IMG/VR virus record: IMGVR_UViG_3300030090_005562
Coordinates: 62,001 to 126,000 of that record
DNA: 64,000 nucleotides
Direction: 5' to 3' (one strand)
Source: a virus
The notes under the pieces were generated by a model. That model was not told where the DNA came from. It worked only from the letters and a program-made list of their open reading frames with translations, and did no database searches. Positions 1 to 64,000 of the stretch are shown piece after piece. The position numbers and the translations under genes were made by a program. Every line of letters begins with the position of its first letter. The first letter of the stretch is position 1.

Positions 1-833
1 ACACCTACTCTAGATTGAACCCAAATTTTAGCATTTTCCCAAGCGTCTCTAATAAGTCCTCCAGGACTAATAGACCCTTCACTAACTGGACCATAAGCTC
101 TTTTACCCGTAGCTGAAATACTATGACTCACTTCATAAATTGGAGACTGTTTTGCCGACGTTCCATCCGGAACAAACGACCCAAGAGAACCAAAGTCAGT
201 TATTGCCGCATTAGAATCTGCTTCGCTTATAGACCAGCTTTCGCTAGCATCAGAAAGATAAATCCTGTGGTTGCCTTTATAGGAAAACCTTTCAGTAAAA
301 TTTTCAGTTTCCTCTGTTGTAATGTTTAAATTAGCATTTTTAAAATCTTCAAGGCCAAGTGTATTTGATAAATCAGAAGTATGAAATATTTCATCGACCT
401 CTAAAGTAACAGTATACGGCATGGGGTCAATATATCTGTTATCGTCTATGCTTACGCTAATTACCCTTGGAAAACAATAGTACCCTATGCTATAATTTCC
501 GTTGCTGTCTTTTTTCCATGTTAAAAGATAAAGACCTCTTCCATCTCTAGAAAACAATTTTCTAATTGCAGACGCTTTATTGAAAAGAGAGTATTGAAGT
601 TCTTCAGGCTCTGCTGATTGATTGGACGGCTCTTCATATTTTTGACCCAAGCCAGGAATAGATGTAAAAGTGCCTGTTTTAGTTGGAGAGCCCTTATGTG
701 ACAAAAATGTTCCCTCTAGGGTTATAGAATAAGTTGCCCCTATTTTCTTTCCGTCGCTTCCTCTGACATAATCTTTGCTTATAGAAACAAGCGGAGCAGG
801 GCTTAGGAGGTTATTGTCGTAATAAACTGGCAT
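1..833 (-). CDS. virion (tail-associated) structural protein, 3' end outside window
   Basis: The frame is open from the ATG at 833 to the left edge, so at least 277 residues are present and the C-terminus is missing. GGAG lies 10 nt upstream of the ATG, which supports the start. The N-terminus (MPVYYDNNLLSPAPLVSISK, then a beta-rich region with ITLEGTF and IRKLFSRDG) resembles a family often found beside tail fibre genes in marine phages. That likeness is from memory and gives no exact function. It is the last visible gene of the leftward tail block, just downstream of the 975-residue fibre, with a late-promoter-like TGGTGTATA at 871-878. A tail tip or baseplate role is inferred. Confidence 0.72.
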   Translation of the reverse strand, partial: MPVYYDNNLLSPAPLVSISKDYVRGSDGKKIGATYSITLEGTFLSHKGSPTKTGTFTSIPGLGQKYEEPSNQSAEPEELQYSLFNKASAIRKLFSRDGRGLYLLTWKKDSNGNYSIGYYCFPRVISVSIDDNRYIDPMPYTVTLEVDEIFHTSDLSNTLGLEDFKNANLNITTEETENFTERFSYKGNHRIYLSDASESWSISEADSNAAITDFGSLGSFVPDGTSAKQSPIYEVSHSISATGKRAYGPVSEGSISPGGLIRDAWENAKIWVQSRVG

Positions 834-869
834 TATATGATTTCTCCAAAAAATAGAATTCTATACATA

Positions 870-3797
870 CTATACACCACTTGCATTAATTGCTATTTGA
901 GAACCCAAAATGAATAGGGATATATCCCCGTTTTTCAAAAACTGCTTAGTATAATACTTATAATCCGTGTCAAACTTCTCCTCCATAGCGGCTGGGCTGC
1001 AGACCTTATTTGACACAACAAGTTCATCTATTAAAAACTCGTCTTGTTGTTTCGGGTCAGCGCTTAAATTGTATCCAAGATTACTGTACGGAACCGAATC
1101 AGACCCTCTTTGTAAAAGACCTCCGACTTTAAGTTTTATATCATCTGTATCAGTTTTTACTTCGTATCCATCCCATTTTTGAGATACGTCAGTGATGGGT
1201 TTAATTTCAGGCATATATCCAGATTGCCCTGGATGCCCTTTTGCTGGAGAGGCAACTCTGACGAATGATTTGTATAGTTCTGTATCCACCCAATAATTTA
1301 TAAAATACCACCTATCGTCGTCAAACGGAATCATTAAGTCTGGAAGGTGTTCTTGAACTAATTCTCCGTCGTCATTGGTTTTCAAGATTCCGCCCATTCT
1401 TCCTCCTGCTGTAGTGTTTACAAAAGGAATCAGCCCTCCAAGAGTGTCGCTATTGGGTCGTAATCTATTTTCGCTATCAGACTTGAGTAAATTTTTAAGA
1501 GAATTAAAAGGCCCGTCTCCGCTCGCTTTAACGTTTGAATTATGACCGGCATAATAAATTGACCACTGACCAGATGTTGCCGTGGTACTCCCTGTAAAGC
1601 CAATCTCGCAGTTTCCTAATACCGACCTAATACCAAGTCCAAATGGAGTGGCGATTCCAGGTGCGGGGCCTTTTCTTTTTATCCAGAAAGATGTGGAAAC
1701 ACCTCTTCTTGGCGGAGTAAAGTTTCCAGCAGAATCAATATGCCCGTCTTTGGGCGTAATTCTATGCTGGTCACCAATAGACGGAGAGCCAGACTGTACC
1801 AATACAGTTCCATAATAAGGCGTTGACTGCTTGCCTTTAAATCTTGCTACTCCAGAACCGGTGAGGGATGACGATGGAAATCTATCGCTAGTTTGAAAAA
1901 ATCCAGATTCAGGGGTATAAGACCCAGGAAACGAGCTTTCAGCACCGGAACGCCATCCGCTAGCATATAATTTAAATCCATAATCCTGAGAATTATCATT
2001 TGTATTATTATCAAATTTATACAAAGAGCCGTCAGCACAATTTGTTTCAGACGCCGCAAACATAAGTGCTTCTCTTCTATCTGGAATATATTTATCACTG
2101 TTGACATTAACATCACGATAGAACAACCAAGAGTTAGGAGCTGTTACACCGCTAAATCCTTGAGTATTTAATCCTATGAAGTTCGTGCCAGCTAGTTCTG
2201 TGTCTAAAGTAAAAGCGTTTATATCTCTAGCGCCAGAAGCAGAGGGTGTTGCGTCTATGGAAGATTGTCCTCCAGAAATACCTCTTGCTATCTTCAAGTT
2301 TGATATATTAATTTGGGCTTGAATGAAAAGGTTCGCATCATTTAACACGCCAGAAGGCTTAGCTAGCAATAGCTCTGCTTGGCTTCCACCTCCTCCTTCA
2401 CCGCCTGTAATATCAATCCCGCCAAACAAGCTGCCAAGACCGCCAATTCCTTGAGCTTCTGCAGCGGTCGGACCTTTAACAAATAAGGGTTCTTTTCTTT
2501 TTAGAGTAAAGTTTCCTATATTAAGAGCAGCAAAACCAGATGAAGGTATCGGCGGCACACACTGAAGATATAGATTAGGGGTGGATGTTTCAGTAATGTG
2601 CCCTAAAGTAAAAAAGTTTGCGTCAGCTATTCCCGAGGGGAAGCATTTTAAGTAGAGGGATGTCTCGGCGGTTGCTGGGGTTGGAGCAAAAATAAAAAGG
2701 TCGGCGCCGCTCGAAGCGGGCAATGGGGCGTGAAGAAAAAGCGTCATAGCTTTTGTGAACAAGCCATACTCATAAGCCCCTATATCATATAAATTCCCAT
2801 ATGGTCTTTTAAACGACCTAATATCTTCAGTTACAGACGATATAGTAGTTCCAGCATCTCTAGCTGGTGAGTTTTTTCTAAGATAAAAATCTCCGGACGG
2901 ATAAATATTTACGCCGCTTCCAGCAACACTCTCAACTCTAATTTGTTTTGAAGGAATCCTAAATACCCTAGATTCTTTTTGATTTATAAGATGCCCAGCT
3001 AAAGTCACGCCCTGAGAAACAGACATGTCATCTGCAGAACTGTCGCTAGAAAGATTATTGCTGGTGCTTATGAAACCGTTGCCGTTTGTATTAGCATAAG
3101 AAAAGTCTATGCCGCTACAAGCCATTGATATGCAGTTTTGCACTGTGACATCAGCGCCGCCATAAAATCCAGGCAGATTTGTATTTGTAACTTTAAATCC
3201 AGTATTTATGTGCCCATAAGAGGTGCAGTTAAAACATTCTATTCCAGGCTTTCCTCCTAGCATGTTTTCCCCACCAAGCTCAAAACCCACATCGTTGCCA
3301 GTTTCAGTTCCTATTGCAAAGCAGTTTTTAATTAAGTTTCCTGAGCTAGCTGTGGTACTAACGTCTACTTTAGCTTTAAAACATGTGCCGTCTTTGTGAA
3401 AAGCCCAGCATTTATCTATTTCCATATTTGATGCAGAATTTATATCTAGTGTGAATCCGCGAGTGCTTCCTATTCCCTCTACTTTTGCATAGCTAACTGA
3501 TATTGTACTTGTTTGTGTGCCATCAATTGGAGGGGCAATCGTAGGGCCTTTATATAAATTACCCTGGTGAACCTCTCCAGAGGCAGCATAAATTCTTGGG
3601 TATCCAGATGAAGTAGGGGTAGACGCCCATCCAGACAATGTAAAGGTGCCAAGGTCAAATCCTTCATAACACTCAGCCCACTGAAATGGGTTTATTTTGT
3701 CGTCTACAAAATCTTCCCAAGCTTGAATGGTTGTAAAATCTCCAGTTCCAAGCGGGTGCGTAGATGCGCGAATTGTCCTTATTTTTGGTCTAGCCAT
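870..3797 (-). CDS. tail fibre-like protein with beta-helix and LamG-like domains (975 aa)
   Basis: This is probably a host-contact virion protein. Residues 1 to ~345 form a right-handed beta-helix-type module that starts with a GDFTT...WEDF motif and ends with YDIGAYEYG. The module is paralogous to the N-terminus of the 508-residue protein at 16645-18171. Residues ~350-520 are short repeats built around aliphatic beta strands and Pro/Ser/Gly turns (ADLFIFAPTP, TSLYLKCFP). Residues ~600-950 look like a concanavalin/LamG jelly roll (STSFWIKRKG, then FLIDELVVSNKV). It lies directly downstream of the tape measure gene, with 2 bp between them, as expected for distal tail or fibre proteins. Carbohydrate binding is inferred from the fold. 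Confidence 0.75.
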   Translation of the reverse strand: MARPKIRTIRASTHPLGTGDFTTIQAWEDFVDDKINPFQWAECYEGFDLGTFTLSGWASTPTSSGYPRIYAASGEVHQGNLYKGPTIAPPIDGTQTSTISVSYAKVEGIGSTRGFTLDINSASNMEIDKCWAFHKDGTCFKAKVDVSTTASSGNLIKNCFAIGTETGNDVGFELGGENMLGGKPGIECFNCTSYGHINTGFKVTNTNLPGFYGGADVTVQNCISMACSGIDFSYANTNGNGFISTSNNLSSDSSADDMSVSQGVTLAGHLINQKESRVFRIPSKQIRVESVAGSGVNIYPSGDFYLRKNSPARDAGTTISSVTEDIRSFKRPYGNLYDIGAYEYGLFTKAMTLFLHAPLPASSGADLFIFAPTPATAETSLYLKCFPSGIADANFFTLGHITETSTPNLYLQCVPPIPSSGFAALNIGNFTLKRKEPLFVKGPTAAEAQGIGGLGSLFGGIDITGGEGGGGSQAELLLAKPSGVLNDANLFIQAQINISNLKIARGISGGQSSIDATPSASGARDINAFTLDTELAGTNFIGLNTQGFSGVTAPNSWLFYRDVNVNSDKYIPDRREALMFAASETNCADGSLYKFDNNTNDNSQDYGFKLYASGWRSGAESSFPGSYTPESGFFQTSDRFPSSSLTGSGVARFKGKQSTPYYGTVLVQSGSPSIGDQHRITPKDGHIDSAGNFTPPRRGVSTSFWIKRKGPAPGIATPFGLGIRSVLGNCEIGFTGSTTATSGQWSIYYAGHNSNVKASGDGPFNSLKNLLKSDSENRLRPNSDTLGGLIPFVNTTAGGRMGGILKTNDDGELVQEHLPDLMIPFDDDRWYFINYWVDTELYKSFVRVASPAKGHPGQSGYMPEIKPITDVSQKWDGYEVKTDTDDIKLKVGGLLQRGSDSVPYSNLGYNLSADPKQQDEFLIDELVVSNKVCSPAAMEEKFDTDYKYYTKQFLKNGDISLFILGSQIAINASGV
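871..878 (-). promoter_or_regulatory. late-promoter-like motif GGTGTATA
   Basis: The minus strand reads AGTGGTGTATAGTATGTATA. It overlaps the stop codon of the fibre gene and lies 38 nt before the ATG of the partial tail gene. Confidence 0.58.
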
Positions 3798-3799
3798 GA

Positions 3800-6700
3800 C
3801 TATGCGTCTTGTCCTTGGAATAAATCTTGAAATCTAGCTGTAACAACTTGACCAACCTTTTGCATTAATCCTGATTCAGCTAGGTTGGCAAAAGCCTCTA
3901 CCCCATTAAGATTTACATCAACTCCGTTACTTTCCATTTTTACCTCTATAGCATTTGAACCAAACGTGTCGCTAAATCTATTTAATGCAGTTATAAGACC
4001 TTGAACTCCTGTGCTAGTTGGGAAGTTTGTTAGGGCTGACGCTAAGGCAGCAAAGTCTGTTGAGCCAGAGTCTCCTCCTTGGCCTGACATGCTTATGCTA
4101 GACACGGCTTGAGCAAATAATTGAACTGCTGACGTAAAAGCTCCAAAACCTGCGGAGCCGCCGTTGCCGCCATTTTGAAAATAACCAATTCTTCCACCAC
4201 TACTCGCATTTATAGTATTGCCATTATTTATGGCGTGGAGAAGACTTAGATTTTTAGCAGTAGCGGCTCTATTGACAACAAACTCTCCAGGAGTTAGCAC
4301 GGCGAGCCTTGTGTCTGTCCCCTTAGATAAAGAGCCAGCCATTGGACCGCTTCCGGCGCCAAATGGACCTCCTGATGATGAATAGTATGGTTCATCATCA
4401 AAAGACGAATAGTTAAGGGTTCTTTCGCTATTTTTAATTCCATCCGGATTCTGTGGATATAGCTCTCTTGTATAGTAGTGTTTCGGGTCAAAGGAAGGGG
4501 GGTCATCACGCTGTTCAGTAGGGTCAAAAAAGCGCTTTTCAAAGCATTTTTTATTCACTGAATCAAAATATTTGGCGTTTTCCGGACAAACCATTTGAGA
4601 TTGTCCTAGGCCTAAACTGGATTGTTGCTCTTGGTTTTCAATACCTGGGTCAAAAGGGTCGGCAAAATCGGAAGCGGGCTTTCCGCGCGTTGTCGTAAGG
4701 TTGGCCCTGTCAGTACCTAAACCAGCTCTGTCGGTGTCGATTTCACTCTGCCCTTCGTCAATTTTTGTGTCAAGGTTCCCGGATTGGGTTTGCAGCTGGC
4801 CTGTGGTTGGTCTTGCAGCATCTGGGTCGCGATTTTTTTCTCTATCGTCTTGCCTTCCCGCCGCTGCAGCTGCTGAGCCGGGGTCTATGCTAAGCTGGTC
4901 AATCTCGTCATCGGTCAAAGCGCCTGGTCCGGTCTTCAGATTTTGGGTTGATACTTCTGCTTCATTTTGAACATCCGCGTCCTGCTTTTCTTTGTAATTT
5001 ATATATGCTTTAACGCCTTTTTCAAAAGCGGATTTTACCACATTGAGTCTGTCGCCAATTTCAACCGCGCTAGTAAATGAATCCATAAAAATTCTAAGGC
5101 CTTCGGTGTCAACATGTGGAGAAAAAGTTTCCATGAAAACGTTCCTAGCTTTTGCAATTATCGACTTCATACCCCTTGCAGTTATTGTGCCTTTGTCCAT
5201 GCCACCGGGCGTCGAGACAGCAGATTGGGATATGTCTGAGCTCGTTTCCTTTAAAGCATCTTTCCCTAAAGCGCCGCGGCCTTTAGTCTGAATTTTTTCC
5301 AGTTCTTTTGCCGATTCTCTTCCAGCCTTGATATTGGCAAGGTCCCCACCGCCTGCAGCTACTTTGCCAAGCTTTCCTCGGTCACCAGCAACACTATCAC
5401 CAAGAGTTTCTCTGTCTTCTAGCTCAGCGTCTATGTCAGCCTTTTCTTCTCTTAAATTTTCAACGTTCTTTTCTTTCTCTTCAATTTCAGTCTCTTTCTC
5501 TTTTATTTTATCCTCTCGTATTTTAATTTCATCTGCTTTTCTTCTTTCATTCTCCGCCTGCGCCCTTTGCATTTCCATAGATAAGGCTAAGGCCTCCATA
5601 GCCCTTACCTGTCTCTGCACAAGCTGCGCCTCCTCATCTTGCAGTCTTCTTCTTTCCGCTAGTTGGGCTCTAATGCTATCTTGAAATGCCTCTAATTCGT
5701 CTCCTGCTAGCCCAGACTGTGCCCCTAATCTTTGCACGGTAAACTCATCTAAAGAATCGTCAATATTAGCCGTAGTACCATCAGCAAGCTGGAGTTCATT
5801 AATCCCCATATCCTGAAGACCTTGAAGATAGTCTCGCCCTCCCTGAAAAAACTCCGCGCTAATGTTGCCAAACTCGTCAAATTGAGCTGCCGCAGACTCT
5901 GGATTAAACGCTATCTGCATACCCGCCATACTGTCATCTGCAAGTTGTTGCTGTTGTTCCACGTTCATGAAAGCGGCGTCTTGTAGGAAGTTCCTCTTTT
6001 TCTCAGCAATAGCCAGCTCAGCCTGAACAGCTGCAAGCTCTTCTCCAGATTCAGACATATGCTCGAGAGCCTCTTGAAATCTTCTAGACCTGTCAGAAGC
6101 TTTTGACAATTCATCTGCCAACGCAATTGTTTCTTCTGCGGTAAGATTTGATGAGTTGGCTAATTTATTTTGAATGTCAATAACCTCTTGTTGAGAATTG
6201 AGAAGTCCGGCCCGAAGAGCGTCTGAGTCTCCAGCGGCGCCAGCATTTTCCGGACCCAGTATTACCCTTTGCTGTCGTTGAAATTGCGCTGAAGCCTGAG
6301 CTCTTGATAGCGCGCCGCCTCTACCAGCATTTCTGTTTTGAAGTTTTAATAGCTGAGATTCTTTAGCTATAGTTTTTAACCTAAGCTGAGCTACTTTTTT
6401 CTCTGTATTAAATATTTGTTGGTTAATTTTTAAAACGCCATCAAATAAAGCCTGTTGTTGCTTGGCAGCATCTTGTATTCCTGCAATAAGAGCTTTTGCG
6501 GAATCGCTTTGTATCTTTTGTGCAAATGCGGCGGAGTCTTCTTGTATTTCATCAATAATGCTGCCCTCAGATTCGCTTCTTCCACCTGCCAAACCTCCAA
6601 TTCTCGTGGAGAGCGCCTCTATTGCTTTTCCTGTGAAACCCATACTTTTTGCAACTTCAGTAAAAGTTTTCTGAAATTTATCTGGGTTCCCGGCAGATTC

Positions 6701-9700
6701 TCTTGCTGCTTGCGATAAAATGTCAGGCAGCTGAGACATTAGCTGTGCTGCGGCAAACCCTTCGGTTGCTATCTCCTCGGTTGGAGAGCCAATTTTAATG
6801 GCATCTTCAAGCTGAGATGTGCTAACACGTTCGCCCGCTGCAGCGCGTCCTATAACGCTTGTATCAACGGAGCCTATTCTGCCAGCAGCTGTACCCTCCA
6901 TACTGCTGTTAAAATTATCTATATTATTTGAGGCCGTACCAAAGAGTGAGGCAACGTCTTTGAAAGCTGAGGCGACATTTTGAGTTTCTCTGACAAGATT
7001 TTTCATCTCTTTTGCGGCTTCAATCTCTGCTTGCTTTGATTCTCTTAGTTTATTGTTTATATCTATTTGTTGTTGAAGCTCATCTTTAAGCACACGGTAT
7101 AAACTTGGGTCTACAACAGAAATGGACTCTAGTATTTTTTTGCCTGCTCCTCCCATTTTATTTTCAAAATCTTCAAAACTTGTAGATGACGCAGCAAGTT
7201 TATCAAGTAGACCTCTTACCTGAGGAAACTGTTTATTCAAATTATCTCTAAATTGCTCTCTATTTTCAGCGTCTGGAGTATTCAATAGTTCAGTCATTTT
7301 GGTAAATTGGGTTGCAAAAGCATTCATATTACTAAGTCTCATCCCATTCTTTTCAATACTTCTTAACGAATCAGACATCTCTTTTTGAATCTGAACAGAC
7401 CTACCTCTTTCTATAGCGGCTTCAACTTTAGCCATGCTAGGAGGTATAATCCCTCCAATTATTCCTCCAACTACACTCCCAACAACCACTCCCATCGGAC
7501 CTGCAATAGCACCAATCGCAGCTCCTGCCAGCATTCCCGTGCCAGCGTTGGCCATTCTAGAGCCCGATTCAAAATTTTCTCTAGCTGTCTGTTCATCTGC
7601 CATAGTTTTTACATTTTCAGCAGATTTTATAGCCGCATCTTTTACGCTGTTACCAAAAAGTAATAAAGCCGCTCCTGCAGCAACATAGCCCACAGCCAAA
7701 CTGTTCATTAGCACCCCAGCGGTCTTAAACTGAGTGACCATATTGGCAAGAGGACCACCCATCGATGTAAACAATGCTGGTATTCCAGAAAGCGCCGGAA
7801 CTAACATTGAAATTGTTCCGCCAAGCATAGCGATTGTGTTAAAGGTAGAAAGAAGGTCTTGGGTGGTTTCGCCAAGACCCCCAAAAGAGTCTGCCAACAT
7901 TTGAGCTGCCATCGGGACCATCATTAGGCCCATGCCAACGTTACCGGCTGTTGCCATACCGCCGCCTTGAAACTTCTGTACCCCTACAGGCCCACCGCTT
8001 GCAAAGCCCTGCACCCTTCCTTTATTAATTGCGTTAAGATTATTGACACCAATTCTTTGTGCTGATTTTTTGTTAACTACAAATTCACCAGGAGTAAGAA
8101 GTGCGGGTACAGTATCAGAGCCAGAGATTCCTCCTCCAGAGGCCCTGAATATAGTCGCCATTATTTCTTGAGTAGGCTTAGACATCTTGGCGGCCATTGA
8201 ATCAAATACTTTATCTAACTCAAAGCCAGCCTCTTCTATATTGAAGTTTTTAACTTTTTTAAGAAGCGCGCCAAGATTATCGGAAGTAAAATTACTTTTT
8301 GCATCAGTTGGTCTATTTTTAACTCTACTCATACTTGGAACATTAAAGTTCTCAAGGTTTACACCCAGGCCTTTTGGAAAGTCAAATGGGGCGTTGGCTG
8401 GGTCAGAGTCCTTCGGGCTATATGGAACATCAGTAACAGAAAGAACATTCTCAAATAAGTTGCCCATAACTTGGTCTATGTTGGCGCTTTTCATTTTAGC
8501 ATAAACAGCATTTTTATCAGTGTTAGCAACAACTTTTGAGCTAATCTGCCTTGCTGCATTAAAGACAGAGGACTCTACGCCTTCTAAGAGTATGCCCTCG
8601 ACCCTCTCAGAAACACCCTTTTTTAACGCTCCAGCCTGTATTCGAAACTCATTTTTTGAAGTATATTTGCCTACAACAGCCTTAGCTTCTGCTTCCGCAA
8701 CTGCAGCTCCAGCTAACAAGTTAGGGCCATGTGGGGCCCCCGCTTTTTTAGCCGCTGCTTTAATTTTCTCGATTTGTGAAGTGAATTTTTTATATCCGTC
8801 GCTTGACTTCAACACTTTTTGAAGAACAATTTGACTGTTATTGCCCTGCTTAAAGCCCGCAGAGGCGTTAGCGTGCGCCATAAAAGCTCCGCCATAAATA
8901 TCTTCATCAGCAAAACCTTTGGCTAATTGGCCGCCATCTTTTGTGACAACTTTCATTGCCAATCTGCCTCTTTCTATCAGCGCTGTTTTTTCTGGGTCAA
9001 ACGGCTTTAACGCTTTCGACCTACCCTGAGCAAACGCAGTTTGCCTAGCTGATGTTTGGGCAGCACGCAGTCCCGCACCAGGAGCTGCAACTATTGGTAA
9101 CGACATTCCTCCGTTGGCAAATCTCTGAACCGGAACAGTGCCTCCAGAATTCATTTGAGCAAGATTTTCTGCGCCATACTTTTTAACAGAGCTTTTTCTA
9201 ATAACAAACTCACCAGGAGTTAACATAGCAGGGACGGTGTCTCTATTGCCTGTTCCTGGAACAATTCCGCCAGTAGCAAATCTTCTGCCTCCGCCCATGG
9301 GCATTACAGAGAGCCTCATTTGCTTTGGGAGAGCCACCACTGCTGTTGTTAGCTTTTGTAAAGCGGATGTATTTGCTCCTAATGCAGTTACGAGCTTAGA
9401 CATGGCTTGGCTTTGAGCCTGTCTGCTAGCTCCACCCGCTGCGCCACCAAGATTTGCACCAGCCGCTCCAGCTCCTCCAGCTCCTCGAATGCCGCCTAAA
9501 AATCCAGCCCCAAATTGAAAAGCCATTTTGGCTCCTTGGAACGCTGCGAGGGCTCCTAGTAATGGCAGAACTGGCTTGATAGCATCTGCCACTTTAATGA
9601 ATGAAGAAGCCATTCCTAATATCACAGTCGTAATCGACTTAAAAGTTCCTGAACCAGCTAGGTCTCTGAATAAGCCAAGGAATTCTTCTCTAACTTTAGA

Positions 9701-10924
9701 TATTTGAACAGCCAGGGAGGCTTGAGCTGTTGCGGCATCCTTAGCAAGAGAGCCTTGACCCTGCTGAGCAACACGTAGGGCCTGTTGTGCTGTAGCAAAT
9801 TGCTGAATAAGAGGAATAACTTTAGACACCTGCCTGAACCCACCAAGCTCTTCAACAATTTTTGCAAATCTTGGGTCTGTAGAATCTAAGCTTTTAAGAG
9901 CTGCGCTTAATCTTTTTACAGCCTCAAAAGGACCGACAAAATTGCCTTCTAAATTTTGAAGCTCAATACCAGACTGTCTCAAAAATTCAATTGTTTTTGG
10001 TCTTTGAATTCTTGTAAAAATGGTTCTAAAGCCAGTCGCAATTGTTTCAGCGCTTTCACGGGTTGTTGCTCTAACGCTAGTGAACAAAGCAAGCAATTCC
10101 TCTAGAGAACCACCCGCAGCCTGAAATGCACCACCGGCTCTTCTAATTGCAAAAATCAAGTCTTGGGACTCAACAGCAAACTGACCTGCAAGAGCATTGA
10201 TGGAACCGAGCTTTTTGCCTAACTGGTCAGCGGTTACGCCAAACTGACGCATAATGGCAATTGCACCCTCTGCAGTATTTGCCATATCTTTAAAGGTAGG
10301 AGCTAAAGAACTTTGAGCCAGGGCTTTCATGGCTATAGTGACATCTCTAGCAGCGAGACCGGTTTGAGATAATGTTCTAGCTACATCAACAAGTTCGGAT
10401 GAAGAAACGCCAAGGCTTGAAGATAAATTTCCAATCTCTGAGGAAAGCCCTTTTAGATTAGACATTGTTTTTCCAGTGACTTGAGAAATCTTAACCATCT
10501 GTCTCTCAAAGTCAATGGCGGCCCTCGTACCCTCTTTTATAGCATTAGCCACCCCCATCATAATTCCGGCGCCAACACTAAACGCAGCAAATCTTTTAAC
10601 GGCTAATGCAGACTGCTTTCCAAAAGCGGCGGCGCCTGTAGCAGCAGAATTTAGTTGTGCGGCGGATTGTTTAGCCGCATTTCCAACTTTGCTTATAGAG
10701 GTGGATGCATTTTTTGCCGCTGCAGATGTTTGCTTAGAGGCCGCAGATATTTTATTAAGAGATGCAGCTATTGATTTTAGTTGAGCTGCGGTTTTTTTAT
10801 CAAGCCTTATGTTTACATTAGTGCTTACTTTACTAAGCTTGCTTTGAATTTGCTTAGTGACTTGATTTAAATTTTTTGGTCCACGAAGCTGAAGCTCAGC
10901 GACAATGTTAAATTTTGAAGACAT
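3800..10924 (-). CDS. tail tape measure protein (2374 aa)
   Basis: It sets tail length and fills the tail tube. Residues ~120-380 match the TP901-type tape measure core (FERQMVKISQVTGK, then LAQSSLAPTFKDMANTAEGA). Hydrophobic stretches near residues 110-130, 440-500 and 980-1160 and long Gln/Glu/Lys coiled coils near 1400-1900 are typical. Three copies of a PALLTPGEFV-type motif occur near residues 565, 945 and 2215, each followed by Asn/Gly-rich sequence. At ~0.15 nm per residue the tail would be about 350 nm. No lysozyme or peptidase motif was recognised. It follows the chaperone-position genes and precedes the fibre, the usual order. Confidence 0.95.
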   Translation of the reverse strand: MSSKFNIVAELQLRGPKNLNQVTKQIQSKLSKVSTNVNIRLDKKTAAQLKSIAASLNKISAASKQTSAAAKNASTSISKVGNAAKQSAAQLNSAATGAAAFGKQSALAVKRFAAFSVGAGIMMGVANAIKEGTRAAIDFERQMVKISQVTGKTMSNLKGLSSEIGNLSSSLGVSSSELVDVARTLSQTGLAARDVTIAMKALAQSSLAPTFKDMANTAEGAIAIMRQFGVTADQLGKKLGSINALAGQFAVESQDLIFAIRRAGGAFQAAGGSLEELLALFTSVRATTRESAETIATGFRTIFTRIQRPKTIEFLRQSGIELQNLEGNFVGPFEAVKRLSAALKSLDSTDPRFAKIVEELGGFRQVSKVIPLIQQFATAQQALRVAQQGQGSLAKDAATAQASLAVQISKVREEFLGLFRDLAGSGTFKSITTVILGMASSFIKVADAIKPVLPLLGALAAFQGAKMAFQFGAGFLGGIRGAGGAGAAGANLGGAAGGASRQAQSQAMSKLVTALGANTSALQKLTTAVVALPKQMRLSVMPMGGGRRFATGGIVPGTGNRDTVPAMLTPGEFVIRKSSVKKYGAENLAQMNSGGTVPVQRFANGGMSLPIVAAPGAGLRAAQTSARQTAFAQGRSKALKPFDPEKTALIERGRLAMKVVTKDGGQLAKGFADEDIYGGAFMAHANASAGFKQGNNSQIVLQKVLKSSDGYKKFTSQIEKIKAAAKKAGAPHGPNLLAGAAVAEAEAKAVVGKYTSKNEFRIQAGALKKGVSERVEGILLEGVESSVFNAARQISSKVVANTDKNAVYAKMKSANIDQVMGNLFENVLSVTDVPYSPKDSDPANAPFDFPKGLGVNLENFNVPSMSRVKNRPTDAKSNFTSDNLGALLKKVKNFNIEEAGFELDKVFDSMAAKMSKPTQEIMATIFRASGGGISGSDTVPALLTPGEFVVNKKSAQRIGVNNLNAINKGRVQGFASGGPVGVQKFQGGGMATAGNVGMGLMMVPMAAQMLADSFGGLGETTQDLLSTFNTIAMLGGTISMLVPALSGIPALFTSMGGPLANMVTQFKTAGVLMNSLAVGYVAAGAALLLFGNSVKDAAIKSAENVKTMADEQTARENFESGSRMANAGTGMLAGAAIGAIAGPMGVVVGSVVGGIIGGIIPPSMAKVEAAIERGRSVQIQKEMSDSLRSIEKNGMRLSNMNAFATQFTKMTELLNTPDAENREQFRDNLNKQFPQVRGLLDKLAASSTSFEDFENKMGGAGKKILESISVVDPSLYRVLKDELQQQIDINNKLRESKQAEIEAAKEMKNLVRETQNVASAFKDVASLFGTASNNIDNFNSSMEGTAAGRIGSVDTSVIGRAAAGERVSTSQLEDAIKIGSPTEEIATEGFAAAQLMSQLPDILSQAARESAGNPDKFQKTFTEVAKSMGFTGKAIEALSTRIGGLAGGRSESEGSIIDEIQEDSAAFAQKIQSDSAKALIAGIQDAAKQQQALFDGVLKINQQIFNTEKKVAQLRLKTIAKESQLLKLQNRNAGRGGALSRAQASAQFQRQQRVILGPENAGAAGDSDALRAGLLNSQQEVIDIQNKLANSSNLTAEETIALADELSKASDRSRRFQEALEHMSESGEELAAVQAELAIAEKKRNFLQDAAFMNVEQQQQLADDSMAGMQIAFNPESAAAQFDEFGNISAEFFQGGRDYLQGLQDMGINELQLADGTTANIDDSLDEFTVQRLGAQSGLAGDELEAFQDSIRAQLAERRRLQDEEAQLVQRQVRAMEALALSMEMQRAQAENERRKADEIKIREDKIKEKETEIEEKEKNVENLREEKADIDAELEDRETLGDSVAGDRGKLGKVAAGGGDLANIKAGRESAKELEKIQTKGRGALGKDALKETSSDISQSAVSTPGGMDKGTITARGMKSIIAKARNVFMETFSPHVDTEGLRIFMDSFTSAVEIGDRLNVVKSAFEKGVKAYINYKEKQDADVQNEAEVSTQNLKTGPGALTDDEIDQLSIDPGSAAAAAGRQDDREKNRDPDAARPTTGQLQTQSGNLDTKIDEGQSEIDTDRAGLGTDRANLTTTRGKPASDFADPFDPGIENQEQQSSLGLGQSQMVCPENAKYFDSVNKKCFEKRFFDPTEQRDDPPSFDPKHYYTRELYPQNPDGIKNSERTLNYSSFDDEPYYSSSGGPFGAGSGPMAGSLSKGTDTRLAVLTPGEFVVNRAATAKNLSLLHAINNGNTINASSGGRIGYFQNGGNGGSAGFGAFTSAVQLFAQAVSSISMSGQGGDSGSTDFAALASALTNFPTSTGVQGLITALNRFSDTFGSNAIEVKMESNGVDVNLNGVEAFANLAESGLMQKVGQVVTARFQDLFQGQDA

Positions 10925-11000
10925 GTTAATTGCGTACCTATATTGCTGCTATAAAAATAAACCCGCTAACCAACAATATAGTTACTATCCAAGGGCCGTC

Positions 11001-11900
11001 TTAAGACTCAGATGATTGCTTGTCTTTTTTGGGTCTTCCTCTTCTTTTTTTTACTGGCTCTTTTTCCTCTTTATCTTCATCAGTAGCTCCTATCGGATTT
11101 CCCTTTTCGTCCAAAAATGGCTTTACCCTGTCTGATATAGGCTCTCCACTTTCATCAATCCTTTCCCCGTTAATGTCTACATATTCACCCTGCTCGTTAA
11201 TATATCTAAAGTTGTCATCAATTAGCCTTCCTTGATAATCAACTTTTCTGCCTTGTTCGTCCAGTAAAAAATCTTTATCTGCAAATTTATGTTCACTTAG
11301 AAATTTATTTTCGATTAAATTACTCTCATAGTCTTTTTCTAATCCAAAATAAAACTCTGCAAATTTTCCTGCCGCCAAAACTGCAACGCTATCCTCATCA
11401 GAATCCTCTGACGAAAAGTCGTCCATTGTTTTGTAGACCCTTTCAAAGTTACCGTTATCATCAGTCCTATCATTATACACCAAACAATTAATTAATAAAA
11501 AGTTAAATCTTGCGTTTTCAGCTTGTCCTTGGGCGCTATTTACATCCAAAGCATTTCTGTTTTCAATCATGGCCTTGACAAGGTTTCTGCAAGCTTTTAT
11601 GTTAATGGCTAGCTCTTTGGCCTCAGACAATTTTATACCACCAAGTTTTAAAAGCTTCTCTTTATCAGAAATTTCCATCAAAAGAGAGGTGTATTCGGCT
11701 TCTTTTTCATCATCCCACAGACCCTGCTCTCTCATAAAGGTGTCTAAAGACTCTCTTAAAAGTGCCCCATTCCTAAGAGATTTGCTGAAGACTCTATTGT
11801 ATTCCATAGACGCGTCTTCATTGATTTTTGAAGTTGGAGTGAGTATTGCATAAGTCTCGCCTTTGAACTCAAAAACCTCGGCCTTTTTCTTTTTAACCAT
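11001..11900 (-). CDS. tail assembly-region protein with AT-hook-like tail (299 aa)
   Basis: I do not recognise the family. The start at 11900 is chosen because AGGAG lies 7 nt upstream, and this ATG overlaps the stop of the previous gene by 8 bp. An ATG at 11924 lacks a ribosome site. The N-terminus is mixed alpha/beta. Residues ~215-275 are short Asp/Gly-rich repeats (DEQGRKVDYQGR, YVDINGERID). The C-terminus is charged and ends in RRGRPKKDK, an AT-hook-like basic motif. Its place just before the tape measure gene is the usual position of tail assembly chaperones, so that role is inferred from position only. Confidence 0.7.
   Translation of the reverse strand: MVKKKKAEVFEFKGETYAILTPTSKINEDASMEYNRVFSKSLRNGALLRESLDTFMREQGLWDDEKEAEYTSLLMEISDKEKLLKLGGIKLSEAKELAINIKACRNLVKAMIENRNALDVNSAQGQAENARFNFLLINCLVYNDRTDDNGNFERVYKTMDDFSSEDSDEDSVAVLAAGKFAEFYFGLEKDYESNLIENKFLSEHKFADKDFLLDEQGRKVDYQGRLIDDNFRYINEQGEYVDINGERIDESGEPISDRVKPFLDEKGNPIGATDEDKEEKEPVKKRRGRPKKDKQSSES
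11474..11481 (-). promoter_or_regulatory. intragenic late-promoter-like motif GGTGTATA
   Basis: TTGGTGTATAATGATAGG on the minus strand, inside the 299-residue gene and ~550 nt upstream of the tape measure ATG. May give extra tape measure transcription or be chance. Confidence 0.35.
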
Positions 11901-12285
11901 TAAATTGCTCCTTATTTTTATCAATATTTATTCCAAGGCTATATCTTTCCCAGTTTATTGAATAGTTATCTATCTCGTTCATGGCCGCACGTAATTGAGT
12001 GTTGCCATTGTCTAGTATTTCAGTTCTTACCTCTTCCCATATTTCTTTCATTTCTAGTTCTTGCTCATTTAAATCATCGTCATCTTTGCCGTGTCCCCAA
12101 AGAAAACCAAAATTTTTTTCACAAGACGATATCGCTCCTATGAATGAGGTTTTAATTTTTGTGTTTACTATATTAGAAAGTCTTTTTTTTGATTTGTCCT
12201 TATATTTTATCTCTTTAGCTTCTCGCTTTTTTTGTTGGCTTGCCGCTAATTGATAGTGGCTTAGCTTATTTTCATTGTGTTCCAT
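11893..12285 (-). CDS. small tail-region protein, chaperone position (130 aa)
   Basis: Hypothetical, rich in Lys, Glu and Asn. The ATG at 12285 has AGAGGA 4-5 nt upstream and follows the preceding stop codon by 1 bp. A longer frame from 12318 has no ribosome site. The first 40 residues are strongly basic (KKREAKEIKYKDKSKKR) and the rest looks helical. It sits between the 354-residue gene and the 299-residue gene in a tight run. With its neighbours it may act as a tail assembly chaperone, but no frameshift signal joining the frames was found. Confidence 0.65.
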   Translation of the reverse strand: MEHNENKLSHYQLAASQQKKREAKEIKYKDKSKKRLSNIVNTKIKTSFIGAISSCEKNFGFLWGHGKDDDDLNEQELEMKEIWEEVRTEILDNGNTQLRAAMNEIDNYSINWERYSLGINIDKNKEQFNG

Positions 12286-12286
12286 G

Positions 12287-13351
12287 CTATCCTCTTGCCT
12301 TTTGTTTAAATTGCTCATTAGCCATTTGTCTCATCTCAAGCTGAGCTTCAACGGTTTGCTCAGTTTTCAATCCTTTGCCTTTTTTAGATTGATTGTCTAA
12401 TTGCTTATTCAGGCTTTTTATCGTTGATTTACCCTGAATATCATTCAAATCGTGTATTCTCTTTGCGTCTTCTGCGGTATCAGCAAAAAGAAAAACTTCA
12501 TCACCTTTCACATCAGACCCTTTTTTGGAAACAGCGGATTTAGACCTTTCACTTTCCGCCTTTCTGTTTTGATATATTAACCAACCATCAAGCATATCAT
12601 CGTCCTCAATAACGGTGCTAGCAGGGCACTCATGGCTAGATAGAACGCTATCATATATTTTAGACCAAGTTATCAATGACCTTTGTTGAGGTGTAAGCTC
12701 AATTGAAGGTTTATTAAAAACGCCTCCTTCAGCCTTGCCAGGGCCCCAAAAACTTTTCCACACATCGTTCTTGGATATAGTCCTTATACGTTTATCTGTT
12801 ACATAGAAAGAAAGATATTTTATGGCAACGTCAGAAACAATATTATTGTCACTTTGGTCATAATCTTCAAAAAAAACATCATCATTTTCATAAAATGTAT
12901 TTGTACATATTAAATATCTAGATTTTGTAATCGACGCTAGCCCCTCGCAAGTTTGTTCTGATAATATACCTCTTTTTTTAGAAAGCTTAACGTATTCCTC
13001 ATTTAAATCTTTTATTCTTTTCCTTATTGGGTCTCTAGATTTAAAATTCTTATACGCTAAATAAAGCTGAACTTTAGCATCTTCTATTTTTTTGGGAATG
13101 CTATCTAGCTGTTCTTGTTCGAGCTTGCTCCACAAATTAACAGAAATCAATTTTTCAATCATCTCCTCTTCTTTTATTGTGCCTAAATATTCAGACTTAT
13201 CAAAAATTTTTTTATAAATTAAAGAGCCCTTTAGCATGCTTGAAACGCTCGGTTCTTTAACATATAAAGAATTACCAAAAACCTTAATTCTAGTTTTTCC
13301 TTCAATTATATCATACAGTTGTATTTCAAGTTGATGTTCATCATCAATCAT
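12287..13351 (-). CDS. hypothetical tail-region protein (354 aa)
   Basis: Not recognised. It is a mostly helical, charged protein with a coiled-coil-like segment at residues ~75-140 (EQEQLDSIPKKIEDAKVQ) and a Lys/Gln-rich C-terminus ending MRQMANEQFKQKARG. It is translationally close to both neighbours, 2 bp after the 82-residue gene and 1 bp before the 130-residue gene. Position between the tail tube and the tape measure suggests tail assembly, but nothing in the sequence proves this. Confidence 0.7.
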   Translation of the reverse strand: MIDDEHQLEIQLYDIIEGKTRIKVFGNSLYVKEPSVSSMLKGSLIYKKIFDKSEYLGTIKEEEMIEKLISVNLWSKLEQEQLDSIPKKIEDAKVQLYLAYKNFKSRDPIRKRIKDLNEEYVKLSKKRGILSEQTCEGLASITKSRYLICTNTFYENDDVFFEDYDQSDNNIVSDVAIKYLSFYVTDKRIRTISKNDVWKSFWGPGKAEGGVFNKPSIELTPQQRSLITWSKIYDSVLSSHECPASTVIEDDDMLDGWLIYQNRKAESERSKSAVSKKGSDVKGDEVFLFADTAEDAKRIHDLNDIQGKSTIKSLNKQLDNQSKKGKGLKTEQTVEAQLEMRQMANEQFKQKARG

Positions 13352-13353
13352 TT

Positions 13354-13602
13354 CTATACCAATTCACGCTCTTTTTGAGATAATGACGGCGCAATCTCCT
13401 CCTTTAAAGACTCATTCTCTGAAATAAGCTCTGAAACTTGAGAGGTTAGATTCTCTATGATAGAAGTGTAGTTATTATCAATCGAGGACCTAGAATTGTG
13501 CAGCTCGATGTAAAGATGCCCAATCATTTGACAAACCGAGTTGTAATCTAAAGTTCTCGGTGGCGTTGAGCTATTTTGACTAGACGTATTTGAATTATCC
13601 AT
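13354..13602 (-). CDS. small coiled-coil protein (82 aa)
   Basis: Hypothetical. The first 18 residues are Ser/Asn/Thr-rich and low complexity. The rest is helical with heptad-like spacing (IIENLTSQVSELISENES). AAGGA precedes the ATG. It is the first gene after the terminator that follows the tail tube gene, so it may be transcribed by read-through or from an unseen promoter. Confidence 0.6.
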   Translation of the reverse strand: MDNSNTSSQNSSTPPRTLDYNSVCQMIGHLYIELHNSRSSIDNNYTSIIENLTSQVSELISENESLKEEIAPSLSQKERELV

Positions 13603-13623
13603 TTTTCCTTTTTCCTATTAAAA

Positions 13624-13654
13624 TGGCTTGGGGGTCAAAAGACCCCCTTCGCCA
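13624..13654 (-). terminator. terminator after the tail tube gene
   Basis: A TGGC..GCCA outer arm and a 7-bp GGGGGTC/GACCCCC stem with an AAAA loop lie between the tail tube gene and the next gene. In the leftward direction the stem is followed by ATTTTAAT, a weak T tract. It could reduce transcription downstream of a highly expressed structural gene. Confidence 0.7.
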
Positions 13655-13664
13655 AAAATCTTAA

Positions 13665-14903
13665 TTAGCTATAAACATTCCCAAGAGCCCTAAATCCAGT
13701 ATTGCTGTAGTTGGGGTCTTGAGGATGATAAACAGTCATATCATTAAAGTTGGTATAACTGTAAGTAATTTCTTCATTTCCACCACCAGCGTCACCACCA
13801 GTAACAGAAACGCTAGAAAGTTTGTTTTTGCGACCTAAGTCAACAATTAAACCTTCTCGCATGTGCAATCGAATGGTCTGGTCAACCAAGTTCGTGCTAG
13901 TAGTTGGGTCAGGGTGGCCTGCTTCAGTTGCTGAAATCAAGTCGCCAGACGTTGAAATGATTGTAACCTCACAGGTAACCTCTGTTGGAAACGGAAGGAA
14001 CCTATGATAACGACCTTTTCGACCCAATTCAAAAATATCCTCACGACCAAAGTCGCTCGAACAGCTAAAGCTTTGAAGGTGAGTCGTAAAGCTTCCGTCT
14101 GCTGCCTGCTTGTTTTGTCCTTTGGTATTGATACCAGGAATATGAATGGGAAGCACTGTTCCAATTCCAGAACGAGGATATTCAGACTCTTGTTTTCCAA
14201 TGCTGCTGTTTGCATAATCAAACAGAACGTCTTCTCTTCTGTTAACACCGCCAGATGCCGAAACTGGATATGCACTTCTCAAAGCCAAAGGCTCATCGTC
14301 ATTGGTGGTAATTAAGTCTGTAGTAGACCAAGTAATCGCATTACCAGCTCTTGTGGAGCCTTTAGCCTGACTATACCAGACCTTATCTTGACCAACGAGA
14401 CTGACAGATTCAGTTGCATTGCCATCGATGCTAACATTGTAAGATACTGAGTTAACAAAAACGCCAGAACAAACAACGTGCGATTCAGCTAAGTGGCCTT
14501 CTGCATCTTGCGAATCCCTAGCGTTATAAGCTATTTCATCGGTATCTTTGTAGATAGCCATACAAAAATCAGCCTGCGCTCTAGAGCGGCCAATGAGAGA
14601 AGGGGCTGAAGACTTTCCATCTTCACCCGTGGAAGTAACGCCATTTATCGAGGTTGCCAAAACATAAACCGGACAATAACCATCCAAGACTTTTTCTATA
14701 TCAATCGAAACATCAGGGATACCCTCAATGTTTTCATAAATAGCAAGCTGACCAAGCTCAAAAGCCTGCTCAAGATTGAAAGTTGTTGTCATCCCAACGG
14801 ATTGGAGTCCGTGCAGTTGCTGGAATTTTTTTGCGCCGTTACCAACACCAGTACCGCTCAGACCGGCTTTTTTAGTGGCATAAAATACTCTTTTATTAGC
14901 CAT
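13665..14903 (-). CDS. major tail (tube) protein (412 aa)
   Basis: Probable tail tube subunit. It is beta-rich with Gly/Ser/Thr loops. The N-terminus (MANKRVFYATKKAGL, then FNLEQAFELGQLAIYENIE) fits large phage tail tube proteins. It has a strong AGGAG ribosome site 9 nt before the ATG, its own late-promoter-like motif upstream (14976-14983) and a terminator just downstream, all consistent with a highly expressed virion subunit. Gene order (connectors, this gene, chaperone position, tape measure) supports the call. No domain-level proof is available by eye. Confidence 0.75.
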   Translation of the reverse strand: MANKRVFYATKKAGLSGTGVGNGAKKFQQLHGLQSVGMTTTFNLEQAFELGQLAIYENIEGIPDVSIDIEKVLDGYCPVYVLATSINGVTSTGEDGKSSAPSLIGRSRAQADFCMAIYKDTDEIAYNARDSQDAEGHLAESHVVCSGVFVNSVSYNVSIDGNATESVSLVGQDKVWYSQAKGSTRAGNAITWSTTDLITTNDDEPLALRSAYPVSASGGVNRREDVLFDYANSSIGKQESEYPRSGIGTVLPIHIPGINTKGQNKQAADGSFTTHLQSFSCSSDFGREDIFELGRKGRYHRFLPFPTEVTCEVTIISTSGDLISATEAGHPDPTTSTNLVDQTIRLHMREGLIVDLGRKNKLSSVSVTGGDAGGGNEEITYSYTNFNDMTVYHPQDPNYSNTGFRALGNVYS

Positions 14904-14975
14904 TATTTACTCTCCTATTTTTCTATATATAGAATCTATAATTCGCTACCGAGGGGTTTGAGCTAGTTACATTAT

Positions 14976-14983
14976 TATACACC
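14976..14983 (-). promoter_or_regulatory. late-promoter-like motif GGTGTATA
   Basis: On the minus strand this reads TTGGTGTATAATAATG, 73 nt before the tail tube ATG. It shares TGGTGTATA with five other sites that precede virion gene starts. A role as late promoter is inferred from recurrence and position. Confidence 0.6.
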
Positions 14984-14987
14984 AAAA

Positions 14988-15998
14988 TCAAATGTTGGCT
15001 ATATTTGTGTTTACACCTGTAATAATGGAAAAAGTTGCCCTAACAGTAGAGCGATGAAGCCAGCTATTAACTGGAGGCATATCTGTGCATGTAAGCGCAT
15101 CAAATCTAGCCGTACTGCTTCTGTACCCTCCTTCTCCGCTAGGCTTTATCAAATCCGTGTAAACTTTCGCGTTTTTGACAGGAGTACCATTTCTGTCAAG
15201 CTGAAGAGGATACTTTTTGTCTTGTTTCATTATGCTTCTGTTTATTAAATGTATCGCTTTTTCACTTTGGCTCAGCAAGACATCCTTAAGATTGTTTTTT
15301 TCAAACTCATTGTCAGAAAAAATATGAAATAACATGTCGCTGTAAACTATATCCCCGCCGCCTAGTTGATACCCCTTTCTAGCAGGGGAGCTGACCATCT
15401 CTAGTGCAATTATTGGTAATTGTAATCTTCTATTTCCAAGCTGGTTTCTTGCCCCAGATGAAGCCATTAGGTAAGTGTTGAGGTCTTCCATGTCATAGGC
15501 GTTAAACATTAGCTCTTGAACATAGTCTTCGGAGGCGAGTGTAATTCCCACGGTCCTGTGAGTAAAATTTGCCTCAATTTTATTTCCAATGGGTATTCCA
15601 TAGTCGAAAACAATTCTGCCATTTGGATAATCTACAAAGTGCGAATATGTCGTGTCGTTTGGCAAATAAAAATTATTGTTTATCCAGACTCCGCTAACTT
15701 GTATTGGTTTTGTGTCGTCATAACTAACACCAGACTCCCAGACCCAATTATTACGAAAGCCTTCCCAAACTTGACCAGCTTCGTAGCTTGGGTCATCTGA
15801 ATTTCTTAGCCTGTATCTAGAGTGACCGTCCGAAAATGAACCCGACACAGCTGGAGACCTTGTGATATTTTGAAAGGCGCCGACATTCAAAAATCCCCAA
15901 GAAAGAAAATCTTGAACTCCCAGCATTAAAGTATTGCTAATATTGTCTTTTTGAAAAGCGGTAACGCCTTTAAATGTAGCGGGATTATTAAATGCCAT
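14988..15998 (-). CDS. connector/tail-region structural protein (336 aa)
   Basis: Probably a virion protein. It is beta-rich and aromatic (YEAGQVWEGFRNNWVWESG, NGRIVFDYGIP), with a central segment that resembles neck or tail-completion proteins of large phages. The ribosome site AAGGGGATAAGGC precedes the ATG. It lies between the 211-residue gene and the tail tube gene, the place of tail terminator or completion proteins. The exact role is unknown. Confidence 0.65.
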   Translation of the reverse strand: MAFNNPATFKGVTAFQKDNISNTLMLGVQDFLSWGFLNVGAFQNITRSPAVSGSFSDGHSRYRLRNSDDPSYEAGQVWEGFRNNWVWESGVSYDDTKPIQVSGVWINNNFYLPNDTTYSHFVDYPNGRIVFDYGIPIGNKIEANFTHRTVGITLASEDYVQELMFNAYDMEDLNTYLMASSGARNQLGNRRLQLPIIALEMVSSPARKGYQLGGGDIVYSDMLFHIFSDNEFEKNNLKDVLLSQSEKAIHLINRSIMKQDKKYPLQLDRNGTPVKNAKVYTDLIKPSGEGGYRSSTARFDALTCTDMPPVNSWLHRSTVRATFSIITGVNTNIANI

Positions 15999-16001
15999 GC
16001 C

Positions 16002-16637
16002 TTATCCCCTTAGTCCGTTAGAAAATAAATCCATCAAATCTTTTTCTATTTTAGGCAAAACAGAATCAATTGCTTTGGTAAGAAAATTATTATCTTCATT
16101 ACCAGCGTGTTGAGGAGGAACTCTCCAGCCTTTTCCCCTTACCATAATTTTATCTCCCGTTCTAGACCTGTCTGCAAAGCCCGCTTTAACCTCAAACTCT
16201 TTAACTATTACAGCATCGCCAAGTGTTAGCAGCCACTCTAACCATCGTAATTTTTGACCCTTTTCTGTTTCTTGAATTCCGTCAACAGCCCCTTTTATTG
16301 TGTTTAAATCCGTTTGTCCTCCCTCTATTCTAACTTTAAGAAGTATTTTGTCACCAGTCATTTTTGGCCCGTCAACTTTTACCTTTACAATTTGTGAAAC
16401 AGCCAGTGCTATTCCAGCTGTATTTGCTTTTTCAACTCCTAGCTCACCTCTTAAGTCGCCGCTCTCCAGCGCTTTTGTAGTTGGAGAACTTAGAACAGCG
16501 TCCATAATTGTGTTTTGAACTCTACTTTGCATCAATCTAACAGTACCTTTAAGATTATTGCGGATATGTTTTTGAATAGCCCTTAATATATCTTTTTTCA
16601 TTTTTTCAGGCTTAATTAATTTCATAGACAGTTTCAT
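16002..16637 (-). CDS. neck / tail-completion protein, HK97 gp10-like (211 aa)
   Basis: The length and pattern fit the HK97 gp10-like head-tail joining family: a basic helical N-terminus (MKKDILRAIQKHIRNNLKG), a strand-rich middle, then GWRVPPQHAGNEDNNFL and an amphipathic C-terminal helix. Such proteins sit at the head-tail interface. A second ATG lies four codons in, and neither has a strong ribosome site. The call is by eye and moderate. Confidence 0.55.
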   Translation of the reverse strand: MKLSMKLIKPEKMKKDILRAIQKHIRNNLKGTVRLMQSRVQNTIMDAVLSSPTTKALESGDLRGELGVEKANTAGIALAVSQIVKVKVDGPKMTGDKILLKVRIEGGQTDLNTIKGAVDGIQETEKGQKLRWLEWLLTLGDAVIVKEFEVKAGFADRSRTGDKIMVRGKGWRVPPQHAGNEDNNFLTKAIDSVLPKIEKDLMDLFSNGLRG

Positions 16638-16644
16638 GGGAATA

Positions 16645-18171
16645 CTAACCGCCCTTCACTCTTCTAAGCATTTGCGCAAAATATTTATCCTGAGCTAAGC
16701 CCCAAGGCACAGCCTCTCCCTCTCTTTCGCAAACCCATTTTCTATATGCAGACAAATCTTTGTTTAGCAATATTCTGTCACATTTTTCAATTTTTGGCAA
16801 ATCATGCATTCTGCCAATAATCATCACAGCAGTATCTGGATTTTCTACAGCTCCTGTGATGGACCAATCTCTTGGAGTCCAATAAACTCTCAGCCTAACA
16901 TCTTCCTTAATCGCACGATTAGTCCTGCCTTCTCCTCCGCACCAAGGACAAATCGTATGATTTTCAAAAGGAACTGGCCCGCCTGTCTTGTATATATTTG
17001 ACGACCTTTTTTGTCTTGGGCTATAAATGCAGTTTGGGCAAACTGAATTTTTTGTTATTGGGTAAATCAATTGACAGTTTTGGCCTGTGTTTCCAGATAT
17101 TAATGAATCAACTATATGTTCATGGCTAGATATTACCTCGTTGGGAATTGTAAAAGGCTTTGGGACACCATAAACTATTTCTGTTCTAATTAGCTTTTCT
17201 AAGGCCCCTATATCATAAGCTGTGCCTTGCGGCCTAGCGACTCCAAGCATGTCAACCGTAACAGACGATACCGTTTTTCCAGCATCTAAAGCTAAAGATG
17301 TCTTTGATAAGGCAAAGCTATTGTTTGGTGCGTCTTTAAAAACATTAGAGGCTGTGGCATTAATTTGGTGATTCAAACCGCTAAAATCATCAGCTGTTCC
17401 ATCACTACTGATGTTATTGTTAAATTGTTTTGAGCCAGTGTCAAATGTAATTTGATTAAAAGCGTATGTTATCGATTCATTGCTAGAGGTTACTGCGCCG
17501 ATGATAACATTATTTTCAACTGTTATATTTAAGGTGCAAGAAGCGGTATTTGCAAATCTTATACCGTAGTTATTAACGCTACCAGGATTTGCTACATAAA
17601 TTGAATTATTATATATAAACATATTTGTTACTCCGCCAGAACCGTCCGTAGCGTAAGCATAAATCCCAGCCGGTGTAGTGCCAGCCGTACCGTCTATAAT
17701 AATGATATTATTAGTAACATTGTTGGAGCTAGTAACTCCAGTGGAGCTTTGACCAATAAAAATGCCGTATTGAAAAGTACCATGAATAATACAATTATCA
17801 ACCCTACAATCTCTCGAAGTTCCAGAAGTTAAAAAAGAAATTGCCGTGTTTGAATTTGTAGCCCCTGTTACTCTGAGTCCGTCTATTTGCGTATAAGGAA
17901 CCCCAATCGTCATTGGCGTGCTTGCTTCCACGTATGCGCCAGCAGTTACATCTGCCTCATGCCCGTGGCCGTCTGCCGCATAAATTTTTGGAAAATTATC
18001 TGAATCCGGCGTTGAAGACCATCCTGAAAGAGTTACGGCTCCTAAATTGCCTCCAGTGTAACACTCCGCATGTTGGTCGGCGGTGGATTCTCCATCAGCA
18101 AAGTCTTCCCACAACGCCAATGTTGTAAAATCTCCATCACCAGCAGGTTTAATTGTTTTTATTGTAGGCAT
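16645..18171 (-). CDS. beta-helix module fused to zinc-ribbon neck-like domain (508 aa)
   Basis: This protein has two parts. Residues 1 to ~330 are a beta-helix-type module with the same GDFTT opening and YDIGALE ending as the 975-residue fibre. Residues ~335-508 contain a zinc-ribbon-like pattern, CPNC then CPWCGGEG about 40 residues later, followed by a compact alpha/beta end (YRKWVCEREGEAVPWGL). The C-terminal part resembles small stand-alone connector proteins of other phages, an impression from memory. The protein could therefore anchor an outward-facing adhesin at the neck, which is inference. It lies 7 bp upstream of the gp10-like gene. Confidence 0.65.
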   Translation of the reverse strand: MPTIKTIKPAGDGDFTTLALWEDFADGESTADQHAECYTGGNLGAVTLSGWSSTPDSDNFPKIYAADGHGHEADVTAGAYVEASTPMTIGVPYTQIDGLRVTGATNSNTAISFLTSGTSRDCRVDNCIIHGTFQYGIFIGQSSTGVTSSNNVTNNIIIIDGTAGTTPAGIYAYATDGSGGVTNMFIYNNSIYVANPGSVNNYGIRFANTASCTLNITVENNVIIGAVTSSNESITYAFNQITFDTGSKQFNNNISSDGTADDFSGLNHQINATASNVFKDAPNNSFALSKTSLALDAGKTVSSVTVDMLGVARPQGTAYDIGALEKLIRTEIVYGVPKPFTIPNEVISSHEHIVDSLISGNTGQNCQLIYPITKNSVCPNCIYSPRQKRSSNIYKTGGPVPFENHTICPWCGGEGRTNRAIKEDVRLRVYWTPRDWSITGAVENPDTAVMIIGRMHDLPKIEKCDRILLNKDLSAYRKWVCEREGEAVPWGLAQDKYFAQMLRRVKGG

Positions 18172-18174
18172 AGA

Positions 18175-19194
18175 TTAACCATTTCCATATCCGTTAGCGT
18201 CATTATGACTAACTCTTTTTGATTTTACGAACCTATCATTTAATTCATCAACTTGAACCTGTGCGTCAATGCTGTCTGTATTGTCTCTTTTCTTGAAATT
18301 AATACCTCCGCTATGAACTGTAATTCCAGCCTGTGTTCTAAGATTAGCTGTAATAATTTCATGAAGAACATCGTTGCCTGTAAGCGCAGCTTCGTCTGAG
18401 GCTTCTTCTTCGCCGCCACCGCCTCCTCCTCCTCCAGAAGAGGTAAACGGAATAGTATCAGTTCCCATGTAGGTATTGGGATAAAACATTCCAGCGCTAG
18501 TGCTATACATGGTTGGAGTTGCTGCGAACGTAGGACTACTAGTTTCATCTAAGTCATAAGTGTTCATAACGTCTCTGTACGCACCCGCTGCTGTAGCAGT
18601 GCTTCCAACATAAGGGCCTCCCATAGGAAAATAAGCTCGCATATTTCCAGGACGAACAAAAAGAGGGGAGGCTCCGTTGTAAAGACTTGTTATTTCTCCG
18701 GCGGTAAGAGCTGCGTCCCAAGCCGCCCACTCAGCTATCTCTCCATCAAAATAATATGCGGTGCCAGGGTTACCAGCATAGGCCAGACCAATTTTAAAAT
18801 CAAGCCCGGCTGTGCTGTGGTCGCTAGTTTGATTGCTAGTGTGTGAAACCGCTGAAGCGTTATCTACAAAAAGCTCTCTTGAACCGTATTGATGTATCGC
18901 AAGAAGATGATACCAAGTAGTGCTATTATCAGCTATAACAGCGCTAGATGATGCTACATAGCTATTTTTAAAGCGCAACCTAATCTTACCGTTAGAGAGC
19001 AAATATAAGCCTAATCTTCCAGCTCCAACAGAGCCGTCATACTGCTCCCAAACGCCTCCGTTCTGTCTGCCATGAGGCTTAATCCAACAAGAGGTGGTGA
19101 ACGCATAGTTAGTATTGCTAAACCCGCTAGAGTTTAATATACTTATATTGTCTTTGCCGATACAATCGTCGGTGCCATCAAATATAATGCTCAT
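18175..19194 (-). CDS. LamG-like lectin domain linked by poly-Gly to a connector-type module (339 aa)
   Basis: Residues 1 to ~215 look like a LamG/concanavalin jelly roll (AFTTSCWIKPHG, WYHLLAIHQYGSRELFVDN, FDGEIAEWAAW). A low-complexity spacer of eight Gly then EEE follows near residue 258. The last ~65 residues (LTGNDVLHEIITANLRTQAG, then GGINF and ELNDRFV) are clearly paralogous to the free-standing 68-residue protein at 20844-21050. The poly-Gly link therefore joins a sugar-binding domain to a small structural anchor. The ribosome site is GAGGAG. Confidence 0.72.
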   Translation of the reverse strand: MSIIFDGTDDCIGKDNISILNSSGFSNTNYAFTTSCWIKPHGRQNGGVWEQYDGSVGAGRLGLYLLSNGKIRLRFKNSYVASSSAVIADNSTTWYHLLAIHQYGSRELFVDNASAVSHTSNQTSDHSTAGLDFKIGLAYAGNPGTAYYFDGEIAEWAAWDAALTAGEITSLYNGASPLFVRPGNMRAYFPMGGPYVGSTATAAGAYRDVMNTYDLDETSSPTFAATPTMYSTSAGMFYPNTYMGTDTIPFTSSGGGGGGGGEEEASDEAALTGNDVLHEIITANLRTQAGITVHSGGINFKKRDNTDSIDAQVQVDELNDRFVKSKRVSHNDANGYGNG

Positions 19195-19703
19195 TACGTC
19201 TCCTCGTATAAAGATACGGATGCAACGTAAACGTCTCCGCTAACTCCATCTTCACTAACGTCTCTCACAATTCCTATTCTAACTATATCTCCTGCGGCTA
19301 CACTATCTTTTGCTGATAGTGTATATGTTAAAATGTCTGGGTGTCCAGCCGTTCCTGGAACAGTTTTTGTTGATGCGGCCGCAGATAAATCAAAACTGGC
19401 TGCAGCCTCCATATCCAAAGAGTCTCCATCAGTAACCGCTTCTACTGCAACAAACATTGCAAGGTCGCCAGATGTGGCGCTTGCCGTATAATAACAAACA
19501 TCAGCCTTAAGAGTTCCGCTTCCGGTGTATTCAGCGGGCATTACAAACATGCCAGTTACAGCGGCTTCGTCAGCAGAATCATCAAAAGCCAGACCAACTC
19601 TTGAAAAGGGAGTGGTGCCATGATTAACATAAGTTGGGCCTGTAGTGGTATGTGCTGGGCCAAACGCCGTAGATGGGAAATTTAATGTAAAGTTTCTAGC
19701 CAT
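19194..19703 (-). CDS. beta-sandwich virion decoration-like protein (169 aa)
   Basis: Not recognised by family. It is Ala/Ser/Thr/Asp-rich with alternating strands (VCYYTASATSGDLAMFVAV, DIVRIGIVRD), consistent with a small jelly-roll surface protein. Its ATG overlaps the previous stop codon region and GGGGA precedes it. Placement among connector and lectin genes suggests a virion or fibre-associated role. Confidence 0.6.
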   Translation of the reverse strand: MARNFTLNFPSTAFGPAHTTTGPTYVNHGTTPFSRVGLAFDDSADEAAVTGMFVMPAEYTGSGTLKADVCYYTASATSGDLAMFVAVEAVTDGDSLDMEAAASFDLSAAASTKTVPGTAGHPDILTYTLSAKDSVAAGDIVRIGIVRDVSEDGVSGDVYVASVSLYEET

Positions 19704-20212
19704 TATTCAATCCCCTTTGCTGTTCTAATTACTACTTGTGGGTCAGCGGCTAGCCACGCATCAAGATTTAGCTCCATCGCAGAAACCTCATCTTCGGTAG
19801 TAGCAGCATCAACATTGTCTTGAGCAGCGTAAAGTAAGTCTTGTCCTTGGTCAATCCAAGCGGCGAGCTGAGAGACATAAGTCACTCTTGCCGTATTTCC
19901 GGCTGCGACTGCCAATTGAAGGACGAGCAGAAGGCTGAGCTTCTCGTCATCCGTATACTTGCTTCTAAGTGCTTCACCAAGCTCTTCTTTGAATTCGTCT
20001 TTTTTATCAGACTTAACCTGAGATAGCCACTCAGCGTCCGCAGAAGCTATCTGTGAGGCTGTTTTTAAAGTAAGGCTGTCTCCAGACACCTTCCAGTGTC
20101 GTTTAGGAGCGTCGGGAATATCAGGGTTTATAAGCCATTCGCTAGGGTCATATTCTGGAGTATTTACACTCTGAATAACCTGAAGCGTTGTTTTATTTAC
20201 TACTGTTGCCAT
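19703..20212 (-). CDS. hypothetical structural protein (169 aa)
   Basis: The N-terminus (PDIPDAPKRHWKVSGDSLT) resembles short proteins found near phage tail fibres that carry a Pro-x-x-x-W-K motif. The remainder is helical and acidic. GGAG precedes the ATG. It abuts both neighbours, so it is part of the same transcript. No firm function. Confidence 0.6.
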   Translation of the reverse strand: MATVVNKTTLQVIQSVNTPEYDPSEWLINPDIPDAPKRHWKVSGDSLTLKTASQIASADAEWLSQVKSDKKDEFKEELGEALRSKYTDDEKLSLLLVLQLAVAAGNTARVTYVSQLAAWIDQGQDLLYAAQDNVDAATTEDEVSAMELNLDAWLAADPQVVIRTAKGIE

Positions 20213-20869
20213 TTATGTACTCCAACTATCTAATGGTTCAACTTTTCTTGAAAGAAATTCTTGTATGTCTGTAGTTTGGTCTCTTCTAAGTGCTGTAGCT
20301 GCATGCAAAATAGGATTAGGGGTAAGTATATCCCTGTGTTCCTTTATTCCTCTCTCATGTGGCTCTCTTTTGTCTATACCCCTCTCTTCAATATAAATAA
20401 CTAAATCATCTGCGGCTAGAAAATTAGCCTCTATTTCTGGGTCAAAAACATCGTCTGTTTCACTTTCGGGAAGAGCGTCAAAATCAAAATGAAGAACGCT
20501 TCTATTTGTCATTACCGTTTGTGTCATAGGCTGTCCGTCTGGTGCAGTCATTTGAACTCCATTGTCATCTTCTATGGGCTCTGTTACAATCTCACAAAAA
20601 GGAAAGTCTACGGTTGGATTTGGTTCTCCCCATTCTTTTTTCTTATTCAATATTGCTAAGGCAAGTGCTGCGGACTGAAGCTCTAAAACAGATGCGTTAT
20701 TTCCTGGCCAAGTCACGACTTGATGCACCTTTAGCTCTTGACTCCCCCATTTACCTCCAGCCAACCTGCAAGTAATTACGTCGCCTCTTCTTTTGACGCC
20801 CTTTTCTCCTTGACGCCTAACAGAAACCATAAGCTCTATTTCATTAGACACCGTACCTGTCTCCGTCAT
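20213..20869 (-). CDS. connector-region protein, paralogue of 21053-21595 (218 aa)
   Basis: The N-terminal ~50 residues (RRGDVITCRLAG, then WGSQELKVHQVVTW) align well with residues 14-47 of the 180-residue protein two genes upstream. This indicates an old tandem duplication with divergent C-termini. The rest is acidic with a DDVFDPEIEANFLAADD stretch. Function unknown. It is translated in an overlap with the 68-residue gene. Confidence 0.6.
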   Translation of the reverse strand: MTETGTVSNEIELMVSVRRQGEKGVKRRGDVITCRLAGGKWGSQELKVHQVVTWPGNNASVLELQSAALALAILNKKKEWGEPNPTVDFPFCEIVTEPIEDDNGVQMTAPDGQPMTQTVMTNRSVLHFDFDALPESETDDVFDPEIEANFLAADDLVIYIEERGIDKREPHERGIKEHRDILTPNPILHAATALRRDQTTDIQEFLSRKVEPLDSWST

Positions 20870-21050
20870 TTTCTATAAATCTATTGTCAAGTTCGTCTAT
20901 TGCGTTTTGCGATTTAGGAATTTGTTCTCCTCGTCTTTCATCAAAATTTATTCCGCCATTGCTCATTTTCATACCAGCCTGTATTCGTCTGTTGGCTGAA
21001 ATGGTCTCTGTAACCACATCGCTGCCACTCAATGCGTTTTCACCTGCCAT
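20844..21050 (-). CDS. small anchor-type protein (68 aa)
   Basis: The stand-alone version of the module fused to the LamG protein at 18175-19194: shared LSGSDVVTETISANRR, GGINF and ELDNRFI. GAGGG precedes the ATG. The presence of both free and lectin-fused forms suggests a small virion subunit that can display a partner domain, which is inference. Confidence 0.65.
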   Translation of the reverse strand: MAGENALSGSDVVTETISANRRIQAGMKMSNGGINFDERRGEQIPKSQNAIDELDNRFIENDGDRYGV

Positions 21051-21052
21051 TT

Positions 21053-21595
21053 TTATACCCTCACTAACTTGCCGTCTATTATTTCAGTTTTTATTCCATA
21101 TCTTGATAACTGCTCGCTTAAAGTATCTAAATAATCTAAATATTTTTGATTGTTGTGAATTGGAGTTTCATCTCCAACAGGTGGTCCTGGCTTAGTTTTT
21201 AAACATTCAGTTTTAGCGAATTCTTTGTTGCTCTCAAATTCTTGTGAAACTTCTTCATCGGTTTTTTCTTTTGCTTCACCTAGCTCAATATTAAAATATT
21301 TTTTTGAACGAGTTTTGGTAACGTCGCCCTCATAAATTTTTATGCCATTATTATCAAAAATAGTGCAGTTTTCAACCTCTTTGTAAGGCGTCACAACCGT
21401 AGGGGGAGATTTTGTTTTCCCAAGTTGCTGCCTCATTGACTCTTCTAAAGATTCGTCATCCCAATCTAAAACCATGTGGACCCTCTGTTCCATAGCCCCC
21501 CAATCTGCAAACTCTTTTAATTTAACACATATAACATCTCCGCCTCTTTTGTCCGCACATGCAGAATTTTTCGTTCTAATCAGAGCTTCTAACAT
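21053..21595 (-). CDS. connector-region protein (180 aa)
   Basis: Paralogous at its N-terminus to the 218-residue protein (KRGGDVICVKLKEFADWG, then VHMVLDW). The middle is charged and helical, and the C-terminus ends DTLSEQLSRYGIKTEIIDGK. No recognised domain. It lies 1 bp from the preceding gene in the run between the adaptor and the tail genes, so a virion or assembly role is inferred. Confidence 0.6.
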   Translation of the reverse strand: MLEALIRTKNSACADKRGGDVICVKLKEFADWGAMEQRVHMVLDWDDESLEESMRQQLGKTKSPPTVVTPYKEVENCTIFDNNGIKIYEGDVTKTRSKKYFNIELGEAKEKTDEEVSQEFESNKEFAKTECLKTKPGPPVGDETPIHNNQKYLDYLDTLSEQLSRYGIKTEIIDGKLVRV

Positions 21596-22093
21596 TTATT
21601 CATACCAAACTGTTACCCAGCCTCTATTGTAGCTGGTTGAATCAAAATCAGCAGAATCGAAGCTTCCGCCAGTTTTTCTAATTAAAACAACTTTTTTGTT
21701 AGTAATGCCAGAAACAGCCACATCAACAGCAGTCATGTGCGTGCCGCTGTTTGAGTGATTATCTCCAAAGTATACTGTGTCCGCATCATTTCTAATTGTG
21801 AATGCGGTATTTCTTGTGCCCTTCCAGGTGTCTGAATATTCAAGCCCATGATTTACTTTAACAAATCCCGTGCTATCCATATTCCAGTCGCCAATCTCGA
21901 CAGTATTTCTTCTGAGCCCATAGTCATCAAATCTGGCTTGATAGTCTCCAGAAGCTCTAACCGCGAAATCAAGTTCAGTAATAGTCGATGTAACATTAAC
22001 ATCGATTCTTTGTGTGTCTCCAAGTTTATTTACAGAAACAACACCGTCATTGTTATTGTATCCGTCGCTAGACTTTATTTTATGTATTGGCAT
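21596..22093 (-). CDS. beta-rich virion protein (165 aa)
   Basis: Not recognised. It contains many Asn/Asp/Thr turns and strands (DTVYFGDNHSNSGTHMTAV, KKVVLIRKTGG) and ends RGWVTVWYE, typical of small head or neck surface proteins. GGAG is 10 nt before the ATG. It follows the putative adaptor protein directly. Confidence 0.6.
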   Translation of the reverse strand: MPIHKIKSSDGYNNNDGVVSVNKLGDTQRIDVNVTSTITELDFAVRASGDYQARFDDYGLRRNTVEIGDWNMDSTGFVKVNHGLEYSDTWKGTRNTAFTIRNDADTVYFGDNHSNSGTHMTAVDVAVSGITNKKVVLIRKTGGSFDSADFDSTSYNRGWVTVWYE

Positions 22094-22108
22094 AGTGTTT
22101 TATCTCCG

Positions 22109-22630
22109 CTAATGTCTATTTCTTGTATTTTGGTAGTCTGTTCTTCCAGCTCCACCATAAATTGCATTTCTATGTGGTCCGATAATCGCCTCTCCAACAT
22201 TGCTATTACCAAGTCTGTATTCTAATTCTGCCTGTTCGTAGTTTGCACACGCCATCTGCATCATTTCTTTTTTTGCGGCAACCATACCTCTGGGGTCAAC
22301 TGTTGATGGCCCATCTCTTACAACTATGGCATGGTTTGTAGATGACCTGTACTCACCCTTAGCTAAAAGGCAGGCGGCTTTTAAAACAACAAGATTTACA
22401 AAAGATTTATCATTTGTTGGCGTAGGAGATATTCCAGAATTAGGTATGTCAACAGTATAATCTGCCGGAAAATCTACAACGCCGAGTGTTAGGTGTGCGG
22501 ATGAGACTAAAAGGCTGCAGAGCCTTTCGTCGGTAAATTCTCTGGTTGTTTCATCGGCGTCATTTATAACATACCTCAAAAGGGTAGTCATTTCTGTCTT
22601 CCAGCCATCGGTGCTTTTACCGTAAGCCAT
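22109..22630 (-). CDS. head-tail adaptor (connector) protein (173 aa)
   Basis: Length, position after the capsid gene and a largely helical pattern fit gp6/gp15-type adaptors that bind under the portal. Motifs seen: WKTEMTTLLRYVINDADE, an LVVLKAACLLAKGEYRSS helix, and a conserved-looking VDPRGMVAAKKEMMQMAC helix. AGGAG precedes the ATG, and a late-promoter-like motif lies 43 nt upstream after the capsid terminator. Thus the adaptor and the following genes appear to form a new transcription unit. Confidence 0.68.
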   Translation of the reverse strand: MAYGKSTDGWKTEMTTLLRYVINDADETTREFTDERLCSLLVSSAHLTLGVVDFPADYTVDIPNSGISPTPTNDKSFVNLVVLKAACLLAKGEYRSSTNHAIVVRDGPSTVDPRGMVAAKKEMMQMACANYEQAELEYRLGNSNVGEAIIGPHRNAIYGGAGRTDYQNTRNRH

Positions 22631-22672
22631 GTTTTTTTCTCCTGTCTGCGCAGATAGAGTGGTACGATATAG

Positions 22673-22680
22673 TATACACC
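22673..22680 (-). promoter_or_regulatory. late-promoter-like motif GGTGTATA
   Basis: The minus strand reads ATTGGTGTATACTATATC. It lies just after the major capsid terminator and 43 nt before the adaptor ATG, so it can restart transcription for the connector-tail genes. Confidence 0.6.
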
Positions 22681-22687
22681 AATAATT

Positions 22688-22724
22688 ACAAAAAAAGCTG
22701 GCCCCGAAACCGAGGCCAGCCCTT
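22688..22724 (-). terminator. rho-independent terminator after the major capsid gene
   Basis: In the leftward direction a GCTGGCC stem and its exact complement GGCCAGC surround a 10-nt loop and are followed by TTTTTTT. It is the clearest terminator on the minus strand and isolates the capsid gene from the connector genes. Confidence 0.88.
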
Positions 22725-22747
22725 TATTTTGCCGTAAATGCTTAGTT

Positions 22748-23761
22748 TTACAGCGAGCCAAGGATTACTCTACGGTTGTCGAGAACGGCAAAGCCATGCT
22801 CAGCAAAACCATAGAATCCAGCTCTACGCTGACGATGGAGGTTCTCATCCTCGTAAACCTGAACGTTTTCACGAACCGGACGCACAAACGAATCGTTTGA
22901 GCTGAGGTCCAATCCAACAAGAAGCTCAACATCAGAAGCCTGAAGACTTCCGCTGAGTTCATTCTTGAAGAAGTTCTGGTACTCTTGACCAACACCAAGC
23001 TCATCAATGTCTTGAATGTTGACAGAGAAAATACGATTGATGGTCGCTGCGCCATCTTCAGCCGTGTAAATTTCACGACGAGTGATGTCGTCAACTTGGT
23101 CTACGCCCCAGTTACGAATATCTTCGATAGCTTCGGGCGAAACGTACAAGTCTGTCAATTTGCCACGATTAATGCTGCTGGAGTTTCCACCACCATTACG
23201 TCTCATGACAGTCTTCAACAGAGACACGATTCTCTTCGTAAACTGACCAGCTGCTGCGTCAGCGTCGTAAACCAAAATATTTCGGTCAACGCCAGCGGCA
23301 AGCAACGTGTGCCAAGCATCGTCATTAGTCTTCTTGACGAAGCTAGACTGTAAAACCTGAAGCGCTCTACTGACGATATCCCAACGAGCGTCACGAGCGT
23401 AACGAAGCGTCCAGTCAATACTGGAAGCAATCTCGAAAGTAGGAATCATCACATAGTCACCTTCCACATAACGCTCAGGAACACGACCATGATTAGGAAC
23501 GCTGTAAGCAACGAAATCTTTTTCCGTGCCAGGAGCAAGAAAATCCAAAGGAAATTCTGGCGTGGCGCCGGGTTCAAGATTGATAGTCTCAAAGATATTA
23601 CCCGTAATATCTCCGCTCATCACGCCCTGACGCAGAGGCTGTTCAAGCGCAACAGCTAGCTGATGCGTAGCCTCAAGCGAATCGGCTCGATTTGCAGAGC
23701 CGCTCTTCTTCAAAAGTGCGGTCATCTCTGGCGTAGGAGCGCTAATAATATTTCTACTCAT
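22748..23761 (-). CDS. major capsid protein (337 aa)
   Basis: This subunit forms the head shell. The start at 23761 has AGGAG 8 nt upstream, and a longer frame to 23797 would overlap the previous gene and lacks this site. The protein has a helical N-arm (TPEMTALLKKSGSANRADS), a long spine-helix-like region (RDARWDIVSRALQVLQSSF) and a C-terminal beta part ending FAVLDNRRVILGSL. The length and order after protease/scaffold and decoration genes match HK97-fold capsid genes. No Ig-like insertion is seen. A terminator follows. Confidence 0.88.
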   Translation of the reverse strand: MSRNIISAPTPEMTALLKKSGSANRADSLEATHQLAVALEQPLRQGVMSGDITGNIFETINLEPGATPEFPLDFLAPGTEKDFVAYSVPNHGRVPERYVEGDYVMIPTFEIASSIDWTLRYARDARWDIVSRALQVLQSSFVKKTNDDAWHTLLAAGVDRNILVYDADAAAGQFTKRIVSLLKTVMRRNGGGNSSSINRGKLTDLYVSPEAIEDIRNWGVDQVDDITRREIYTAEDGAATINRIFSVNIQDIDELGVGQEYQNFFKNELSGSLQASDVELLVGLDLSSNDSFVRPVRENVQVYEDENLHRQRRAGFYGFAEHGFAVLDNRRVILGSL

Positions 23762-23771
23762 TTTAGTTCTC

Positions 23772-24287
23772 CTATCTATTTGGATAATAATTAGCATCTG
23801 CTTGCGGTAGGTTTACATAAACCTTTGCATAACCGTCTTCATCTTTCAAACTTCCGAACTCACCAATGACTTTACCACCGGTGCGATTCTGACGATTCAA
23901 CAACGGCGAGGAATTAGTATTAGTAATAAGTCCGCTAGGACCAACAAACGCTAAATCGCCTGCTGCGATAGTCACGCCTGGGTCAATCTGGTTTGTAGTA
24001 ACCCAACCCTTACGAAGCAGAGTTACCTTGCCGCCTTTTTGCATCTCATTCTTGTGGAAATTGATGTGCTGACGAGTCTGGTCGATGTTGACCATATCGT
24101 TGAGCAGGATTCCAACCGGAGTAAGACCCGACTGGGCGGCTGCATATGTAACCAACGCGGCTGATTGGTCAAGAGCAGCACCAGAACCTGCAGTGCTAAG
24201 AGTAACGCAACCGCCACGTTCAGCAACTTCATTCAAGAAGAAGTCTGTGGTGGTTTCGAACTCGTATCGGTCGCCTTTAAGTGCCAT
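23772..24287 (-). CDS. head decoration / stabilising protein (171 aa)
   Basis: Small beta-rich protein (GGCVTLSTAGSGAALDQSA, then GDLAFVGPSGLITNTNSS) located between scaffold and capsid genes, the usual place of decoration or capsid-cementing proteins. AAAGGAG lies before the ATG. It ends 10 bp before the capsid ATG, so the two are probably co-expressed at high level. Role by position and composition. Confidence 0.65.
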   Translation of the reverse strand: MALKGDRYEFETTTDFFLNEVAERGGCVTLSTAGSGAALDQSAALVTYAAAQSGLTPVGILLNDMVNIDQTRQHINFHKNEMQKGGKVTLLRKGWVTTNQIDPGVTIAAGDLAFVGPSGLITNTNSSPLLNRQNRTGGKVIGEFGSLKDEDGYAKVYVNLPQADANYYPNR

Positions 24288-24301
24288 AATTTATTTCTCC
24301 T

Positions 24302-25111
24302 TTACGACTCTTTTTTATTGCCAGTGCCACTTAAAACTTCGTTAAAGTATTGATTCAAGCTAGCCACAATTTGCTCGCTCTCCTCTTCATTGGTAGCGGC
24401 AAGTGCTGCTGCCTCTGCTTCTACTTCAACGTTATCTAAGATTTCTGCATCCTCTGCCTCTTCGGCAAACTCTGCATAATCTTCGGAATCAGCCTTTGCT
24501 TCCTTCTTCTCTGCCATTTTTTTATAATGGCTAGGTGCCTCGGCCTTTTTCTCATCGCCTTTGTGTCCAGCCTTCTTGTAATGCATGGGTGCATCAGCTT
24601 TCTTCTCCTCATCCTTCTTTTTATGCATGGGAGCTTCAGCCTTCTCTTTGTCTTCCTTCTTCTTCTTTTCATCTTTGTCATGAAAAGGAGCTTCGGAAAG
24701 CTTCAGAACAAGAGCGTCAAACTGCTCATCGGTAATACCAGCGAAAGTTTCAACCAAAGATTCAGCTTCAGTTTTTTCTACGCCGCTATCAACAAGAGCG
24801 CTAATACGACTGGTTTTCAAGCTTTCAGCTTCAATAGCATCAAGCTTTTCTGTTAATTCAGAAATCATTTTGTCAGCTTCCGCTTTCGCGGTAGAAACCT
24901 CATCATAAGCCTTCTTAGACTCCGTGAGAGTTTCACTGACAGCTTCAATTTTGGAGCTAAGTTCAGAAATTTCCGCGTCTTTGCCAGCACATGCTGCCTC
25001 AAACTCGGAGATTTGAGCCTGCACCTTCTCTTCATCCAAAGCTTTAAGTCGAGCTTCAAGTGTTTCAACCTGAGCCTTCAAAGCTTGGACTTGCTCATTG
25101 TTATCTGACAT
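24302..25111 (-). CDS. nested in-frame scaffold protein (269 aa)
   Basis: The internal ATG at 25111 is in the same frame as the protease (codon 289) and is preceded by AAAGGAG with 8 nt spacing, a better ribosome site than that of the full-length gene. The product would start MSDNNEQVQALKAQVETL and contain the coiled coil and the Lys/Glu repeats but no protease domain. In-frame scaffold genes inside protease genes are known from lambda and relatives. Separate expression here is inferred. Confidence 0.7.
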   Translation of the reverse strand: MSDNNEQVQALKAQVETLEARLKALDEEKVQAQISEFEAACAGKDAEISELSSKIEAVSETLTESKKAYDEVSTAKAEADKMISELTEKLDAIEAESLKTSRISALVDSGVEKTEAESLVETFAGITDEQFDALVLKLSEAPFHDKDEKKKKEDKEKAEAPMHKKKDEEKKADAPMHYKKAGHKGDEKKAEAPSHYKKMAEKKEAKADSEDYAEFAEEAEDAEILDNVEVEAEAAALAATNEEESEQIVASLNQYFNEVLSGTGNKKES

Positions 25112-25975
25112 TGAGCTTTCTCCTTTACTACTAGTAACTAGTGCATTGAAATTTGGTTGTGACGTAGCCACACCTTTAAAAATCTCATTATCTTCTCGCT
25201 TGAAAATAATAGACTCAGGATTGCCTGGATTTTCAACCAACCCTTTTCCACTAAAAGTCATATTCCTCATAAGTCTGCCAACCCTGCTGCCTTCATATTC
25301 ACCAGCTCCGCCATAAGAGCGAAGATGCTTGCTCAGGAAAGCTGTGTCTTCATTTCTGTTGACAATAGTTTGCTCTCCGCTAGCAGTCATTAAAGCATAG
25401 TCGAAATTTGAAAATAAAGCCTCCATTGAAACAAACCACTTTCCTTCTAAAATTTCTTGCAAAAGAGCTTTGGTAGCTAAACTCAATTTTTCATCTTTAC
25501 TAGATATGTGCTTATAAATAACAGCACTAGTCAAGATATGAAACTTATCTGGAAGTGAATCAACTTCTGACTCTTCTCTAACTAGCTCATAGTTGTCATC
25601 AACTACAGCATTCCCAGTTATATGTCCAATGATAACATTGGGGTCATGCCCTTTATTAAAGGGCTTGTCCTCAGCAGTGCTTCTCGCAGACCATGTTTCG
25701 TAACTGTCAAAAACATCATCATTTCTATTCCATCCTGTAGTTGCTAGTATGGAATATATATATTCTAAATCAAACTGCTGTTGATTAGCTGCTTTGGATT
25801 GGTAGAATGAATCTACATCTTTAATCTTTGTTTGTTCTAACGCAGCAGCTGAAATTATATTTTTATCAGTAAATATTGGACAATAAGCCGCAACGGACCT
25901 ATTCTCATCAGCTTGTATGGCTTCGGATAATCCAGCCTCAGCCTCAGCTTTATATACCGGTATTTCTCTGTACAT
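24302..25975 (-). CDS. prohead protease fused to scaffold (557 aa)
   Basis: Residues 1 to ~270 look like a herpesvirus-type Ser/His prohead protease: candidate His in NKGHDPNVIIGHI and candidate Ser in GKWFVSMEALF. Residues ~289-430 form a long coiled coil (QVETLEARLKALDEEKVQA) typical of scaffold. Residues ~440-520 hold four APxH-type Lys/Glu repeats. An in-frame internal ATG at residue 289 with a strong ribosome site makes the scaffold alone (see next entry), as in lambda C/Nu3. The protein lies between portal and decoration genes, behind a late-promoter-like motif. Confidence 0.8.
   Translation of the reverse strand: MYREIPVYKAEAEAGLSEAIQADENRSVAAYCPIFTDKNIISAAALEQTKIKDVDSFYQSKAANQQQFDLEYIYSILATTGWNRNDDVFDSYETWSARSTAEDKPFNKGHDPNVIIGHITGNAVVDDNYELVREESEVDSLPDKFHILTSAVIYKHISSKDEKLSLATKALLQEILEGKWFVSMEALFSNFDYALMTASGEQTIVNRNEDTAFLSKHLRSYGGAGEYEGSRVGRLMRNMTFSGKGLVENPGNPESIIFKREDNEIFKGVATSQPNFNALVTSSKGESSMSDNNEQVQALKAQVETLEARLKALDEEKVQAQISEFEAACAGKDAEISELSSKIEAVSETLTESKKAYDEVSTAKAEADKMISELTEKLDAIEAESLKTSRISALVDSGVEKTEAESLVETFAGITDEQFDALVLKLSEAPFHDKDEKKKKEDKEKAEAPMHKKKDEEKKADAPMHYKKAGHKGDEKKAEAPSHYKKMAEKKEAKADSEDYAEFAEEAEDAEILDNVEVEAEAAALAATNEEESEQIVASLNQYFNEVLSGTGNKKES
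24508..24693 (-). repeat. APxH Lys/Glu repeats inside the scaffold
   Basis: Four degenerate units, each starting APFH, APMH, APMH or APSH and continuing with 10-16 mostly Lys/Glu/Asp residues. They lie in the C-terminal quarter of the scaffold. Such charged His-containing units could bind capsid protein or DNA, but their role is unknown. Confidence 0.7.
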
Positions 25976-26013
25976 ATTTTATATATCTCTGTTTTCAAAG
26001 ATGCTTACAAATT

Positions 26014-26021
26014 TATACACC
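26014..26021 (-). promoter_or_regulatory. late-promoter-like motif GGTGTATA
   Basis: The minus strand reads ATGGTGTATAAATTTG, 39 nt before the protease/scaffold ATG and just after the portal stop codon. It matches the shared TGGTGTATA motif. Confidence 0.6.
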
Positions 26022-26042
26022 ATTTTTAAAAATAGGATAAAA

Positions 26043-28217
26043 TTAGACGCATAACGCATAGGCTGCAGCCTGTATACTTCTAATTTCCTCTAAGGAAGGC
26101 TGTCTTTTTACGTTCTTTACATGGTGCGAAAGAAGAGAATTGTAGCATTTAAGTATGTGGGATGAAATCTGGGGATTACTAGAAACTGTGTCAGATACGG
26201 TCTTTTGGGTTATAGGCGAGTTTTTTGGAAGAGAACAAAGGACTTTAAATTTCACAGATTCAAATGATGTAGCCTGCTCCGCAGATAAACTCCTTAGGTT
26301 TTTCTTCCCGTAATGCTTTAATATTCCAGGGGATAGTATTGATGATATTGAGGACTGATGACTTCTAGCCAAAGCCATATTGTTTAAGAACTCGCTAACA
26401 TCACCCGCTATTGTGGCAGAGGTTCTTGGTTTAAAAGAACGGTCTCTAACTATAGATGGGTCATCTTTAGTGTTTTTAGGGCGACCTTCACCAGGGACGC
26501 CAATCTCCTTATCGTCTACTTGTGGATTTACGGTGTTCATAGGCTCTGCATTCTCAGGCTCGGCCTTTTCTTCAACTTCAATTCCAGCGTCATCTGGTTC
26601 TATGAGGCCTTTTGATAATGCTATTTTAACCAGTTCATGTATTTTGTCTTTCGAGTAAGGACCAAGCTTTTCAACTCTTCTTCCAGAGTCTCTTTCTCTT
26701 TTCTCTCTTTTCTTTCTGCTGTTTTCTAATTCAGGTATCGCACCAAACATCTCTATAACCATTTCTTCGCTAACTAAGTTTCTGTCTAGCAGTTGAATAA
26801 GCAATGCTTTTTCTGCCGCTTCGTCTTTTAAAATCATGTGGTCAAACTGAATTGACGGAGCTTTGCCCCATCCCATTGCTTTTGTAAGAAGCTCTAGCTC
26901 TTGTTGCCAAAATTTAGTGACTTGCTGTCTTCCATACTCAAGCCTCTGAACAAGCGTTTGTAAAGATATAAAATTATTAGTCGCCCCAGAAGACCTTGAA
27001 GAGCCTGTTAATGTAGGGGGAACACCAAGGCCGCTAAATATATTGTCAAGAATGGGCTCGTATTTCGTAGAGCCAAGAAAGTTGTGTACGGATGTAGTAA
27101 CCTCCTCAAAGCTCAATTCAGGACCCCATATTAAATCAAAAGCGCCTCCTCCAGGATTGCTAAGCAGAATGTCTGCGAGCTTTTGTATAGCGGCGTCTGT
27201 TGGAAGTATTCCCTTGTCTAGGTCTCCAAGCCTCCATACTCTAATCTGAGATATTGCGCCGTCTAGTGCGGCTAAATCTGCAAGCTTCATCTTTTCTAAA
27301 ACTGATAGGTCGTCAAGAATTGACTCAAGCATTGGAGACGCCCAAGCGTCCCAATCGTCTTTTTTGTAGCTGTACGAACTAATTTTAGAATTGTCTAGAG
27401 GAAGAACATTAACCCCTTTTCTGACAGCCTCTACAAGCTCTGCTGGAAGTTTTTCAACAAGAGTTTTCTCCATTTCATTTTTAGGAGATGTAATCTTCAT
27501 TCTAAGCCTACCTGTAATTTTTAATCCGTAGGCTTGTGTGCCAGCAAACTGCGCAAGCTCTCCTCCAGCAATTTCAAGGGTTAAAGGATTAAGGAAAGAA
27601 TAACCGCATGGTATAACTCTTTTTCTTGGCTTGAGCGGTTCCTCTGGTGTATGAGTCGGCTCTAAAATTGTATCAGCCATCGCAAGTCGTCTTTCCTCAG
27701 TGATAGACATCTTAGCCATTTGTCTTTGCGATACAACCGTGCCAATTCTATATAAATAATTCAAAAATCTTTCTGTAACTCTAACACCATCTACTTTGTG
27801 ATTGAACCATCTCTGCGCAAATCTTTGTATTCTTTTATTTTCGTGAGAGACCCTAACTCCTTGACATCCAAAGTCTGCCATTAAATCTATTACATTTCTA
27901 ACAATACCAACTTTTTTGTAGGCTGTATTACAGGCGCCCATTATAGCTTTAGCCCTAGCGGGACGAGCCTCAGAGTCTCTGTATGCGTCATAGTCGCTTC
28001 TAGAAAACTCATTCCTTACAGATATATTTTTGCTAATATCTTCAAATCTATCCCTAGCGCCAGAGTTTCCAACAGCTTGATACAAATCCAGGGCTCTAGC
28101 ATTATGCATGGCATTTGCTGCTTCTTCAGGATTATTTGGGTCAAAAGTGACAAACGCAACCCCATTGTTGCTTTCTGGAATTTTATTAGTTTTTATAGGG
28201 TCTTTTCGCTGAGCCAT
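26043..28217 (-). CDS. portal protein (724 aa)
   Basis: It forms the dodecameric DNA gate at the head vertex. The size and the gene order between large terminase and protease support this, as do the N-terminal part (VRNVIDLMADFGCQGVRV, RIGTVVSQRQMAK) and a central region with long helices and FSGLGVPPTLTGSSRS, typical of portal proteins. The last ~190 residues, after an acidic Pro-rich linker (KAEPENAEPMNTVNPQV), form an extra helical domain not needed for a minimal portal. The ribosome site is weak (AAAGAA). Confidence 0.88.
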   Translation of the reverse strand: MAQRKDPIKTNKIPESNNGVAFVTFDPNNPEEAANAMHNARALDLYQAVGNSGARDRFEDISKNISVRNEFSRSDYDAYRDSEARPARAKAIMGACNTAYKKVGIVRNVIDLMADFGCQGVRVSHENKRIQRFAQRWFNHKVDGVRVTERFLNYLYRIGTVVSQRQMAKMSITEERRLAMADTILEPTHTPEEPLKPRKRVIPCGYSFLNPLTLEIAGGELAQFAGTQAYGLKITGRLRMKITSPKNEMEKTLVEKLPAELVEAVRKGVNVLPLDNSKISSYSYKKDDWDAWASPMLESILDDLSVLEKMKLADLAALDGAISQIRVWRLGDLDKGILPTDAAIQKLADILLSNPGGGAFDLIWGPELSFEEVTTSVHNFLGSTKYEPILDNIFSGLGVPPTLTGSSRSSGATNNFISLQTLVQRLEYGRQQVTKFWQQELELLTKAMGWGKAPSIQFDHMILKDEAAEKALLIQLLDRNLVSEEMVIEMFGAIPELENSRKKREKRERDSGRRVEKLGPYSKDKIHELVKIALSKGLIEPDDAGIEVEEKAEPENAEPMNTVNPQVDDKEIGVPGEGRPKNTKDDPSIVRDRSFKPRTSATIAGDVSEFLNNMALARSHQSSISSILSPGILKHYGKKNLRSLSAEQATSFESVKFKVLCSLPKNSPITQKTVSDTVSSNPQISSHILKCYNSLLSHHVKNVKRQPSLEEIRSIQAAAYALCV

Positions 28218-28269
28218 TTTTATGTTCTTTCATTAGTATTGGTATTTGATTGGTAATACTATTGTATGT

Positions 28270-28277
28270 TATACACC
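28270..28277 (-). promoter_or_regulatory. late-promoter-like motif GGTGTATA
   Basis: The minus strand reads AATGGTGTATAACATACA, 53 nt before the portal ATG and directly after the terminase stop codon region. It is one of the shared TGGTGTATA sites. Confidence 0.6.
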
Positions 28278-28278
28278 A

Positions 28279-30324
28279 TTATTTTCTTCTTACCCCAATC
28301 CCGTATATCCCAGACATTTTTTTAATTAAATGCTCTGGTCCTGTATAAAGTTGCCCCTTTTTTGCGCCTCTGTCTTGATTCGCATACCCTCCGACAAACT
28401 TGTGTTCTTGGCCAGAAAGCTGGTTATGTAAAGTATGCGCAACCTCATTTGCCATGAGCAGTGACGAGTATCTATCTTTTCGGAGCCTTCCCTTTTTCCC
28501 TCCGGCCTCTACAGTCTGAGGGGTGTCCCATTTATCTCTACCGGTTGAGGTTTGAGTGTGTTCTATAGTCGCCAATTCGTCTTTCAAAGATTCTATTTCC
28601 ATAACGCAATCTTCTAGAGTATCATAATGCCTGTTAGATAATTTGTCTTGGATTATTGCTTCTGAAAGCAGAACGGTATCAAATTTAGGGAATAGTAAAC
28701 AGTTCGTTTCAAAGTCTTTTCTTAAATTGTGGTTTGCTTTAAATGTAAACTCAGATTTAGCAAATTGAATCATGTGCAATATGTGCAAACCAGCTTCGCC
28801 ATCTGTAGGTTTATTTGAAGATTCCCAGTAAAAACCGTCTTTTTCATCATGCTTTACATATGGCCAAAGAGGCTGTTCTCCGTCTTTCAGAAGATTCTTG
28901 TCGTGCAAAGCTTCCATGATTGCTATTCCGCCGCCCTGAGCATCAATGGCTATGTTATTTGTTGGAAATACTTTGGTTAAATCTAGTATTTTTCGAGCGC
29001 AGTAATTATAAAAACTTTCAAGCGTAGAGTCTTTTTTAGTTTTTATTCTTTCTCTCATCACCTGTCGGCTGCAAGTCCAGACGTAAACTATTCTTCTGTG
29101 TGATTCATTTTGTTCTAGGATAACTATAGAAAAATTATCTGTTTCTGATGCGGGGTCAACACCATATATGTATTTTTTATTTGGATTGCCCGTAAGCATG
29201 GCGTCAAATTGAACCTCATCTCCTGACGGTAAAGCTACCACTTCGTTTGTTACACATCTTTCTATTAGGCTTCTCTTAAAGAAACCCTCCGAGTCTTTTG
29301 CAAAACATGCCTCATATTCCATTTCATACCTTGATGAATGTAGCATAGCTTTGGCTTGTGCTAATTGAGATTTATCCATAAACCCATCAGGCAATAATCC
29401 TTCGGGTATTCTCATAACTGAGTATTGTTTCCAGTCAAAGCCATCTGGTATTTGACCTTTAAATACCTTTTCTTCTAAATATTTCTCGTCTCCCCTGCTT
29501 TTGACTATTTCCCTTTGTCTTGTGAAATATTCATAAAAATGATTAAAAGCATAATATGCAGTTCCAGCTATAATAGTTTGGTTTCCAAAGCCCATTTCAT
29601 CTTCAATTTCTTCGGCCTGAGAATACATACCTAATTCTTTAAGCTTTTGTATTTGAGCGTATTCCTTTACTCTGTCTGCTGGATTTGCTGACACCGCACC
29701 AAAACCCTTAATAACAACTTCAAAAATTTCCTGCGGAATAGATGCAAATTCGTCAGCTATAATATAGTTTGCGCGAAGACCACGAATCTTAGAGCCATCA
29801 CCAAGAGGTATTGCAATTATTTCGCTTTTTCCAACGTAAAATGTACATCGGTCTATATCTCTCTTTGGGCCCTGGCCTTTGCCCGCACCAACCATATTTG
29901 CAAATACAGGAGAATTTTTATAAAATGTCTCCATGTATTCAAACAAAAGTTTTGACTGCCTGAAAGCCGCACCAATTACGATAATTTTACAGCCTTGCAT
30001 AAAAAACGCTCTAAGTAAAGAGTACAGCGCAAGAATCCAAGTTTTACCTGCTCCGCGAGTGGCTATTAACATTGGGAATTTTCTATTCCATAGCTCTTCA
30101 AGTATACACAATTGAAATGGTAAAAGGTCAACATTAAGTAGATATTTGCATGTGAACCAAAAGTTTTCTGGCTTAGACATGAAGTCTAAGTATTCCATGA
30201 TAGGGTTATCATAGTCATGCTCTGGATTAATGAGTTTATTTTTAACATTGACGTTTTGAACATCGCCAAGGTTTAAATGCGCATGTCTTAAAAGATTTTC
30301 TATGTGTTCTTTACTTGTGTCCAT
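28279..30324 (-). CDS. terL: terminase large subunit (681 aa)
   Basis: ATP-driven DNA packaging motor and nuclease. Motifs: Walker A IATRGAGKTW near residue 90, Walker B YIIADEF near 190, and nuclease acids in YGVDPASETDN, AIDAQGGG and DTLEDCVMEIE. The start at 30324 (MDTSKEHIENLL) is preferred; an in-frame start at 30390 adds 22 hydrophobic-basic residues and would overlap the nuclease gene by 80 bp. It follows the ERCC4-type nuclease and precedes the portal gene. Confidence 0.95.
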   Translation of the reverse strand: MDTSKEHIENLLRHAHLNLGDVQNVNVKNKLINPEHDYDNPIMEYLDFMSKPENFWFTCKYLLNVDLLPFQLCILEELWNRKFPMLIATRGAGKTWILALYSLLRAFFMQGCKIIVIGAAFRQSKLLFEYMETFYKNSPVFANMVGAGKGQGPKRDIDRCTFYVGKSEIIAIPLGDGSKIRGLRANYIIADEFASIPQEIFEVVIKGFGAVSANPADRVKEYAQIQKLKELGMYSQAEEIEDEMGFGNQTIIAGTAYYAFNHFYEYFTRQREIVKSRGDEKYLEEKVFKGQIPDGFDWKQYSVMRIPEGLLPDGFMDKSQLAQAKAMLHSSRYEMEYEACFAKDSEGFFKRSLIERCVTNEVVALPSGDEVQFDAMLTGNPNKKYIYGVDPASETDNFSIVILEQNESHRRIVYVWTCSRQVMRERIKTKKDSTLESFYNYCARKILDLTKVFPTNNIAIDAQGGGIAIMEALHDKNLLKDGEQPLWPYVKHDEKDGFYWESSNKPTDGEAGLHILHMIQFAKSEFTFKANHNLRKDFETNCLLFPKFDTVLLSEAIIQDKLSNRHYDTLEDCVMEIESLKDELATIEHTQTSTGRDKWDTPQTVEAGGKKGRLRKDRYSSLLMANEVAHTLHNQLSGQEHKFVGGYANQDRGAKKGQLYTGPEHLIKKMSGIYGIGVRRK

Positions 30325-30799
30325 ATTTTTGTTGAGACTCCATAAACCTCTTAAATATACTAGAACAAACTTCTTTAGCGTACTTGCCACAAAAGATAAA
30401 TGGAACGTCGTATTTCTTTTGAAATTCTAGTATTCTCTTTAGGAAGAATGGTCCTCTCACTTTCATGTATTTTCTCTTATAGGCGGGTATTTTACTTCCT
30501 TTAGGAAATTCAACCACATCTTTCATTTCAAACTCTAACAATACATATCTCCATGGAAACTCTATCATTCTCTCAAGCTCTCTCTCAAACCTTGGTTGTG
30601 TTATGTTTGTTGCTAGCTCTGATACATTTCCTTTTCTCTCTATACATATATGATTTTCGTATCCGTATAAAGTATAATCCCCAGTCTTTATGGTTTGCTC
30701 CTCTGTTCCGGCGCAATATCCAGACTGTGCAAATTCCCAGCCGTCTTTTTCTCTGGTATCCCTATAAACTAAATAAGGGTCGTATTTTTCTTTGGACAT
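30311..30799 (-). CDS. ERCC4-type nuclease (162 aa)
   Basis: Probable structure-specific DNA endonuclease. The pattern VYRDTREKDGW, TGDYTLYGYE, ICIERKG and RFERELERM matches the ERCC4 (XPF/Mus81) nuclease core, including the conserved ERK triad and the GDY motif. It overlaps the end of the GMD gene by 31 bp and the start of terL by 14 bp. Closeness to the terminase suggests a role in resolving branched DNA before or during packaging, which is inference. Confidence 0.82.
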   Translation of the reverse strand: MSKEKYDPYLVYRDTREKDGWEFAQSGYCAGTEEQTIKTGDYTLYGYENHICIERKGNVSELATNITQPRFERELERMIEFPWRYVLLEFEMKDVVEFPKGSKIPAYKRKYMKVRGPFFLKRILEFQKKYDVPFIFCGKYAKEVCSSIFKRFMESQQKYGHK

Positions 30800-31836
30800 G
30801 ATTCGTTTATGTCATGCTCTACCATTCTTTTAACCATTTCATTGAAGGGAGTTTCTACAGTCCATCCAATCTCATTTTTTGCCTTATTGGCGTCTCCATG
30901 TAAAAACTCTACCTCCGCAGGTCTATAAAATTTGGGGTCAACAACTACTAAGTTTTCCCATTCTTTTATGCCTATAAAGTCAAAAGCTATTCTAACAAAA
31001 TCCCTAACGGTTCTGCTAGTTCCGGTAGCTATAACATAATCCTCTGCTTGTTCTTGTTGTAACATCATCCACATCGCCTTAACGTAATCAGGCGCATAGC
31101 CCCAATCTCTGGCCGCATCCAAATTTCCTAATCGCAGTTTTGGAAAGCTTTCCTCTGGGTTCATTACAGAAAGTATGTTGTCTGGGTCAGAGACTGCATC
31201 GAATGGCTTGTTCTCGCTAGCCATCCAGTTTCTAAATTCAGCTACCCATTTCGTAATCTTTCTGCTCACAAACTTCTCTCCTCTTCTCTCGCTCTCATGA
31301 TTGAATAAAATACCACTGCAAGCATACATTCCATAAGCCTCTCTGTAGATTCTTACTTTGTGGTGTGAAGCAAGTTTTGCTATGGCGTATGGAGACTGAG
31401 GCTCAAATGGCGTGCTTTCTCTTTGATAGCCATCTGGGTCAACAGAGCTTCCAAACATTTCAGATGTGCTTGCCTGATAAAATTTAGCCTTAAAAGAGTG
31501 TCTTCTGACTGACTCAAGTATATTTAGTGGGCCTTCAGCGTCAACCCTCCATGTATGTAGAGGCTCATTGAACGATGTCGCAACATGAGACTGAGCCGCA
31601 AGATTGTAAACTTCGTCAGGCTGAAAGTCATTGATAATCGAAGAAACACTGATAAAATCAGTCACATCGCCTTCGACTAGGCTAAAACCATCATTTTGTT
31701 CTAGGTGTCGTAATCTTCCTGTGTTGTCTATGCTTGCTCTGCGAATAACGCCTAAAACTTTGTATCCTTTTTCTAAAAGAAGTTCGGATAGGTAAGAGCC
31801 GTCTTGTCCTGTAACCCCAAATATAATAGCTTTCAT
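30769..31836 (-). CDS. gmd: GDP-mannose 4,6-dehydratase (355 aa)
   Basis: Converts GDP-D-mannose to GDP-4-keto-6-deoxymannose, precursor of fucose, rhamnose or perosamine sugars. Visible: NAD(P)-binding GVTGQDGSYL at the N-terminus, NLAAQSHVATSF, catalytic STSEMFG and the YAIAK motif (YxxxK), then NHESERRGEKFVSRK, all family hallmarks. Full length. AAGGA precedes the ATG. It is oddly placed inside the packaging operon, between the HTH gene and the nuclease. The other glycan genes (36.8-39.3 kb) are on the other strand. Confidence 0.95.
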   Translation of the reverse strand: MKAIIFGVTGQDGSYLSELLLEKGYKVLGVIRRASIDNTGRLRHLEQNDGFSLVEGDVTDFISVSSIINDFQPDEVYNLAAQSHVATSFNEPLHTWRVDAEGPLNILESVRRHSFKAKFYQASTSEMFGSSVDPDGYQRESTPFEPQSPYAIAKLASHHKVRIYREAYGMYACSGILFNHESERRGEKFVSRKITKWVAEFRNWMASENKPFDAVSDPDNILSVMNPEESFPKLRLGNLDAARDWGYAPDYVKAMWMMLQQEQAEDYVIATGTSRTVRDFVRIAFDFIGIKEWENLVVVDPKFYRPAEVEFLHGDANKAKNEIGWTVETPFNEMVKRMVEHDINESCPKKNTTLI

Positions 31837-31838
31837 TG

Positions 31839-32642
31839 TTAATCCTTTTGCTCGTCTTCAAGTTCCGCTTCTGGCGTAAGCCATACTTTGTCAACCTCTC
31901 CATCAGCAAAAACCATATTTTGCTTCATTTGTCCTTCTTTAGTTTTAGATGCCTCATAAACCAAACCGGTCATTCTACCCTCTGTCTCGCGCATCTTTTG
32001 TTCATCCAGTAACTTGATGAGGGCAAATATATTTTTACCCGATTCTTCCACCGTCTTGAGCCTTTCATTTCTCGTGGCCTTCAGGTCTTTAAATTTACCA
32101 TCCTTTGTTTTCTTAATTTCGTTTATCTCTTTTGTGTACGCTTCTGAGGTGCCGCGAAGTTGAACAATGGTGCGAAGTGCATTCGTCATAAAATCAGAGT
32201 CCCTGTCGTCCATGTCTTTTTCTCTCTCCTCGGCCAACAAACGCTCGTTCTCTTTTATTTCCTCTAATATGTTCTTCTTCTGTTCCAAAGCCCGGTGCAG
32301 CAATATGTCTTCAATTATAACATCCTTCATCATTATCTCGTCAGTCGCAGTTACGCCTTGATGAAAGAATTGGGAATAGAGAGAGGCCCAGCTATTTTCA
32401 AATGTTTCTACCTCCTCATGAAGTAGGCTCTTTTTGATAGTCGTCCAGAAATGCTTAGAATGAAGTTGGGAAACATAGCCCTGTAGCTCTGTGTTTGCGT
32501 TTTCTTGAGGGGCAACAGCCCTTCTTTGGGATATTGCCTCAACGCTTCTATCTAGCTTCTGCGCAATCTGCTCGTCAGTCATGTTGGACAGATTGGAGTC
32601 TATGAAAGATATCTCGTCTTTTCTAAGCCTGCCCGTCTTCAT
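31839..32642 (-). CDS. HTH protein, candidate small terminase (267 aa)
   Basis: The N-terminus carries a helix-turn-helix (ISFIDSNLSNMTDEQIAQKL, then VEAISQRR). The middle is a long coiled coil (EEIKENERLLAEEREKDMD) and the C-terminus is acidic. HTH plus an oligomerising helical core, two genes upstream of terL, fits a small terminase subunit that recognises the packaging site. The start at 32642 has GGAG 5 nt upstream. An ATG at 32657 has none. A transcription regulator is the alternative. Confidence 0.6.
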   Translation of the reverse strand: MKTGRLRKDEISFIDSNLSNMTDEQIAQKLDRSVEAISQRRAVAPQENANTELQGYVSQLHSKHFWTTIKKSLLHEEVETFENSWASLYSQFFHQGVTATDEIMMKDVIIEDILLHRALEQKKNILEEIKENERLLAEEREKDMDDRDSDFMTNALRTIVQLRGTSEAYTKEINEIKKTKDGKFKDLKATRNERLKTVEESGKNIFALIKLLDEQKMRETEGRMTGLVYEASKTKEGQMKQNMVFADGEVDKVWLTPEAELEDEQKD

Positions 32643-33255
32643 CTTCGCTCCATTCATAATGTTCAGACAGAATATTTTTTATTTCCTGCATAAGATTGTC
32701 TCTTTTGTTTTTTGGAAGCTTAACGCCATCAATAAACATTCTGTAATCGGACCTAATCGAAGCTGGAATATGCTCATTTAAAATCTTGATAATGTCTGAT
32801 GATAAAAGCTTTTCGTTGAAATTAGAGACGAATGATGCATCTCTTGTGTGTATTTCGTCAACGTCAAACGGCTCCATCAGACTTCTCTTTGCCATATTTC
32901 TCTGAACCCAGTTTGAGTATTTCTTACAGTCTAGTCTGTTGGCTGAGTCTTCTTTGCATAATTTACAGTCACATAGAGGCGGCTCAATCCTCGTAAGGCT
33001 TTTCCTTCTCATGTTCAGAAACCTCCACCTGACATGAGTTTTTAGAAAAGTCAAAAGCGCGTCCTTTACATCGTCCTGATTTGATTTATTGAAATTGAAT
33101 GACGGTAAGGCCTCGATGCAGAATATAGTGCCCTCCTGCTTCATGTCGTCTATATCAAAATAGCCAAATTTGAAGCTGGGGGCTAAATATGCCACGGCCT
33201 TATCAATAACTTGTAAAACGTCTTCTTCAGTCAGTCCCTTGGGTATTTTCATCAA
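32623..33255 (-). CDS. sigma-factor-like protein (210 aa)
   Basis: Residues ~30-90 (YFDIDDMKQEGTIFCIEAL, then FLKTHVRWRFLNMRRKS) follow the sigma70 region 2 pattern for core binding and -10 recognition. A Cys cluster (CDCKLCKEDSANRLDC) sits in the linker, and the C-terminal helices (SSDIIKILNEHIP, KLPKNKRDNLMQEIKNIL) could be region 4. It is probably a phage late sigma, acting in the host cytoplasm with host RNA polymerase. It overlaps the next gene by 20 bp. The recurrent TGGTGTATA motif before virion genes is the candidate target. Confidence 0.62.
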   Translation of the reverse strand: MMKIPKGLTEEDVLQVIDKAVAYLAPSFKFGYFDIDDMKQEGTIFCIEALPSFNFNKSNQDDVKDALLTFLKTHVRWRFLNMRRKSLTRIEPPLCDCKLCKEDSANRLDCKKYSNWVQRNMAKRSLMEPFDVDEIHTRDASFVSNFNEKLLSSDIIKILNEHIPASIRSDYRMFIDGVKLPKNKRDNLMQEIKNILSEHYEWSEDEDGQA

Positions 33256-33376
33256 TTATTTCTTTGGCAATCGATTTTTCTGGGTCAGGCGTATTAAGCT
33301 CATCCTCAGTTTTTTTCTTGCTTTCTTCGGCCTCTGTTGTGTATAATATCGAAGGGGTAAGTTTTTTATCGGACAT
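33227..33376 (-). CDS. small acidic protein, first gene of the leftward operon (49 aa)
   Basis: The ATG at 33376 has GGAG 7 nt upstream and lies ~25 nt after the expected start of the leftward promoter. The product (MSDKKLTPSILYTTEAEE, then KSIAKEIIDENTQGTD) is charged and helical. It ends inside the sigma-like gene with a 29-bp overlap, so translation is probably coupled. No known family. Confidence 0.6.
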   Translation of the reverse strand: MSDKKLTPSILYTTEAEESKKKTEDELNTPDPEKSIAKEIIDENTQGTD

Positions 33377-33407
33377 ATTTTGTCTCCAAGGAAAAAGTGG
33401 ACATTAT

Positions 33408-33436
33408 ATTATACCCTAAAAATGCGAAAAAGTCAA
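33408..33436 (-). promoter_or_regulatory. leftward sigma70-like promoter
   Basis: On the minus strand TTGACT, a 17-bp spacer and a perfect TATAAT. It faces the leftward block and would begin with the 49-residue and sigma-like genes. This suggests that host polymerase starts the block and makes the phage sigma, which then acts on the late motifs. Confidence 0.75.
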
Positions 33437-33452
33437 TAAAGTGAGGAAAATT

Positions 33453-33680
33453 ATGAATCAGGTATGGACGGAAGCCGAGCGGCAATTTATCAAAGATTCC
33501 GCTGGAACCTTGACAGATGAGGCTGGAGCTGTAGAATTAAGTAAGGTTTGTGGTAGAATCATCACTGTTAATGCTTGGAGAAAGCAGAGACAGAAGATGG
33601 GTATTAAAAAGAACCCTGGTAGAGGGGTTTGTTCCGTAAAGAAAGAAGACCAAATATGCGAAAACTCACATTCGGATTGA
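33453..33680 (+). CDS. small HTH/Myb-like DNA-binding protein (75 aa)
   Basis: First gene of the rightward block. The pattern VWTEAERQFIKDSAGTLTDE, VELSKVCGR and VNAWRKQRQKMGI resembles phage helix-turn-helix proteins with a Trp-rich start, related in style to the HTH of the 267-residue candidate terminase. The ATG at 33453 has GAGG upstream. It lies at the divergence point of the two blocks, so it could regulate either, which is inference. Confidence 0.65.
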   Translation: MNQVWTEAERQFIKDSAGTLTDEAGAVELSKVCGRIITVNAWRKQRQKMGIKKNPGRGVCSVKKEDQICENSHSD

Positions 33681-34183
33681 TTATATTCTGTGTAGTATGC
33701 ACTGCTAGTGGACAAAGCTGGCAGGACGAGGAACATGTATGGAATGAGGAGAAAGGTAAGTGGGAAGTGATAAATAAGGCTGGTGCGACAGTGACAAACG
33801 TTGAGCCTAGTTCTCATACAGCCATAAAAAACAGGCCTTTTGAGGGAGAACCTTGGGAAAAATACCTATCTAAGAACGTCAAATATGGTAGAAGGGCTCC
33901 TAGCGAATGGGAGCTTAACGAGGCTAAAAGGAAGTATTCAGCAAATGAAGCTCTTAAGGAAAGGGGACGGAAAAAAGCAGAAGAGCGAAAGCAAATTATA
34001 GCATATAGAAGGGCTACGGGTTGGTATGACGAAAGAAGAAACGCGGGCCTTTATCAGGGAACTGGAGCATACAGAATGTTTGTCGGATATAATCAATATC
34101 GCGCGCCTAACAGGTATCACCAATCAAGCTGTGTAGCACATAGAACCTCATTTTATGACACATCGGTACGTTCTTGGAAATAG
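33656..34183 (+). CDS. secreted protein (175 aa)
   Basis: The start MRKLTFGLIIFCVVCTASGQ is a signal peptide with a likely cleavage after SGQ. The mature part is basic and Tyr/Arg-rich (APSEWELNEAKRKYSANEA, then GAYRMFVGYNQYRAPNRYHQ). The frame begins within the last codons of the HTH gene. No family recognised. Export by the host Sec system is inferred. Confidence 0.65.
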   Translation: MRKLTFGLIIFCVVCTASGQSWQDEEHVWNEEKGKWEVINKAGATVTNVEPSSHTAIKNRPFEGEPWEKYLSKNVKYGRRAPSEWELNEAKRKYSANEALKERGRKKAEERKQIIAYRRATGWYDERRNAGLYQGTGAYRMFVGYNQYRAPNRYHQSSCVAHRTSFYDTSVRSWK

Positions 34184-34202
34184 TAGTGTTAAAATTGTTT
34201 TT

Positions 34203-34210
34203 GGTGTATA
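34203..34210 (+). promoter_or_regulatory. late-promoter-like motif GGTGTATA, rightward
   Basis: TTGGTGTATAAATAGTATT ends right before the ATG at 34220. It matches the minus-strand motif and also contains TATAAATA, the T4 late consensus. It would put a virion-type gene on the rightward strand under late control, with a very short or no leader. Confidence 0.6.
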
Positions 34211-34219
34211 AATAGTATT

Positions 34220-35494
34220 ATGCCACTACCAAAAAGAGAAAAGGGCGAAGAAGCCCAAAAATTCATGGGTCGATGCATGACATCTGAAGTCATGGGTAAA
34301 GAATATCCCGACCAAAAACAAAGAGTTGCCATATGTATGCAACAATCTAGAGCTGCAGCCAATAAGTCTAATCTGTCTGAAATGGTGCAAGAAGAACTTG
34401 TGTATGCAGGATATTTGCATGAAGAAGACTGTGATTGCGGAGAAGTAGAAGAGCTTACAGAAGCTAACTTTATCGTACCAGACGAAGAAGATTATGAAGA
34501 CTTTGGAGAGGAGACAGAAGAAGTTGACGCTGCAAGTCTATGGGACAACATTCGTAAAAAGAAAGAGCGCGAGGGAAAGAATTATAAACCCGCGCGACCT
34601 GGAGACAAAGACCGTCCTCAAAAGGATGCTTGGGATAGAGCTAAGGGCGATTCTATGAAAGAGTATGTGTTTAAGTCCAAAGAAGCGGCTGAAAAGAAAG
34701 CCGAAGAAATCGGTCTAAAGGGCGCTCATGAACATAAGATAGGTGACGGTTCTACCGTGTGGATGCCTGGAAGTCAGATGAAAGACTTTCAAGAATGGTA
34801 TGATAAAAATAAAGAATCTTCTCAGGCATTGCAGTATGGAAAGCCAAAAAAGAACGACCCAAGAAAAACACCAGCCAAGCCGTCTGAGAGAAAAAAGGGC
34901 TCAAAGAAGAATAAGCCAAAGAGCGCATCAAAGCCTAATAAATCTATCAAGTTTAGTAAAAAAACCACCGATAGATTAAGTAAGATGGTAACAGAACATA
35001 ATAAAAAGGGAAAGGGCTCTCGAGCTGGTTTAGGCGCACTAAAGGCCGTCTACAGAAGGGGCGCAGGAGCATTTTCAACTAGCCATGCTCCTAAGATGAG
35101 TAGAGATGGATGGGCTATGGCTAGAGTCAGGGCCTTTCTTTATCTTTTAAGAAATGGCCGTCCCTCTAACCCCAACTACAAGCAAGACAATGATTTGTTG
35201 CCAAGCGGGCATCCAAGAAGTTCAAAGGCTGAATTTGAAGGGGCTGATGCGGCTAAGTATCAGGGAAGAACTGTAACATTGAATAAGCCCTTTCTAACTC
35301 CTGGTGGGCCTAAAAAGCGTTCTGTCTATGTAAAGAACGAAAAAGGGAATGTGGTCAAAGTCAACTTTGGCGACCCTAACATGCGTATTAAGAAGAGCAA
35401 TCCTGAGAGAAGAAGAAATTTCCGCTCAAGGCATAATTGCGACAATCCTGGTCCAAAATGGAAGGCGCGATACTGGTCGTGTAAGGCTTGGTAA
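34220..35494 (+). CDS. multi-domain virion-associated protein with YWSCK C-terminal domain (424 aa)
   Basis: Modular basic protein. Residues 1-45 (PLPKREKGEEAQKFMGRCM, then QRVAICMQ) form a short motif seen next to phage head proteases. Residues ~145-195 hold a FKSKEAAEKKAEEIGLKGA segment. Residues ~280-330 (WAMARVRAFLYLLRNGRPSN) and the end (VVKVNFGDPNM, HNCDNPGPKWKARYWSCKAW) form a domain common in large marine phages. Function unknown. The late-type motif upstream suggests packaging into virions. Confidence 0.72.
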   Translation: MPLPKREKGEEAQKFMGRCMTSEVMGKEYPDQKQRVAICMQQSRAAANKSNLSEMVQEELVYAGYLHEEDCDCGEVEELTEANFIVPDEEDYEDFGEETEEVDAASLWDNIRKKKEREGKNYKPARPGDKDRPQKDAWDRAKGDSMKEYVFKSKEAAEKKAEEIGLKGAHEHKIGDGSTVWMPGSQMKDFQEWYDKNKESSQALQYGKPKKNDPRKTPAKPSERKKGSKKNKPKSASKPNKSIKFSKKTTDRLSKMVTEHNKKGKGSRAGLGALKAVYRRGAGAFSTSHAPKMSRDGWAMARVRAFLYLLRNGRPSNPNYKQDNDLLPSGHPRSSKAEFEGADAAKYQGRTVTLNKPFLTPGGPKKRSVYVKNEKGNVVKVNFGDPNMRIKKSNPERRRNFRSRHNCDNPGPKWKARYWSCKAW

Positions 35495-35721
35495 TGAAAA
35501 AGGCTTTCCTTGCAATTCTAATACTTCTTATTTTCAGTAATGTGGCGTTTGGCAGAAGCACTAGGTTTACTAAAGAGCGAAAAGCTCAGGTGCAACAAAG
35601 AAGAGATAGAATAATGCAGAACGGCAACATAGATAATGTTTATCCCAGGCAATTTAATGTAGAGTGGTTTATTGCGAATAATAAAGCATACATGGGCATA
35701 TTTTTTAATCGGAGTAGATAA
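35494..35721 (+). CDS. small secreted basic protein (75 aa)
   Basis: MKKAFLAILILLIFSNVAFG is a clear signal peptide. The mature part is Arg/Gln-rich (FTKERKAQVQQRRDRIMQN). The ATG overlaps the preceding stop codon (TAATG), so translation is coupled. Function unknown. Confidence 0.65.
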   Translation: MKKAFLAILILLIFSNVAFGRSTRFTKERKAQVQQRRDRIMQNGNIDNVYPRQFNVEWFIANNKAYMGIFFNRSR

Positions 35722-36173
35722 TGGGCACAACAATCGTCCCTGCAACGTTAACGGTTACAGTTACCGAAGAAATTACATTAAACAATAATAACTACAACTC
35801 TACGATAGCAAAAGAAGTTGTAAGTATAGGCAATTTCTCTAGAAGAATATTTACGATAACAGCAAGCAGCACGCATACATTGGCCGAGTTTGCAAGTAGC
35901 GTGACTAATGATAAGTTTGACCTAGAGGATACTAAATACATTAGAATTACTAATTTAGACGACGCTTCCGATTTAACCTTAACGCTTGGCGGAGCATCGG
36001 TTGCGGCGGGAATAAAAATACCGGCGGGTGGAAGTCATGTTTTGTTCGGAACAGATGTAAATGGGGCAGCCGCTGGCTCTGCGTTAACATCAACGGCTAG
36101 CTTAGTTAATTTGTTTCTACATAATGCAACCGGAACTGCGGTAGACGCAGAGATGGTTATAGCTACACTTTAG
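35721..36173 (+). CDS. beta-rich virion protein (150 aa)
   Basis: Ala/Thr/Asn-rich with strands and short turns (VVSIGNFSRRIFTITASS, DDASDLTLTLGGASVAAG). It resembles small structural or head-fibre proteins of marine phages that end with a T-x-x-x-D-A-E-M-V-I-A-T-L-like strand. Its start codon overlaps the previous stop. No catalytic motifs. Confidence 0.6.
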   Translation: MGTTIVPATLTVTVTEEITLNNNNYNSTIAKEVVSIGNFSRRIFTITASSTHTLAEFASSVTNDKFDLEDTKYIRITNLDDASDLTLTLGGASVAAGIKIPAGGSHVLFGTDVNGAAAGSALTSTASLVNLFLHNATGTAVDAEMVIATL

Positions 36174-36204
36174 GATTATTTGAGAGGGACATTGGAAAAT
36201 AATA

Positions 36205-36540
36205 ATGTCTCCTGAAGAAATTTCGGCAAAGTATCATAACTTAAAATATGCCGTACTGAGTATTTGCGACTGTATAGAGTCTTGTTCGGTAAAAAAGGTT
36301 GTAGAAGAAAAATATCTTCCTATGTTAGACGATTATAGCAATAGGTTGACTGAAATTAAAAAAGAGCTTGGCAAGCATATGTCGCAAGAAGATAAGCAAA
36401 AGGGCCGATGGGCTAAAAAGGTAAAATGCCTGTCTGTCGAAGCTATTCTAGACGAAACTTTATCAGACGAATTAAAGGAAAGGATTACGCTAGAGCTTGA
36501 GGAACTAGCAAAGCGAATTGAAGGACATGAAGGCTCTTAA
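36205..36540 (+). CDS. helical hypothetical protein (111 aa)
   Basis: Almost entirely helical and charged, with Cys in SICDCIESCSVKK and coiled-coil-like stretches (NRLTEIKKELGKHMSQED). GAGAGGG lies 15-20 nt upstream. It overlaps the membrane-protein gene by 14 bp. No family recognised. Confidence 0.6.
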   Translation: MSPEEISAKYHNLKYAVLSICDCIESCSVKKVVEEKYLPMLDDYSNRLTEIKKELGKHMSQEDKQKGRWAKKVKCLSVEAILDETLSDELKERITLELEELAKRIEGHEGS

Positions 36541-36790
36541 AGTTTGTTGGGCGATATTAGTCGCTGTACATATGTCAATCATAATAGGGAATGCGCTAGC
36601 ATTTCTCTTCTTGCCGTTTCTGGCTCCTTGGTATATAGCTCTTCCTTGTTGTACTATGATTGGTAGGGTGTTGTGTACTACAGTGAAATGCCCTTTGACT
36701 GTTTTGGAAAATAAAATTAGGAAAAAATTAGGCTGGCCTACGATACATAGGTTCGTTGGGCACTATATAATTAGATGGATAAAAAAATAA
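36527..36790 (+). CDS. membrane protein, DUF2784-like (87 aa)
   Basis: Two or three hydrophobic segments (VCWAILVAVHMSIIIGNAL, AFLFLPFLAPWYIALPCC) followed by CPLTVLENKIRKKLG and a His-Tyr-rich end. The CPLTVLEN motif recalls DUF2784 membrane proteins. That assignment is from memory. The ATG at 36527 is chosen over an in-frame TTG. It precedes the glycan genes, so a role in envelope or glycan handling is possible. Confidence 0.6.
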   Translation: MKALKVCWAILVAVHMSIIIGNALAFLFLPFLAPWYIALPCCTMIGRVLCTTVKCPLTVLENKIRKKLGWPTIHRFVGHYIIRWIKK

Positions 36791-37419
36791 TTATAGCGAG
36801 ATACAATGAAGATGTACATTGGGCAAAGTATATTAATTTTGCTGATGTAATTATATACAATAAGGGAGAAGACGATATTCCTGGTGCAATAAGACTCCCT
36901 AATGTTGGGCGCGAGTCTGGCACATATCTTAGGTTTATCATAGATAACTATGACAATATAAGTTCTTCAACGCTTTATTTTTTCCTTCAAGCAAACCCTT
37001 TTGAACATGGACTTGATTTGGAAAAAATTGAGAACACATACACGCCATGTGAGTTGGGTAAAGTGAAGTGGTTGGAGTCTACAAGCGGAGTATCTAACAA
37101 ATATTTCCCGGCAGGATTGCCTGTAAAAGAATTTTGTGAAATGATTTTTGTTGAAAGCCCTTTTGAATCAGACACGCATAATATATGTGGTGGGGCTTTG
37201 TTTTGTTGTTATGGATTAAATATAAAAAAGAGATGCAAGCAGTTCTATGAATTCCTTAGCATTTATGCTCAAAGCCTAAATCCGTTAGAAGGGCATATAA
37301 TGGAAAGAATATGGAAATATATAATGTTTACTGATGTAAAAGACAAAATAACTGAATACTCAAAAAAAAGAAAAGTGTTTGCCAGAAATGCAAGCTGGAA
37401 TGGAATGAAAATTGATTGA
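36775..37419 (+). CDS. DUF3431-like glycan-associated protein (214 aa)
   Basis: The N-terminus IIIARYNEDVHWAKYINF, then IYNKG, LPNVGRESGTYLRFII and NPFEHG match the DUF3431 pattern, a family related to glycosyltransferases. It overlaps the UDP-galactopyranose mutase gene by 8 bp and forms a three-gene glycan cassette with the next two genes. Substrate unknown. Confidence 0.75.
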   Translation: MDKKIIIARYNEDVHWAKYINFADVIIYNKGEDDIPGAIRLPNVGRESGTYLRFIIDNYDNISSSTLYFFLQANPFEHGLDLEKIENTYTPCELGKVKWLESTSGVSNKYFPAGLPVKEFCEMIFVESPFESDTHNICGGALFCCYGLNIKKRCKQFYEFLSIYAQSLNPLEGHIMERIWKYIMFTDVKDKITEYSKKRKVFARNASWNGMKID

Positions 37420-38488
37420 CTATTTAATAGTCGGGGCAGGAATGTTTGGCTCTGTCTTCGCTAGACAAATGACTGACGCTGGATATAAATGCAAGGTCAT
37501 AGATAAAAGAAGCCATATTGGTGGAAATTGTTACACTGAAAATATAAGCGGAATAAATGTACATAAGTATGGGGCTCATATATTCCACACAAATAATAAG
37601 AAGGTGTGGGATTATGCGAATAAATACGCTGAGTTCAATGGATACCGCCATCATCTAAAAACAACGGCCGCAGGTCGTGTATATTCTTTTCCAATAAACA
37701 TGATGACGCTTTCTCAAATGTGGGGCGTTTGCACCCCTGAACAAGCTGAGCATGAGTTGAGGGACAGGAAAATAAAAATAGAGAATCCGGATAATCTTGA
37801 AGAGTGGATTCTGTCTCAGGTTGGAGAAGAAATATACAAGAAGTTTATAAAAGGATATACAACTAAACAGTGGGGAAAGGCTCCAGCAGAACTACCGGCG
37901 TCAATAATACAAAGACTGCCGATAAGGTTGACTTACAACGATGGTTACTTTAGCGACAAGTACCAGGGAATACCCATAGGGGGCTACACGGCGATGTTTA
38001 AGAGGCTTTTAAAGAAAATACCCGTACAGTTAGGCGTCGATTATTTAAAAGACAAAGACGCTCTGGATAAGAAGGCAAAGAAGGTAGTTTACACTGGTGC
38101 GCTGGATGAATTTTTTGATTATGAGTATGGAGAACTTGAATGGAGAAGTCTTAGGTTCTCTGAAGAGGTGCACACAGGAGATTATCAGGGCGTCTCTGTG
38201 ATGAACTATGCAGACGAGAATATTCCGTATACCAGAATAATAGAGCACAAGCATTTTGAGCAGAAAGTGTGTGACAATACTGTGATAACTATGGAGTACC
38301 CACAGGAATGGTCTAGGGGATTGCCTAAGATATATCCGGTTAATGATGATAAGAATACTTCTCTATATAACAAATATAAAAAGGCTGTGGATAAGGATAA
38401 ATATATTCTGGGGGGTAGATTGGCTACCTACAGGTATTATGACATGCATCAAGTAATGGGCTCAGCTCTTAAATGGACATCACAGTAG
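37412..38488 (+). CDS. glf: UDP-galactopyranose mutase (358 aa)
   Basis: FAD enzyme that interconverts UDP-galactopyranose and UDP-galactofuranose. Visible: dinucleotide-binding IVGAGMFGSVFARQ, DKRSHIGGNCY, the YGAHIFHTNNKKVW motif, KGYTTKQWGKAP and C-terminal GGRLATYRYYDMHQV. Full length. It begins with TTG (IDYLIVGAG follows) in an overlap with the DUF3431-like gene. It probably supplies galactofuranose for modifying virion or host glycans. Confidence 0.95.
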   Translation: MIDYLIVGAGMFGSVFARQMTDAGYKCKVIDKRSHIGGNCYTENISGINVHKYGAHIFHTNNKKVWDYANKYAEFNGYRHHLKTTAAGRVYSFPINMMTLSQMWGVCTPEQAEHELRDRKIKIENPDNLEEWILSQVGEEIYKKFIKGYTTKQWGKAPAELPASIIQRLPIRLTYNDGYFSDKYQGIPIGGYTAMFKRLLKKIPVQLGVDYLKDKDALDKKAKKVVYTGALDEFFDYEYGELEWRSLRFSEEVHTGDYQGVSVMNYADENIPYTRIIEHKHFEQKVCDNTVITMEYPQEWSRGLPKIYPVNDDKNTSLYNKYKKAVDKDKYILGGRLATYRYYDMHQVMGSALKWTSQ

Positions 38489-39321
38489 TAATAACCGCAT
38501 TAGACGAACCGTATGTAAATAAAACTATTGAAGGAATAATAGAAAGCGACAACGGGAGTCTAAAAGAGATAATCGTAATAGACGATGTAAGCAAAGAGCC
38601 CATCTCTCATCCAGAGGCTAGGGTTATTCGCAATGAAGGGCAGAAAGGTTTAGTGTGGGGAAGGAATCATGGCGCTAAACTGGCTGATTCTGAAATAATA
38701 ATATCTATAGACCCGCATTGTAAGATTACCAGTAAGAAGAGATGGCTATCTACTATATCTAAAAGGCTGTCTGAGGATTACAACTGTGTGGCGATTCCTA
38801 GAACTTATTGTCTGGACCCGATTGCGTGGCAGGAGATAAAAATAACCCCTGGTTCTAAAACTAAGTGGGATTGGAAATTGGATTTTAACTGGGCTAATAC
38901 TCCAGGCCCGTACATGCCAGCTTTTGCCGGTCATTGTTTTGCTTTTACCAAGTCTTGGTGGGAGGAGTGTGGTGGATTTGATACGGGCATGAAGATATGG
39001 GGAGGAGAGAATATAGAGTTTTCTTTAAGGACATGGTTGTTTGGAGGAACAGTTGAGCTGGTTGATTGTTTTGTAGCTCACTGGTTTAAGGACAGATTTC
39101 AGTATCACATGCCTAACAACATTCTTCTGGAGAATAAATCAAGGATAGCAGAGAGTTGGTTTGATGAGTATACTCAAAAATTTTATGGCGCTGTTAGTAT
39201 GCCCAGAGGCTCTATAAACTTTGGCGACATAAGGGATGTACTAAGGATAAAGTCGAGAAAACAAAAAAAATCTTTTAAATGGTTTCTCGAGAAGTTTAAG
39301 CCGGAGCTACAGCTCTACTGA
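38473..39321 (+). CDS. GT-A glycosyltransferase, polypeptide GalNAc-transferase-like (282 aa)
   Basis: The N-terminal half has VVITALDEP, VIDDVSKEP and GLVWGRNHGAKLADSE, ending in the metal-binding ISIDPHCKI (DxH). The C-terminal half has PAFAGHCFAFTKSWWEE and IWGGENIEFSLRTWLFGG, the hallmark of the GalNAc-transferase (GT27) branch. It lacks the lectin domain and signal anchor of animal enzymes. It overlaps glf by 16 bp. Donor and acceptor are unknown. A virion protein is a plausible acceptor. Confidence 0.88.
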   Translation: MDITVVITALDEPYVNKTIEGIIESDNGSLKEIIVIDDVSKEPISHPEARVIRNEGQKGLVWGRNHGAKLADSEIIISIDPHCKITSKKRWLSTISKRLSEDYNCVAIPRTYCLDPIAWQEIKITPGSKTKWDWKLDFNWANTPGPYMPAFAGHCFAFTKSWWEECGGFDTGMKIWGGENIEFSLRTWLFGGTVELVDCFVAHWFKDRFQYHMPNNILLENKSRIAESWFDEYTQKFYGAVSMPRGSINFGDIRDVLRIKSRKQKKSFKWFLEKFKPELQLY

Positions 39322-39510
39322 TAAAAGTTGTCCTTTCGTTTTTTAGGGACGCTTGCTTTTTTTGTACCACCCGGCGTTTTACAACAATAACAATACATAC
39401 GTTAATTTTTATAAAAACCCCCCTTTGTAATCACAAGCAACTAAAAGCAGCATTGTGATAATACAGTCCCGTTTTACTCTCCGCCAGTTAAGCCCTAGAC
39501 CGCAAATTCT

Positions 39511-39592
39511 CGTATCTCTTGTGACCACAACGACTTAGCACTCTGCGGCGTGCCCGCTTCGACGTAACTCTTTACGCAATAAGCACTTACAA
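39511..39592 (+). repeat. bipartite intergenic element, copy 1
   Basis: Two repeats, each ending AACGACTTA or TAAGCACTTAC, flank a GC-rich core (GCGGCGTGCCCGC). The second repeat starts ACGTAACTCTTTACG. A T tract and a promoter follow. This copy is more diverged than the others. Confidence 0.7.
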
Positions 39593-39630
39593 CTATTCTG
39601 CTTTTTTTTCTTTTTTTCTCAAGAATGCTC

Positions 39631-39658
39631 TTGACTTTTGCCGATAATATATTATAAT
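39631..39658 (+). promoter_or_regulatory. sigma70-like promoter
   Basis: TTGACT, 16-bp spacer containing GCCGATAAT, then TATAAT. The expected start lies at the ATG at 39665. The ~60 bp around it are nearly repeated at 39957-40018. Confidence 0.78.
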
Positions 39659-39703
39659 GGGGGCATGACAAACAACAATAATACTACTAAGGAAAACAAT
39701 AAC

Positions 39704-39937
39704 ATGTTTCAAGTAATTCAAACCATCGCTCGCTTTGGCCGTTTCAATCAAGAAGTTATCGGTAGCTTCGATACAATGAAAGAGGCGGCGGACTTCGCCA
39801 AGCGTTGCCACAATGGTAATCCTACTACGTGCATCAAGGATACTGAAAGCAATAAGGTATTCACCGCCCATAGGGATACCAATGGCACTTCGTTGGTATG
39901 GCAAACCGGTCCGATTTTCGCTGACCAAATACTTTAA
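39704..39937 (+). CDS. small hypothetical protein, HNGNPTT family (77 aa)
   Basis: Contains AADFAKRCHNGNPTTCI, shared with the 73-residue protein at 40946-41167, so the two are paralogues. The start at 39704 has AAGGA 10 nt upstream and aligns with the paralogue. An in-frame ATG at 39665 coincides with the predicted transcript start and would add MTNNNNTTKENNN, a possible leaderless start. Function unknown. Confidence 0.6.
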   Translation: MFQVIQTIARFGRFNQEVIGSFDTMKEAADFAKRCHNGNPTTCIKDTESNKVFTAHRDTNGTSLVWQTGPIFADQIL

Positions 39938-39966
39938 AAAATTATCAGAATTATTCAAGAATGCCC

Positions 39967-39995
39967 TTGACAAATGACGATAATTATATTATAAT
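39967..39995 (+). promoter_or_regulatory. sigma70-like promoter
   Basis: TTGACA, 17-bp spacer with GACGATAAT, TATAAT. The ATG at 40003 lies 8 nt after the -10. The block is a near copy of the promoter at 39631-39658. Confidence 0.8.
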
Positions 39996-40044
39996 GGCAA
40001 ACATGACAAACAACAATCAACAACGTTTTGAGAGGTTTAATACT

Positions 40045-40131
40045 ATGAAAGAAATTATCTGCCAAATTTTGATGCCGCTGTGGGCGGTAGCCGTTGCACT
40101 CATTCCGATGGTTGCAATGTTCATCCTCTAG
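40045..40131 (+). CDS. mini membrane protein (28 aa)
   Basis: MKEIICQILMPLWAVAVALI then PMVAMFIL: one membrane-spanning segment. AGAGG lies 9 nt upstream. An in-frame ATG at 40003, at the expected transcript start, would add 14 residues (MTNNNQQRFERFNT). The only gene between two promoters. Too short for family assignment. Confidence 0.5.
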   Translation: MKEIICQILMPLWAVAVALIPMVAMFIL

Positions 40132-40218
40132 GGGATAGCATTAGGGCATCGACCCGCAAGCCTAGCCCAAGATGCTAGCATAGGTTGCCCCGCCTATTCA
40201 AGAAGGGGGCTTGATACA

Positions 40219-40295
40219 AAACCTTATGCTGTAAGCACTTAGGGTGGCTCGGCCTGCCCGCCGTGACGTAACTCTATACTACATAACGGCTTACA
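40219..40295 (+). repeat. bipartite intergenic element, copy 2
   Basis: Repeat 1 (AACCTTATGCTGTAAGCACTT), GC core CTCGGCCTGCCCGCC, repeat 2 (ACGTAACTCTATACTACATA then ACGGCTTAC). A T-rich tract follows at 40310-40322. Confidence 0.8.
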
Positions 40296-40335
40296 ACTAT
40301 TATGACTTTTTTTTTCTTTTTTGGTGAAATAGGGC

Positions 40336-40364
40336 TTGTATTTCCCAAACCATTCGATTAAAAT
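40336..40364 (+). promoter_or_regulatory. promoter TTGTAT-17-TAAAAT
   Basis: Within a 34-bp block (GGGCTTGTATTTCCCAAACC, then ATTCG, one variable base, TTAAAATATA) that recurs at 41419-41452 with only that one base different. It would drive the gene at 40549 with a ~180-nt CAA-rich leader. Confidence 0.65.
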
Positions 40365-40548
40365 ATAGTATAAGAAAAAGGGAAAAACATTAAAGAAACA
40401 AGCAACAAAATGACGATAATAATAATAGAGAAAACAAACACGTGTGCCCCGCACACCTGTAGCCTTCCGGCGAGAAGGACAGAAGCGGGTTAAAGAAGAT
40501 ATGCAAACAACAAACAACAATACTCTAACCAAGAAAGGAGAAACAATC

Positions 40549-40713
40549 ATGGATTTTGATAATGGTATTTTTCGTACCGTTCCCCATGACACCATCGACG
40601 GTGTTGTGTGGTTGGTCCGCGTGGCTGATGGTGAGAGAATCACCTTCTGCCGGACTCAAGCTGACGTAGATTCCTGCGTCGCTGAGTTGATGCGACAAAG
40701 GCTTAGCCTTTGA
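40549..40713 (+). CDS. small hypothetical protein, DNGIF family copy 1 (54 aa)
   Basis: MDFDNGIFRTVP, then VVWLVRVADGERITFCRT, then a C-terminal helix ELMRQRLSL. A paralogue with the same pattern is at 42572-42739. AAAGGAG lies 9 nt before the ATG, so the longer upstream frame is rejected. Function unknown. Confidence 0.65.
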   Translation: MDFDNGIFRTVPHDTIDGVVWLVRVADGERITFCRTQADVDSCVAELMRQRLSL

Positions 40714-40733
40714 GCATCGGCGGGAAACGGGGC

Positions 40734-40762
40734 TTGACACATTGATTTTTGTTTGGTAGAAT
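40734..40762 (+). promoter_or_regulatory. promoter TTGACA-17-TAGAAT
   Basis: Consensus -35 and near-consensus -10. The ATG at 40772 is 10 nt after the -10, so the transcript would have almost no leader. Confidence 0.72.
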
Positions 40763-40771
40763 GAGAGAGTT

Positions 40772-40942
40772 ATGATTGACATTGATAAAGCGATTACAGA
40801 ACACACCGAAAAATTCGACGCGATGATGGAAAAGCATCGTGCATTAATGGCGAAGCAAGATAGAGAAATTGCTGAGTTGCGGAATCAGCTTAATGGGTTG
40901 ATTGGCGTATTGGCTGATTGTAAATTAGAAATGAGGGATTGA
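40772..40942 (+). CDS. small coiled-coil protein (56 aa)
   Basis: MIDIDKAITEHTEKFDAMME, then KQDREIAELRNQLNGLIG: a charged heptad-like helix over the whole length. The start lies ~3 nt after the predicted transcript start. It is 3 bp before the next gene. Function unknown. Confidence 0.55.
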   Translation: MIDIDKAITEHTEKFDAMMEKHRALMAKQDREIAELRNQLNGLIGVLADCKLEMRD

Positions 40943-40945
40943 GTT

Positions 40946-41167
40946 ATGAGTGAATTTTTACCCTACGAAGTTCGGCAGACGGTTGTAAGAGACGGGCAAT
41001 TTTGCACCGCCGTGATTGATGAGGCTTCGACTCTGAACGCCGCAAAGCTAATTGCGTATCGTTCACACAATGGGAATCCTACAACGCATATTCATTGTGC
41101 GTTATCTGGGGATACTTGGGGATATAAGAATAAAGATTGGAGATGGATAAGTGGAAAAAAAAGATAA
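40946..41167 (+). CDS. small hypothetical protein, HNGNPTT family (73 aa)
   Basis: Contains AAKLIAYRSHNGNPTTHI, shared with the protein at 39704-39937, and an aromatic C-terminus (WGYKNKDWRWISG). Probably alpha/beta. It overlaps the next GTG-start gene by 17 bp. Function unknown. Confidence 0.65.
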   Translation: MSEFLPYEVRQTVVRDGQFCTAVIDEASTLNAAKLIAYRSHNGNPTTHIHCALSGDTWGYKNKDWRWISGKKR

Positions 41168-41306
41168 ATCACACGTATTGGTGAAGAAGGATTGCGGTTG
41201 GCACTTTGGGAAAACTGGAGGGCCTTGCGAGAAGTGTAAAGATAAAGCGACTTCAATGGCTGCACAGCGTAGGCTGAAATGGCTCAAGCGGGACTTCAAC
41301 CCGTAA
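41151..41306 (+). CDS. small zinc-binding-like protein, GTG start (51 aa)
   Basis: Begins GTG with GGAG 8 nt upstream. The pattern DCGWHFGKTGGPCEKCKDK gives one Cys, one His and a CxxC pair, suggesting a small zinc knuckle. The C-terminus is basic (AAQRRLKWLKRDFNP). It ends at the first base of bipartite element 3. No family recognised. Confidence 0.5.
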   Translation: MEKKDKSHVLVKKDCGWHFGKTGGPCEKCKDKATSMAAQRRLKWLKRDFNP

Positions 41307-41386
41307 CCCCTTGCGGCATAAGCACTTACGGGGCGGCGGGCGGCCCGCCTAGCTCTAACTCTATATGCAGTAACGACTTATGCTAT
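41300..41386 (+). repeat. bipartite intergenic element, copy 3
   Basis: CCGTAACCCCTTGCGGC then TAAGCACTTACGG forms repeat 1, whose ends CCGTAA and TTACGG are exact complements. The GC core is GGCGGGCGGCCCGCC. Repeat 2 is CTAACTCTATATGCAGTAAC then GACTTA. A T tract and promoter follow. Confidence 0.85.
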
Positions 41387-41421
41387 TTTGTCTTTTTTTT
41401 TGTTTTTTTGCTCAACTGGGC

Positions 41422-41450
41422 TTGTATTTCCCAAACCATTCGCTTAAAAT
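41422..41450 (+). promoter_or_regulatory. promoter TTGTAT-17-TAAAAT, second copy
   Basis: Near-identical to the promoter at 40336-40364. The ATG at 41457 lies 7 nt after the -10, at the expected transcript start. Confidence 0.65.
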
Positions 41451-41456
41451 ATAAGT

Positions 41457-41987
41457 ATGAAAAACAGTAAAAAAGATTCAAGAGTTGCTACCCTAAATGC
41501 CGATAATAATAATATGAAAGCTTTCGTTTTTGATTTTGATGACACTCTTGCGACAACCGATTGCTTGGTTGAAGTTATCTTCAATGGTTCCGTTGTTCGT
41601 GAACTCACCCCTGCTGAATTCAATACTTTTGAACTAGCAGAAGGTGAAAGCTTTGGATTCAATCAATTCAAGGATATTATCAATCCGGTAGCTTTACCCT
41701 TGACGCAATTGGCTCTTGATGTACAATCTGAGAATCACAACGTTTTCATTCTGTCCGCTCGTCCGGTAGAAGCAACCGAAGCAATCAACGGTTTTCTAAA
41801 ATCAATCGGTATTCAAGCCAAGCGTATCATTTGCGTAGGTGGAAAGCCGGTTGACATTGCAAAAGCAAAGCGAACCGTTTTAATGTCCATCATTGAGAAT
41901 CACGAAGTGGTTTGGTTTTTTGATGATGATGATAAAAATATTCAACAGGCTAATAGTATTTCTGATTTAAATGTGAGGAAAGTGTAA
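41457..41987 (+). CDS. HAD-superfamily phosphatase (176 aa)
   Basis: Haloacid-dehalogenase fold: motif I FDFDDTLA (nucleophile Asp and acid Asp), motif II VFILSARP, and motif III WFFDDDDKN. A conserved Lys may lie in GIQAKRI or KPVDIAKAKR. Probably hydrolyses a nucleotide or sugar phosphate or a DNA 3'-phosphate. The first ATG is at the predicted transcript start. An in-frame ATG at 41514 begins exactly at the domain (MKAFVFDFDD) but lacks a ribosome site. Confidence 0.85.
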   Translation: MKNSKKDSRVATLNADNNNMKAFVFDFDDTLATTDCLVEVIFNGSVVRELTPAEFNTFELAEGESFGFNQFKDIINPVALPLTQLALDVQSENHNVFILSARPVEATEAINGFLKSIGIQAKRIICVGGKPVDIAKAKRTVLMSIIENHEVVWFFDDDDKNIQQANSISDLNVRKV

Positions 41988-41988
41988 A

Positions 41989-42069
41989 ATGGGTTTTACT
42001 GATTTGTGTTTCGCTTGTGTTTTCGGCGTTTTGTCCGCTTGGTTGTGGGTAGCCATAGTAACGCTCTAA
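41989..42069 (+). CDS. mini membrane protein (26 aa)
   Basis: MGFTDLCFACVFGVLSAWLW then VAIVTL: a single hydrophobic segment. GAGGAAAG precedes the ATG, which follows the HAD stop codon by 1 bp. It is similar in type to the 28-residue peptide at 40045. Function unknown. Confidence 0.45.
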   Translation: MGFTDLCFACVFGVLSAWLWVAIVTL

Positions 42070-42147
42070 ACCCTTATGGGGTAACGAGTTACATCGCTGC
42101 GGCCTGCCGGGTACTTTGTAACTCCTTATGTAGTAACGACTTACGGC
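42066..42147 (+). repeat. bipartite intergenic element, copy 4
   Basis: Repeat 1 TAAACCCTTATGGGGTAACG then AGTTAC, GC core GCGGCCTGCCGGG, repeat 2 GTAACTCCTTATGTAGTAAC then GACTTAC. An isolated half repeat lies further on at 42431-42466. Confidence 0.78.
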
Positions 42148-42571
42148 GTGCCAAAAGTGAAAATTCTGTCCGAGAATCGTGCCAAAAAGGCGAAAATCAT
42201 GCCAAAAAAAATAAATGGGCAAAAACCACTGGGGCATAATGCCACGGCGGGGCACAATGCCACACCCCCCATGGGGCAAAATGCCACACTATCTGTGATT
42301 GTAAATCGTTGCGAGATATTGACTTATAATGTGGGGCAAAACGCCCCAAACGCACTGTGGCAAAACGCCACGGTTGAAAATTGCGATGGGGCAAAATGCC
42401 ACATGCCAAAAATCAGAGGAAAAGAATTGGCACGCTGTAACTTGTTTGATAGTAATGACTTAGAGAAATATGTCTTTTTTTTTATTTTATTTCCTATTTG
42501 GTACGATATATGCACTATATAGAAGTAACAAGAGAGAAAAACAACAATAACAATTTTAAGAGGTTTTTATT
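42070..42571 (+). other. non-coding region with element 4 and palindromic cluster
   Basis: About 500 bp. After element 4 come several GTGCCAAAA/ATGCCAAAA words, six 17-bp palindromes (42230-42403), an isolated half repeat (42431-42466), a T-rich tract and a CAA-rich leader before the gene at 42572. A 124-codon frame across it encodes low-complexity GHNAT/GQNAT repeats and is judged non-coding. Confidence 0.65.
42230..42403 (+). repeat. cluster of six 17-bp palindromic iteron-like repeats
   Basis: Units centred near 42238, 42256, 42280, 42340, 42364 and 42395 follow TGGGGCANAAYGCCACA. Two units carry paired changes that keep the palindrome (GGGGC/GCCCC and GTGGC/GCCAC). It could be an operator array or a replication origin with iterons. 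Flanking single half-sites (ATGCCAAAA, TTGGCAC) suggest a longer binding region. Confidence 0.75.
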
Positions 42572-42739
42572 ATGGATTATGATAATGGTATTTTTTGCAC
42601 AGTTCCCTGCGATAGAGTCGAAGGTGCTGTGTGGGTAGTCCGAAAATCGGACGGTGAAAAAATCACCTTTTGCCGTGGATATGATGACGTCATGTTCACG
42701 GTGGGTGAGCTGATGAAACAGCGGATTGCCGCCCTTTAG
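42572..42739 (+). CDS. small hypothetical protein, DNGIF family copy 2 (55 aa)
   Basis: MDYDNGIFCTVP, VWVVRKSDGEKITFCRG and ELMKQRIAAL match the protein at 40549-40713 over its whole length, so this is a duplicated gene. AGAGG lies 9-10 nt before the ATG behind a CAA-rich leader. Function unknown. Confidence 0.65.
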   Translation: MDYDNGIFCTVPCDRVEGAVWVVRKSDGEKITFCRGYDDVMFTVGELMKQRIAAL

Positions 42740-42766
42740 GGTTTAACCCGTAAGCCTACCCCTAGT

Positions 42767-42858
42767 CGGTAGCAAAGCTGGAGAGCTTTTCAAGATACTC
42801 AGAGGGACTTCCCCCCCTCTTAAAAGATTGGTGGGTGAAGCGGTTTAGCTTGCTACCG
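42767..42858 (+). ncRNA. candidate structured RNA
   Basis: A 12-bp closing stem with one bulged A (CGGTAGCAAAGCT and AGCTTGCTACCG) encloses 67 nt, with an inner AGAGGG/CCCTCT hairpin. It lies between a gene end and the promoter at 42945, with no reading frame of its own. It could be a 3'-UTR element or a small RNA. Confidence 0.4.
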
Positions 42859-42944
42859 TATAAAAGGCAAGTCAGCACGCTGCTGCTGGGCTGGAGAGGC
42901 GAAAGCCGTTGACCCTTAAATAAGCAATAAAGCAGCAAAAACAT

Positions 42945-42973
42945 TTGACAGAGTTTTGTTTGTTTGGTAAAAT
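42945..42973 (+). promoter_or_regulatory. promoter TTGACA-17-TAAAAT
   Basis: Good -35 and -10. The ATG at 42981 lies 8 nt after the -10, again a leaderless arrangement. The spacer end TTTGTTTGGTAAAATGAG resembles the one at 40734-40762. Confidence 0.75.
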
Positions 42974-42980
42974 GAGGTTT

Positions 42981-43229
42981 ATGATTATGAGTCAGCAAGA
43001 ATTCACCGATGCAGTCGCCCGCGTTCCCGCCCTTTGGGGTCGTAAAGTTGTGAGCGTTTTGGAAGTGACCGATGGTATGGCATCGGTTCGCGTGTCCGGT
43101 AATGTTCACGGCTTCTGGGTTCCTGTGGAGAAGTTGGAGCGTGTCGGTCACAAGCCTGCAAAGCCGAAACTGTATTTCGATGGTGAGTCTTGGGGTACAC
43201 AACCAGTTAAACGTTCGGAGGTATTTTAA
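42981..43229 (+). CDS. small hypothetical protein (82 aa)
   Basis: The first ATG lies at the predicted transcript start, and a second ATG two codons later gives MSQQEFTDAVARVPALWGRK. It is beta-rich with MASVRVSGNVHGFWVPVEKL and a C-terminal LYFDGESWGTQPVKRSEVF, perhaps a small SH3-like fold. Its stop codon overlaps the next ATG. Confidence 0.6.
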   Translation: MIMSQQEFTDAVARVPALWGRKVVSVLEVTDGMASVRVSGNVHGFWVPVEKLERVGHKPAKPKLYFDGESWGTQPVKRSEVF

Positions 43230-43357
43230 TGAGTTTCCCCGGTTTACAAGCAGAGGCAAATGGATTGGTTTGGTCTGATGAACTTGACCGCTGGGTACAT
43301 CCTGACGAATTTACTAATGAGAGTCTTGAAGAATTGGAGAACTTGCAAAATGGTTAA
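43229..43357 (+). CDS. small acidic protein (42 aa)
   Basis: MSFPGLQAEANGLVWSDELD, then an acidic helix (ESLEELENLQNG). GGAGG lies 7 nt before the ATG, which overlaps the previous stop codon. It overlaps the next gene by 8 bp. Function unknown. Confidence 0.55.
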   Translation: MSFPGLQAEANGLVWSDELDRWVHPDEFTNESLEELENLQNG

Positions 43358-43472
43358 GACTATTGCAAAATGTTTGCTGTCGTTGTTTGGTTGGTGTGTT
43401 GTGATTATTGCGGCTTGGGGCGGTGGTACGTTGTTCGCCGCTTGGATGTTAAATTTTGGGAGGCCTCTCTAG
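43350..43472 (+). CDS. mini membrane protein (40 aa)
   Basis: MVKTIAKCLLSLFGWCVVII then AAWGGGTLFAAWMLNFG: one long or two short membrane segments. GGAG lies 11 nt upstream. Translation is probably coupled to the neighbours. Confidence 0.55.
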   Translation: MVKTIAKCLLSLFGWCVVIIAAWGGGTLFAAWMLNFGRPL

Positions 43473-43473
43473 T

Positions 43474-43662
43474 ATGATTGAGTTACTCAAAGCCCTTGGG
43501 CTTGCTTTTTGTTTGGGTTGTGCGTTGGTAATCGGCCCGCTTGTTTTGCAGCTTCACGTTCAGCACCTTGAGCTTGAGCAGGCAAGACAGGCGGAAACTG
43601 TTCTTGGCTGGATTGAAAATGAGGCCAACGACACGAGGCTCTCCGAGTATCGGCCCGATTGA
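43474..43662 (+). CDS. small membrane-anchored protein (62 aa)
   Basis: An N-terminal membrane segment (LLKALGLAFCLGCALVIGP) followed by a charged helix (HLELEQARQAETVLGWIENE). GGGAGG lies upstream of the ATG, which directly follows the previous stop codon. The layout resembles small inner-membrane phage proteins. Function unknown. Confidence 0.55.
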   Translation: MIELLKALGLAFCLGCALVIGPLVLQLHVQHLELEQARQAETVLGWIENEANDTRLSEYRPD

Positions 43663-43687
43663 GTCGCAGCCAATGCGGCCGGATGCG

Positions 43688-43774
43688 GCGCGTAAACCTA
43701 TGTGTGGTAAGCACTTAGGAGGGCGCGGCCTGCCCGCTTGAGCGTAAACCCTTTGGTAGTAACGACTTATAACT
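43688..43774 (+). repeat. bipartite intergenic element, copy 5
   Basis: Repeat 1 CGTAAACCTATGTGTGGTAA then GCACTTAGG, GC core GCGCGGCCTGCCCGC, repeat 2 CGTAAACCCTTTGGTAGTAA then CGACTTA. A T-rich tract and promoter follow. Confidence 0.85.
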
Positions 43775-43810
43775 ATTTTGATTATTTTTTATTTTTTATA
43801 AAGAATTCTG

Positions 43811-43839
43811 TTGACATGGTCGATAATATATAGTAGAAT
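43811..43839 (+). promoter_or_regulatory. promoter TTGACA-17-TAGAAT
   Basis: The spacer holds TCGATAATATA, the recurring CGATAAT motif. The ATG at 43849 lies 10 nt after the -10. Confidence 0.75.
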
Positions 43840-43848
43840 GGTTTTATT

Positions 43849-43977
43849 ATGACAGTTAAGAAATTTTTGCTACGACTGCGATACACAAACAAAAAACCGC
43901 TTGACATTAGTGCGGCTCGATGGTATGCTATGGTCAAGCAATACAACAACAATAAAGAGGTTTTTGAAAATGAGTGA
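43849..43977 (+). CDS. small basic protein (42 aa)
   Basis: MTVKKFLLRLRYTNKKPLDI then SAARWYAMVKQYNNNKEVFE. The start is ~3 nt from the expected transcript start. The stop overlaps the next ATG (ATGAGTGA). A second promoter lies inside the gene at 43901-43929. Could be a genuine small gene or a translated leader. Confidence 0.45.
   Translation: MTVKKFLLRLRYTNKKPLDISAARWYAMVKQYNNNKEVFENE
43901..43929 (+). promoter_or_regulatory. promoter TTGACA-17-TATGCT
   Basis: Lies inside the 42-residue frame and precedes the gene at 43970 with a CAA-containing leader. The -10 is weak. Confidence 0.5.
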
Positions 43978-44323
43978 GATAAAAAAATTGTGGCACTTCC
44001 GACAGAACAACAGCGGCGGCAAGTATACCGGACCCGCTTACAATATCGTTGTGGAAGGCGACACGATGGACGAAGCATGGGCCGAAGCTGAAAAGCTCGG
44101 AGCGACTAACATTGGTAGCTGCTCGTGCTGTGGCGACCGCTGGAATGATGCCAATGAAATTAAGAGTAGGGACTATATCATTTATCTGGATATGGCAATC
44201 GAAGACAGCACTTATACAAGCCAGACGGGTGGAAAGTTTCCGCTGGTTCTCGGTTGTCCTGAGTGGCGGCGGCTTGAATTTCGTGTCTCTATGGATTATG
44301 AGAATTTTGTAAAAAACGCTTGA
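43970..44323 (+). CDS. phage hypothetical protein with CSCCGDRW motif (117 aa)
   Basis: LWHFRQNNSGGKYTG, then DEAWAEAEKLGATNIGSCS and CCGDRWNDANE. This pattern (QNNSGG plus Cys-Cys-Gly-Asp-Arg-Trp) is common in phage genomes as a conserved protein of unknown function, recalled from memory. AGAGG lies ~8 nt before the ATG. The Cys cluster may bind metal. Confidence 0.65.
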   Translation: MSEIKKLWHFRQNNSGGKYTGPAYNIVVEGDTMDEAWAEAEKLGATNIGSCSCCGDRWNDANEIKSRDYIIYLDMAIEDSTYTSQTGGKFPLVLGCPEWRRLEFRVSMDYENFVKNA

Positions 44324-44347
44324 CACGGTTTTTTTATCTGGTAAAAT
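44319..44347 (+). promoter_or_regulatory. promoter TTGACA-17-TAAAAT
   Basis: The -35 overlaps the stop codon of the preceding gene. A leader rich in ACAACAA follows before the ATG at 44383. Confidence 0.72.
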
Positions 44348-44382
44348 ATACGAGTAACAACAAACAACAGCAGAGGAAACAA

Positions 44383-44664
44383 ATGATTACAATCGACGCA
44401 AACGAACGATTCACGCCAGTTGAACAGTGCCGTATGTTTAATGTGGATATGTCTGAATTGATGGACCCGAAAGATATTCGGGGAAACAATAAATTTCTGA
44501 TTCGATGCAAGGCACACAATGATGCGGCTAAAAAAGACCCCGCAAGTGTAGCTTGTAAGGTCGACCCTAAAACGCATGAAATAATCAGTGGCACGCCCGA
44601 ACGTATTGCAAACCTCAATGCTCACATGGAGCGAATTCAAAAGGAGATGGAAACGAATGGCTAA
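44383..44664 (+). CDS. small hypothetical protein (93 aa)
   Basis: MITIDANERFTPVEQCRMFN then LIRCKAHNDAAKKDPASVAC and a C-terminal helix IANLNAHMERIQKEMETNG. AGAGGA lies 6 nt before the ATG. It is the first of six or seven overlapping small genes. No family recognised. Confidence 0.62.
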   Translation: MITIDANERFTPVEQCRMFNVDMSELMDPKDIRGNNKFLIRCKAHNDAAKKDPASVACKVDPKTHEIISGTPERIANLNAHMERIQKEMETNG

Positions 44665-44818
44665 AAAAGAATTTAGCATCTGCACGTTGGAAAGTGGAAA
44701 GTGGAAACAGTGGGGAGCGGGTGAGACCAATATTCAGAACCGCTCTGAGTTGGTCAAGCATGTTCAAAAGGTAGCGGTCAAGGCAAACGGTTGTGTTCGA
44801 GTCAGGAGAAAATCATAA
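44657..44818 (+). CDS. small basic protein (53 aa)
   Basis: MAKKEFSICTLESGKWKQWG then RSELVKHVQKVAVKANGCVR. The ATG overlaps the end of the previous gene by 8 bp. A pair of strands and a helix, perhaps nucleic-acid binding. Function unknown. Confidence 0.58.
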   Translation: MAKKEFSICTLESGKWKQWGAGETNIQNRSELVKHVQKVAVKANGCVRVRRKS

Positions 44819-44819
44819 C

Positions 44820-45053
44820 ATGGAAAACACGGTTGTAGCGTTTGACATTTTCAAACAACTCGAAGGGTCTTGGATGGGAACCATCCGGCTCAAAAATATC
44901 TCGATGAGTAAAATCTCACAGATACATTCTGACCTTGAGCGTCGAGGTGAGAGGGTGCCGAATTATTTAATGAAAGCAGAAGGTCATGACGTTGTGTTGA
45001 CTCTTGACGTTTGCCGAACGTGTAAAGGAACAGGAAAAACAAATGCCAACTAA
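44820..45053 (+). CDS. small hypothetical protein with CRTCKGTG motif (77 aa)
   Basis: MENTVVAFDIFKQLEGSWMG then LERRGERVPNYLMKAEGHDV and CRTCKGTGKTNAN. One CxxCxGxG motif as in zinc-knuckle or DnaJ-type repeats, but only a single copy. AGGAG lies 11 nt upstream. Confidence 0.58.
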   Translation: MENTVVAFDIFKQLEGSWMGTIRLKNISMSKISQIHSDLERRGERVPNYLMKAEGHDVVLTLDVCRTCKGTGKTNAN

Positions 45054-45219
45054 AAAATATATGATTAAAGAGGAGCGACATTATCGCAGGCCGTTGGTCG
45101 CTCGTCTGGTAGAATATGCCCTCTGTGCTTATCTGTTTTGTGCTGCTGTTGGTGGTACGGTAGTCGGTGGGCTGTGGGCGTTTGGCTATCTGGAAATGTG
45201 GATGCCGCCAACGTTTTGA
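45043..45219 (+). CDS. small membrane protein (58 aa)
   Basis: A basic N-terminus (MPTKKYMIKEERHYRRPLVA) then a long hydrophobic segment (YALCAYLFCAAVGGTVVGGL). AGGAA precedes the ATG, which overlaps the previous gene by 11 bp. Function unknown. Confidence 0.58.
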   Translation: MPTKKYMIKEERHYRRPLVARLVEYALCAYLFCAAVGGTVVGGLWAFGYLEMWMPPTF

Positions 45220-45231
45220 TTGAGGGGAAAA

Positions 45232-45366
45232 ATGAAATTTGATTTGATTTTTTTAGCTGTTGCGTTGCCATTTAACTTTTTTGTTTTTTGGTCAACACCC
45301 TTGACGGCTTTAATTGTTTTTGCTACAATGTTGTTATTACGATATGTTTCACCAGTGGGAGAATGA
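45232..45366 (+). CDS. mini membrane protein (44 aa)
   Basis: MKFDLIFLAVALPFNFFVFW then STPLTALIVFATMLLLRYVS: two membrane segments. GAGGGG lies 5 nt before the ATG. Function unknown. Confidence 0.52.
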   Translation: MKFDLIFLAVALPFNFFVFWSTPLTALIVFATMLLLRYVSPVGE

Positions 45367-45368
45367 GA

Positions 45369-45461
45369 ATGGACCCGTACGATTACGATGAACTGTATTT
45401 TGATGACGGTCATTATGATGATGACCCGAACCCGTATCACGGGGACTACTCCGAGGAGTAG
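45369..45461 (+). CDS. acidic Tyr/Asp-rich peptide (30 aa)
   Basis: MDPYDYDELYFDDGHYDDDP then NPYHGDYSEE: extremely acidic, with five Tyr. GGGAG lies 7 nt upstream. The composition resembles the acidic tail of the rIIB-like protein at 60430-61281. May mimic DNA charge, which is speculation. Confidence 0.45.
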   Translation: MDPYDYDELYFDDGHYDDDPNPYHGDYSEE

Positions 45462-45569
45462 GCTAGAAGCCGGGCCGATTCCCCTCTGCCCGGTGGATAC
45501 ATAAAGCGGTCCCAGTCAAAGCCTCCTAGCTGGAAGGGCTCGACGGTAAGGCTTACCGTGCCGCTATCT

Positions 45570-45652
45570 TTCATAACCCGTTGGTGTATATAGACTTACG
45601 CCCTGGCGGGCTGCCCGCTGCTCCGTAACCCCTTTGATATTACACACTTACA
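45570..45652 (+). repeat. bipartite intergenic element, copy 6
   Basis: Repeat 1 ATAACCCGTTGGTGTATATA then GACTTACG, GC core GGCGGGCTGCCCGC, repeat 2 CCGTAACCCCTTTGATATTA then CACACTTAC. A GGTGTATA word inside is probably chance. Confidence 0.75.
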
Positions 45653-45741
45653 TAGTGTATTACCTAAGCCTACCGGCTAGGGCAGGGCAAAAGCTGCGAG
45701 GCCGTGGCCAGGGAAATTTTGAGATTTTCTAAAGTTTTTCT

Positions 45742-45769
45742 TTGACAATGACGATAAATATAGTATACT
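45742..45769 (+). promoter_or_regulatory. promoter TTGACA-16-TATACT
   Basis: The spacer contains GACGATAAA. The ATG at 45776 is 7 nt after the -10 with no room for a ribosome site, a leaderless arrangement. Confidence 0.75.
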
Positions 45770-45775
45770 TAAATC

Positions 45776-45955
45776 ATGAAACGAAAAAACAAAAAACAGT
45801 CTGATAAGATTCTGATACGGAAAGAGGATATAAAACCCTCGACCGGTCATAGTCAGCACGACAGTGGTAGCGGGTATCACGATGGGCGACCGAAACGACA
45901 ACGAACTCGGGCCGCACAAAACCGTCAAGCATTAAAGGATTACGATGTACGATAA
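45776..45955 (+). CDS. small basic protein, leaderless start (59 aa)
   Basis: MKRKNKKQSDKILIRKEDIK, then Gly/His/Ser-rich and Arg/Gln-rich (GRPKRQRTRAAQNRQALKD). Strongly basic and probably disordered, consistent with nucleic-acid binding. The ATG is at the predicted transcript start. It overlaps the next gene by 11 bp. Confidence 0.52.
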   Translation: MKRKNKKQSDKILIRKEDIKPSTGHSQHDSGSGYHDGRPKRQRTRAAQNRQALKDYDVR

Positions 45956-46184
45956 AAAAACTTATTTTATTGTGTCTTGCCGTTGTGGTGACAAGCTAAA
46001 TAGAGTGAAGTGGTTCAAAAATATATTCGACGCCACTGCTTGGATTGATGGATTAGAGTGGGCAGTTGGATTTGATGTAGATGTGTCGGTTACTATTGAC
46101 AAACGGGAAATGCCTGTTAAACTTGATAGTACCCGTCAAATGAGTTTGTTTCCTGTTTTTAATGAAGGAGAGTTGAGTAAATGA
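45945..46184 (+). CDS. small hypothetical protein (79 aa)
   Basis: MYDKKTYFIVSCRCGDKLNR then FKNIFDATAWIDGLEWAVGF. AAAGGA lies before the ATG. Mixed alpha/beta with a CxC pair. Its stop overlaps the next start codon (ATGA). No family recognised. Confidence 0.6.
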   Translation: MYDKKTYFIVSCRCGDKLNRVKWFKNIFDATAWIDGLEWAVGFDVDVSVTIDKREMPVKLDSTRQMSLFPVFNEGELSK

Positions 46185-46516
46185 TTTTTACACGTAAAAA
46201 ATCGTTGGCCGAGTGTGCCGCTGGTGATGTTGTTGGTTTTTCTTACGGTAATAAGAATACCAGTCAGGGGCTTCCCCGCCGTCAGGGTACGGTTGTGGAA
46301 GTGCGGGATACTCACAAGCACCCGATTGCATCGTCTACTAAGGCGAGCAATAAAATTCAGCGTAGCCGGTTTTTGGTTACGGTGGAAGATGGGCCGGAAC
46401 AATATCGGCAGTTTTACGCCGAGGATATTGCAGGTCGTGCGGTTCAGTTTACTTGGTTGGGTAAGATTCTCAACAACTGGACCCGTAAGGTCGGCATTTC
46501 CGGTTCGTGGTTGTAG
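46181..46516 (+). CDS. small beta-barrel-like hypothetical protein (111 aa)
   Basis: CAAGDVVGFSYGNKNTSQGL then RRQGTVVEVRDTH and FLVTVEDGPEQYRQFYAEDI. The strand pattern (DVVGFSY, TVVEV, FLVTVED, YAEDI) resembles an SH3-like barrel and is similar to the N-terminus of the protein at 55408-56088. Function unknown. Confidence 0.6.
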   Translation: MIFTRKKSLAECAAGDVVGFSYGNKNTSQGLPRRQGTVVEVRDTHKHPIASSTKASNKIQRSRFLVTVEDGPEQYRQFYAEDIAGRAVQFTWLGKILNNWTRKVGISGSWL

Positions 46517-46601
46517 GGTATCCGTTAGTCTAGAGCAGACGAGACCATGCCTGCGTGGCGTATAGAGAAGCGTCCGCACCAATATTGTACTTTCACACCG
46601 G

Positions 46602-46636
46602 CGGTAGGGGATTCCCCGATGCGGTTTCCCCTGCCG
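46602..46636 (+). other. hairpin before promoter at 46653
   Basis: CGGTAGGGGA and TCCCCTGCCG pair over 10 bp with a G-U, around a 15-nt loop. No T tract follows. It may be a processing or attenuation hairpin at the end of the preceding transcript. Confidence 0.45.
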
Positions 46637-46652
46637 TCAAACGTGAAAAGAG

Positions 46653-46680
46653 TTGACAACAACAAAAAAAGGTGTAGAAT
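46653..46680 (+). promoter_or_regulatory. promoter TTGACA-16-TAGAAT
   Basis: The ATG at 46688 lies 8 nt after the -10. No ribosome site fits between. Confidence 0.72.
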
Positions 46681-46687
46681 AGAGACC

Positions 46688-46900
46688 ATGAAACCACGAA
46701 CACAAAGTTTTTACGTTGAAGCAGATATTGCCAATGATACTGGATATGTTCGCGGTATATTTATTGCGGTCAATCGCTGCTTGCCTAAACCGTACGGATG
46801 CGGTGGAGAAGCGACCGAGTTTAATAATGAGCCTAGCGAGCGTGAATACGCTATGAGTGGGCTATGTCAAAAATGTCAAGATAAATTTTTTGGAGAATAA
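46688..46900 (+). CDS. small zinc-ribbon-like protein (70 aa)
   Basis: MKPRTQSFYVEADIANDTGY then RCLPKPYGCGG and GLCQKCQDKFFGE. Cys residues at CLPKPYGC and CQKC suggest a zinc site. Leaderless-type start. Longer upstream frame rejected because it begins before the promoter. Confidence 0.55.
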   Translation: MKPRTQSFYVEADIANDTGYVRGIFIAVNRCLPKPYGCGGEATEFNNEPSEREYAMSGLCQKCQDKFFGE

Positions 46901-46901
46901 G

Positions 46902-47051
46902 ATGCAATTGATTTCTATCGGTGGGAAGATTACTATCAAGGGTAAAGAGGCTCGCGTAACTAATATTACGCAAACCCATGTGCATGCTGTGGACGCAAAC
47001 GGCAAAACCCACAAGGTAACGCTCAAGGAAGCGGAAACCCTTGTAGGGTAA
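46902..47051 (+). CDS. small KOW/SH3-like protein (49 aa)
   Basis: MQLISIGGKITIKGKEARVT then THVHAVDANGKTHKVTLKEA: five short strands as in a small barrel. GGAG lies 8 nt before the ATG. The last codons and stop are part of bipartite element 7. Confidence 0.55.
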   Translation: MQLISIGGKITIKGKEARVTNITQTHVHAVDANGKTHKVTLKEAETLVG

Positions 47052-47114
47052 CGACTTAGGGCGAGGCGGGCCGCCCGCCGCATCGTAACCCCTTGCCACA
47101 CAACGACTTACAGC
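47034..47114 (+). repeat. bipartite intergenic element, copy 7
   Basis: Repeat 1 begins within the upstream gene (AAACCCTTGTAGGGTAACGA then CTTAG), GC core GGCGGGCCGCCCGCC, repeat 2 CGTAACCCCTTGCCACACAA then CGACTTAC. A T-rich tract and promoter follow. Confidence 0.85.
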
Positions 47115-47152
47115 AATTAAGTTTTTTTTTCTTTTTTTCTCAAGCTGACCCC

Positions 47153-47179
47153 TTGACAATGCCGATATATAGTTATAAT
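47153..47179 (+). promoter_or_regulatory. promoter TTGACA-15-TATAAT
   Basis: Short spacer containing GCCGATATA. Leader with AACAACAAACAACAA precedes the GP88-like gene. Confidence 0.72.
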
Positions 47180-47211
47180 AGGGGAAACAACAAACAACAA
47201 GAGGTGAGAAA

Positions 47212-48003
47212 ATGGAACAAATTATTTACGATGGTCCGCTAGTTTTTGGCAAAGCAAACGCCAAGCTCAAAGCCCTAGAGAAAATTCACGGCAAGCTGTC
47301 AACGTTTTCTGTATTGTCTGGGCATACTTGCCCCTATGCTAAAGAGTGTCACAGTAAGGCGGTAGTCGTGGATGGTAAGCGTAGGATTCAGGACGGCGAA
47401 CACACAAAGTTTCGTTGTTTTTCTGCATCGCAAGAGGTGCAGTATGATGGTGTGTATCGTAGTCGTGCGGGAAACACTCAAATAATTACGGCAGCGGCAA
47501 GAGATTGCAACGGGTCTGCTATTGCAATTAGTCGAGCGATTCCAAAGAATACAAAAATTGTACGGATTCATGTGGGCGGCGATTTCAAAACGCAAGCCTA
47601 TTTTGATTGCTGGATGAAAGTCGCAGAGACAAACCCAGACATTCATTTTTACGCATACACAAAGAGTCTGCCGTTTTGGGTAGCACGCATGGAAGAATTA
47701 AAATCAATTCCGAATTTTGTTTTGACTGCAAGCCGTGGAGGTTTTCAGGACAAACTTATTAAGCAGCACAATTTGCGGGAAGCGGTTGTGGTTTATTCTG
47801 AAGAACAAGCAGAGGAACTGGGTCTAGAGATAGACCATGATGATAGTCACGCTGCAAACCGTGGCGGCAATTTTGCTTTGCTTATTCATGGCACACAGCC
47901 GAAGGGAAGCGAAGCAGGCGAAGCATTGAAGCAACTCAAACGTAAAGGTTGGACAGGTTATAGTGACAAAGGGAGAAAACAAAATGTCAAAGCTAAAGCG
48001 TAA
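47212..48003 (+). CDS. GP88-like phage protein (263 aa)
   Basis: The pattern SGHTCPYAKECHSKAVV, FRCFSASQE, IRIHVGGDFKTQAYFDCWMK-like RIHVGGDF, FYAYTKSLPFW and DDSHAANRGGNFALLIHG matches the phage GP88 family. Conserved Cys/His residues (TCPYAKEC) suggest a metal centre. Function of the family is not established. GAGGTGAG precedes the ATG behind a CAA-rich leader. Confidence 0.85.
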   Translation: MEQIIYDGPLVFGKANAKLKALEKIHGKLSTFSVLSGHTCPYAKECHSKAVVVDGKRRIQDGEHTKFRCFSASQEVQYDGVYRSRAGNTQIITAAARDCNGSAIAISRAIPKNTKIVRIHVGGDFKTQAYFDCWMKVAETNPDIHFYAYTKSLPFWVARMEELKSIPNFVLTASRGGFQDKLIKQHNLREAVVVYSEEQAEELGLEIDHDDSHAANRGGNFALLIHGTQPKGSEAGEALKQLKRKGWTGYSDKGRKQNVKAKA

Positions 48004-48217
48004 GCAATACTGCTGGGCGATGGACCCGCACGCAGAGGGCTATTGTTGTGTGTTTGTCTATATTAGACGGAACGAGAAGGACACGAACGACGAAGAGGTA
48101 CGGCTAGAATTTGATAACCCGAACGCTTCGATATCGTTCCACAAACTGCTAATCGAGGCCGGTTATAAATTCAAGCAGGTTAAAATTGTGACCACCCCCG
48201 AATGGGTGAAGTATTAA
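47984..48217 (+). CDS. small hypothetical protein (77 aa)
   Basis: MSKLKRKQYCWAMDPHAEGY then VFVYIRRNEKDTNDEEVRLE and AGYKFKQVKIVTTPEWVKY. GGGAG lies 8 nt upstream. It overlaps the GP88-like gene by 20 bp. Alpha/beta, no family. Confidence 0.6.
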   Translation: MSKLKRKQYCWAMDPHAEGYCCVFVYIRRNEKDTNDEEVRLEFDNPNASISFHKLLIEAGYKFKQVKIVTTPEWVKY

Positions 48218-48245
48218 AAATTCTCCTTGTTGTTGTTGTTTGTTG

Positions 48246-48331
48246 CCCTAACCCCTTTGTGCGTAAGCACTTAGGGGCTAGCGGCCCGCCCGCCGCGCCG
48301 TAAACCCTTGCCCTGTAACGACTTACGACGA
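48246..48331 (+). repeat. bipartite intergenic element, copy 8
   Basis: Repeat 1 TAACCCCTTTGTGCGTAAGC then ACTTAGGGG (its CCCC and GGGG ends pair, loop GTAA), GC core GCGGCCCGCCCGCC, repeat 2 CCGTAAACCCTTGCCCTGTA then ACGACTTACG with CGTAA/TTACG ends. Confidence 0.85.
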
Positions 48332-48378
48332 CTCTTTATTTTGTGAAAAAAAAATTTATTTCTCTAAAGAAAACCCCC

Positions 48379-48405
48379 TTGACAGGACGATATATTAAGT
48401 ATAAT
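48379..48405 (+). promoter_or_regulatory. promoter TTGACA-15-TATAAT
   Basis: The spacer contains GACGATATA. An ATG at 48412 lies 7 nt after the -10. Confidence 0.75.
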
Positions 48406-48411
48406 AAGAGC

Positions 48412-48459
48412 ATGTTAGTTGGTTATGTAAGTTTTTTAGGAGAATGTGTTTATGAGTGA
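48412..48459 (+). other. possible leader peptide (15 codons)
   Basis: Starts at the predicted transcript start and ends in an ATGAGTGA overlap with the DUF932-like start codon at 48452. May couple translation or be fortuitous. Confidence 0.3.
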
Positions 48460-49690
48460 ACAACTTGGAAACGGTGTTAAGGTTGGCGAAGCTGGTTCGC
48501 ACTTTACAGACAGTCAAGCGAAGGCGAAAGACTTTCGCAACGTGTCTAGTATCTGGGCGAGCAAGTGCATCTCTTTCGATGAAGGTCTGGAAAAGCTCAG
48601 CAACGAGCAGTCTGTTATCGAGGATTTTCGTGAGCCTCTTTCCGCGTTCGATACCGTTGTAACTGACAAGGGCAAGTTTGCAATTCGCAAGAAGTCTACC
48701 GGCAAGGATTATATTCCTACGCCGCACGCCCTACGTCAAATGGCGGTAGCAGGTCAAACGTCTGCGTGGATGTTCGAGGATTTGTGTACCGATAAAGTCG
48801 GCACCAAAAAGGGTGAGGAATTCAAGTATCGACGCGATTCGTCAGATGCGGGATTGCTCAAGCGTATCGTTGACCATACTCTATTCAATGGCAATCGGTT
48901 CGACCAAGACAAAACCCGTTTGTTCCGCACTTGGAAAAATGGTAGTCTGCGTGCTGTTCTGTCTGATAAGTATGCAATCGTGAATAATGAGTGGTATCTT
49001 GAACTGCTCAAAAAGTTGGTTCCAGGCGGTCTGTTGTCCCACTGGCGTGGCGATGCTGACTCCCTCTATGGTAACATTCTGATTCCCGATAGTATCCGAC
49101 AGGAAACTGATTCGGCCTATGGTGCGATGTTGAGCGTGGGCAATAGCGAAATCGGTATGCGGCGAATCTCGAACCTGCCGTCTGTCTTTCGAGCAATCTG
49201 CATGAATGGTTGCATCTGGGAGCAAGAGTCTGGCAAGAATGTTCGTCAGGTTCACCGTGGGGAATTGAATCTTGACCAGTTGGAATATACTATCAAGACC
49301 AATATCCAGGCCCAAATTCCGCTGCTCAACAAGGGGATTGATACCCTGCTTGATACTCGCAGTCGGACGTTCGGTGATGTCTCGGTTGACCAGATGCTTG
49401 CCGCTACTGCAAAGCAGTACAAGGTAAGTCGTACCGATATGGTTGGAATCCGCAAAGGTTTCGACGTAGAGGTTGGAATTCTTGGGACCGATGCTCGTAG
49501 CTCGTTTGGTCTGATTAACGCAATCACCCGCCACAGTCAGAATTGTGAGCCTGATGCGTGGGTATCGTTTGACCAACTCGGCGGTCGTCTTTCGCAACAG
49601 AGTGAAAAACAGTGGGGGAATCTCAAAGCCCTCGGCAAAACTTTCACCGAAACGAAGGACGTTGAGAAGTTGATTGGGCTAAATGTCTAG
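48452..49690 (+). CDS. DUF932-like phage/plasmid protein (412 aa)
   Basis: Conserved features of DUF932 proteins: LRAVLSDKYAIVNNEWYLEL, LYGNILIPDS, GNSEIGMRRISNLPSVFRAI and a C-terminal helix-rich part with NAITRHSQNCEP. Family members occur in phages and plasmids near replication or recombination genes. The molecular role is unknown. AGGAG lies ~10 nt before the ATG at 48452. A terminator follows, so it is a single-gene unit. Confidence 0.8.
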   Translation: MSEQLGNGVKVGEAGSHFTDSQAKAKDFRNVSSIWASKCISFDEGLEKLSNEQSVIEDFREPLSAFDTVVTDKGKFAIRKKSTGKDYIPTPHALRQMAVAGQTSAWMFEDLCTDKVGTKKGEEFKYRRDSSDAGLLKRIVDHTLFNGNRFDQDKTRLFRTWKNGSLRAVLSDKYAIVNNEWYLELLKKLVPGGLLSHWRGDADSLYGNILIPDSIRQETDSAYGAMLSVGNSEIGMRRISNLPSVFRAICMNGCIWEQESGKNVRQVHRGELNLDQLEYTIKTNIQAQIPLLNKGIDTLLDTRSRTFGDVSVDQMLAATAKQYKVSRTDMVGIRKGFDVEVGILGTDARSSFGLINAITRHSQNCEPDAWVSFDQLGGRLSQQSEKQWGNLKALGKTFTETKDVEKLIGLNV

Positions 49691-49719
49691 TCTCCATAGC
49701 GGGGATAATCTGCCCCGAA

Positions 49720-49757
49720 GGGGGTTGGGGAATTTTCCCCGCCCCCTACCTTTTTTA
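49720..49757 (+). terminator. rho-independent terminator
   Basis: GGGGGTTGGGG and CCCCGCCCCC pair around AATTTT, then a CTTTTTT-type tract after TAC. It ends the DUF932 transcript just before the promoter at 49764. Confidence 0.88.
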
Positions 49758-49763
49758 TTAAAG

Positions 49764-49792
49764 TTGACAACGTTGGATTGTCGATGTATAAT
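49764..49792 (+). promoter_or_regulatory. promoter TTGACA-17-TATAAT
   Basis: Perfect hexamers; the spacer contains TCGATG near its end. Drives the next two genes. Confidence 0.85.
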
Positions 49793-49807
49793 AGGGGATT
49801 GGAGGCT

Positions 49808-49897
49808 ATGCCTATGGAAGAAACTTTGTTATTGTTAATTGGTTTGACAGGTGTTATAGTTGGTTGTCTTGAATCTATTAGGGGAGATTTAAAATGA
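49808..49897 (+). CDS. mini membrane protein (29 aa)
   Basis: MPMEETLLLLIGLTGVIVGC then LESIRGDLK: one membrane segment with a charged tail. GGAGG lies 3-4 nt before the ATG; an internal ATG two codons later has better spacing. Overlaps the next start codon. Confidence 0.5.
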   Translation: MPMEETLLLLIGLTGVIVGCLESIRGDLK

Positions 49898-50337
49898 GAA
49901 AAGTTTTCGTATATTACAATTTACACAAGCACAAATGGTCCGTAAAGGATGTAAAAACAGGGCGTGTAATTGGCCATCATTACGAAGTATCGCTCTATAA
50001 CGCCAAGTTCAAAGTAAGTGAGGCCGGAAGGGCTCGCGTTTTAAAAGAGAAGCGTAAAAACGTCCACGCGGGCGTTGAGGGCTATCTGACGAAGCATGCC
50101 CTGCCTCGAAAAATGGACGGCACGATTCTCTGGGAATCTCAATCGGAGCGGCACAAGGTAACGTATGACCCCTACAAGTACGATACCTTTGTGACCGTCT
50201 CTGATAAGGAGCCTATCCACAAAGCCTACTTTGTGAGAATGGTGGCCTATGGTACGAACTGGGACGGTAAGGGGCAGTATCATGCCCCAGATGTTACAGC
50301 GGTGGTGCCGGTGGTGAAGGGGCTGATAACTGCTTGA
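49894..50337 (+). CDS. conserved phage hypothetical protein (147 aa)
   Basis: RKVFVYYNLHKHKWSVKDVK then KFKVSEAGRARVLKEKRKNV and HAGVEG: a pattern I recall from many phage genomes without known function. The C-terminal part (YDTFVTVSDKEPIHKAYFV) may bind nucleic acid. GGGGAG lies before the ATG. Element 9 begins at its stop codon. Confidence 0.75.
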   Translation: MRKVFVYYNLHKHKWSVKDVKTGRVIGHHYEVSLYNAKFKVSEAGRARVLKEKRKNVHAGVEGYLTKHALPRKMDGTILWESQSERHKVTYDPYKYDTFVTVSDKEPIHKAYFVRMVAYGTNWDGKGQYHAPDVTAVVPVVKGLITA

Positions 50338-50420
50338 CGTAAACCCTTATGGCGTAACGACTTAGGGGGCGGCGGGCGGCCCGCTTGAACGTAAATGGTG
50401 TGATGACAACGACTTACGTT
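50336..50420 (+). repeat. bipartite intergenic element, copy 9
   Basis: Repeat 1 ACGTAAACCCTTATGGCGTA then ACGACTTAGG, GC core GGCGGCGGGCGGCCCGC, repeat 2 with exact 7-bp ends AACGTAA and TTACGTT. The tRNA promoter begins inside its last bases. Confidence 0.85.
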
Positions 50421-50446
50421 GACTTTCCCTCAAGTTCTGATAAAAT
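50419..50446 (+). promoter_or_regulatory. promoter TTGACT-16-TAAAAT for tRNA
   Basis: Lies 20 bp before the tRNA-Arg gene, overlapping the end of element 9. Confidence 0.68.
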
Positions 50447-50465
50447 ATAACCGATAAAGAATAAT

Positions 50466-50538
50466 GCACCTGTAGCTTAATGGATAAAGCAACGGACTTC
50501 TAATCCGTAGACTGAAGGTTCGAGTCCTTCCAGGTGTA
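50466..50538 (+). tRNA. tRNA-Arg (anticodon TCT)
   Basis: 73 nt fold into a standard cloverleaf: acceptor GCACCTG with CAGGTGT (one G-U), anticodon stem ACGGA/TCCGT with loop CTTCTAA (anticodon 50499-50501), T arm GAAGG/CCTTC with TTCGAGT loop, discriminator A. CCA is not encoded. It reads AGA. Confidence 0.95.
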
Positions 50539-50894
50539 CTACCCCTTCCGGCCCCATAAGTCTCGGCATAGTCTCCAATAGTGATAGTCAGCGAGTTTTT
50601 GGGGTTTGTATAGTCTGATGAAGAGCAGGGAAAATGAATTGGGAAAATTTATTTGTCTCAGCCAAGGCTGTCAGACAGGATAATCCAATAGTCAGCGAAA
50701 GTCTGGAGCATCTGGTGACATCTATAGTGTAGTAAGTGTCTGAGCATATACGGAGAAAGGAATGGGTCATGAGTGTGTGTCTCACGCAATGCAGCAGCAG
50801 AGCGGTCATAGTGATAGTCAGCCAATTTAAGTCTCACCCAACCCCACCCCATCGGTCTTTGTAGATAGTCAGCCAACATTTATGACATGTGCGG

Positions 50895-50923
50895 TTGACA
50901 AAAGCAGGAAGAATGAGTATAAT
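50895..50923 (+). promoter_or_regulatory. promoter TTGACA-17-TATAAT
   Basis: Perfect hexamers. The transcript would begin near 50930 with the hairpin leader and the secreted-protein gene. Confidence 0.85.
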
Positions 50924-50939
50924 ATTAGGTGAGCCTCGC

Positions 50940-50972
50940 GAGCGTTGGGCTACACTTCGTAGTCTGGCGCTC
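50940..50972 (+). ncRNA. long RNA hairpin in the leader
   Basis: GAGCGTTGGGCTAC and GTAGTCTGGCGCTC pair over 14 bp around ACTTC. Four of the pairs are G-U, so the structure is favoured as RNA in this orientation. A second stem CATCGG/CCGGTG follows. Candidate cis-regulator or stabiliser. Confidence 0.45.
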
Positions 50973-51049
50973 CATCGGATATGGCATCTACCGGTGTACT
51001 GTTCAAGTCTAACGTAGGTGCCTATCCATTTTTTTTGAGGAGATATAAA

Positions 51050-51247
51050 ATGAAGAAGTTGGTATTATTCCTGCTATTAAGTGTGGTCGCTGTCGAAAGC
51101 GGTTACGCTTTTATTTTTGGCGGTGGGGCATGGAGGCGTCATTACAGGAGACATAGAACGGGTCGATTGACTTGTGTAGATAAGGCAGTCGGGCCTCCGT
51201 CATTGCAGGCGGTTAGAGATGCTGTAGATGAGGAAATAAGGAGGTAA
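51050..51247 (+). CDS. small secreted protein (65 aa)
   Basis: MKKLVLFLLLSVVAVESGYA is a signal peptide; the mature part begins FIFGGGAWRRHYRRHRTG and ends with a charged helix. The ATG at 51050 has GAGGAG 8 nt upstream; an earlier in-frame ATG at 50981 has none. Its stop overlaps the candidate tRNA-Ile. Confidence 0.62.
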   Translation: MKKLVLFLLLSVVAVESGYAFIFGGGAWRRHYRRHRTGRLTCVDKAVGPPSLQAVRDAVDEEIRR

Positions 51248-51315
51248 AGGTAAGCTGGTTGCATCCGGCGCTCTTATAAGGCGCTATTAGTCTGGTTCGA
51301 TTCCAGATACCTCTA
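51240..51315 (+). tRNA. candidate tRNA-Ile (anticodon TAT), degenerate D arm
   Basis: 76 nt: acceptor GGAGGTA with TACCTCT, anticodon stem GCGCT/GGCGC with loop CTTATAA (anticodon 51275-51277), T arm TCTGG/CCAGA with TTCGATT loop. The D arm has only two good pairs and U8 is missing, so it could be degenerate or a tRNA-like processing signal. It overlaps the end of the secreted-protein gene by 8 bp. Confidence 0.5.
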
Positions 51316-51389
51316 TTCGGTGTGATTTACTTCCTGAAAGAAAGGAGGTGTGATTACGTCTAAGGATTGGTCATCCTGTCTAACATGAC

Positions 51390-51442
51390 TGGCCCGCAGG
51401 GTTTTATTGTATCAAATAAGAAACTGTCGGGCCTCTTTTTTT
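51390..51442. terminator. rho-independent terminator
   Basis: GGCCCGCAG and CTGTCGGGCC pair with one bulge around ~24 nt and are followed by TCTTTTTTT. It ends the tRNA and secreted-protein transcript, and may also stop leftward transcription. Confidence 0.75.
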
Positions 51443-51482
51443 GTCTCAGCTAAACGACCGCGAGGGCCGTGATTGGTCATAG

Positions 51483-51593
51483 TCAGCCAATTTCTATAGC
51501 ATGTAGAATAAATGCGGGCGTGGAAGAGATTAGTGGTAAGACTAAGACAAGCCCGCAAGCCATCGCTAAGATAACTCTCCACTTTCTTGTCAT
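51483..51593 (-). CDS. possible small leftward membrane/secreted peptide (36 aa)
   Basis: MTRKWRVILAMACGLVLVLP then LISSTPAFILHAIEIG looks like a signal peptide or membrane anchor. It lies ~15 nt after the predicted start of a leftward promoter (51615-51642). No ribosome site is seen. The only candidate leftward gene right of 33.4 kb. Confidence 0.35.
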   Translation of the reverse strand: MTRKWRVILAMACGLVLVLPLISSTPAFILHAIEIG

Positions 51594-51614
51594 AGAATGT
51601 GATTCTAGTAATAT

Positions 51615-51642
51615 ATTATAACCCAAAACATAAATTTGTCAA
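51615..51642 (-). promoter_or_regulatory. leftward promoter TTGACA-16-TATAAT
   Basis: Perfect hexamers on the minus strand, opposite to all neighbouring genes. Could drive the 36-residue peptide or a small RNA. Confidence 0.7.
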
Positions 51643-52039
51643 CTTTTAGGAGAAAAAACTGGTGCTTAAAAAAGTGTGTACTTAGGCATTGGTCTAATAG
51701 AGGGAATAAGGAATCATAATAGCAGGAGGGTTCATATTAGCGGTATGTATCACATAGGATATATTATCATCTCCCTGCTATAAAAAGTATATAGTGTATA
51801 TTGTAATTCAGTATTCTATCTGTATGGACATATTATCCCCCTGGCAATTTTGCTCCAAAAAAAACAAAATCGACTTCCCTTATTTTCTCAAGTAACAGAA
51901 TATAAGAGCCTTGGGCCAGTACGGACTCACCACTCCCAAGGATTTTCCAAATTACCTCATTTATAGGAACTCAGGGCCATTGTAGGCGAGGTTCTATTCC
52001 TTTGTGCATATTGTGGCACTATATCATCTACTTATACCT

Positions 52040-52067
52040 ATTATAGGCCCATAATCATTTCTGTCAA
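52040..52067 (-). promoter_or_regulatory. leftward promoter TTGACA-16-TATAAT
   Basis: Perfect hexamers. With the rightward promoter at 52081 it forms a divergent pair. No reading frame follows it leftward, so a non-coding transcript containing the CCTTGGG/CCCAAGG hairpin is likely. Confidence 0.7.
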
Positions 52068-52080
52068 TCAAAAAAAGTGG

Positions 52081-52108
52081 TTGACATATACATTCTTCCT
52101 GCTATAAT
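52081..52108 (+). promoter_or_regulatory. promoter TTGACA-16-TATAAT
   Basis: Perfect hexamers. It would make a ~270-nt leader before the gene at 52382, containing the GAGGTTGGAG/CTCCAATCTC hairpin. Confidence 0.78.
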
Positions 52109-52381
52109 TACATAGAAAAGCACCTTTTACGGGTTTACGAAATAAAAATGTGGGTTTTTGACCCTTGTTTGCACGTTTATGCGGCAAGTTTGTGGGTTTA
52201 TGGCCCTTTTATTGTCTCGTTGCGTATGGCCGAGGTTGGAGCATTTATTCTGTTAATTCATACCCAATCTCCAATCTCGCCCTACGCTTCTATTATAGTG
52301 TATAGTATGGTATGTTATAGGTACTATGCCTATTGTTCTTAGTTATACTACTATATGAAAAGAAAAGAAAAGGTGAGAAAA

Positions 52382-52552
52382 ATGCCGAAACCAATCGAAA
52401 TAAAACTTTGCCGTGGCAGAGGATGTTGTCCCGTTATTACTATTTCTGAAAAAGGTGCGAAAATTACTGATGATAATGGTGGTGAAGTGACGATAACTAA
52501 TACAGAGTTAGAAATTCTAAAAGAAAAGCTAAATGAGCTTGACAACCTATAA
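52382..52552 (+). CDS. small CRGRGCCP-motif phage protein (56 aa)
   Basis: MPKPIEIKLCRGRGCCPVIT then KGAKITDDNGGEVTITNTEL. Cys-x5-CC motif and a strand-rich fold with a C-terminal helix. Similar short proteins with a CxGRGCCP motif occur in other phages (from memory). AAGGTGAG lies upstream. Confidence 0.65.
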   Translation: MPKPIEIKLCRGRGCCPVITISEKGAKITDDNGGEVTITNTELEILKEKLNELDNL

Positions 52553-52566
52553 TCATGTGGTACAAT
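52539..52566 (+). promoter_or_regulatory. promoter TTGACA-16-TACAAT
   Basis: The -35 is inside the last codons of the preceding gene (LDNL stop). The ATG at 52574 lies 8 nt after the -10. Confidence 0.65.
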
Positions 52567-52573
52567 CATGGAC

Positions 52574-52723
52574 ATGAAAGACACAGACAAAGACAATCAG
52601 ACCGATGGCGTTCGACAACCGCTGTACACTCAGATATACAGGGGTCGTAGAATCTTCTGCACATTCGTTGAGGGTGAGCAAGAAGAAGGTTGGGAGCTAG
52701 CTAAGGTAGAGGATTATGCGTGA
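52574..52723 (+). CDS. small hypothetical protein, leaderless start (49 aa)
   Basis: MKDTDKDNQTDGVRQPLYTQ then IYRGRRIFCTFVEGEQEEGW. An ATG at 52568 is too close to the -10, so 52574 is preferred. It overlaps the next gene by 8 bp. Function unknown. Confidence 0.5.
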   Translation: MKDTDKDNQTDGVRQPLYTQIYRGRRIFCTFVEGEQEEGWELAKVEDYA

Positions 52724-52823
52724 CATTGTGAAATATGCCGCACTCTCCCTTCTGCTATTCTTTGCCGGTGTAGGTGCTGCAACGACCGCTTATGCAATCG
52801 TAGAACTTATTGCACTTAGATGA
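52716..52823 (+). CDS. mini membrane protein (35 aa)
   Basis: MRDIVKYAALSLLLFFAGVG then AATTAYAIVELIALR: one membrane segment. Overlaps both neighbours, so translation is likely coupled. Confidence 0.48.
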   Translation: MRDIVKYAALSLLLFFAGVGAATTAYAIVELIALR

Positions 52824-52924
52824 TAGACGACCTTCCTATATGGCTGATTACAGTCAGACTTTTACCGTTTATAATGTATAGTATTTACTTGGGAGTGATA
52901 TATGAATATAGCAGGAGAGAATAA
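52820..52924 (+). CDS. mini membrane protein (34 aa)
   Basis: MIDDLPIWLITVRLLPFIMY then SIYLGVIYEYSRRE. Starts in an ATGA overlap and runs 23 bp into the next gene. One membrane segment. Confidence 0.42.
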   Translation: MIDDLPIWLITVRLLPFIMYSIYLGVIYEYSRRE

Positions 52925-53351
52925 GTATATCTGGGGAGCAGAGGAAATCCTTACTCTAGGTGATGAACGCCTTGAGTATATTCACCTGTTTAGAGGATAC
53001 GCAACTGCCGCTGGATGGAACATAACTGTACAAGCAATGATTCCCTCAGTTAAGCATGGATATTCATGGGCGACCACTAGGCGTTATTTCAGAAAACAAA
53101 GGTTTCCCAATGCTAATACTGTCAAACAAGTAATTCAGGAAGTCGCAGAACTTTCCTATATGATTGACCCTCTTACTACACAGTATGAGGGATATAAAGT
53201 AGTTGACAAGGCCAGAAAATCTGGTATAACGAAGGAACAATTACAAAAGATTCAAAGTCAAATAACCGATAAGTATGGTAAGGGTTGGACATATACAAAT
53301 CCTGCCGCACAGAAAGAAGCATTGGAGATAATCAATGGAATTAAATCTTGA
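52902..53351 (+). CDS. hypothetical protein (149 aa)
   Basis: MNIAGENKYIWGAEEILTLG then HLFRGYATAAGWNITVQAMI and SWATTRRYFRKQRFPNANTV. Helical with a possible HTH in the middle. GGGAG lies 7 nt before the ATG. No family recognised. Confidence 0.65.
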   Translation: MNIAGENKYIWGAEEILTLGDERLEYIHLFRGYATAAGWNITVQAMIPSVKHGYSWATTRRYFRKQRFPNANTVKQVIQEVAELSYMIDPLTTQYEGYKVVDKARKSGITKEQLQKIQSQITDKYGKGWTYTNPAAQKEALEIINGIKS

Positions 53352-53505
53352 TATTGGAACAGTAATCATGGTGTTCTGTTTGTACGGTGTATGGACTTTC
53401 AGTAAAGATATTGGTCACTTAATTTGTGACGTTATTTTAAAAGTCTGGAAGGCAAACAATGAGCAAACGGAATCTGAACCTGAACAATCAGTTCCTAGCA
53501 TTTAG
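53335..53505 (+). CDS. small membrane-anchored protein (56 aa)
   Basis: MELNLDIGTVIMVFCLYGVW, an N-terminal membrane segment, then a charged tail (WKANNEQTESEPEQSVPS). Overlaps the previous gene by 17 bp and the next by 47 bp in another frame. Confidence 0.5.
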   Translation: MELNLDIGTVIMVFCLYGVWTFSKDIGHLICDVILKVWKANNEQTESEPEQSVPSI

Positions 53506-53563
53506 CACTATTACACTATACATACTGTTAATTGCTGGAATAATATATTTCAAGTTTTTCTAA
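53459..53563 (+). CDS. mini membrane protein (34 aa)
   Basis: MSKRNLNLNNQFLAFSTITL then YILLIAGIIYFKFF. Embedded partly in the preceding gene in another frame, an arrangement known for phage lysis and membrane genes. Function unknown. Confidence 0.42.
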   Translation: MSKRNLNLNNQFLAFSTITLYILLIAGIIYFKFF

Positions 53564-53567
53564 AGAC

Positions 53568-53595
53568 TTGACAGGATAAAGTCGATAAGTATAAT
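53568..53595 (+). promoter_or_regulatory. promoter TTGACA-16-TATAAT
   Basis: Perfect hexamers with GTCGATAAG directly before the -10. A GGGAGAGAGAATATG start follows. Confidence 0.85.
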
Positions 53596-53633
53596 ATAGG
53601 AATTAGGACCGCAATTCTTTTGGGAGAGAGAAT

Positions 53634-54308
53634 ATGATTGTAAGGAATGAGAACACCGTTCTCGATTTTGGGAATGTAGAGCAGAAGATAAACTCTATCA
53701 GACAGTCTACGGTTGACCGTTACTGTGATTACTGGTACGGCATCGAGCCGCGAAGCACAGAGGATAAGTGGCGACGATGGCTATTTGCCTTCGTATCTAT
53801 TCGCGCCCAATGGAAGGCGAATAAAGAATCCTACCGCATGTTAGCTGGTGAGAATTGGCAATCTAAAGATGAACTGTCAAAGATACTCCATGACTCTCGA
53901 ATTGGACTGGTTCCGATGCGTGAGCGAGCTATTTGGGAGTTTACGCAGGAGGTCAAAAAGGATAAGTCTATCATCGAACCGGAACTGGACGATACATGGC
54001 AAACATGGAGAAATAGACTGGTAAAAAAATTCTTTGGGATTGGATTAGCCAAAGTATCCTTTGCGATGGAAATGTGCTACCCGTTGTATTGTGGAGTTGT
54101 TTGTCTGGATACGCATATCCTACAAATGTATGGCGTTGACCCCAAGAAGGGTTGCGGCAAGGCTTTGTATGAGGAAATGGAAGCACATTGGTTAAAAATT
54201 TGTCTTGACAAAGGGTATCCATCTGCTATAACTAGACATATCCTATGGGATAAGATTCAGAACAAACGGAATACTAGATACTGGTCGCATGTATTGGAGG
54301 CAGCGTAA
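53634..54308 (+). CDS. HhH DNA glycosylase/AP-lyase-like protein (224 aa)
   Basis: The C-terminal half has KKFFGIGLAKVSFAMEM, like the helix-hairpin-helix of endonuclease III, followed by VVCLDTHILQMYGV, like its VDTH motif with the catalytic Asp. No 4Fe-4S Cys cluster is seen. Probably excises damaged or modified bases, acting on DNA in the cytoplasm. Strong GGGAGAG ribosome site. Confidence 0.7.
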   Translation: MIVRNENTVLDFGNVEQKINSIRQSTVDRYCDYWYGIEPRSTEDKWRRWLFAFVSIRAQWKANKESYRMLAGENWQSKDELSKILHDSRIGLVPMRERAIWEFTQEVKKDKSIIEPELDDTWQTWRNRLVKKFFGIGLAKVSFAMEMCYPLYCGVVCLDTHILQMYGVDPKKGCGKALYEEMEAHWLKICLDKGYPSAITRHILWDKIQNKRNTRYWSHVLEAA

Positions 54309-54488
54309 ATGGGTCACGATAAAAACTATACTTTCAAGATTACGATTTTCGGCCAAGACTACAAGGCCAAAGAGACTTTCTTAATTGAGAATGTAACAGA
54401 GCGAGAGGCAAACAAGATTGCTAAGTCTGACCCTCGCGTCATCGAGGCTGGTGATAAATGGTGGGCTATCAATCAGGAGCGAGAATAA
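54309..54488 (+). CDS. small hypothetical protein (59 aa)
   Basis: MGHDKNYTFKITIFGQDYKA then NVTEREANKIAKSDPRVIEA. Beta-beta-alpha pattern. Directly follows the glycosylase stop codon and shares a base with the next start. Confidence 0.58.
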   Translation: MGHDKNYTFKITIFGQDYKAKETFLIENVTEREANKIAKSDPRVIEAGDKWWAINQERE

Positions 54489-54673
54489 TGGATTACAGAA
54501 AACATACCACAGGATATGTAACCCAGGTATTCAAGGATGGAAAGTGTGTCGAGCAACATTTTACCGCTGGCGGTCACAGTGACTACGAAGATTATGAAAC
54601 CTGCGAACCGATTGAGCCTATGGGCGACGAGACTTATTTCCCCTTTTTAATGGAGCAACCAAAGGATGAGTAG
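54488..54673 (+). CDS. conserved small phage protein (61 aa)
   Basis: MDYRKHTTGYVTQVFKDGKC then VEQHFTAGGHSDYEDYE. I recall the MDYRKHTTGYV start from other phage genomes; function unknown. TAATG overlap with the preceding stop. Confidence 0.65.
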   Translation: MDYRKHTTGYVTQVFKDGKCVEQHFTAGGHSDYEDYETCEPIEPMGDETYFPFLMEQPKDE

Positions 54674-54848
54674 TAGATTCTCAGTATCATTTTACGATGG
54701 ACAAAACTTACTTGGTAGGTTTGACCTACCGGATTGTTTTGAGCAGGAAGATGCGCATGAGGCGGCACAGGAAATGTCAAAGAAGTATGGCAACAAGCCA
54801 GATATTATTGTATCTGAAGAAACAAATGCTGCGGGAGATTATGTATGA
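54666..54848 (+). CDS. small hypothetical protein (60 aa)
   Basis: MSSRFSVSFYDGQNLLGRFD then AHEAAQEMSKKYGNKPDIIV. Alpha/beta. AAAGGATG context overlaps the end of the preceding gene. Confidence 0.58.
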   Translation: MSSRFSVSFYDGQNLLGRFDLPDCFEQEDAHEAAQEMSKKYGNKPDIIVSEETNAAGDYV

Positions 54849-54994
54849 GGGATTATGTTTTCTGGATATTGGCAGCAATGATGTTAATTATGGTGGGTGG
54901 ATGTAAAACAACTGTAGTCTTGTCGGCTAATAGGTATTTTGAAGAAGAACAAACTCATACGAGTGCAGAAGTAAGGATGGAAAAACAATGGTAG
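54845..54994 (+). CDS. small lipoprotein (49 aa), spanin-like candidate
   Basis: MRDYVFWILAAMMLIMVGGC is a lipoprotein signal with lipobox VGGC; the mature part is short and charged (RYFEEEQTHTSAEVRMEK). It overlaps the next membrane-protein gene by 7 bp. A lipoprotein next to a single-pass membrane protein is the layout of two-component spanins, but the order is reversed and no lysis genes were recognised nearby. Confidence 0.55.
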   Translation: MRDYVFWILAAMMLIMVGGCKTTVVLSANRYFEEEQTHTSAEVRMEKQW

Positions 54995-55236
54995 ATAGAG
55001 AAGATGGTGGTGTTCCACTGGTATTTATGTTGAGTTGTATAACTATTGTGGTTATTCTGTCATGTATAACATTTGTTGCTGAAAGACAAAAGATTATAAA
55101 TCAAGATGCTAATGAATTTTACTCTAAATCAATAACGCAAGAGCAGATAGATGAGTCGTTTAAAAAATTCCAGCAGAGAGAGGCCATTCGTAAATCCTCC
55201 ACCAAAGAAAAACGAGATAAGCAAACTGGTGATTGA
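54988..55236 (+). CDS. single-pass membrane protein with helical tail (82 aa)
   Basis: Membrane segment VFMLSCITIVVILSCITFVA followed by a charged helix (FYSKSITQEQIDESFKKFQQ). Suits an inner-membrane spanin-like subunit. Overlaps the lipoprotein gene. Confidence 0.58.
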   Translation: MVDREDGGVPLVFMLSCITIVVILSCITFVAERQKIINQDANEFYSKSITQEQIDESFKKFQQREAIRKSSTKEKRDKQTGD

Positions 55237-55345
55237 TAGACGCCCCACAGAATTTGCTCTTTATCTCACTAGTGGAGGTCCGGTATGGACTATTTATCCT
55301 GTAGAAGATACAGGAAAATATATTAAAGATTCTATTGACAAGTGA
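55151..55345 (+). CDS. small hypothetical protein (64 aa)
   Basis: MSRLKNSSRERPFVNPPPKK then FALYLTSGGPVWTIYPVEDT. Overlaps the previous gene by 86 bp in another frame. Its end (SIDK stop) contains the -35 of the next promoter. Moderately likely to be real. Confidence 0.48.
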   Translation: MSRLKNSSRERPFVNPPPKKNEISKLVIDRRPTEFALYLTSGGPVWTIYPVEDTGKYIKDSIDK

Positions 55346-55362
55346 CGATAATGTTTTATAAT
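55335..55362 (+). promoter_or_regulatory. promoter TTGACA-16-TATAAT
   Basis: Perfect hexamers; the spacer holds GACGATAAT. The -35 overlaps the end of the preceding gene. Confidence 0.85.
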
Positions 55363-55407
55363 TGGTACAAGAGTTTTGTTAATTTAGTTATGAAGAAAGA
55401 GGACACT

Positions 55408-56088
55408 ATGAGTTTGACAAATGGAAGCGTTCGCGTTCGTAAACTTAGCGATGCGAAGGAAGGTAATGTTATTAGTTTTGTGTATTATGGTCATGGACAA
55501 AATCATGGTCAGTTGCGATACGCAGAGGTTCTTGAGGTTTTGGCTGACGGTATCTTGGCACAGGAGGTCAACGGCACGCATCCCAAGCACTTCAAGAATG
55601 GTGAAGCAGAGGATGTAAAGATGGAAGAAAAGCTGCAACAGATTGTATCTGGTGAAACAAAGGGTGTCACGTTTCTTGATGCAAAGGAAATGCTTGAGGA
55701 AGCTGGTTGGGCAAATGAGATTGTGCTTGATATGCTCACAGGCGAACAGTTGACGGTCTTGTTTGGCAGTTTTCATACTGCCAGAGAAAATGCTGATGCT
55801 GGCGAATTTGAATATCAGTGGGATTCCGAGAACGGAAATGTTCTGGTGATTGACAATCGTAATACGTCAAATATCAGTGTTGAACCTGTAGCCCATGACC
55901 ATACGCTTCGATACGTTACGTTTCGAGTGACCAACAATAAATTTGCACCTGGATTGATTGGTGGGTTCAGTGATTTTCGAGTTACCGTGGATGCGATGGG
56001 TAAAATTACGTTTCAGCATAATGAGGATGTTGTGAGCGTAGAGGATTTTTCCAAGGCACTTAACAGCCTGATTAACATTGAGGTTTAA
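55408..56088 (+). CDS. hypothetical protein with barrel-like N-terminus (226 aa)
   Basis: VRKLSDAKEGNVISFVYYGH then LRYAEVLEVLADGILAQEVN resembles the protein at 46181-46516. The C-terminal half (YVTFRVTNNKFAPGLIGGFS) is strand-rich. AGAGGA lies 7 nt before this ATG; an in-frame ATG at 55390 is an alternative. Function unknown. Confidence 0.62.
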   Translation: MSLTNGSVRVRKLSDAKEGNVISFVYYGHGQNHGQLRYAEVLEVLADGILAQEVNGTHPKHFKNGEAEDVKMEEKLQQIVSGETKGVTFLDAKEMLEEAGWANEIVLDMLTGEQLTVLFGSFHTARENADAGEFEYQWDSENGNVLVIDNRNTSNISVEPVAHDHTLRYVTFRVTNNKFAPGLIGGFSDFRVTVDAMGKITFQHNEDVVSVEDFSKALNSLINIEV

Positions 56089-56089
56089 G

Positions 56090-56530
56090 ATGCTTGTTGA
56101 TATAGCCAAATACAAAATGCAACATTGCGATTTGAAGGAGGCTAAGAAGGGCCAAACTGCTCATTATGTGGAATTAAATCCCATGTGGGCAGTAAAGTTC
56201 TTCGAGCATAAAGAGGACAGGGACCACACATATCGTCTACAGAAGTATGCCAGCGAATCGTTCGCGGCACCTCCTGTGGGCGAGGTTCTTGTTGTTACTA
56301 GACAGAATAAGTTAGGACTCAGCACTACATTTTGGGGATACATAACTGGTGTAGCAAAGGTTGACAAAGACATTTCGTCTGATAAAATACAATGGTTATC
56401 CGACAAGTTACTTAGCATCGGAATCAAGTGGAACGATAAGCGTAGAGCAAACTGCGGTTATTACAATGGTAAATTAGTTTGCATCGACTTTGACTGTGAG
56501 GTTATAGACCATGAACATATTTTACCTTGA
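56090..56530 (+). CDS. hypothetical protein, kinase-fold-like motifs (146 aa)
   Basis: MWAVKFFEHKEDRDHTYRLQ resembles a kinase N-lobe with the Lys of a VAIK-type strand, and KLVCIDFDCEVID resembles a DFG-type strand. The protein is far shorter than a kinase and no HRD motif is seen, so this may be a mini-fold or coincidence. The ATG follows the preceding stop codon by one base. Confidence 0.58.
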   Translation: MLVDIAKYKMQHCDLKEAKKGQTAHYVELNPMWAVKFFEHKEDRDHTYRLQKYASESFAAPPVGEVLVVTRQNKLGLSTTFWGYITGVAKVDKDISSDKIQWLSDKLLSIGIKWNDKRRANCGYYNGKLVCIDFDCEVIDHEHILP

Positions 56531-56999
56531 CCATGACCAGAGTATTTGTGCAAAGTACCACAACGACCGGCATTGTGTCAAAATGATACTAGAGTATGCA
56601 CAGTTACTATGCACAGCACACAGAGAGTTAGACGGTGAGGATTGTGTTGAGCCAGAAGTTATGTATAAGCCCGCATACAAGAATCATCCATCAGCAATAT
56701 GGGCGAGAGCGTGCAGCAGAAATTATCTTTGGCTATACAAAATGTTCAAGGAATTATGCAAAGAATATACATATAGATACGAGAAAGAACATGCTTCATG
56801 GACTAAACTAGGATATCTGTTGGCACAAGTGCCAAAGAACATTGATGTAACGCCAGGGTTTACTCCACCAACGCCAGCGATGCCAGATGAATGTAAAATT
56901 GGCCCAACATCGCTAGAGAGTTACAGACACTACTATAATACAGAAAAAAGACACTTGGCAACATGGAAAAAACGTCCAGTTCCGGTATGGTATGACTAA
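56511..56999 (+). CDS. pyrimidine-dimer-glycosylase-like conserved phage protein (162 aa)
   Basis: MNIFYLDHDQSICAKYHNDR, HCVKMILEYAQLLCTAHREL, YKPAYKNHPSAIWARACSRN and HLATWKKRPVPVWYD match a phage family often annotated as pyrimidine dimer DNA glycosylase. Family recognised from memory; activity unproven. Overlaps both neighbours by 8-20 bp. Confidence 0.75.
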   Translation: MNIFYLDHDQSICAKYHNDRHCVKMILEYAQLLCTAHRELDGEDCVEPEVMYKPAYKNHPSAIWARACSRNYLWLYKMFKELCKEYTYRYEKEHASWTKLGYLLAQVPKNIDVTPGFTPPTPAMPDECKIGPTSLESYRHYYNTEKRHLATWKKRPVPVWYD

Positions 57000-57444
57000 A
57001 ATATGGGGAATCGGTCTACCAAGGACCGGAACAACATCGCTAGCAGAGGCATTAAGTCTGTTGGGTTTCAAGACCTCTCATCACTGTAAACTACAGAATG
57101 GAGACTCGTACCTATCAGATATATTAGAACAAGCACTAGACAATCAGGCAGTTGTAAATAACCATTTATACGATTTTTATCAGCGTATTTATGAGTTAGA
57201 GGCCATGGACGGGAAAATTGGTTTATATGTATTAACGTATCGTTTGGATAAATATGTATCAGAGAACTTGAAATACATGGCAGAAACCTACTCTTTCTTC
57301 GAGGAAAGGGGCTCAACAGACCATTTATTATTACTTGATACAGGAGCAAACGAAAAAGAGAAATGGAGAAAACTATCCGGTTTTCTAAGTATGGATACGC
57401 CCACTCATTCATTTCCTCATTTGAATAAGGGTTTGGGAATTTGA
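56992..57444 (+). CDS. sulfotransferase-like protein (150 aa)
   Basis: IWGIGLPRTGTTSLAEALSL is the 5'-phosphosulfate-binding loop of sulfotransferases. The middle (VVNNHLYDFYQRIYE) and VLTYRLDKYVSENLKYM may hold the second PAPS-binding part, where the usual Arg-Asp is replaced. At 150 residues it is shorter than most family members (~200 or more), so it may be a minimal or decayed enzyme. Substrate could be a glycan or small molecule. Confidence 0.72.
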   Translation: MTKIWGIGLPRTGTTSLAEALSLLGFKTSHHCKLQNGDSYLSDILEQALDNQAVVNNHLYDFYQRIYELEAMDGKIGLYVLTYRLDKYVSENLKYMAETYSFFEERGSTDHLLLLDTGANEKEKWRKLSGFLSMDTPTHSFPHLNKGLGI

Positions 57445-57623
57445 AATATAGTGAATCAACATTACGGCATATAGGAGATTTAGTAAATCAGGGTAGATTA
57501 CAGGATGCAATAGAGGCGGCAAAGGATTCTGGAAAATACAGTGAGGACGAGGCAAAGTCGTTTATACTCCAGAATGAAAGCGAACTTAGAAATGGCAGAC
57601 AAGAAACAAGGTCCGGTAATTGA
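57441..57623 (+). CDS. small hypothetical protein (60 aa), TTG start
   Basis: KYSESTLRHIGDLVNQGRLQ then AIEAAKDSGKYSEDEAKSFI: helical. Starts TTG in a TTGA overlap with the preceding stop. It overlaps the next gene by 32 bp. Function unknown. Confidence 0.5.
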   Translation: MKYSESTLRHIGDLVNQGRLQDAIEAAKDSGKYSEDEAKSFILQNESELRNGRQETRSGN

Positions 57624-57783
57624 CCCAAAATCTTTTTATGACCCGTACAAAGAGAATGACCCCAGACCTAGAATCGTAGTAGAGAAAAAAAGAACGGAAT
57701 CAGAGGTCATGATAAATTACTTGACAATCATTACTTCAATAGTTACAATAGCGGCAGCTATCAAATACCTGATATTTAGCTAG
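57592..57783 (+). CDS. small C-terminally anchored membrane protein (63 aa)
   Basis: MADKKQGPVIDPKSFYDPYK, then a C-terminal membrane segment YLTIITSIVTIAAAIKYLIF. Resembles the following gene in its IKYL(I/F)F ending, so the two may be related. Function unknown. Confidence 0.55.
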   Translation: MADKKQGPVIDPKSFYDPYKENDPRPRIVVEKKRTESEVMINYLTIITSIVTIAAAIKYLIFS

Positions 57784-57789
57784 AGAAAA

Positions 57790-58032
57790 ATGCGATATAA
57801 AAATAGGATGAAGGAAGTATTTGATAAAATGGAAGAGCCTGACGATAAATATGCGGAAAGGTTTGCAGAGGAACTACGCCGTGAACTGCTTGGCTATCAG
57901 GCCACCACTCAAAACCAAGTGGCAAGCACAATGCAGATAGCGATTAGATTCGTTATCGTTTCAGCGTTTGCCTTTTTCTGTGCCTGTTCTCTTGTTATTT
58001 CAGCATGTATAAAGTATTTATTTTTTAATTAA
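57790..58032 (+). CDS. small C-terminally anchored membrane protein (80 aa)
   Basis: A charged helix (EPDDKYAERFAEELRRELLG) then a membrane segment VIVSAFAFFCACSLVISACI and the end IKYLFFN. Probably inserts in the inner membrane. Function unknown. Confidence 0.58.
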   Translation: MRYKNRMKEVFDKMEEPDDKYAERFAEELRRELLGYQATTQNQVASTMQIAIRFVIVSAFAFFCACSLVISACIKYLFFN

Positions 58033-58042
58033 AGTTTTTTGT

Positions 58043-58069
58043 TGACACATGCCGATAATCATTTATAAT
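58043..58069 (+). promoter_or_regulatory. promoter TTGACA-15-TATAAT
   Basis: The spacer contains GCCGATAAT. A short ATG frame (5 codons) begins 7 nt after the -10 at 58076, ahead of the rIIA-like gene. Confidence 0.8.
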
Positions 58070-58118
58070 GGTGGCATGACATTTAATTTTTAGGATTGGT
58101 TTTCAAAAGGGAGAGAAT

Positions 58119-60365
58119 ATGAAAATCGCACAGGATTACGGTAAGACTAGGACAAGTGGGGCAGTAGTAAAGGGTTCGTTCACTATGGACGAATCACCAG
58201 AGGCGTTCGAGATTCTTTCGGACGGTCTTTATCCAAACAAAATCAAAGCGGTTGTGCGTGAGTTATCCACAAACGCTGTAGAGTCTCATATCACCAGACA
58301 TAAACAGCTTACTGGTGAGGAAATTACAAAAGAGGTCATCGACTCTCTGCCACAGTTTGAGATTCATCTTCCGACGACTATGGAACCTCATTTCTCTATA
58401 CGAGATTTTGGTACGGGTCTTAGTCACGATGACATTATGAATATGTACACAACGTATTTTCGTTCTACCAAACGAGATACGAATGATGTTGGAGGATGCT
58501 TGGGTCTAGGTTCCAAGTCTCCCTTTGCATACTCAGATAACTTCAGCGTAGTCAGCGTTCACAAGGGGCGCAAGACCTGTTACAATCTGACGATTGACAA
58601 TGGGTATCCCACTCCATCGTTTTTCGCCAACGAAGATGGTAGTCCGGTATCTGAGGAAACAAGCGAACCAGATGGTCTGCTCATTACCATACCATGCAAG
58701 TCCTCTGACGAGTATGAATGGGAGAATGAGGCACAGATAATCTACAAATACTTCCGTATCAAGCCGAAGTTTATCGGTAAGCAAGTACATATTCATTCTC
58801 CAGAATATATTGTAGAAGGTAATGGTTGGGGTATTCGAGAGCGTGACCACAAGGGACCGCGAGCTATCATGGGTAGCATCGCATACCCCATCAGTCGTAC
58901 CTCGATTAAATGTTGGGATGATACGGACAAAAAAGATTCTAGCCTTGAGTCTATACTGCGAGCAGACATTGACTTGTACTTTCCACTTGGAGTATTAAAG
59001 ATTACTCCCAGTCGTGAGGCACTTGGCTACAAACCGTCTACCCAGAAGAACATCAAGGCTAAGTTGACCTCTGTGTATGACGAATTAAGAGAGCAGGTGA
59101 GTACGTCTTTCGATGAGTGTCAGAGTCTATGGCAGACTCGTTGCCTCGCCAATGAGTTATTCTATATGGGTAATGCCGCACTACGTTCTGTAGACAACGT
59201 GTTCGATGTTGCTGCTGTTAAATGGAATGGTAAAGAGATTGGTGGGCGTGACGTTAATCTGAGAGATTTCCGTGGCTCAGTACACAGGTTTTACCTTAAA
59301 TCCTACTATAGTCAGGAGGATAAGTGTCACCACCAGAGGGACTTCACATACCTCATGGCAAATCCAGAGATTACATTCATCGAGGCAGATTTGAATGTGG
59401 GTAACTTTGCCAGGGCGAGACATGCCGTAAAGTCTGGAAAATATACAGAGGCAGTTGTTCTGGAATATAATGCCGGTAACGGCAGACGAAAGGCTTTATT
59501 AGACAAGATAGGGATTCTAGAGTCTGACATTGTGAAAGCCTCTGAGCTTGAGCGTCCACCGAAACGTGCGAAGAACAGCGGTGGAGGATTCAGTTCTGGT
59601 AAGACTGGTCAACTGTTCAAGATGACTCCAAGGCTCGGTGGTCACAACAAGAATGACTACTGGCAAGAAGAAACTGTAGACCTAAGCGAGGGCGGCATAT
59701 ATGTTGAAATGACAAGATGGGATGCCAAGGACGATACCGGCGACCTTATTGAGCCATCGGATGTAGCAGAAGGTATAATCAAACTCCAAAAGTGTACCGG
59801 CAAAAAGGTCAAGGTCTATGGTTGTCGTAGCCAAATGGCAAAAGAGTTTGTCGAGGCAGATAACTGGGAGGACTGGTGGACATACTCTCAGCGTGAAGGC
59901 GAGGCAGTCTTTAAGACTAAAAATGCCAAACACGCTCAGATTGCATCAATAATTAGCGAACTTGGCGAAGAACAACTGCTCAGAGACTTGCTTGAGAATG
60001 TAAGTCTTAACAGAAGGGTTCCTAGCCCAATGGTTGATTTGCTCAAGGATTTCAAAAAGATGGACGAGTCAAACGAGATTCTTGAGAAGCAGGGTGTGTC
60101 TTGGGGTGCTATCGTAGGTCTATCTGTGATTCTGAACATCAAGATGCCGTCCGTACCTGAGAGAATGAACCTCAAGTCTAGGTGCGAGGCTATCCTGCAA
60201 GAATACCCGATGGTGGTCGCGGCGTATGAGTCTGCCGGTCGATATTACTACGGACAAGGCTGGAAGAAGAATTTTCTGAGCAGCACAAACTGCAAGAAGA
60301 TGATGGGTGACTATGTTAAGCTGGTTGACGACAATCGAGAATGTCAGAAGGGCTTGACAAAGTAG
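58119..60365 (+). CDS. rIIA: rIIA-like protein with GHKL ATPase domain (748 aa)
   Basis: N-terminal GHKL ATP-binding motifs: VVRELSTNAVESH (N box), IRDFGTGLS and GGCLGLGSKSPFAY. Size and an adjacent rIIB-like gene match T4 rIIA, which protects infection against prophage-encoded exclusion. The C-terminal ~400 residues are less conserved. Ribosome site GGGAGAG. The last codons contain the -35 of the rIIB promoter. Confidence 0.85.
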   Translation: MKIAQDYGKTRTSGAVVKGSFTMDESPEAFEILSDGLYPNKIKAVVRELSTNAVESHITRHKQLTGEEITKEVIDSLPQFEIHLPTTMEPHFSIRDFGTGLSHDDIMNMYTTYFRSTKRDTNDVGGCLGLGSKSPFAYSDNFSVVSVHKGRKTCYNLTIDNGYPTPSFFANEDGSPVSEETSEPDGLLITIPCKSSDEYEWENEAQIIYKYFRIKPKFIGKQVHIHSPEYIVEGNGWGIRERDHKGPRAIMGSIAYPISRTSIKCWDDTDKKDSSLESILRADIDLYFPLGVLKITPSREALGYKPSTQKNIKAKLTSVYDELREQVSTSFDECQSLWQTRCLANELFYMGNAALRSVDNVFDVAAVKWNGKEIGGRDVNLRDFRGSVHRFYLKSYYSQEDKCHHQRDFTYLMANPEITFIEADLNVGNFARARHAVKSGKYTEAVVLEYNAGNGRRKALLDKIGILESDIVKASELERPPKRAKNSGGGFSSGKTGQLFKMTPRLGGHNKNDYWQEETVDLSEGGIYVEMTRWDAKDDTGDLIEPSDVAEGIIKLQKCTGKKVKVYGCRSQMAKEFVEADNWEDWWTYSQREGEAVFKTKNAKHAQIASIISELGEEQLLRDLLENVSLNRRVPSPMVDLLKDFKKMDESNEILEKQGVSWGAIVGLSVILNIKMPSVPERMNLKSRCEAILQEYPMVVAAYESAGRYYYGQGWKKNFLSSTNCKKMMGDYVKLVDDNRECQKGLTK

Positions 60366-60381
60366 AGTAGTCTAGTATAAT
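60354..60381 (+). promoter_or_regulatory. promoter TTGACA-16-TATAAT
   Basis: The -35 overlaps the end of rIIA. TAGTCTAG precedes the -10; a similar TAGTCTGG occurs in the promoter at 62629. Confidence 0.8.
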
Positions 60382-60429
60382 ATAGAGTTAGTAAAGTATT
60401 AACAGTTTTTTATGAGGGAGATTTAGGAT

Positions 60430-61281
60430 ATGTTGAATTACATTTGTTCAGCGAACGGAAACATCACCATCTCGTTTGATGGTCAAGTCAAGTGTGTAGC
60501 GAATGACCATGCGAATTATCGCAAGGTAGTCGAGGCACTCAAGAAGAATGATAAGGAGGCTCTTGGCGAGGCTCTGAACATTCAGAAGGCAGTCTCACAG
60601 TACATCGGGTCTAGCGATGTTGAAGTCAAGGATGGGTGCGTCTTTTATCGAGGCGAACAAGTCAGAGGCTACATCGTGGACCGGATTCTCGCTCAGATGC
60701 GAGCAGGGTTCGGATACGAACCAATGTGTGCGTTTCTTGAGAATATGTACGACAATCCTTCACCGGCATCGGTGGAGCAGTTGTTCAAGTTTCTTGAGGA
60801 CAACGGACTTGTTCTCACAGATGATGGATGTTTCCTCGCCTATAAATATGTAGATAAGGGCGAAGATGGAAAGTTCTATGCTAATTGGGCAAATAAGGAT
60901 GGCACTCACAACGAGTCCGGTCCTGGCTCAGTGGTTCGTATGCCAAGGTCTGAGGTTGAGCATGACCCTTCAAAGAGTTGCGCCCCTGGACTTCACGTTG
61001 GCAGCATGGAGTATGTCCAGCACAGTCAATGGGTGATGACCTGCAAGGTCAATCCCAAGCATGTGGTCAGCGTTCCCGACCATGAGTCTGGCAAGATGCG
61101 TACTTGTCAGTATGAGGTAATCGAGGTCAACGAGAATAAAGAGGCCAAACAAGGTCTTATCTACTCAAATGACCTTGGACGTAGCGAACACGCACCCGAT
61201 GTTGATTACGAAACTAATGACCATTGGGATTATGATGGTGACGATTACGATGGATTCTGGGACGACGAGTACGACTACTAA
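60430..61281 (+). CDS. rIIB: rIIB-like protein (283 aa)
   Basis: Pattern DRILAQMRAGFGYEPMCAFL, ENMYDNPSPASVEQLFKFLE, DDGCFLAYKYV and CAPGLHVGSMEYV matches T4 rIIB and relatives. The C-terminus is an acidic Tyr/Asp-rich tail (HWDYDGDDYDGFWDDEYDY). It has its own promoter and a terminator, downstream of rIIA as in T4. Confidence 0.85.
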   Translation: MLNYICSANGNITISFDGQVKCVANDHANYRKVVEALKKNDKEALGEALNIQKAVSQYIGSSDVEVKDGCVFYRGEQVRGYIVDRILAQMRAGFGYEPMCAFLENMYDNPSPASVEQLFKFLEDNGLVLTDDGCFLAYKYVDKGEDGKFYANWANKDGTHNESGPGSVVRMPRSEVEHDPSKSCAPGLHVGSMEYVQHSQWVMTCKVNPKHVVSVPDHESGKMRTCQYEVIEVNENKEAKQGLIYSNDLGRSEHAPDVDYETNDHWDYDGDDYDGFWDDEYDY

Positions 61282-61297
61282 ACAAATCTCTCCCTCT

Positions 61298-61343
61298 GGG
61301 TTGGGGGTGGGCTTGATAACACCCGCCCCCTTCCCTATTTTTA
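61298..61343 (+). terminator. rho-independent terminator after rIIB
   Basis: GGGGGTGGG and CCCGCCCCC pair around ~10 nt, with outer GGG/CCC, then TATTTTTAT. Similar to the terminator at 49720. Confidence 0.82.
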
Positions 61344-61356
61344 TAAGGAAACAGCT

Positions 61357-61722
61357 ATGCCAAGACCAATAAAAAAACATAAATACTATGTCAAGTGCGG
61401 TCAATTAGAGAAGTGGGTGATTGCATACGACGAGATAAACGCAGCGGTAGTCACGCTGATGAACGCGCCTGGGGAAACTATGCTTGACCCATACTACTTC
61501 TTTGTTAGCAAAAACTACCATGCGAATGTCGAGGACAGATACTTCCAAGACAATCCGATGAAGAAAGAAGATTTGAAAGACGTACATATTGTGCAGACAG
61601 ACGATGTTCTTGAGATGTGCAATATGATTACTGAGGAAGCTGACGAGTTCTATCTGAAAGATATGAACAACGAGGACGATGATAACGGTTGGGCCGATGA
61701 TAGGTCTAACGAAGAATTTTAA
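61357..61722 (+). CDS. hypothetical protein with acidic tail (121 aa)
   Basis: KKHKYYVKCGQLEKWVIAYD then FFVSKNYHANVEDRYFQDNP and an acidic end (NNEDDDNGWADDRSNEEF). AAGGA precedes the ATG. No family recognised. Confidence 0.62.
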   Translation: MPRPIKKHKYYVKCGQLEKWVIAYDEINAAVVTLMNAPGETMLDPYYFFVSKNYHANVEDRYFQDNPMKKEDLKDVHIVQTDDVLEMCNMITEEADEFYLKDMNNEDDDNGWADDRSNEEF

Positions 61723-61738
61723 CCAAGGAAGGATGAAT

Positions 61739-62074
61739 ATGAAACGTATTCTGCTTATTATGTCTCTGGCGATTGCAGGTCTGGCGTTTAGCCAAACCGC
61801 ACAAGCGTTCGGAGGCAGAGAAGTGGAGGTTACTAAAGAATACATCGTAGACCAATGCGGTTACGTTGTAGGTCGCAAGGTGACAAGGGTTGTGACAGTG
61901 GCAAGGCCGCGACCGTTACGCTCTGTGTGCGAGTGTGTTGAAGGTGCAGTCGAATATGTCTGCCGACCACTGGTACGTTGCTGCGAGAGGACAAAGACAG
62001 TTGTAGTCGAAAAGAGTTGTTGTCAGCCCCCTCGACGACAAGTCTGGCGAGCCTGCGATTGTGGATGCAAGTAA
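61739..62074 (+). CDS. secreted Cys-rich protein (111 aa)
   Basis: MKRILLIMSLAIAGLAFSQT then AQAF, a signal peptide with an A-x-A site. The mature protein has 12 or more Cys (VCECVEGAVEYVCRPLVRCC, CDCGCK), implying disulfides or metal. GGAAGG precedes the ATG. A terminator follows. Function unknown; export during infection is inferred. Confidence 0.68.
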   Translation: MKRILLIMSLAIAGLAFSQTAQAFGGREVEVTKEYIVDQCGYVVGRKVTRVVTVARPRPLRSVCECVEGAVEYVCRPLVRCCERTKTVVVEKSCCQPPRRQVWRACDCGCK

Positions 62075-62087
62075 TCTTTACTTATTC

Positions 62088-62121
62088 GGGAGAGTGTGCT
62101 TCATGCGCCTCTCCCTTTTTT
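62088..62121 (+). terminator. rho-independent terminator
   Basis: GGGAGAG and CTCTCCC are exact complements around a 14-nt loop, followed by TTTTTT. Confidence 0.88.
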
Positions 62122-62138
62122 ATTAAGAAAGGAATCTT

Positions 62139-62645
62139 ATGAATTTTTTATTTGACATAATAGGTTTAATCTGCGTATACTTAATTGCGACACTTGGAGA
62201 CTCGACATTACCAGAGCCTGTAACAAAAAAGATATTAACAATCAAGGACAACTTGACGATTAAGAGTATGTGCGATGAGAGTAACAGGATAAGGTCAGAA
62301 GCAGGTAAACCTCGCCATGAGCTTAGTCAAGAACTATGTAGCGCAGCACAAGGACACGCAGAGTATATGGCAGAGCATGCAAATATGTCTCACTATGTTA
62401 ATGGTTCTCCAAGTAGTCGGGCGAAAGATGCTGGCTGGAGTGGAGGCTTTGTTACAGAGAATATAGCTTGCGGCCAGAGAAATGTCAAGAGTGTATTTAG
62501 TGTGTGGCGAAACTCAGGAGGTCACTATGCTAACATGACCGGAAGATATGATAGATGTGGGTTTGGGATGTCGAGGCGAGGTAATATGATTTACTGGTGT
62601 GCCGTCTATGCTAGGTCAATACCGGCACTTGACAAAAAGAAATAG
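62139..62645 (+). CDS. CAP-superfamily (SCP-like) secreted protein (168 aa)
   Basis: After an N-terminal membrane or signal segment (FLFDIIGLICVYLIATLG) comes a CAP domain: NRIRSEAGKPRHELSQELC, HAEYMAEHANMSHYV, RAKDAGWSGGFVTENIACG, VWRNSGGHYANMTGRYDRCG. The conserved His, Glu and His of the CAP cavity are present. Bacterial CAP proteins are secreted; their activities vary, and phage copies are uncommon. Confidence 0.85.
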   Translation: MNFLFDIIGLICVYLIATLGDSTLPEPVTKKILTIKDNLTIKSMCDESNRIRSEAGKPRHELSQELCSAAQGHAEYMAEHANMSHYVNGSPSSRAKDAGWSGGFVTENIACGQRNVKSVFSVWRNSGGHYANMTGRYDRCGFGMSRRGNMIYWCAVYARSIPALDKKK

Positions 62646-62656
62646 TCTGGTATAAT
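62629..62656 (+). promoter_or_regulatory. promoter TTGACA-16-TATAAT
   Basis: The -35 is inside the last codons of the CAP gene. Drives the zinc-ribbon genes with GGGAGAG ribosome site. Confidence 0.82.
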
Positions 62657-62693
62657 GATGGGGTCGATGAATTAGTTTTAACGGGAGAGATTT

Positions 62694-63095
62694 ATGAAAG
62701 GCAAAAAGACTTGCCCAAAGTGTCAAACGATGACGGGACCACGCACAAAGATTTGCAAGAAGTGCGGTTATCATTTTGTGTTTAAGTTCAGAGGGCGTAA
62801 GGTAAAGACGAACGAATTAAAAGACTGGAAGTCACTCAAGAGAGGCGATGTAGTCAAATCAATTCAGGGTTATGGTCCGTACTGGATTAACGAAGATGGC
62901 GAGAGAGAGTCGCTGGGATACTACGGTCTTTTTAAAGTTAGATATGTAGAGGACGATGGAATAGGCGCGTATCCCTACGGCACTAAGCAGAGACATGGAG
63001 GGTTTCACTTTCTCTACATGGGTAAAGAAAAGCAGTCTATAACAGGTGGAGTAAGCCGTTCACATAAGCTGGAGATTGTTAAATGCCAAAACTAA
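62694..63095 (+). CDS. zinc-ribbon protein (133 aa)
   Basis: CPKCQTMTGPRTKICKKCGY is a CxxC-x11-CxxC zinc ribbon. The rest (LKRGDVVKSIQGYGPYWINE, GGFHFLYMGKEKQSITGG) looks like a small barrel. Overlaps the next gene by 13 bp. Probably binds nucleic acid or protein. Confidence 0.72.
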   Translation: MKGKKTCPKCQTMTGPRTKICKKCGYHFVFKFRGRKVKTNELKDWKSLKRGDVVKSIQGYGPYWINEDGERESLGYYGLFKVRYVEDDGIGAYPYGTKQRHGGFHFLYMGKEKQSITGGVSRSHKLEIVKCQN

Positions 63096-63583
63096 TTGAG
63101 CCTGACAAAGTACAAGTGAATCCTGTGTACGTGTGCAAATCTTGCAAGTCAAGTCATTATGAGAGTATTGACTACGTTAATAAAATAGGCAAGATATTGT
63201 GCTACTGTGGAGAAGTAATACACCTTAGACCCATATCAAGTTTTAGGGTTAAGCCTGTTTACGTTGACGTAAGAAAGATAGAAAAGAAAAAAGACTTCAT
63301 TGATATTGAAACAGAATACGAAGAAGACGACTTTTCATCAGACGAGATTGGGTTCGCAGACGATGAGCCTGTTGCGGCACCACCTGTGACGCAAGAAAAG
63401 GACAAGCCTTTGTTTTCAGACGAAGAATTTCTTGATAGGTCAATTGATTTTCTTGTGTCTCTGGGATATAAGAAAAAAGAGGCCCGCTCAGTAATTGATA
63501 GGCGTTCAAGAGTGTTTAGTGACACTCCCATAAATGAGGATAACTTTGAAGACTTTGCAAAGTTTCTTTTATTTGAGAGGTAA
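63083..63583 (+). CDS. zinc-ribbon protein with RuvA-C-like end (166 aa)
   Basis: The N-terminus has VCKSCKSSHYES and LCYCGEV, four Cys for a zinc site. The middle is acidic. The C-terminus FLDRSIDFLVSLGYKKKEAR resembles the three-helix RuvA domain III / UBA-like fold. May recruit a protein partner; inference. Confidence 0.6.
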   Translation: MPKLIEPDKVQVNPVYVCKSCKSSHYESIDYVNKIGKILCYCGEVIHLRPISSFRVKPVYVDVRKIEKKKDFIDIETEYEEDDFSSDEIGFADDEPVAAPPVTQEKDKPLFSDEEFLDRSIDFLVSLGYKKKEARSVIDRRSRVFSDTPINEDNFEDFAKFLLFER

Positions 63584-63585
63584 CA

Positions 63586-63705
63586 ATGACTATAATTATG
63601 AAGATTGCTGTGTGGCTTGGCATATTAGTTGGAGCCTATCAGCTTTGGAAGGGAAGAAAAAACCCAATTCAGTTTGAAGAAAAAACTATAAAGATAGAAA
63701 TATGA
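63586..63705 (+). CDS. mini membrane protein (39 aa)
   Basis: MTIIMKIAVWLGILVGAYQL then WKGRKNPIQFEEKTIKIEI: one membrane segment and a charged tail. GAGAGG lies upstream. Overlaps the next gene by 4 bp. Confidence 0.52.
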   Translation: MTIIMKIAVWLGILVGAYQLWKGRKNPIQFEEKTIKIEI

Positions 63706-64000
63706 ACATATCACAAGATACAAAATTAGACTTCTCAGACGTTCTATTAACTCCCGCATGGTCTATCAATGCGTCTAGGTCTGACGTAAACATGGAGCGT
63801 GTATTTAATGGATTCTACCACTCAGACAAAGAGTGGAAAGGTTTGCCCATTATGATTGCAAACATGGACACCACAGGAACATATCCTATGTGGGATGAAA
63901 TCCATAAATGGGATGCGATAGTCTGCCTAGACAAAAGGTATAACATATACAGATATGCAGACTCTCCAGGCCCACAGTTGATAGAGAGATATGTCAAGGC
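63702..64000 (+). CDS. GMP reductase / IMP dehydrogenase family, 3' end outside window
   Basis: The first 99 residues are present: KLDFSDVLLTPAWSINASRS then DVNMERVFNGF and GLPIMIANMDTTGTYPMWDE. This matches the start of GMP reductase (DVL.P..S...SR.DV and ANMDTTGT). IMP dehydrogenase is the alternative. It would adjust the purine nucleotide pool. Uncommon in phages. Confidence 0.8.
   Translation, partial: MNISQDTKLDFSDVLLTPAWSINASRSDVNMERVFNGFYHSDKEWKGLPIMIANMDTTGTYPMWDEIHKWDAIVCLDKRYNIYRYADSPGPQLIERYVK

What the first reader, a model, noticed from the sequence alone, without database searches (positions are those of the whole stretch)
18175..21050. Lectin domain tethered by poly-Gly to a duplicated small connector-type module
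The last ~65 residues of the LamG protein are paralogous to the separate 68-residue protein. Eight consecutive Gly plus EEE join the two domains. The phage therefore seems to make both a bare anchor and a lectin-carrying anchor, a natural display system near the head-tail junction.
Basis: partly seen in the sequence, partly recalled or inferred. Interest (0 to 1): 0.65.

Follow-up and report, generated by a model that had tools for sequence, protein, structure and literature searches.

The report
Swappable lectin on phage docking module
An uncultivated phage carries a sugar-binding-type domain tied by a glycine string to a 60-residue module that it also makes on its own, and relatives hang other domains on the same or similar modules, so this looks like a small docking part for interchangeable surface domains near the head-tail joint.

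Summary
The 339-aa ORF 18175-19194(-) has a Laminin_G_3 domain, eight Gly plus EEE, and a C-terminal ~60-aa module (M2) that is 43% identical to the separate 68-aa protein 20844-21050(-) (M1). The similarity is far above chance. Both copies and their order recur in four distinct close relatives. M1s and M2s form separate groups, so the duplication is older than these phages, and both are under purifying selection. M2 (92-95% identical in three of four comparisons) is better conserved than the lectin (72-79%). The poly-Gly is not conserved: two relatives lack it. In a sixth phage the module carries a beta-helix-like domain instead of LamG. Across the wider lineage (MCP relatives on more than 500 contigs, no isolate found) the interval between the putative head-tail adaptor and stopper genes is a cargo hotspot. 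There, similar 59-86-aa modules occur bare or fused to LamG, collagen-like, repeat or other domains. Their kinship to M is suggestive, not proven. I read M as an accessory docking module with interchangeable payloads, probably at the neck. 'Connector' in the sense of a channel component is not supported. Virion location, docking partner and glycan binding are untested. New variant of a known kind (compare neck passage structures).

The parts
18691..19122 (-). Laminin_G_3 / ConA-like domain (residues 25-168), the payload
   Evidence: Pfam PF13385 1.2e-15, 58.3 bits, cut-off 27.6; residues 1-175 are 72-79% identical in relatives
18436..18690 (-). region between LamG and linker (residues 169-253), function unknown
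   Evidence: conserved in 5 phages
18403..18435 (-). GGGGGGGGEEE linker (residues 254-264)
   Evidence: sequence; 8-9 Gly in three phages, absent in L003/L004
18214..18393 (-). M2: C-terminal copy of the small module (residues 268-327)
   Evidence: 43% identical to M1, E 8e-16; dN/dS 0.04-0.19 where measurable
20844..21050 (-). M1: bare 68-aa copy of the module
21923..22093 (-). N-terminal ~57 aa of the 165-aa protein, member of the wider U module family (family Z)
   Evidence: hhalign to bare modules of distant loci: P 7.6e-6 to family D, 1.4e-4 to family X, 0/60 column shuffles
21596..21922 (-). C-terminal ~100-aa domain carried by that module
   Evidence: conserved in relatives; no Pfam/PHROG match above noise
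16645..17157 (-). putative head-tail stopper with tetra-cysteine motif (CPNC...CPWC), C-terminal part of the 508-aa protein
   Evidence: Cys invariant in 45 homologues; AF2 pLDDT 84.6; best PDB fold match is the phage 812 stopper, E 0.044, with other phage neck proteins behind it
17158..18171 (-). beta-helix-like N-terminal part fused to the putative stopper
   Evidence: 32% identity to the beta-helix-like protein of L024 that carries module M; absent from the stopper of distant relatives
22109..22630 (-). putative head-tail adaptor, other border of the cargo interval
   Evidence: gene order; 41-row profile, conserved across the lineage; no PDB sequence match
21053..21595 (-). A1, gene before M1; paralogue of A2
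20213..20869 (-). A2, gene after M1

Best explanation
M is a ~60-aa accessory docking module. One copy is made bare (M1). The other ends a protein whose LamG domain is carried outward on a flexible linker (M2). The module binds a site on the assembled particle, most likely the outside of the neck between adaptor and stopper, and presents an interchangeable payload. LamG here (a beta-helix-like domain in a relative) would bind glycans of the host surface and aid reversible capture. Bare copies would fill further sites, or sites left free by loaded copies. Shown: duplication, conservation, payload difference and gene position. Inferred: docking, neck site, presence in virions, glycan binding, and the role of the bare copy.
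For: Paralogy and reciprocal clades. Purifying selection on M1 (dN/dS 0.05-0.09) and M2 (0.04-0.19), with the module more conserved than the lectin in three of four comparisons. The same module is fused by a Ser/Gly/Thr stretch to a beta-helix-like protein in L024. Genes lie between putative adaptor and stopper in every relative that has both ends. The stopper assignment rests on invariant tetra-Cys, an AF2 model and the fold search, and the phage 812 stopper binds Zn through four Cys (PMC12886913). The module is not needed for a neck: adaptor and stopper genes adjoin in 10 of 51 loci. The wider U/Y modules show the same build: bare in many loci, or N-terminal to a Pro/Thr linker plus repeat domain (L178), LamG (L102), collagen-like repeats (L029), the rest of a 795-aa protein (L039) or a ~95-aa domain (L168); bare and loaded forms occur together in L029, L039 and L102.
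Against: No virion proteomics, no isolate, no docking partner. Structure prediction of the LamG-M2 protein failed (pLDDT 29), and M alone was not modelled. The kinship of M to the wider U/Y family is weak: hhalign P 0.0037, score 18.5, while unrelated families reach 17.3. The linker is absent in two relatives. Bare M1 is absent in L024, so it is not essential to the fused form. Gene position does not fix the place in the particle.
Confidence: 0.5

Rival explanations
1. M docks on the capsid shell: the LamG protein is a head fibre or decoration protein like T4 Hoc or phi29 gp8.5, and M1 a small cement protein.
For: Genes follow the major capsid protein closely; several decoration proteins bind carbohydrates and are dispensable (PMC7602432).
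Against: The interval is bounded by putative adaptor and stopper, and the 171-aa protein before the MCP is the more likely head decoration; no Ig-like domain was found.
Confidence: 0.22
2. M is an oligomerisation or assembly domain of a fibre that sits elsewhere, such as the tail; bare M1 is an assembly partner of LamG-M2.
For: The C-terminal part (DELDNRF) could be a short helix; neighbouring 169-aa genes could be fibre components (inference).
Against: Fibre and tail-tip genes are expected around the tape measure gene at 3800-10924; M1 is about the size of the fused copy and is kept by selection as a separate gene; some loci have bare modules of the U kind only.
Confidence: 0.18
3. The module is not a virion part: it acts in the infected cell and the LamG fusion is incidental.
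For: No virion data; no homologue of known function.
Against: Embedded in the head-neck gene block in all relatives; payloads are typical surface domains.
Confidence: 0.07
4. M1 is merely a decaying relic of a duplication.
For: Absent in L024, where A1 and A2 adjoin.
Against: dN/dS 0.05-0.09 and full length in five phages.
Confidence: 0.03

Closest known systems
Neck passage structure (NPS) of lactococcal phages TP901-1, Tuc2009, phiLC3
   Same: Adhesion appendage at the head-tail junction with conserved ends and a swapped carbohydrate-binding domain (PMC9692632); closely related phages exchange a receptor-binding and a pectin-lyase-like domain on one N-terminus (PMC10684548).
   Different: NPS is a ~700-aa protein with a BppU-like anchor and coiled coil; here the anchor is a ~60-aa module with no sequence match, at the C-terminus, and also made as a separate bare protein.
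Stopper decoration protein and neck whiskers of phage 812
   Same: Accessory proteins on the adaptor-stopper junction that seem to hold whiskers (PMC12886913).
   Different: No sequence relation shown; the stopper decoration protein has two domains; the whisker gene is not identified.
T4 Hoc, T5 pb10, phi29 head fibre gp8.5
   Same: Particle-surface proteins that add little to capsid stability and help attachment (PMC7602432).
   Different: Dock on the capsid; Ig-like or coiled-coil parts; no bare anchor paralogue that I know of.
Laminin_G_3 domain proteins (PF13385), PHROG 8510 virion structural protein
   Same: The payload belongs to this superfamily.
   Different: The module M is not part of that family; ligand unknown.

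Membership tests
Laminin_G_3 (PF13385) | Profile score above the curated cut-off | tested here: met
   58.3 bits against 27.6, residues 25-168
Laminin_G_3 (PF13385) | Binds a carbohydrate | not testable with these tools
   needs glycan array
Neck passage structure proteins | Conserved terminus with exchanged payload between close relatives | tested here: met
   LamG in window/L003/L004/L005/L007, beta-helix-like in L024, same module
Neck passage structure proteins | BppU-like N-terminal anchor | tested here: not met
   No such Pfam or PHROG match in the LamG protein; it may work like an NPS but is not filed as one
Neck passage structure proteins | Located on the collar of the virion | not testable with these tools
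   no isolate
Tetra-cysteine stopper (for 16645-18171 C-terminal part) | Two cysteine pairs forming a Zn loop | tested here: met
   C37, C40, C67 and C70 invariant in 45 rows; pattern C-x-x-C...C-x-x-C, not the C-P-C...C-x-x-C of Herelleviridae; Zn binding itself not tested
Tetra-cysteine stopper (for 16645-18171 C-terminal part) | Stopper fold | tested here: inconclusive
   Best of 350,542 PDB chains is the phage 812 stopper, but E 0.044, TM 0.29; several other phage neck chains in the top 20
Tetra-cysteine stopper (for 16645-18171 C-terminal part) | Gene between adaptor and tail terminator | tested here: inconclusive
   Order is conserved, but adaptor and terminator are themselves named by position only
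U module family (bare modules near the stopper gene in distant loci) | Profile-profile similarity of M to the family above unrelated controls | tested here: inconclusive
   score 18.5, P 0.0037, 0/100 column shuffles, but unrelated families reach 17.3; the aligned part is collinear over 51 columns
Hoc-type capsid decoration | Ig-like domains | tested here: not met
   no Ig-like Pfam match

The most novel reading that the evidence does not exclude
A lineage of uncultivated large phages uses a family of ~60-aa plug-in docking modules, made both bare and fused at either end to interchangeable surface domains, on one site of the neck. Competition between bare and loaded modules would set how many lectins each particle carries.
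Probability: 0.22. Interest if true: 0.68.

Novelty: new variant of a known kind. Interest (0 to 1): 0.5.

Why it matters
If right, it is a natural plug-and-play display system: a module small enough to use as a tag, with bare copies as a control and payloads already exchanged by evolution. It would help explain why the interval between adaptor and stopper genes is so variable in this lineage, and it gives a concrete target for docking tests in a phage group that has no isolate in the collection searched.

Tried and rejected
tblastn of LamG protein and M1 against 50,697 phage records found nothing. PHROGs, Pfam and PDB searches with M or M-like profiles found nothing usable. Searching the putative stopper and adaptor profiles against PDB sequences gave only chance matches; the fold search was needed. 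A scan of genome contigs with the MCP, to learn the host, gave one short weak match in a Spirochaetaceae bin (25 residues) and says nothing on the host. Treating M as a proven member of the U family was rejected because real unrelated families score nearly as high. E-values of the U/Y profile against its own training rows were not used as evidence. The idea of M as a channel component was rejected because many loci lack any module there. LamG of L102 is not a recent copy of the window's LamG (no BLAST match).

Full report
Observation. ORF 18175-19194 on the minus strand (339 aa) and ORF 20844-21050 on the minus strand (68 aa) are present as described. The last part of the first (residues 268-337) matches the second with 30/70 identities, E 8e-16 in a single comparison. 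The local score is 134 against a mean of 26, sd 4.9 and maximum of 48 in 2000 shuffles. GGGGGGGGEEE occupies residues 254-264. The N-terminal part is a Laminin_G_3 domain. The window lies in a virus record of 148,761 bases, which holds only these two copies of the module and one Laminin_G_3 match.

Conservation. Four distinct relatives in viral contigs (L003, L004, L005/L006, L007) carry both copies in the same gene order. The bare copies form one group and the fused copies another (support 89/95 and 97/96), so the duplication is older than the split of these phages. Both are under purifying selection: dN/dS is 0.05-0.09 for M1 and 0.04-0.19 for M2 where synonymous change is not saturated. In three of four comparisons M2 is the best conserved part of the fused protein (92-95% against 72-74% for LamG); in L007 the two are about equal (80% and 79%). 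The poly-Gly is 8-9 residues long in three phages and missing in L003 and L004, so the tether itself is not what selection keeps.

Payload exchange. L024 (MCP 86% identical) lacks the bare copy and the LamG gene. There the module ends a 453-aa protein whose residues 10-364 are 32% identical to the beta-helix-like N-terminal part of the window's 508-aa protein, with a Ser/Gly/Thr stretch before the module. Thus one module carries two unrelated payloads within a group of close relatives. 'Beta-helix-like' rests on the look of the sequence; no Pfam family matched.

Where the genes lie. The order is terminase, portal, a 557-aa protein (protease/scaffold by position), a 171-aa protein, MCP, a 173-aa protein, the interval with M1 and LamG-M2, the 508-aa protein, a 211-aa and a 336-aa protein, a 412-aa protein and, further on, the tape measure gene. 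The C-terminal 167 residues of the 508-aa protein are a separate small protein in distant relatives. The cysteines of its C-x-x-C...C-x-x-C pattern are invariant in 45 rows. Its AF2 model is good (pLDDT 84.6). The best fold match among 350,542 PDB chains is the stopper of phage 812, at a weak E of 0.044 and with poor superposition, with several phage head-tail connector and neck chains among the next ones. The phage 812 stopper also has a four-cysteine Zn loop, and its adaptor-stopper junction bears decoration proteins that seem to hold whiskers (PMC12886913). That paper reports the motif only in Herelleviridae, and the spacing here differs. I take it as a probable stopper. The 173-aa protein is named adaptor by position only.

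The wider lineage. An MCP search gave 576 confirmed relatives, of which 80 were fetched, and a stopper search gave 115, of which 80 were fetched. The only phage-collection matches of the MCP were two records of Bacillus phage G at 22% identity. Among 51 loci with distinct stopper sequences and both borders visible (some are near-copies in other respects), 20 have a module of the M or U kind between adaptor and stopper, and 10 have no gene between them at all. The bare U modules are 59-86-aa proteins, often directly before the stopper gene. Families D, X and Z (the last being the N-terminus of the window's own 21596-22093 protein) are related by profile comparison (P 1.5e-7, 7.6e-6, 1.4e-4; 0/60 shuffles), and the N-termini of variable proteins (family Y) join them (P 1.3e-4, 0/100 shuffles). 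Fused forms include a Pro/Thr-rich linker and repeats in L178, a LamG domain in L102 (6.4e-15), collagen-like repeats in L029, the rest of a 795-aa protein in L039 and a ~95-aa domain in L168. L029, L039 and L102 have a bare and a loaded module side by side. The module M itself resembles U/Y over 51 collinear columns with P 0.0037 and 0/100 shuffles, but windows of unrelated phage families reach 17.3 against 18.5. So the parallel in architecture is good, while common descent of M and U is only suggestive. Counts of U modules depend on a profile trained on some of the same loci.

Mechanism. The best reading is an accessory docking module with interchangeable payloads, probably on the outside of the neck, the payload aiding reversible capture of the host by its surface glycans. 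Steps shown: duplication, conservation, exchange, gene position. Steps inferred: docking, site, presence in virions, glycan binding, and the role of the bare copy, which may fill the sites that loaded copies leave free. The fact that the 508-aa protein is itself a probable stopper with a surface-type domain at its N-terminus fits a neck that carries several displayed domains.

Comparison. The closest known kind is the neck passage structure of lactococcal phages, with exchanged carbohydrate-binding domains (PMC9692632, PMC10684548). The present case differs in the very small module, its C-terminal place, and the separate bare copy. It may work like such a structure; it is not a member by sequence.

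Noticed in passing
16645-18171: The probable stopper is fused behind a ~340-aa beta-helix-like part in the window's clade, while distant relatives have the stopper alone; the same kind of N-terminal part begins the 975-aa protein at 870-3797.
   Followed up: partly
20213-20869 and 21053-21595: A1 and A2 are paralogues (24-28% identity, shared KRxGDVI...WG..E.xVH motif). The order A1-M1-A2-...-M2 suggests that a two-gene unit was duplicated.
   Followed up: partly
30769-31836, 37412-38488, 38473-39321, 56992-57444: Sugar-nucleotide and transfer genes: GDP-mannose 4,6-dehydratase within the packaging block, UDP-galactopyranose mutase, glycosyltransferase 2, and a sulfotransferase domain.
   Followed up: partly
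30311-30799: An ERCC4-type nuclease gene next to the terminase; similar ORFs stand at the same place in distant relatives.
   Followed up: no
22748-23797: The MCP belongs to a lineage with more than 500 contigs in IMG/VR, yet the only match in the phage collection searched is a remote one to Bacillus phage G.
   Followed up: partly
L029:11085-15428: A 1447-aa ORF lies between MCP and adaptor; other loci have large variable ORFs in the same place.
   Followed up: no
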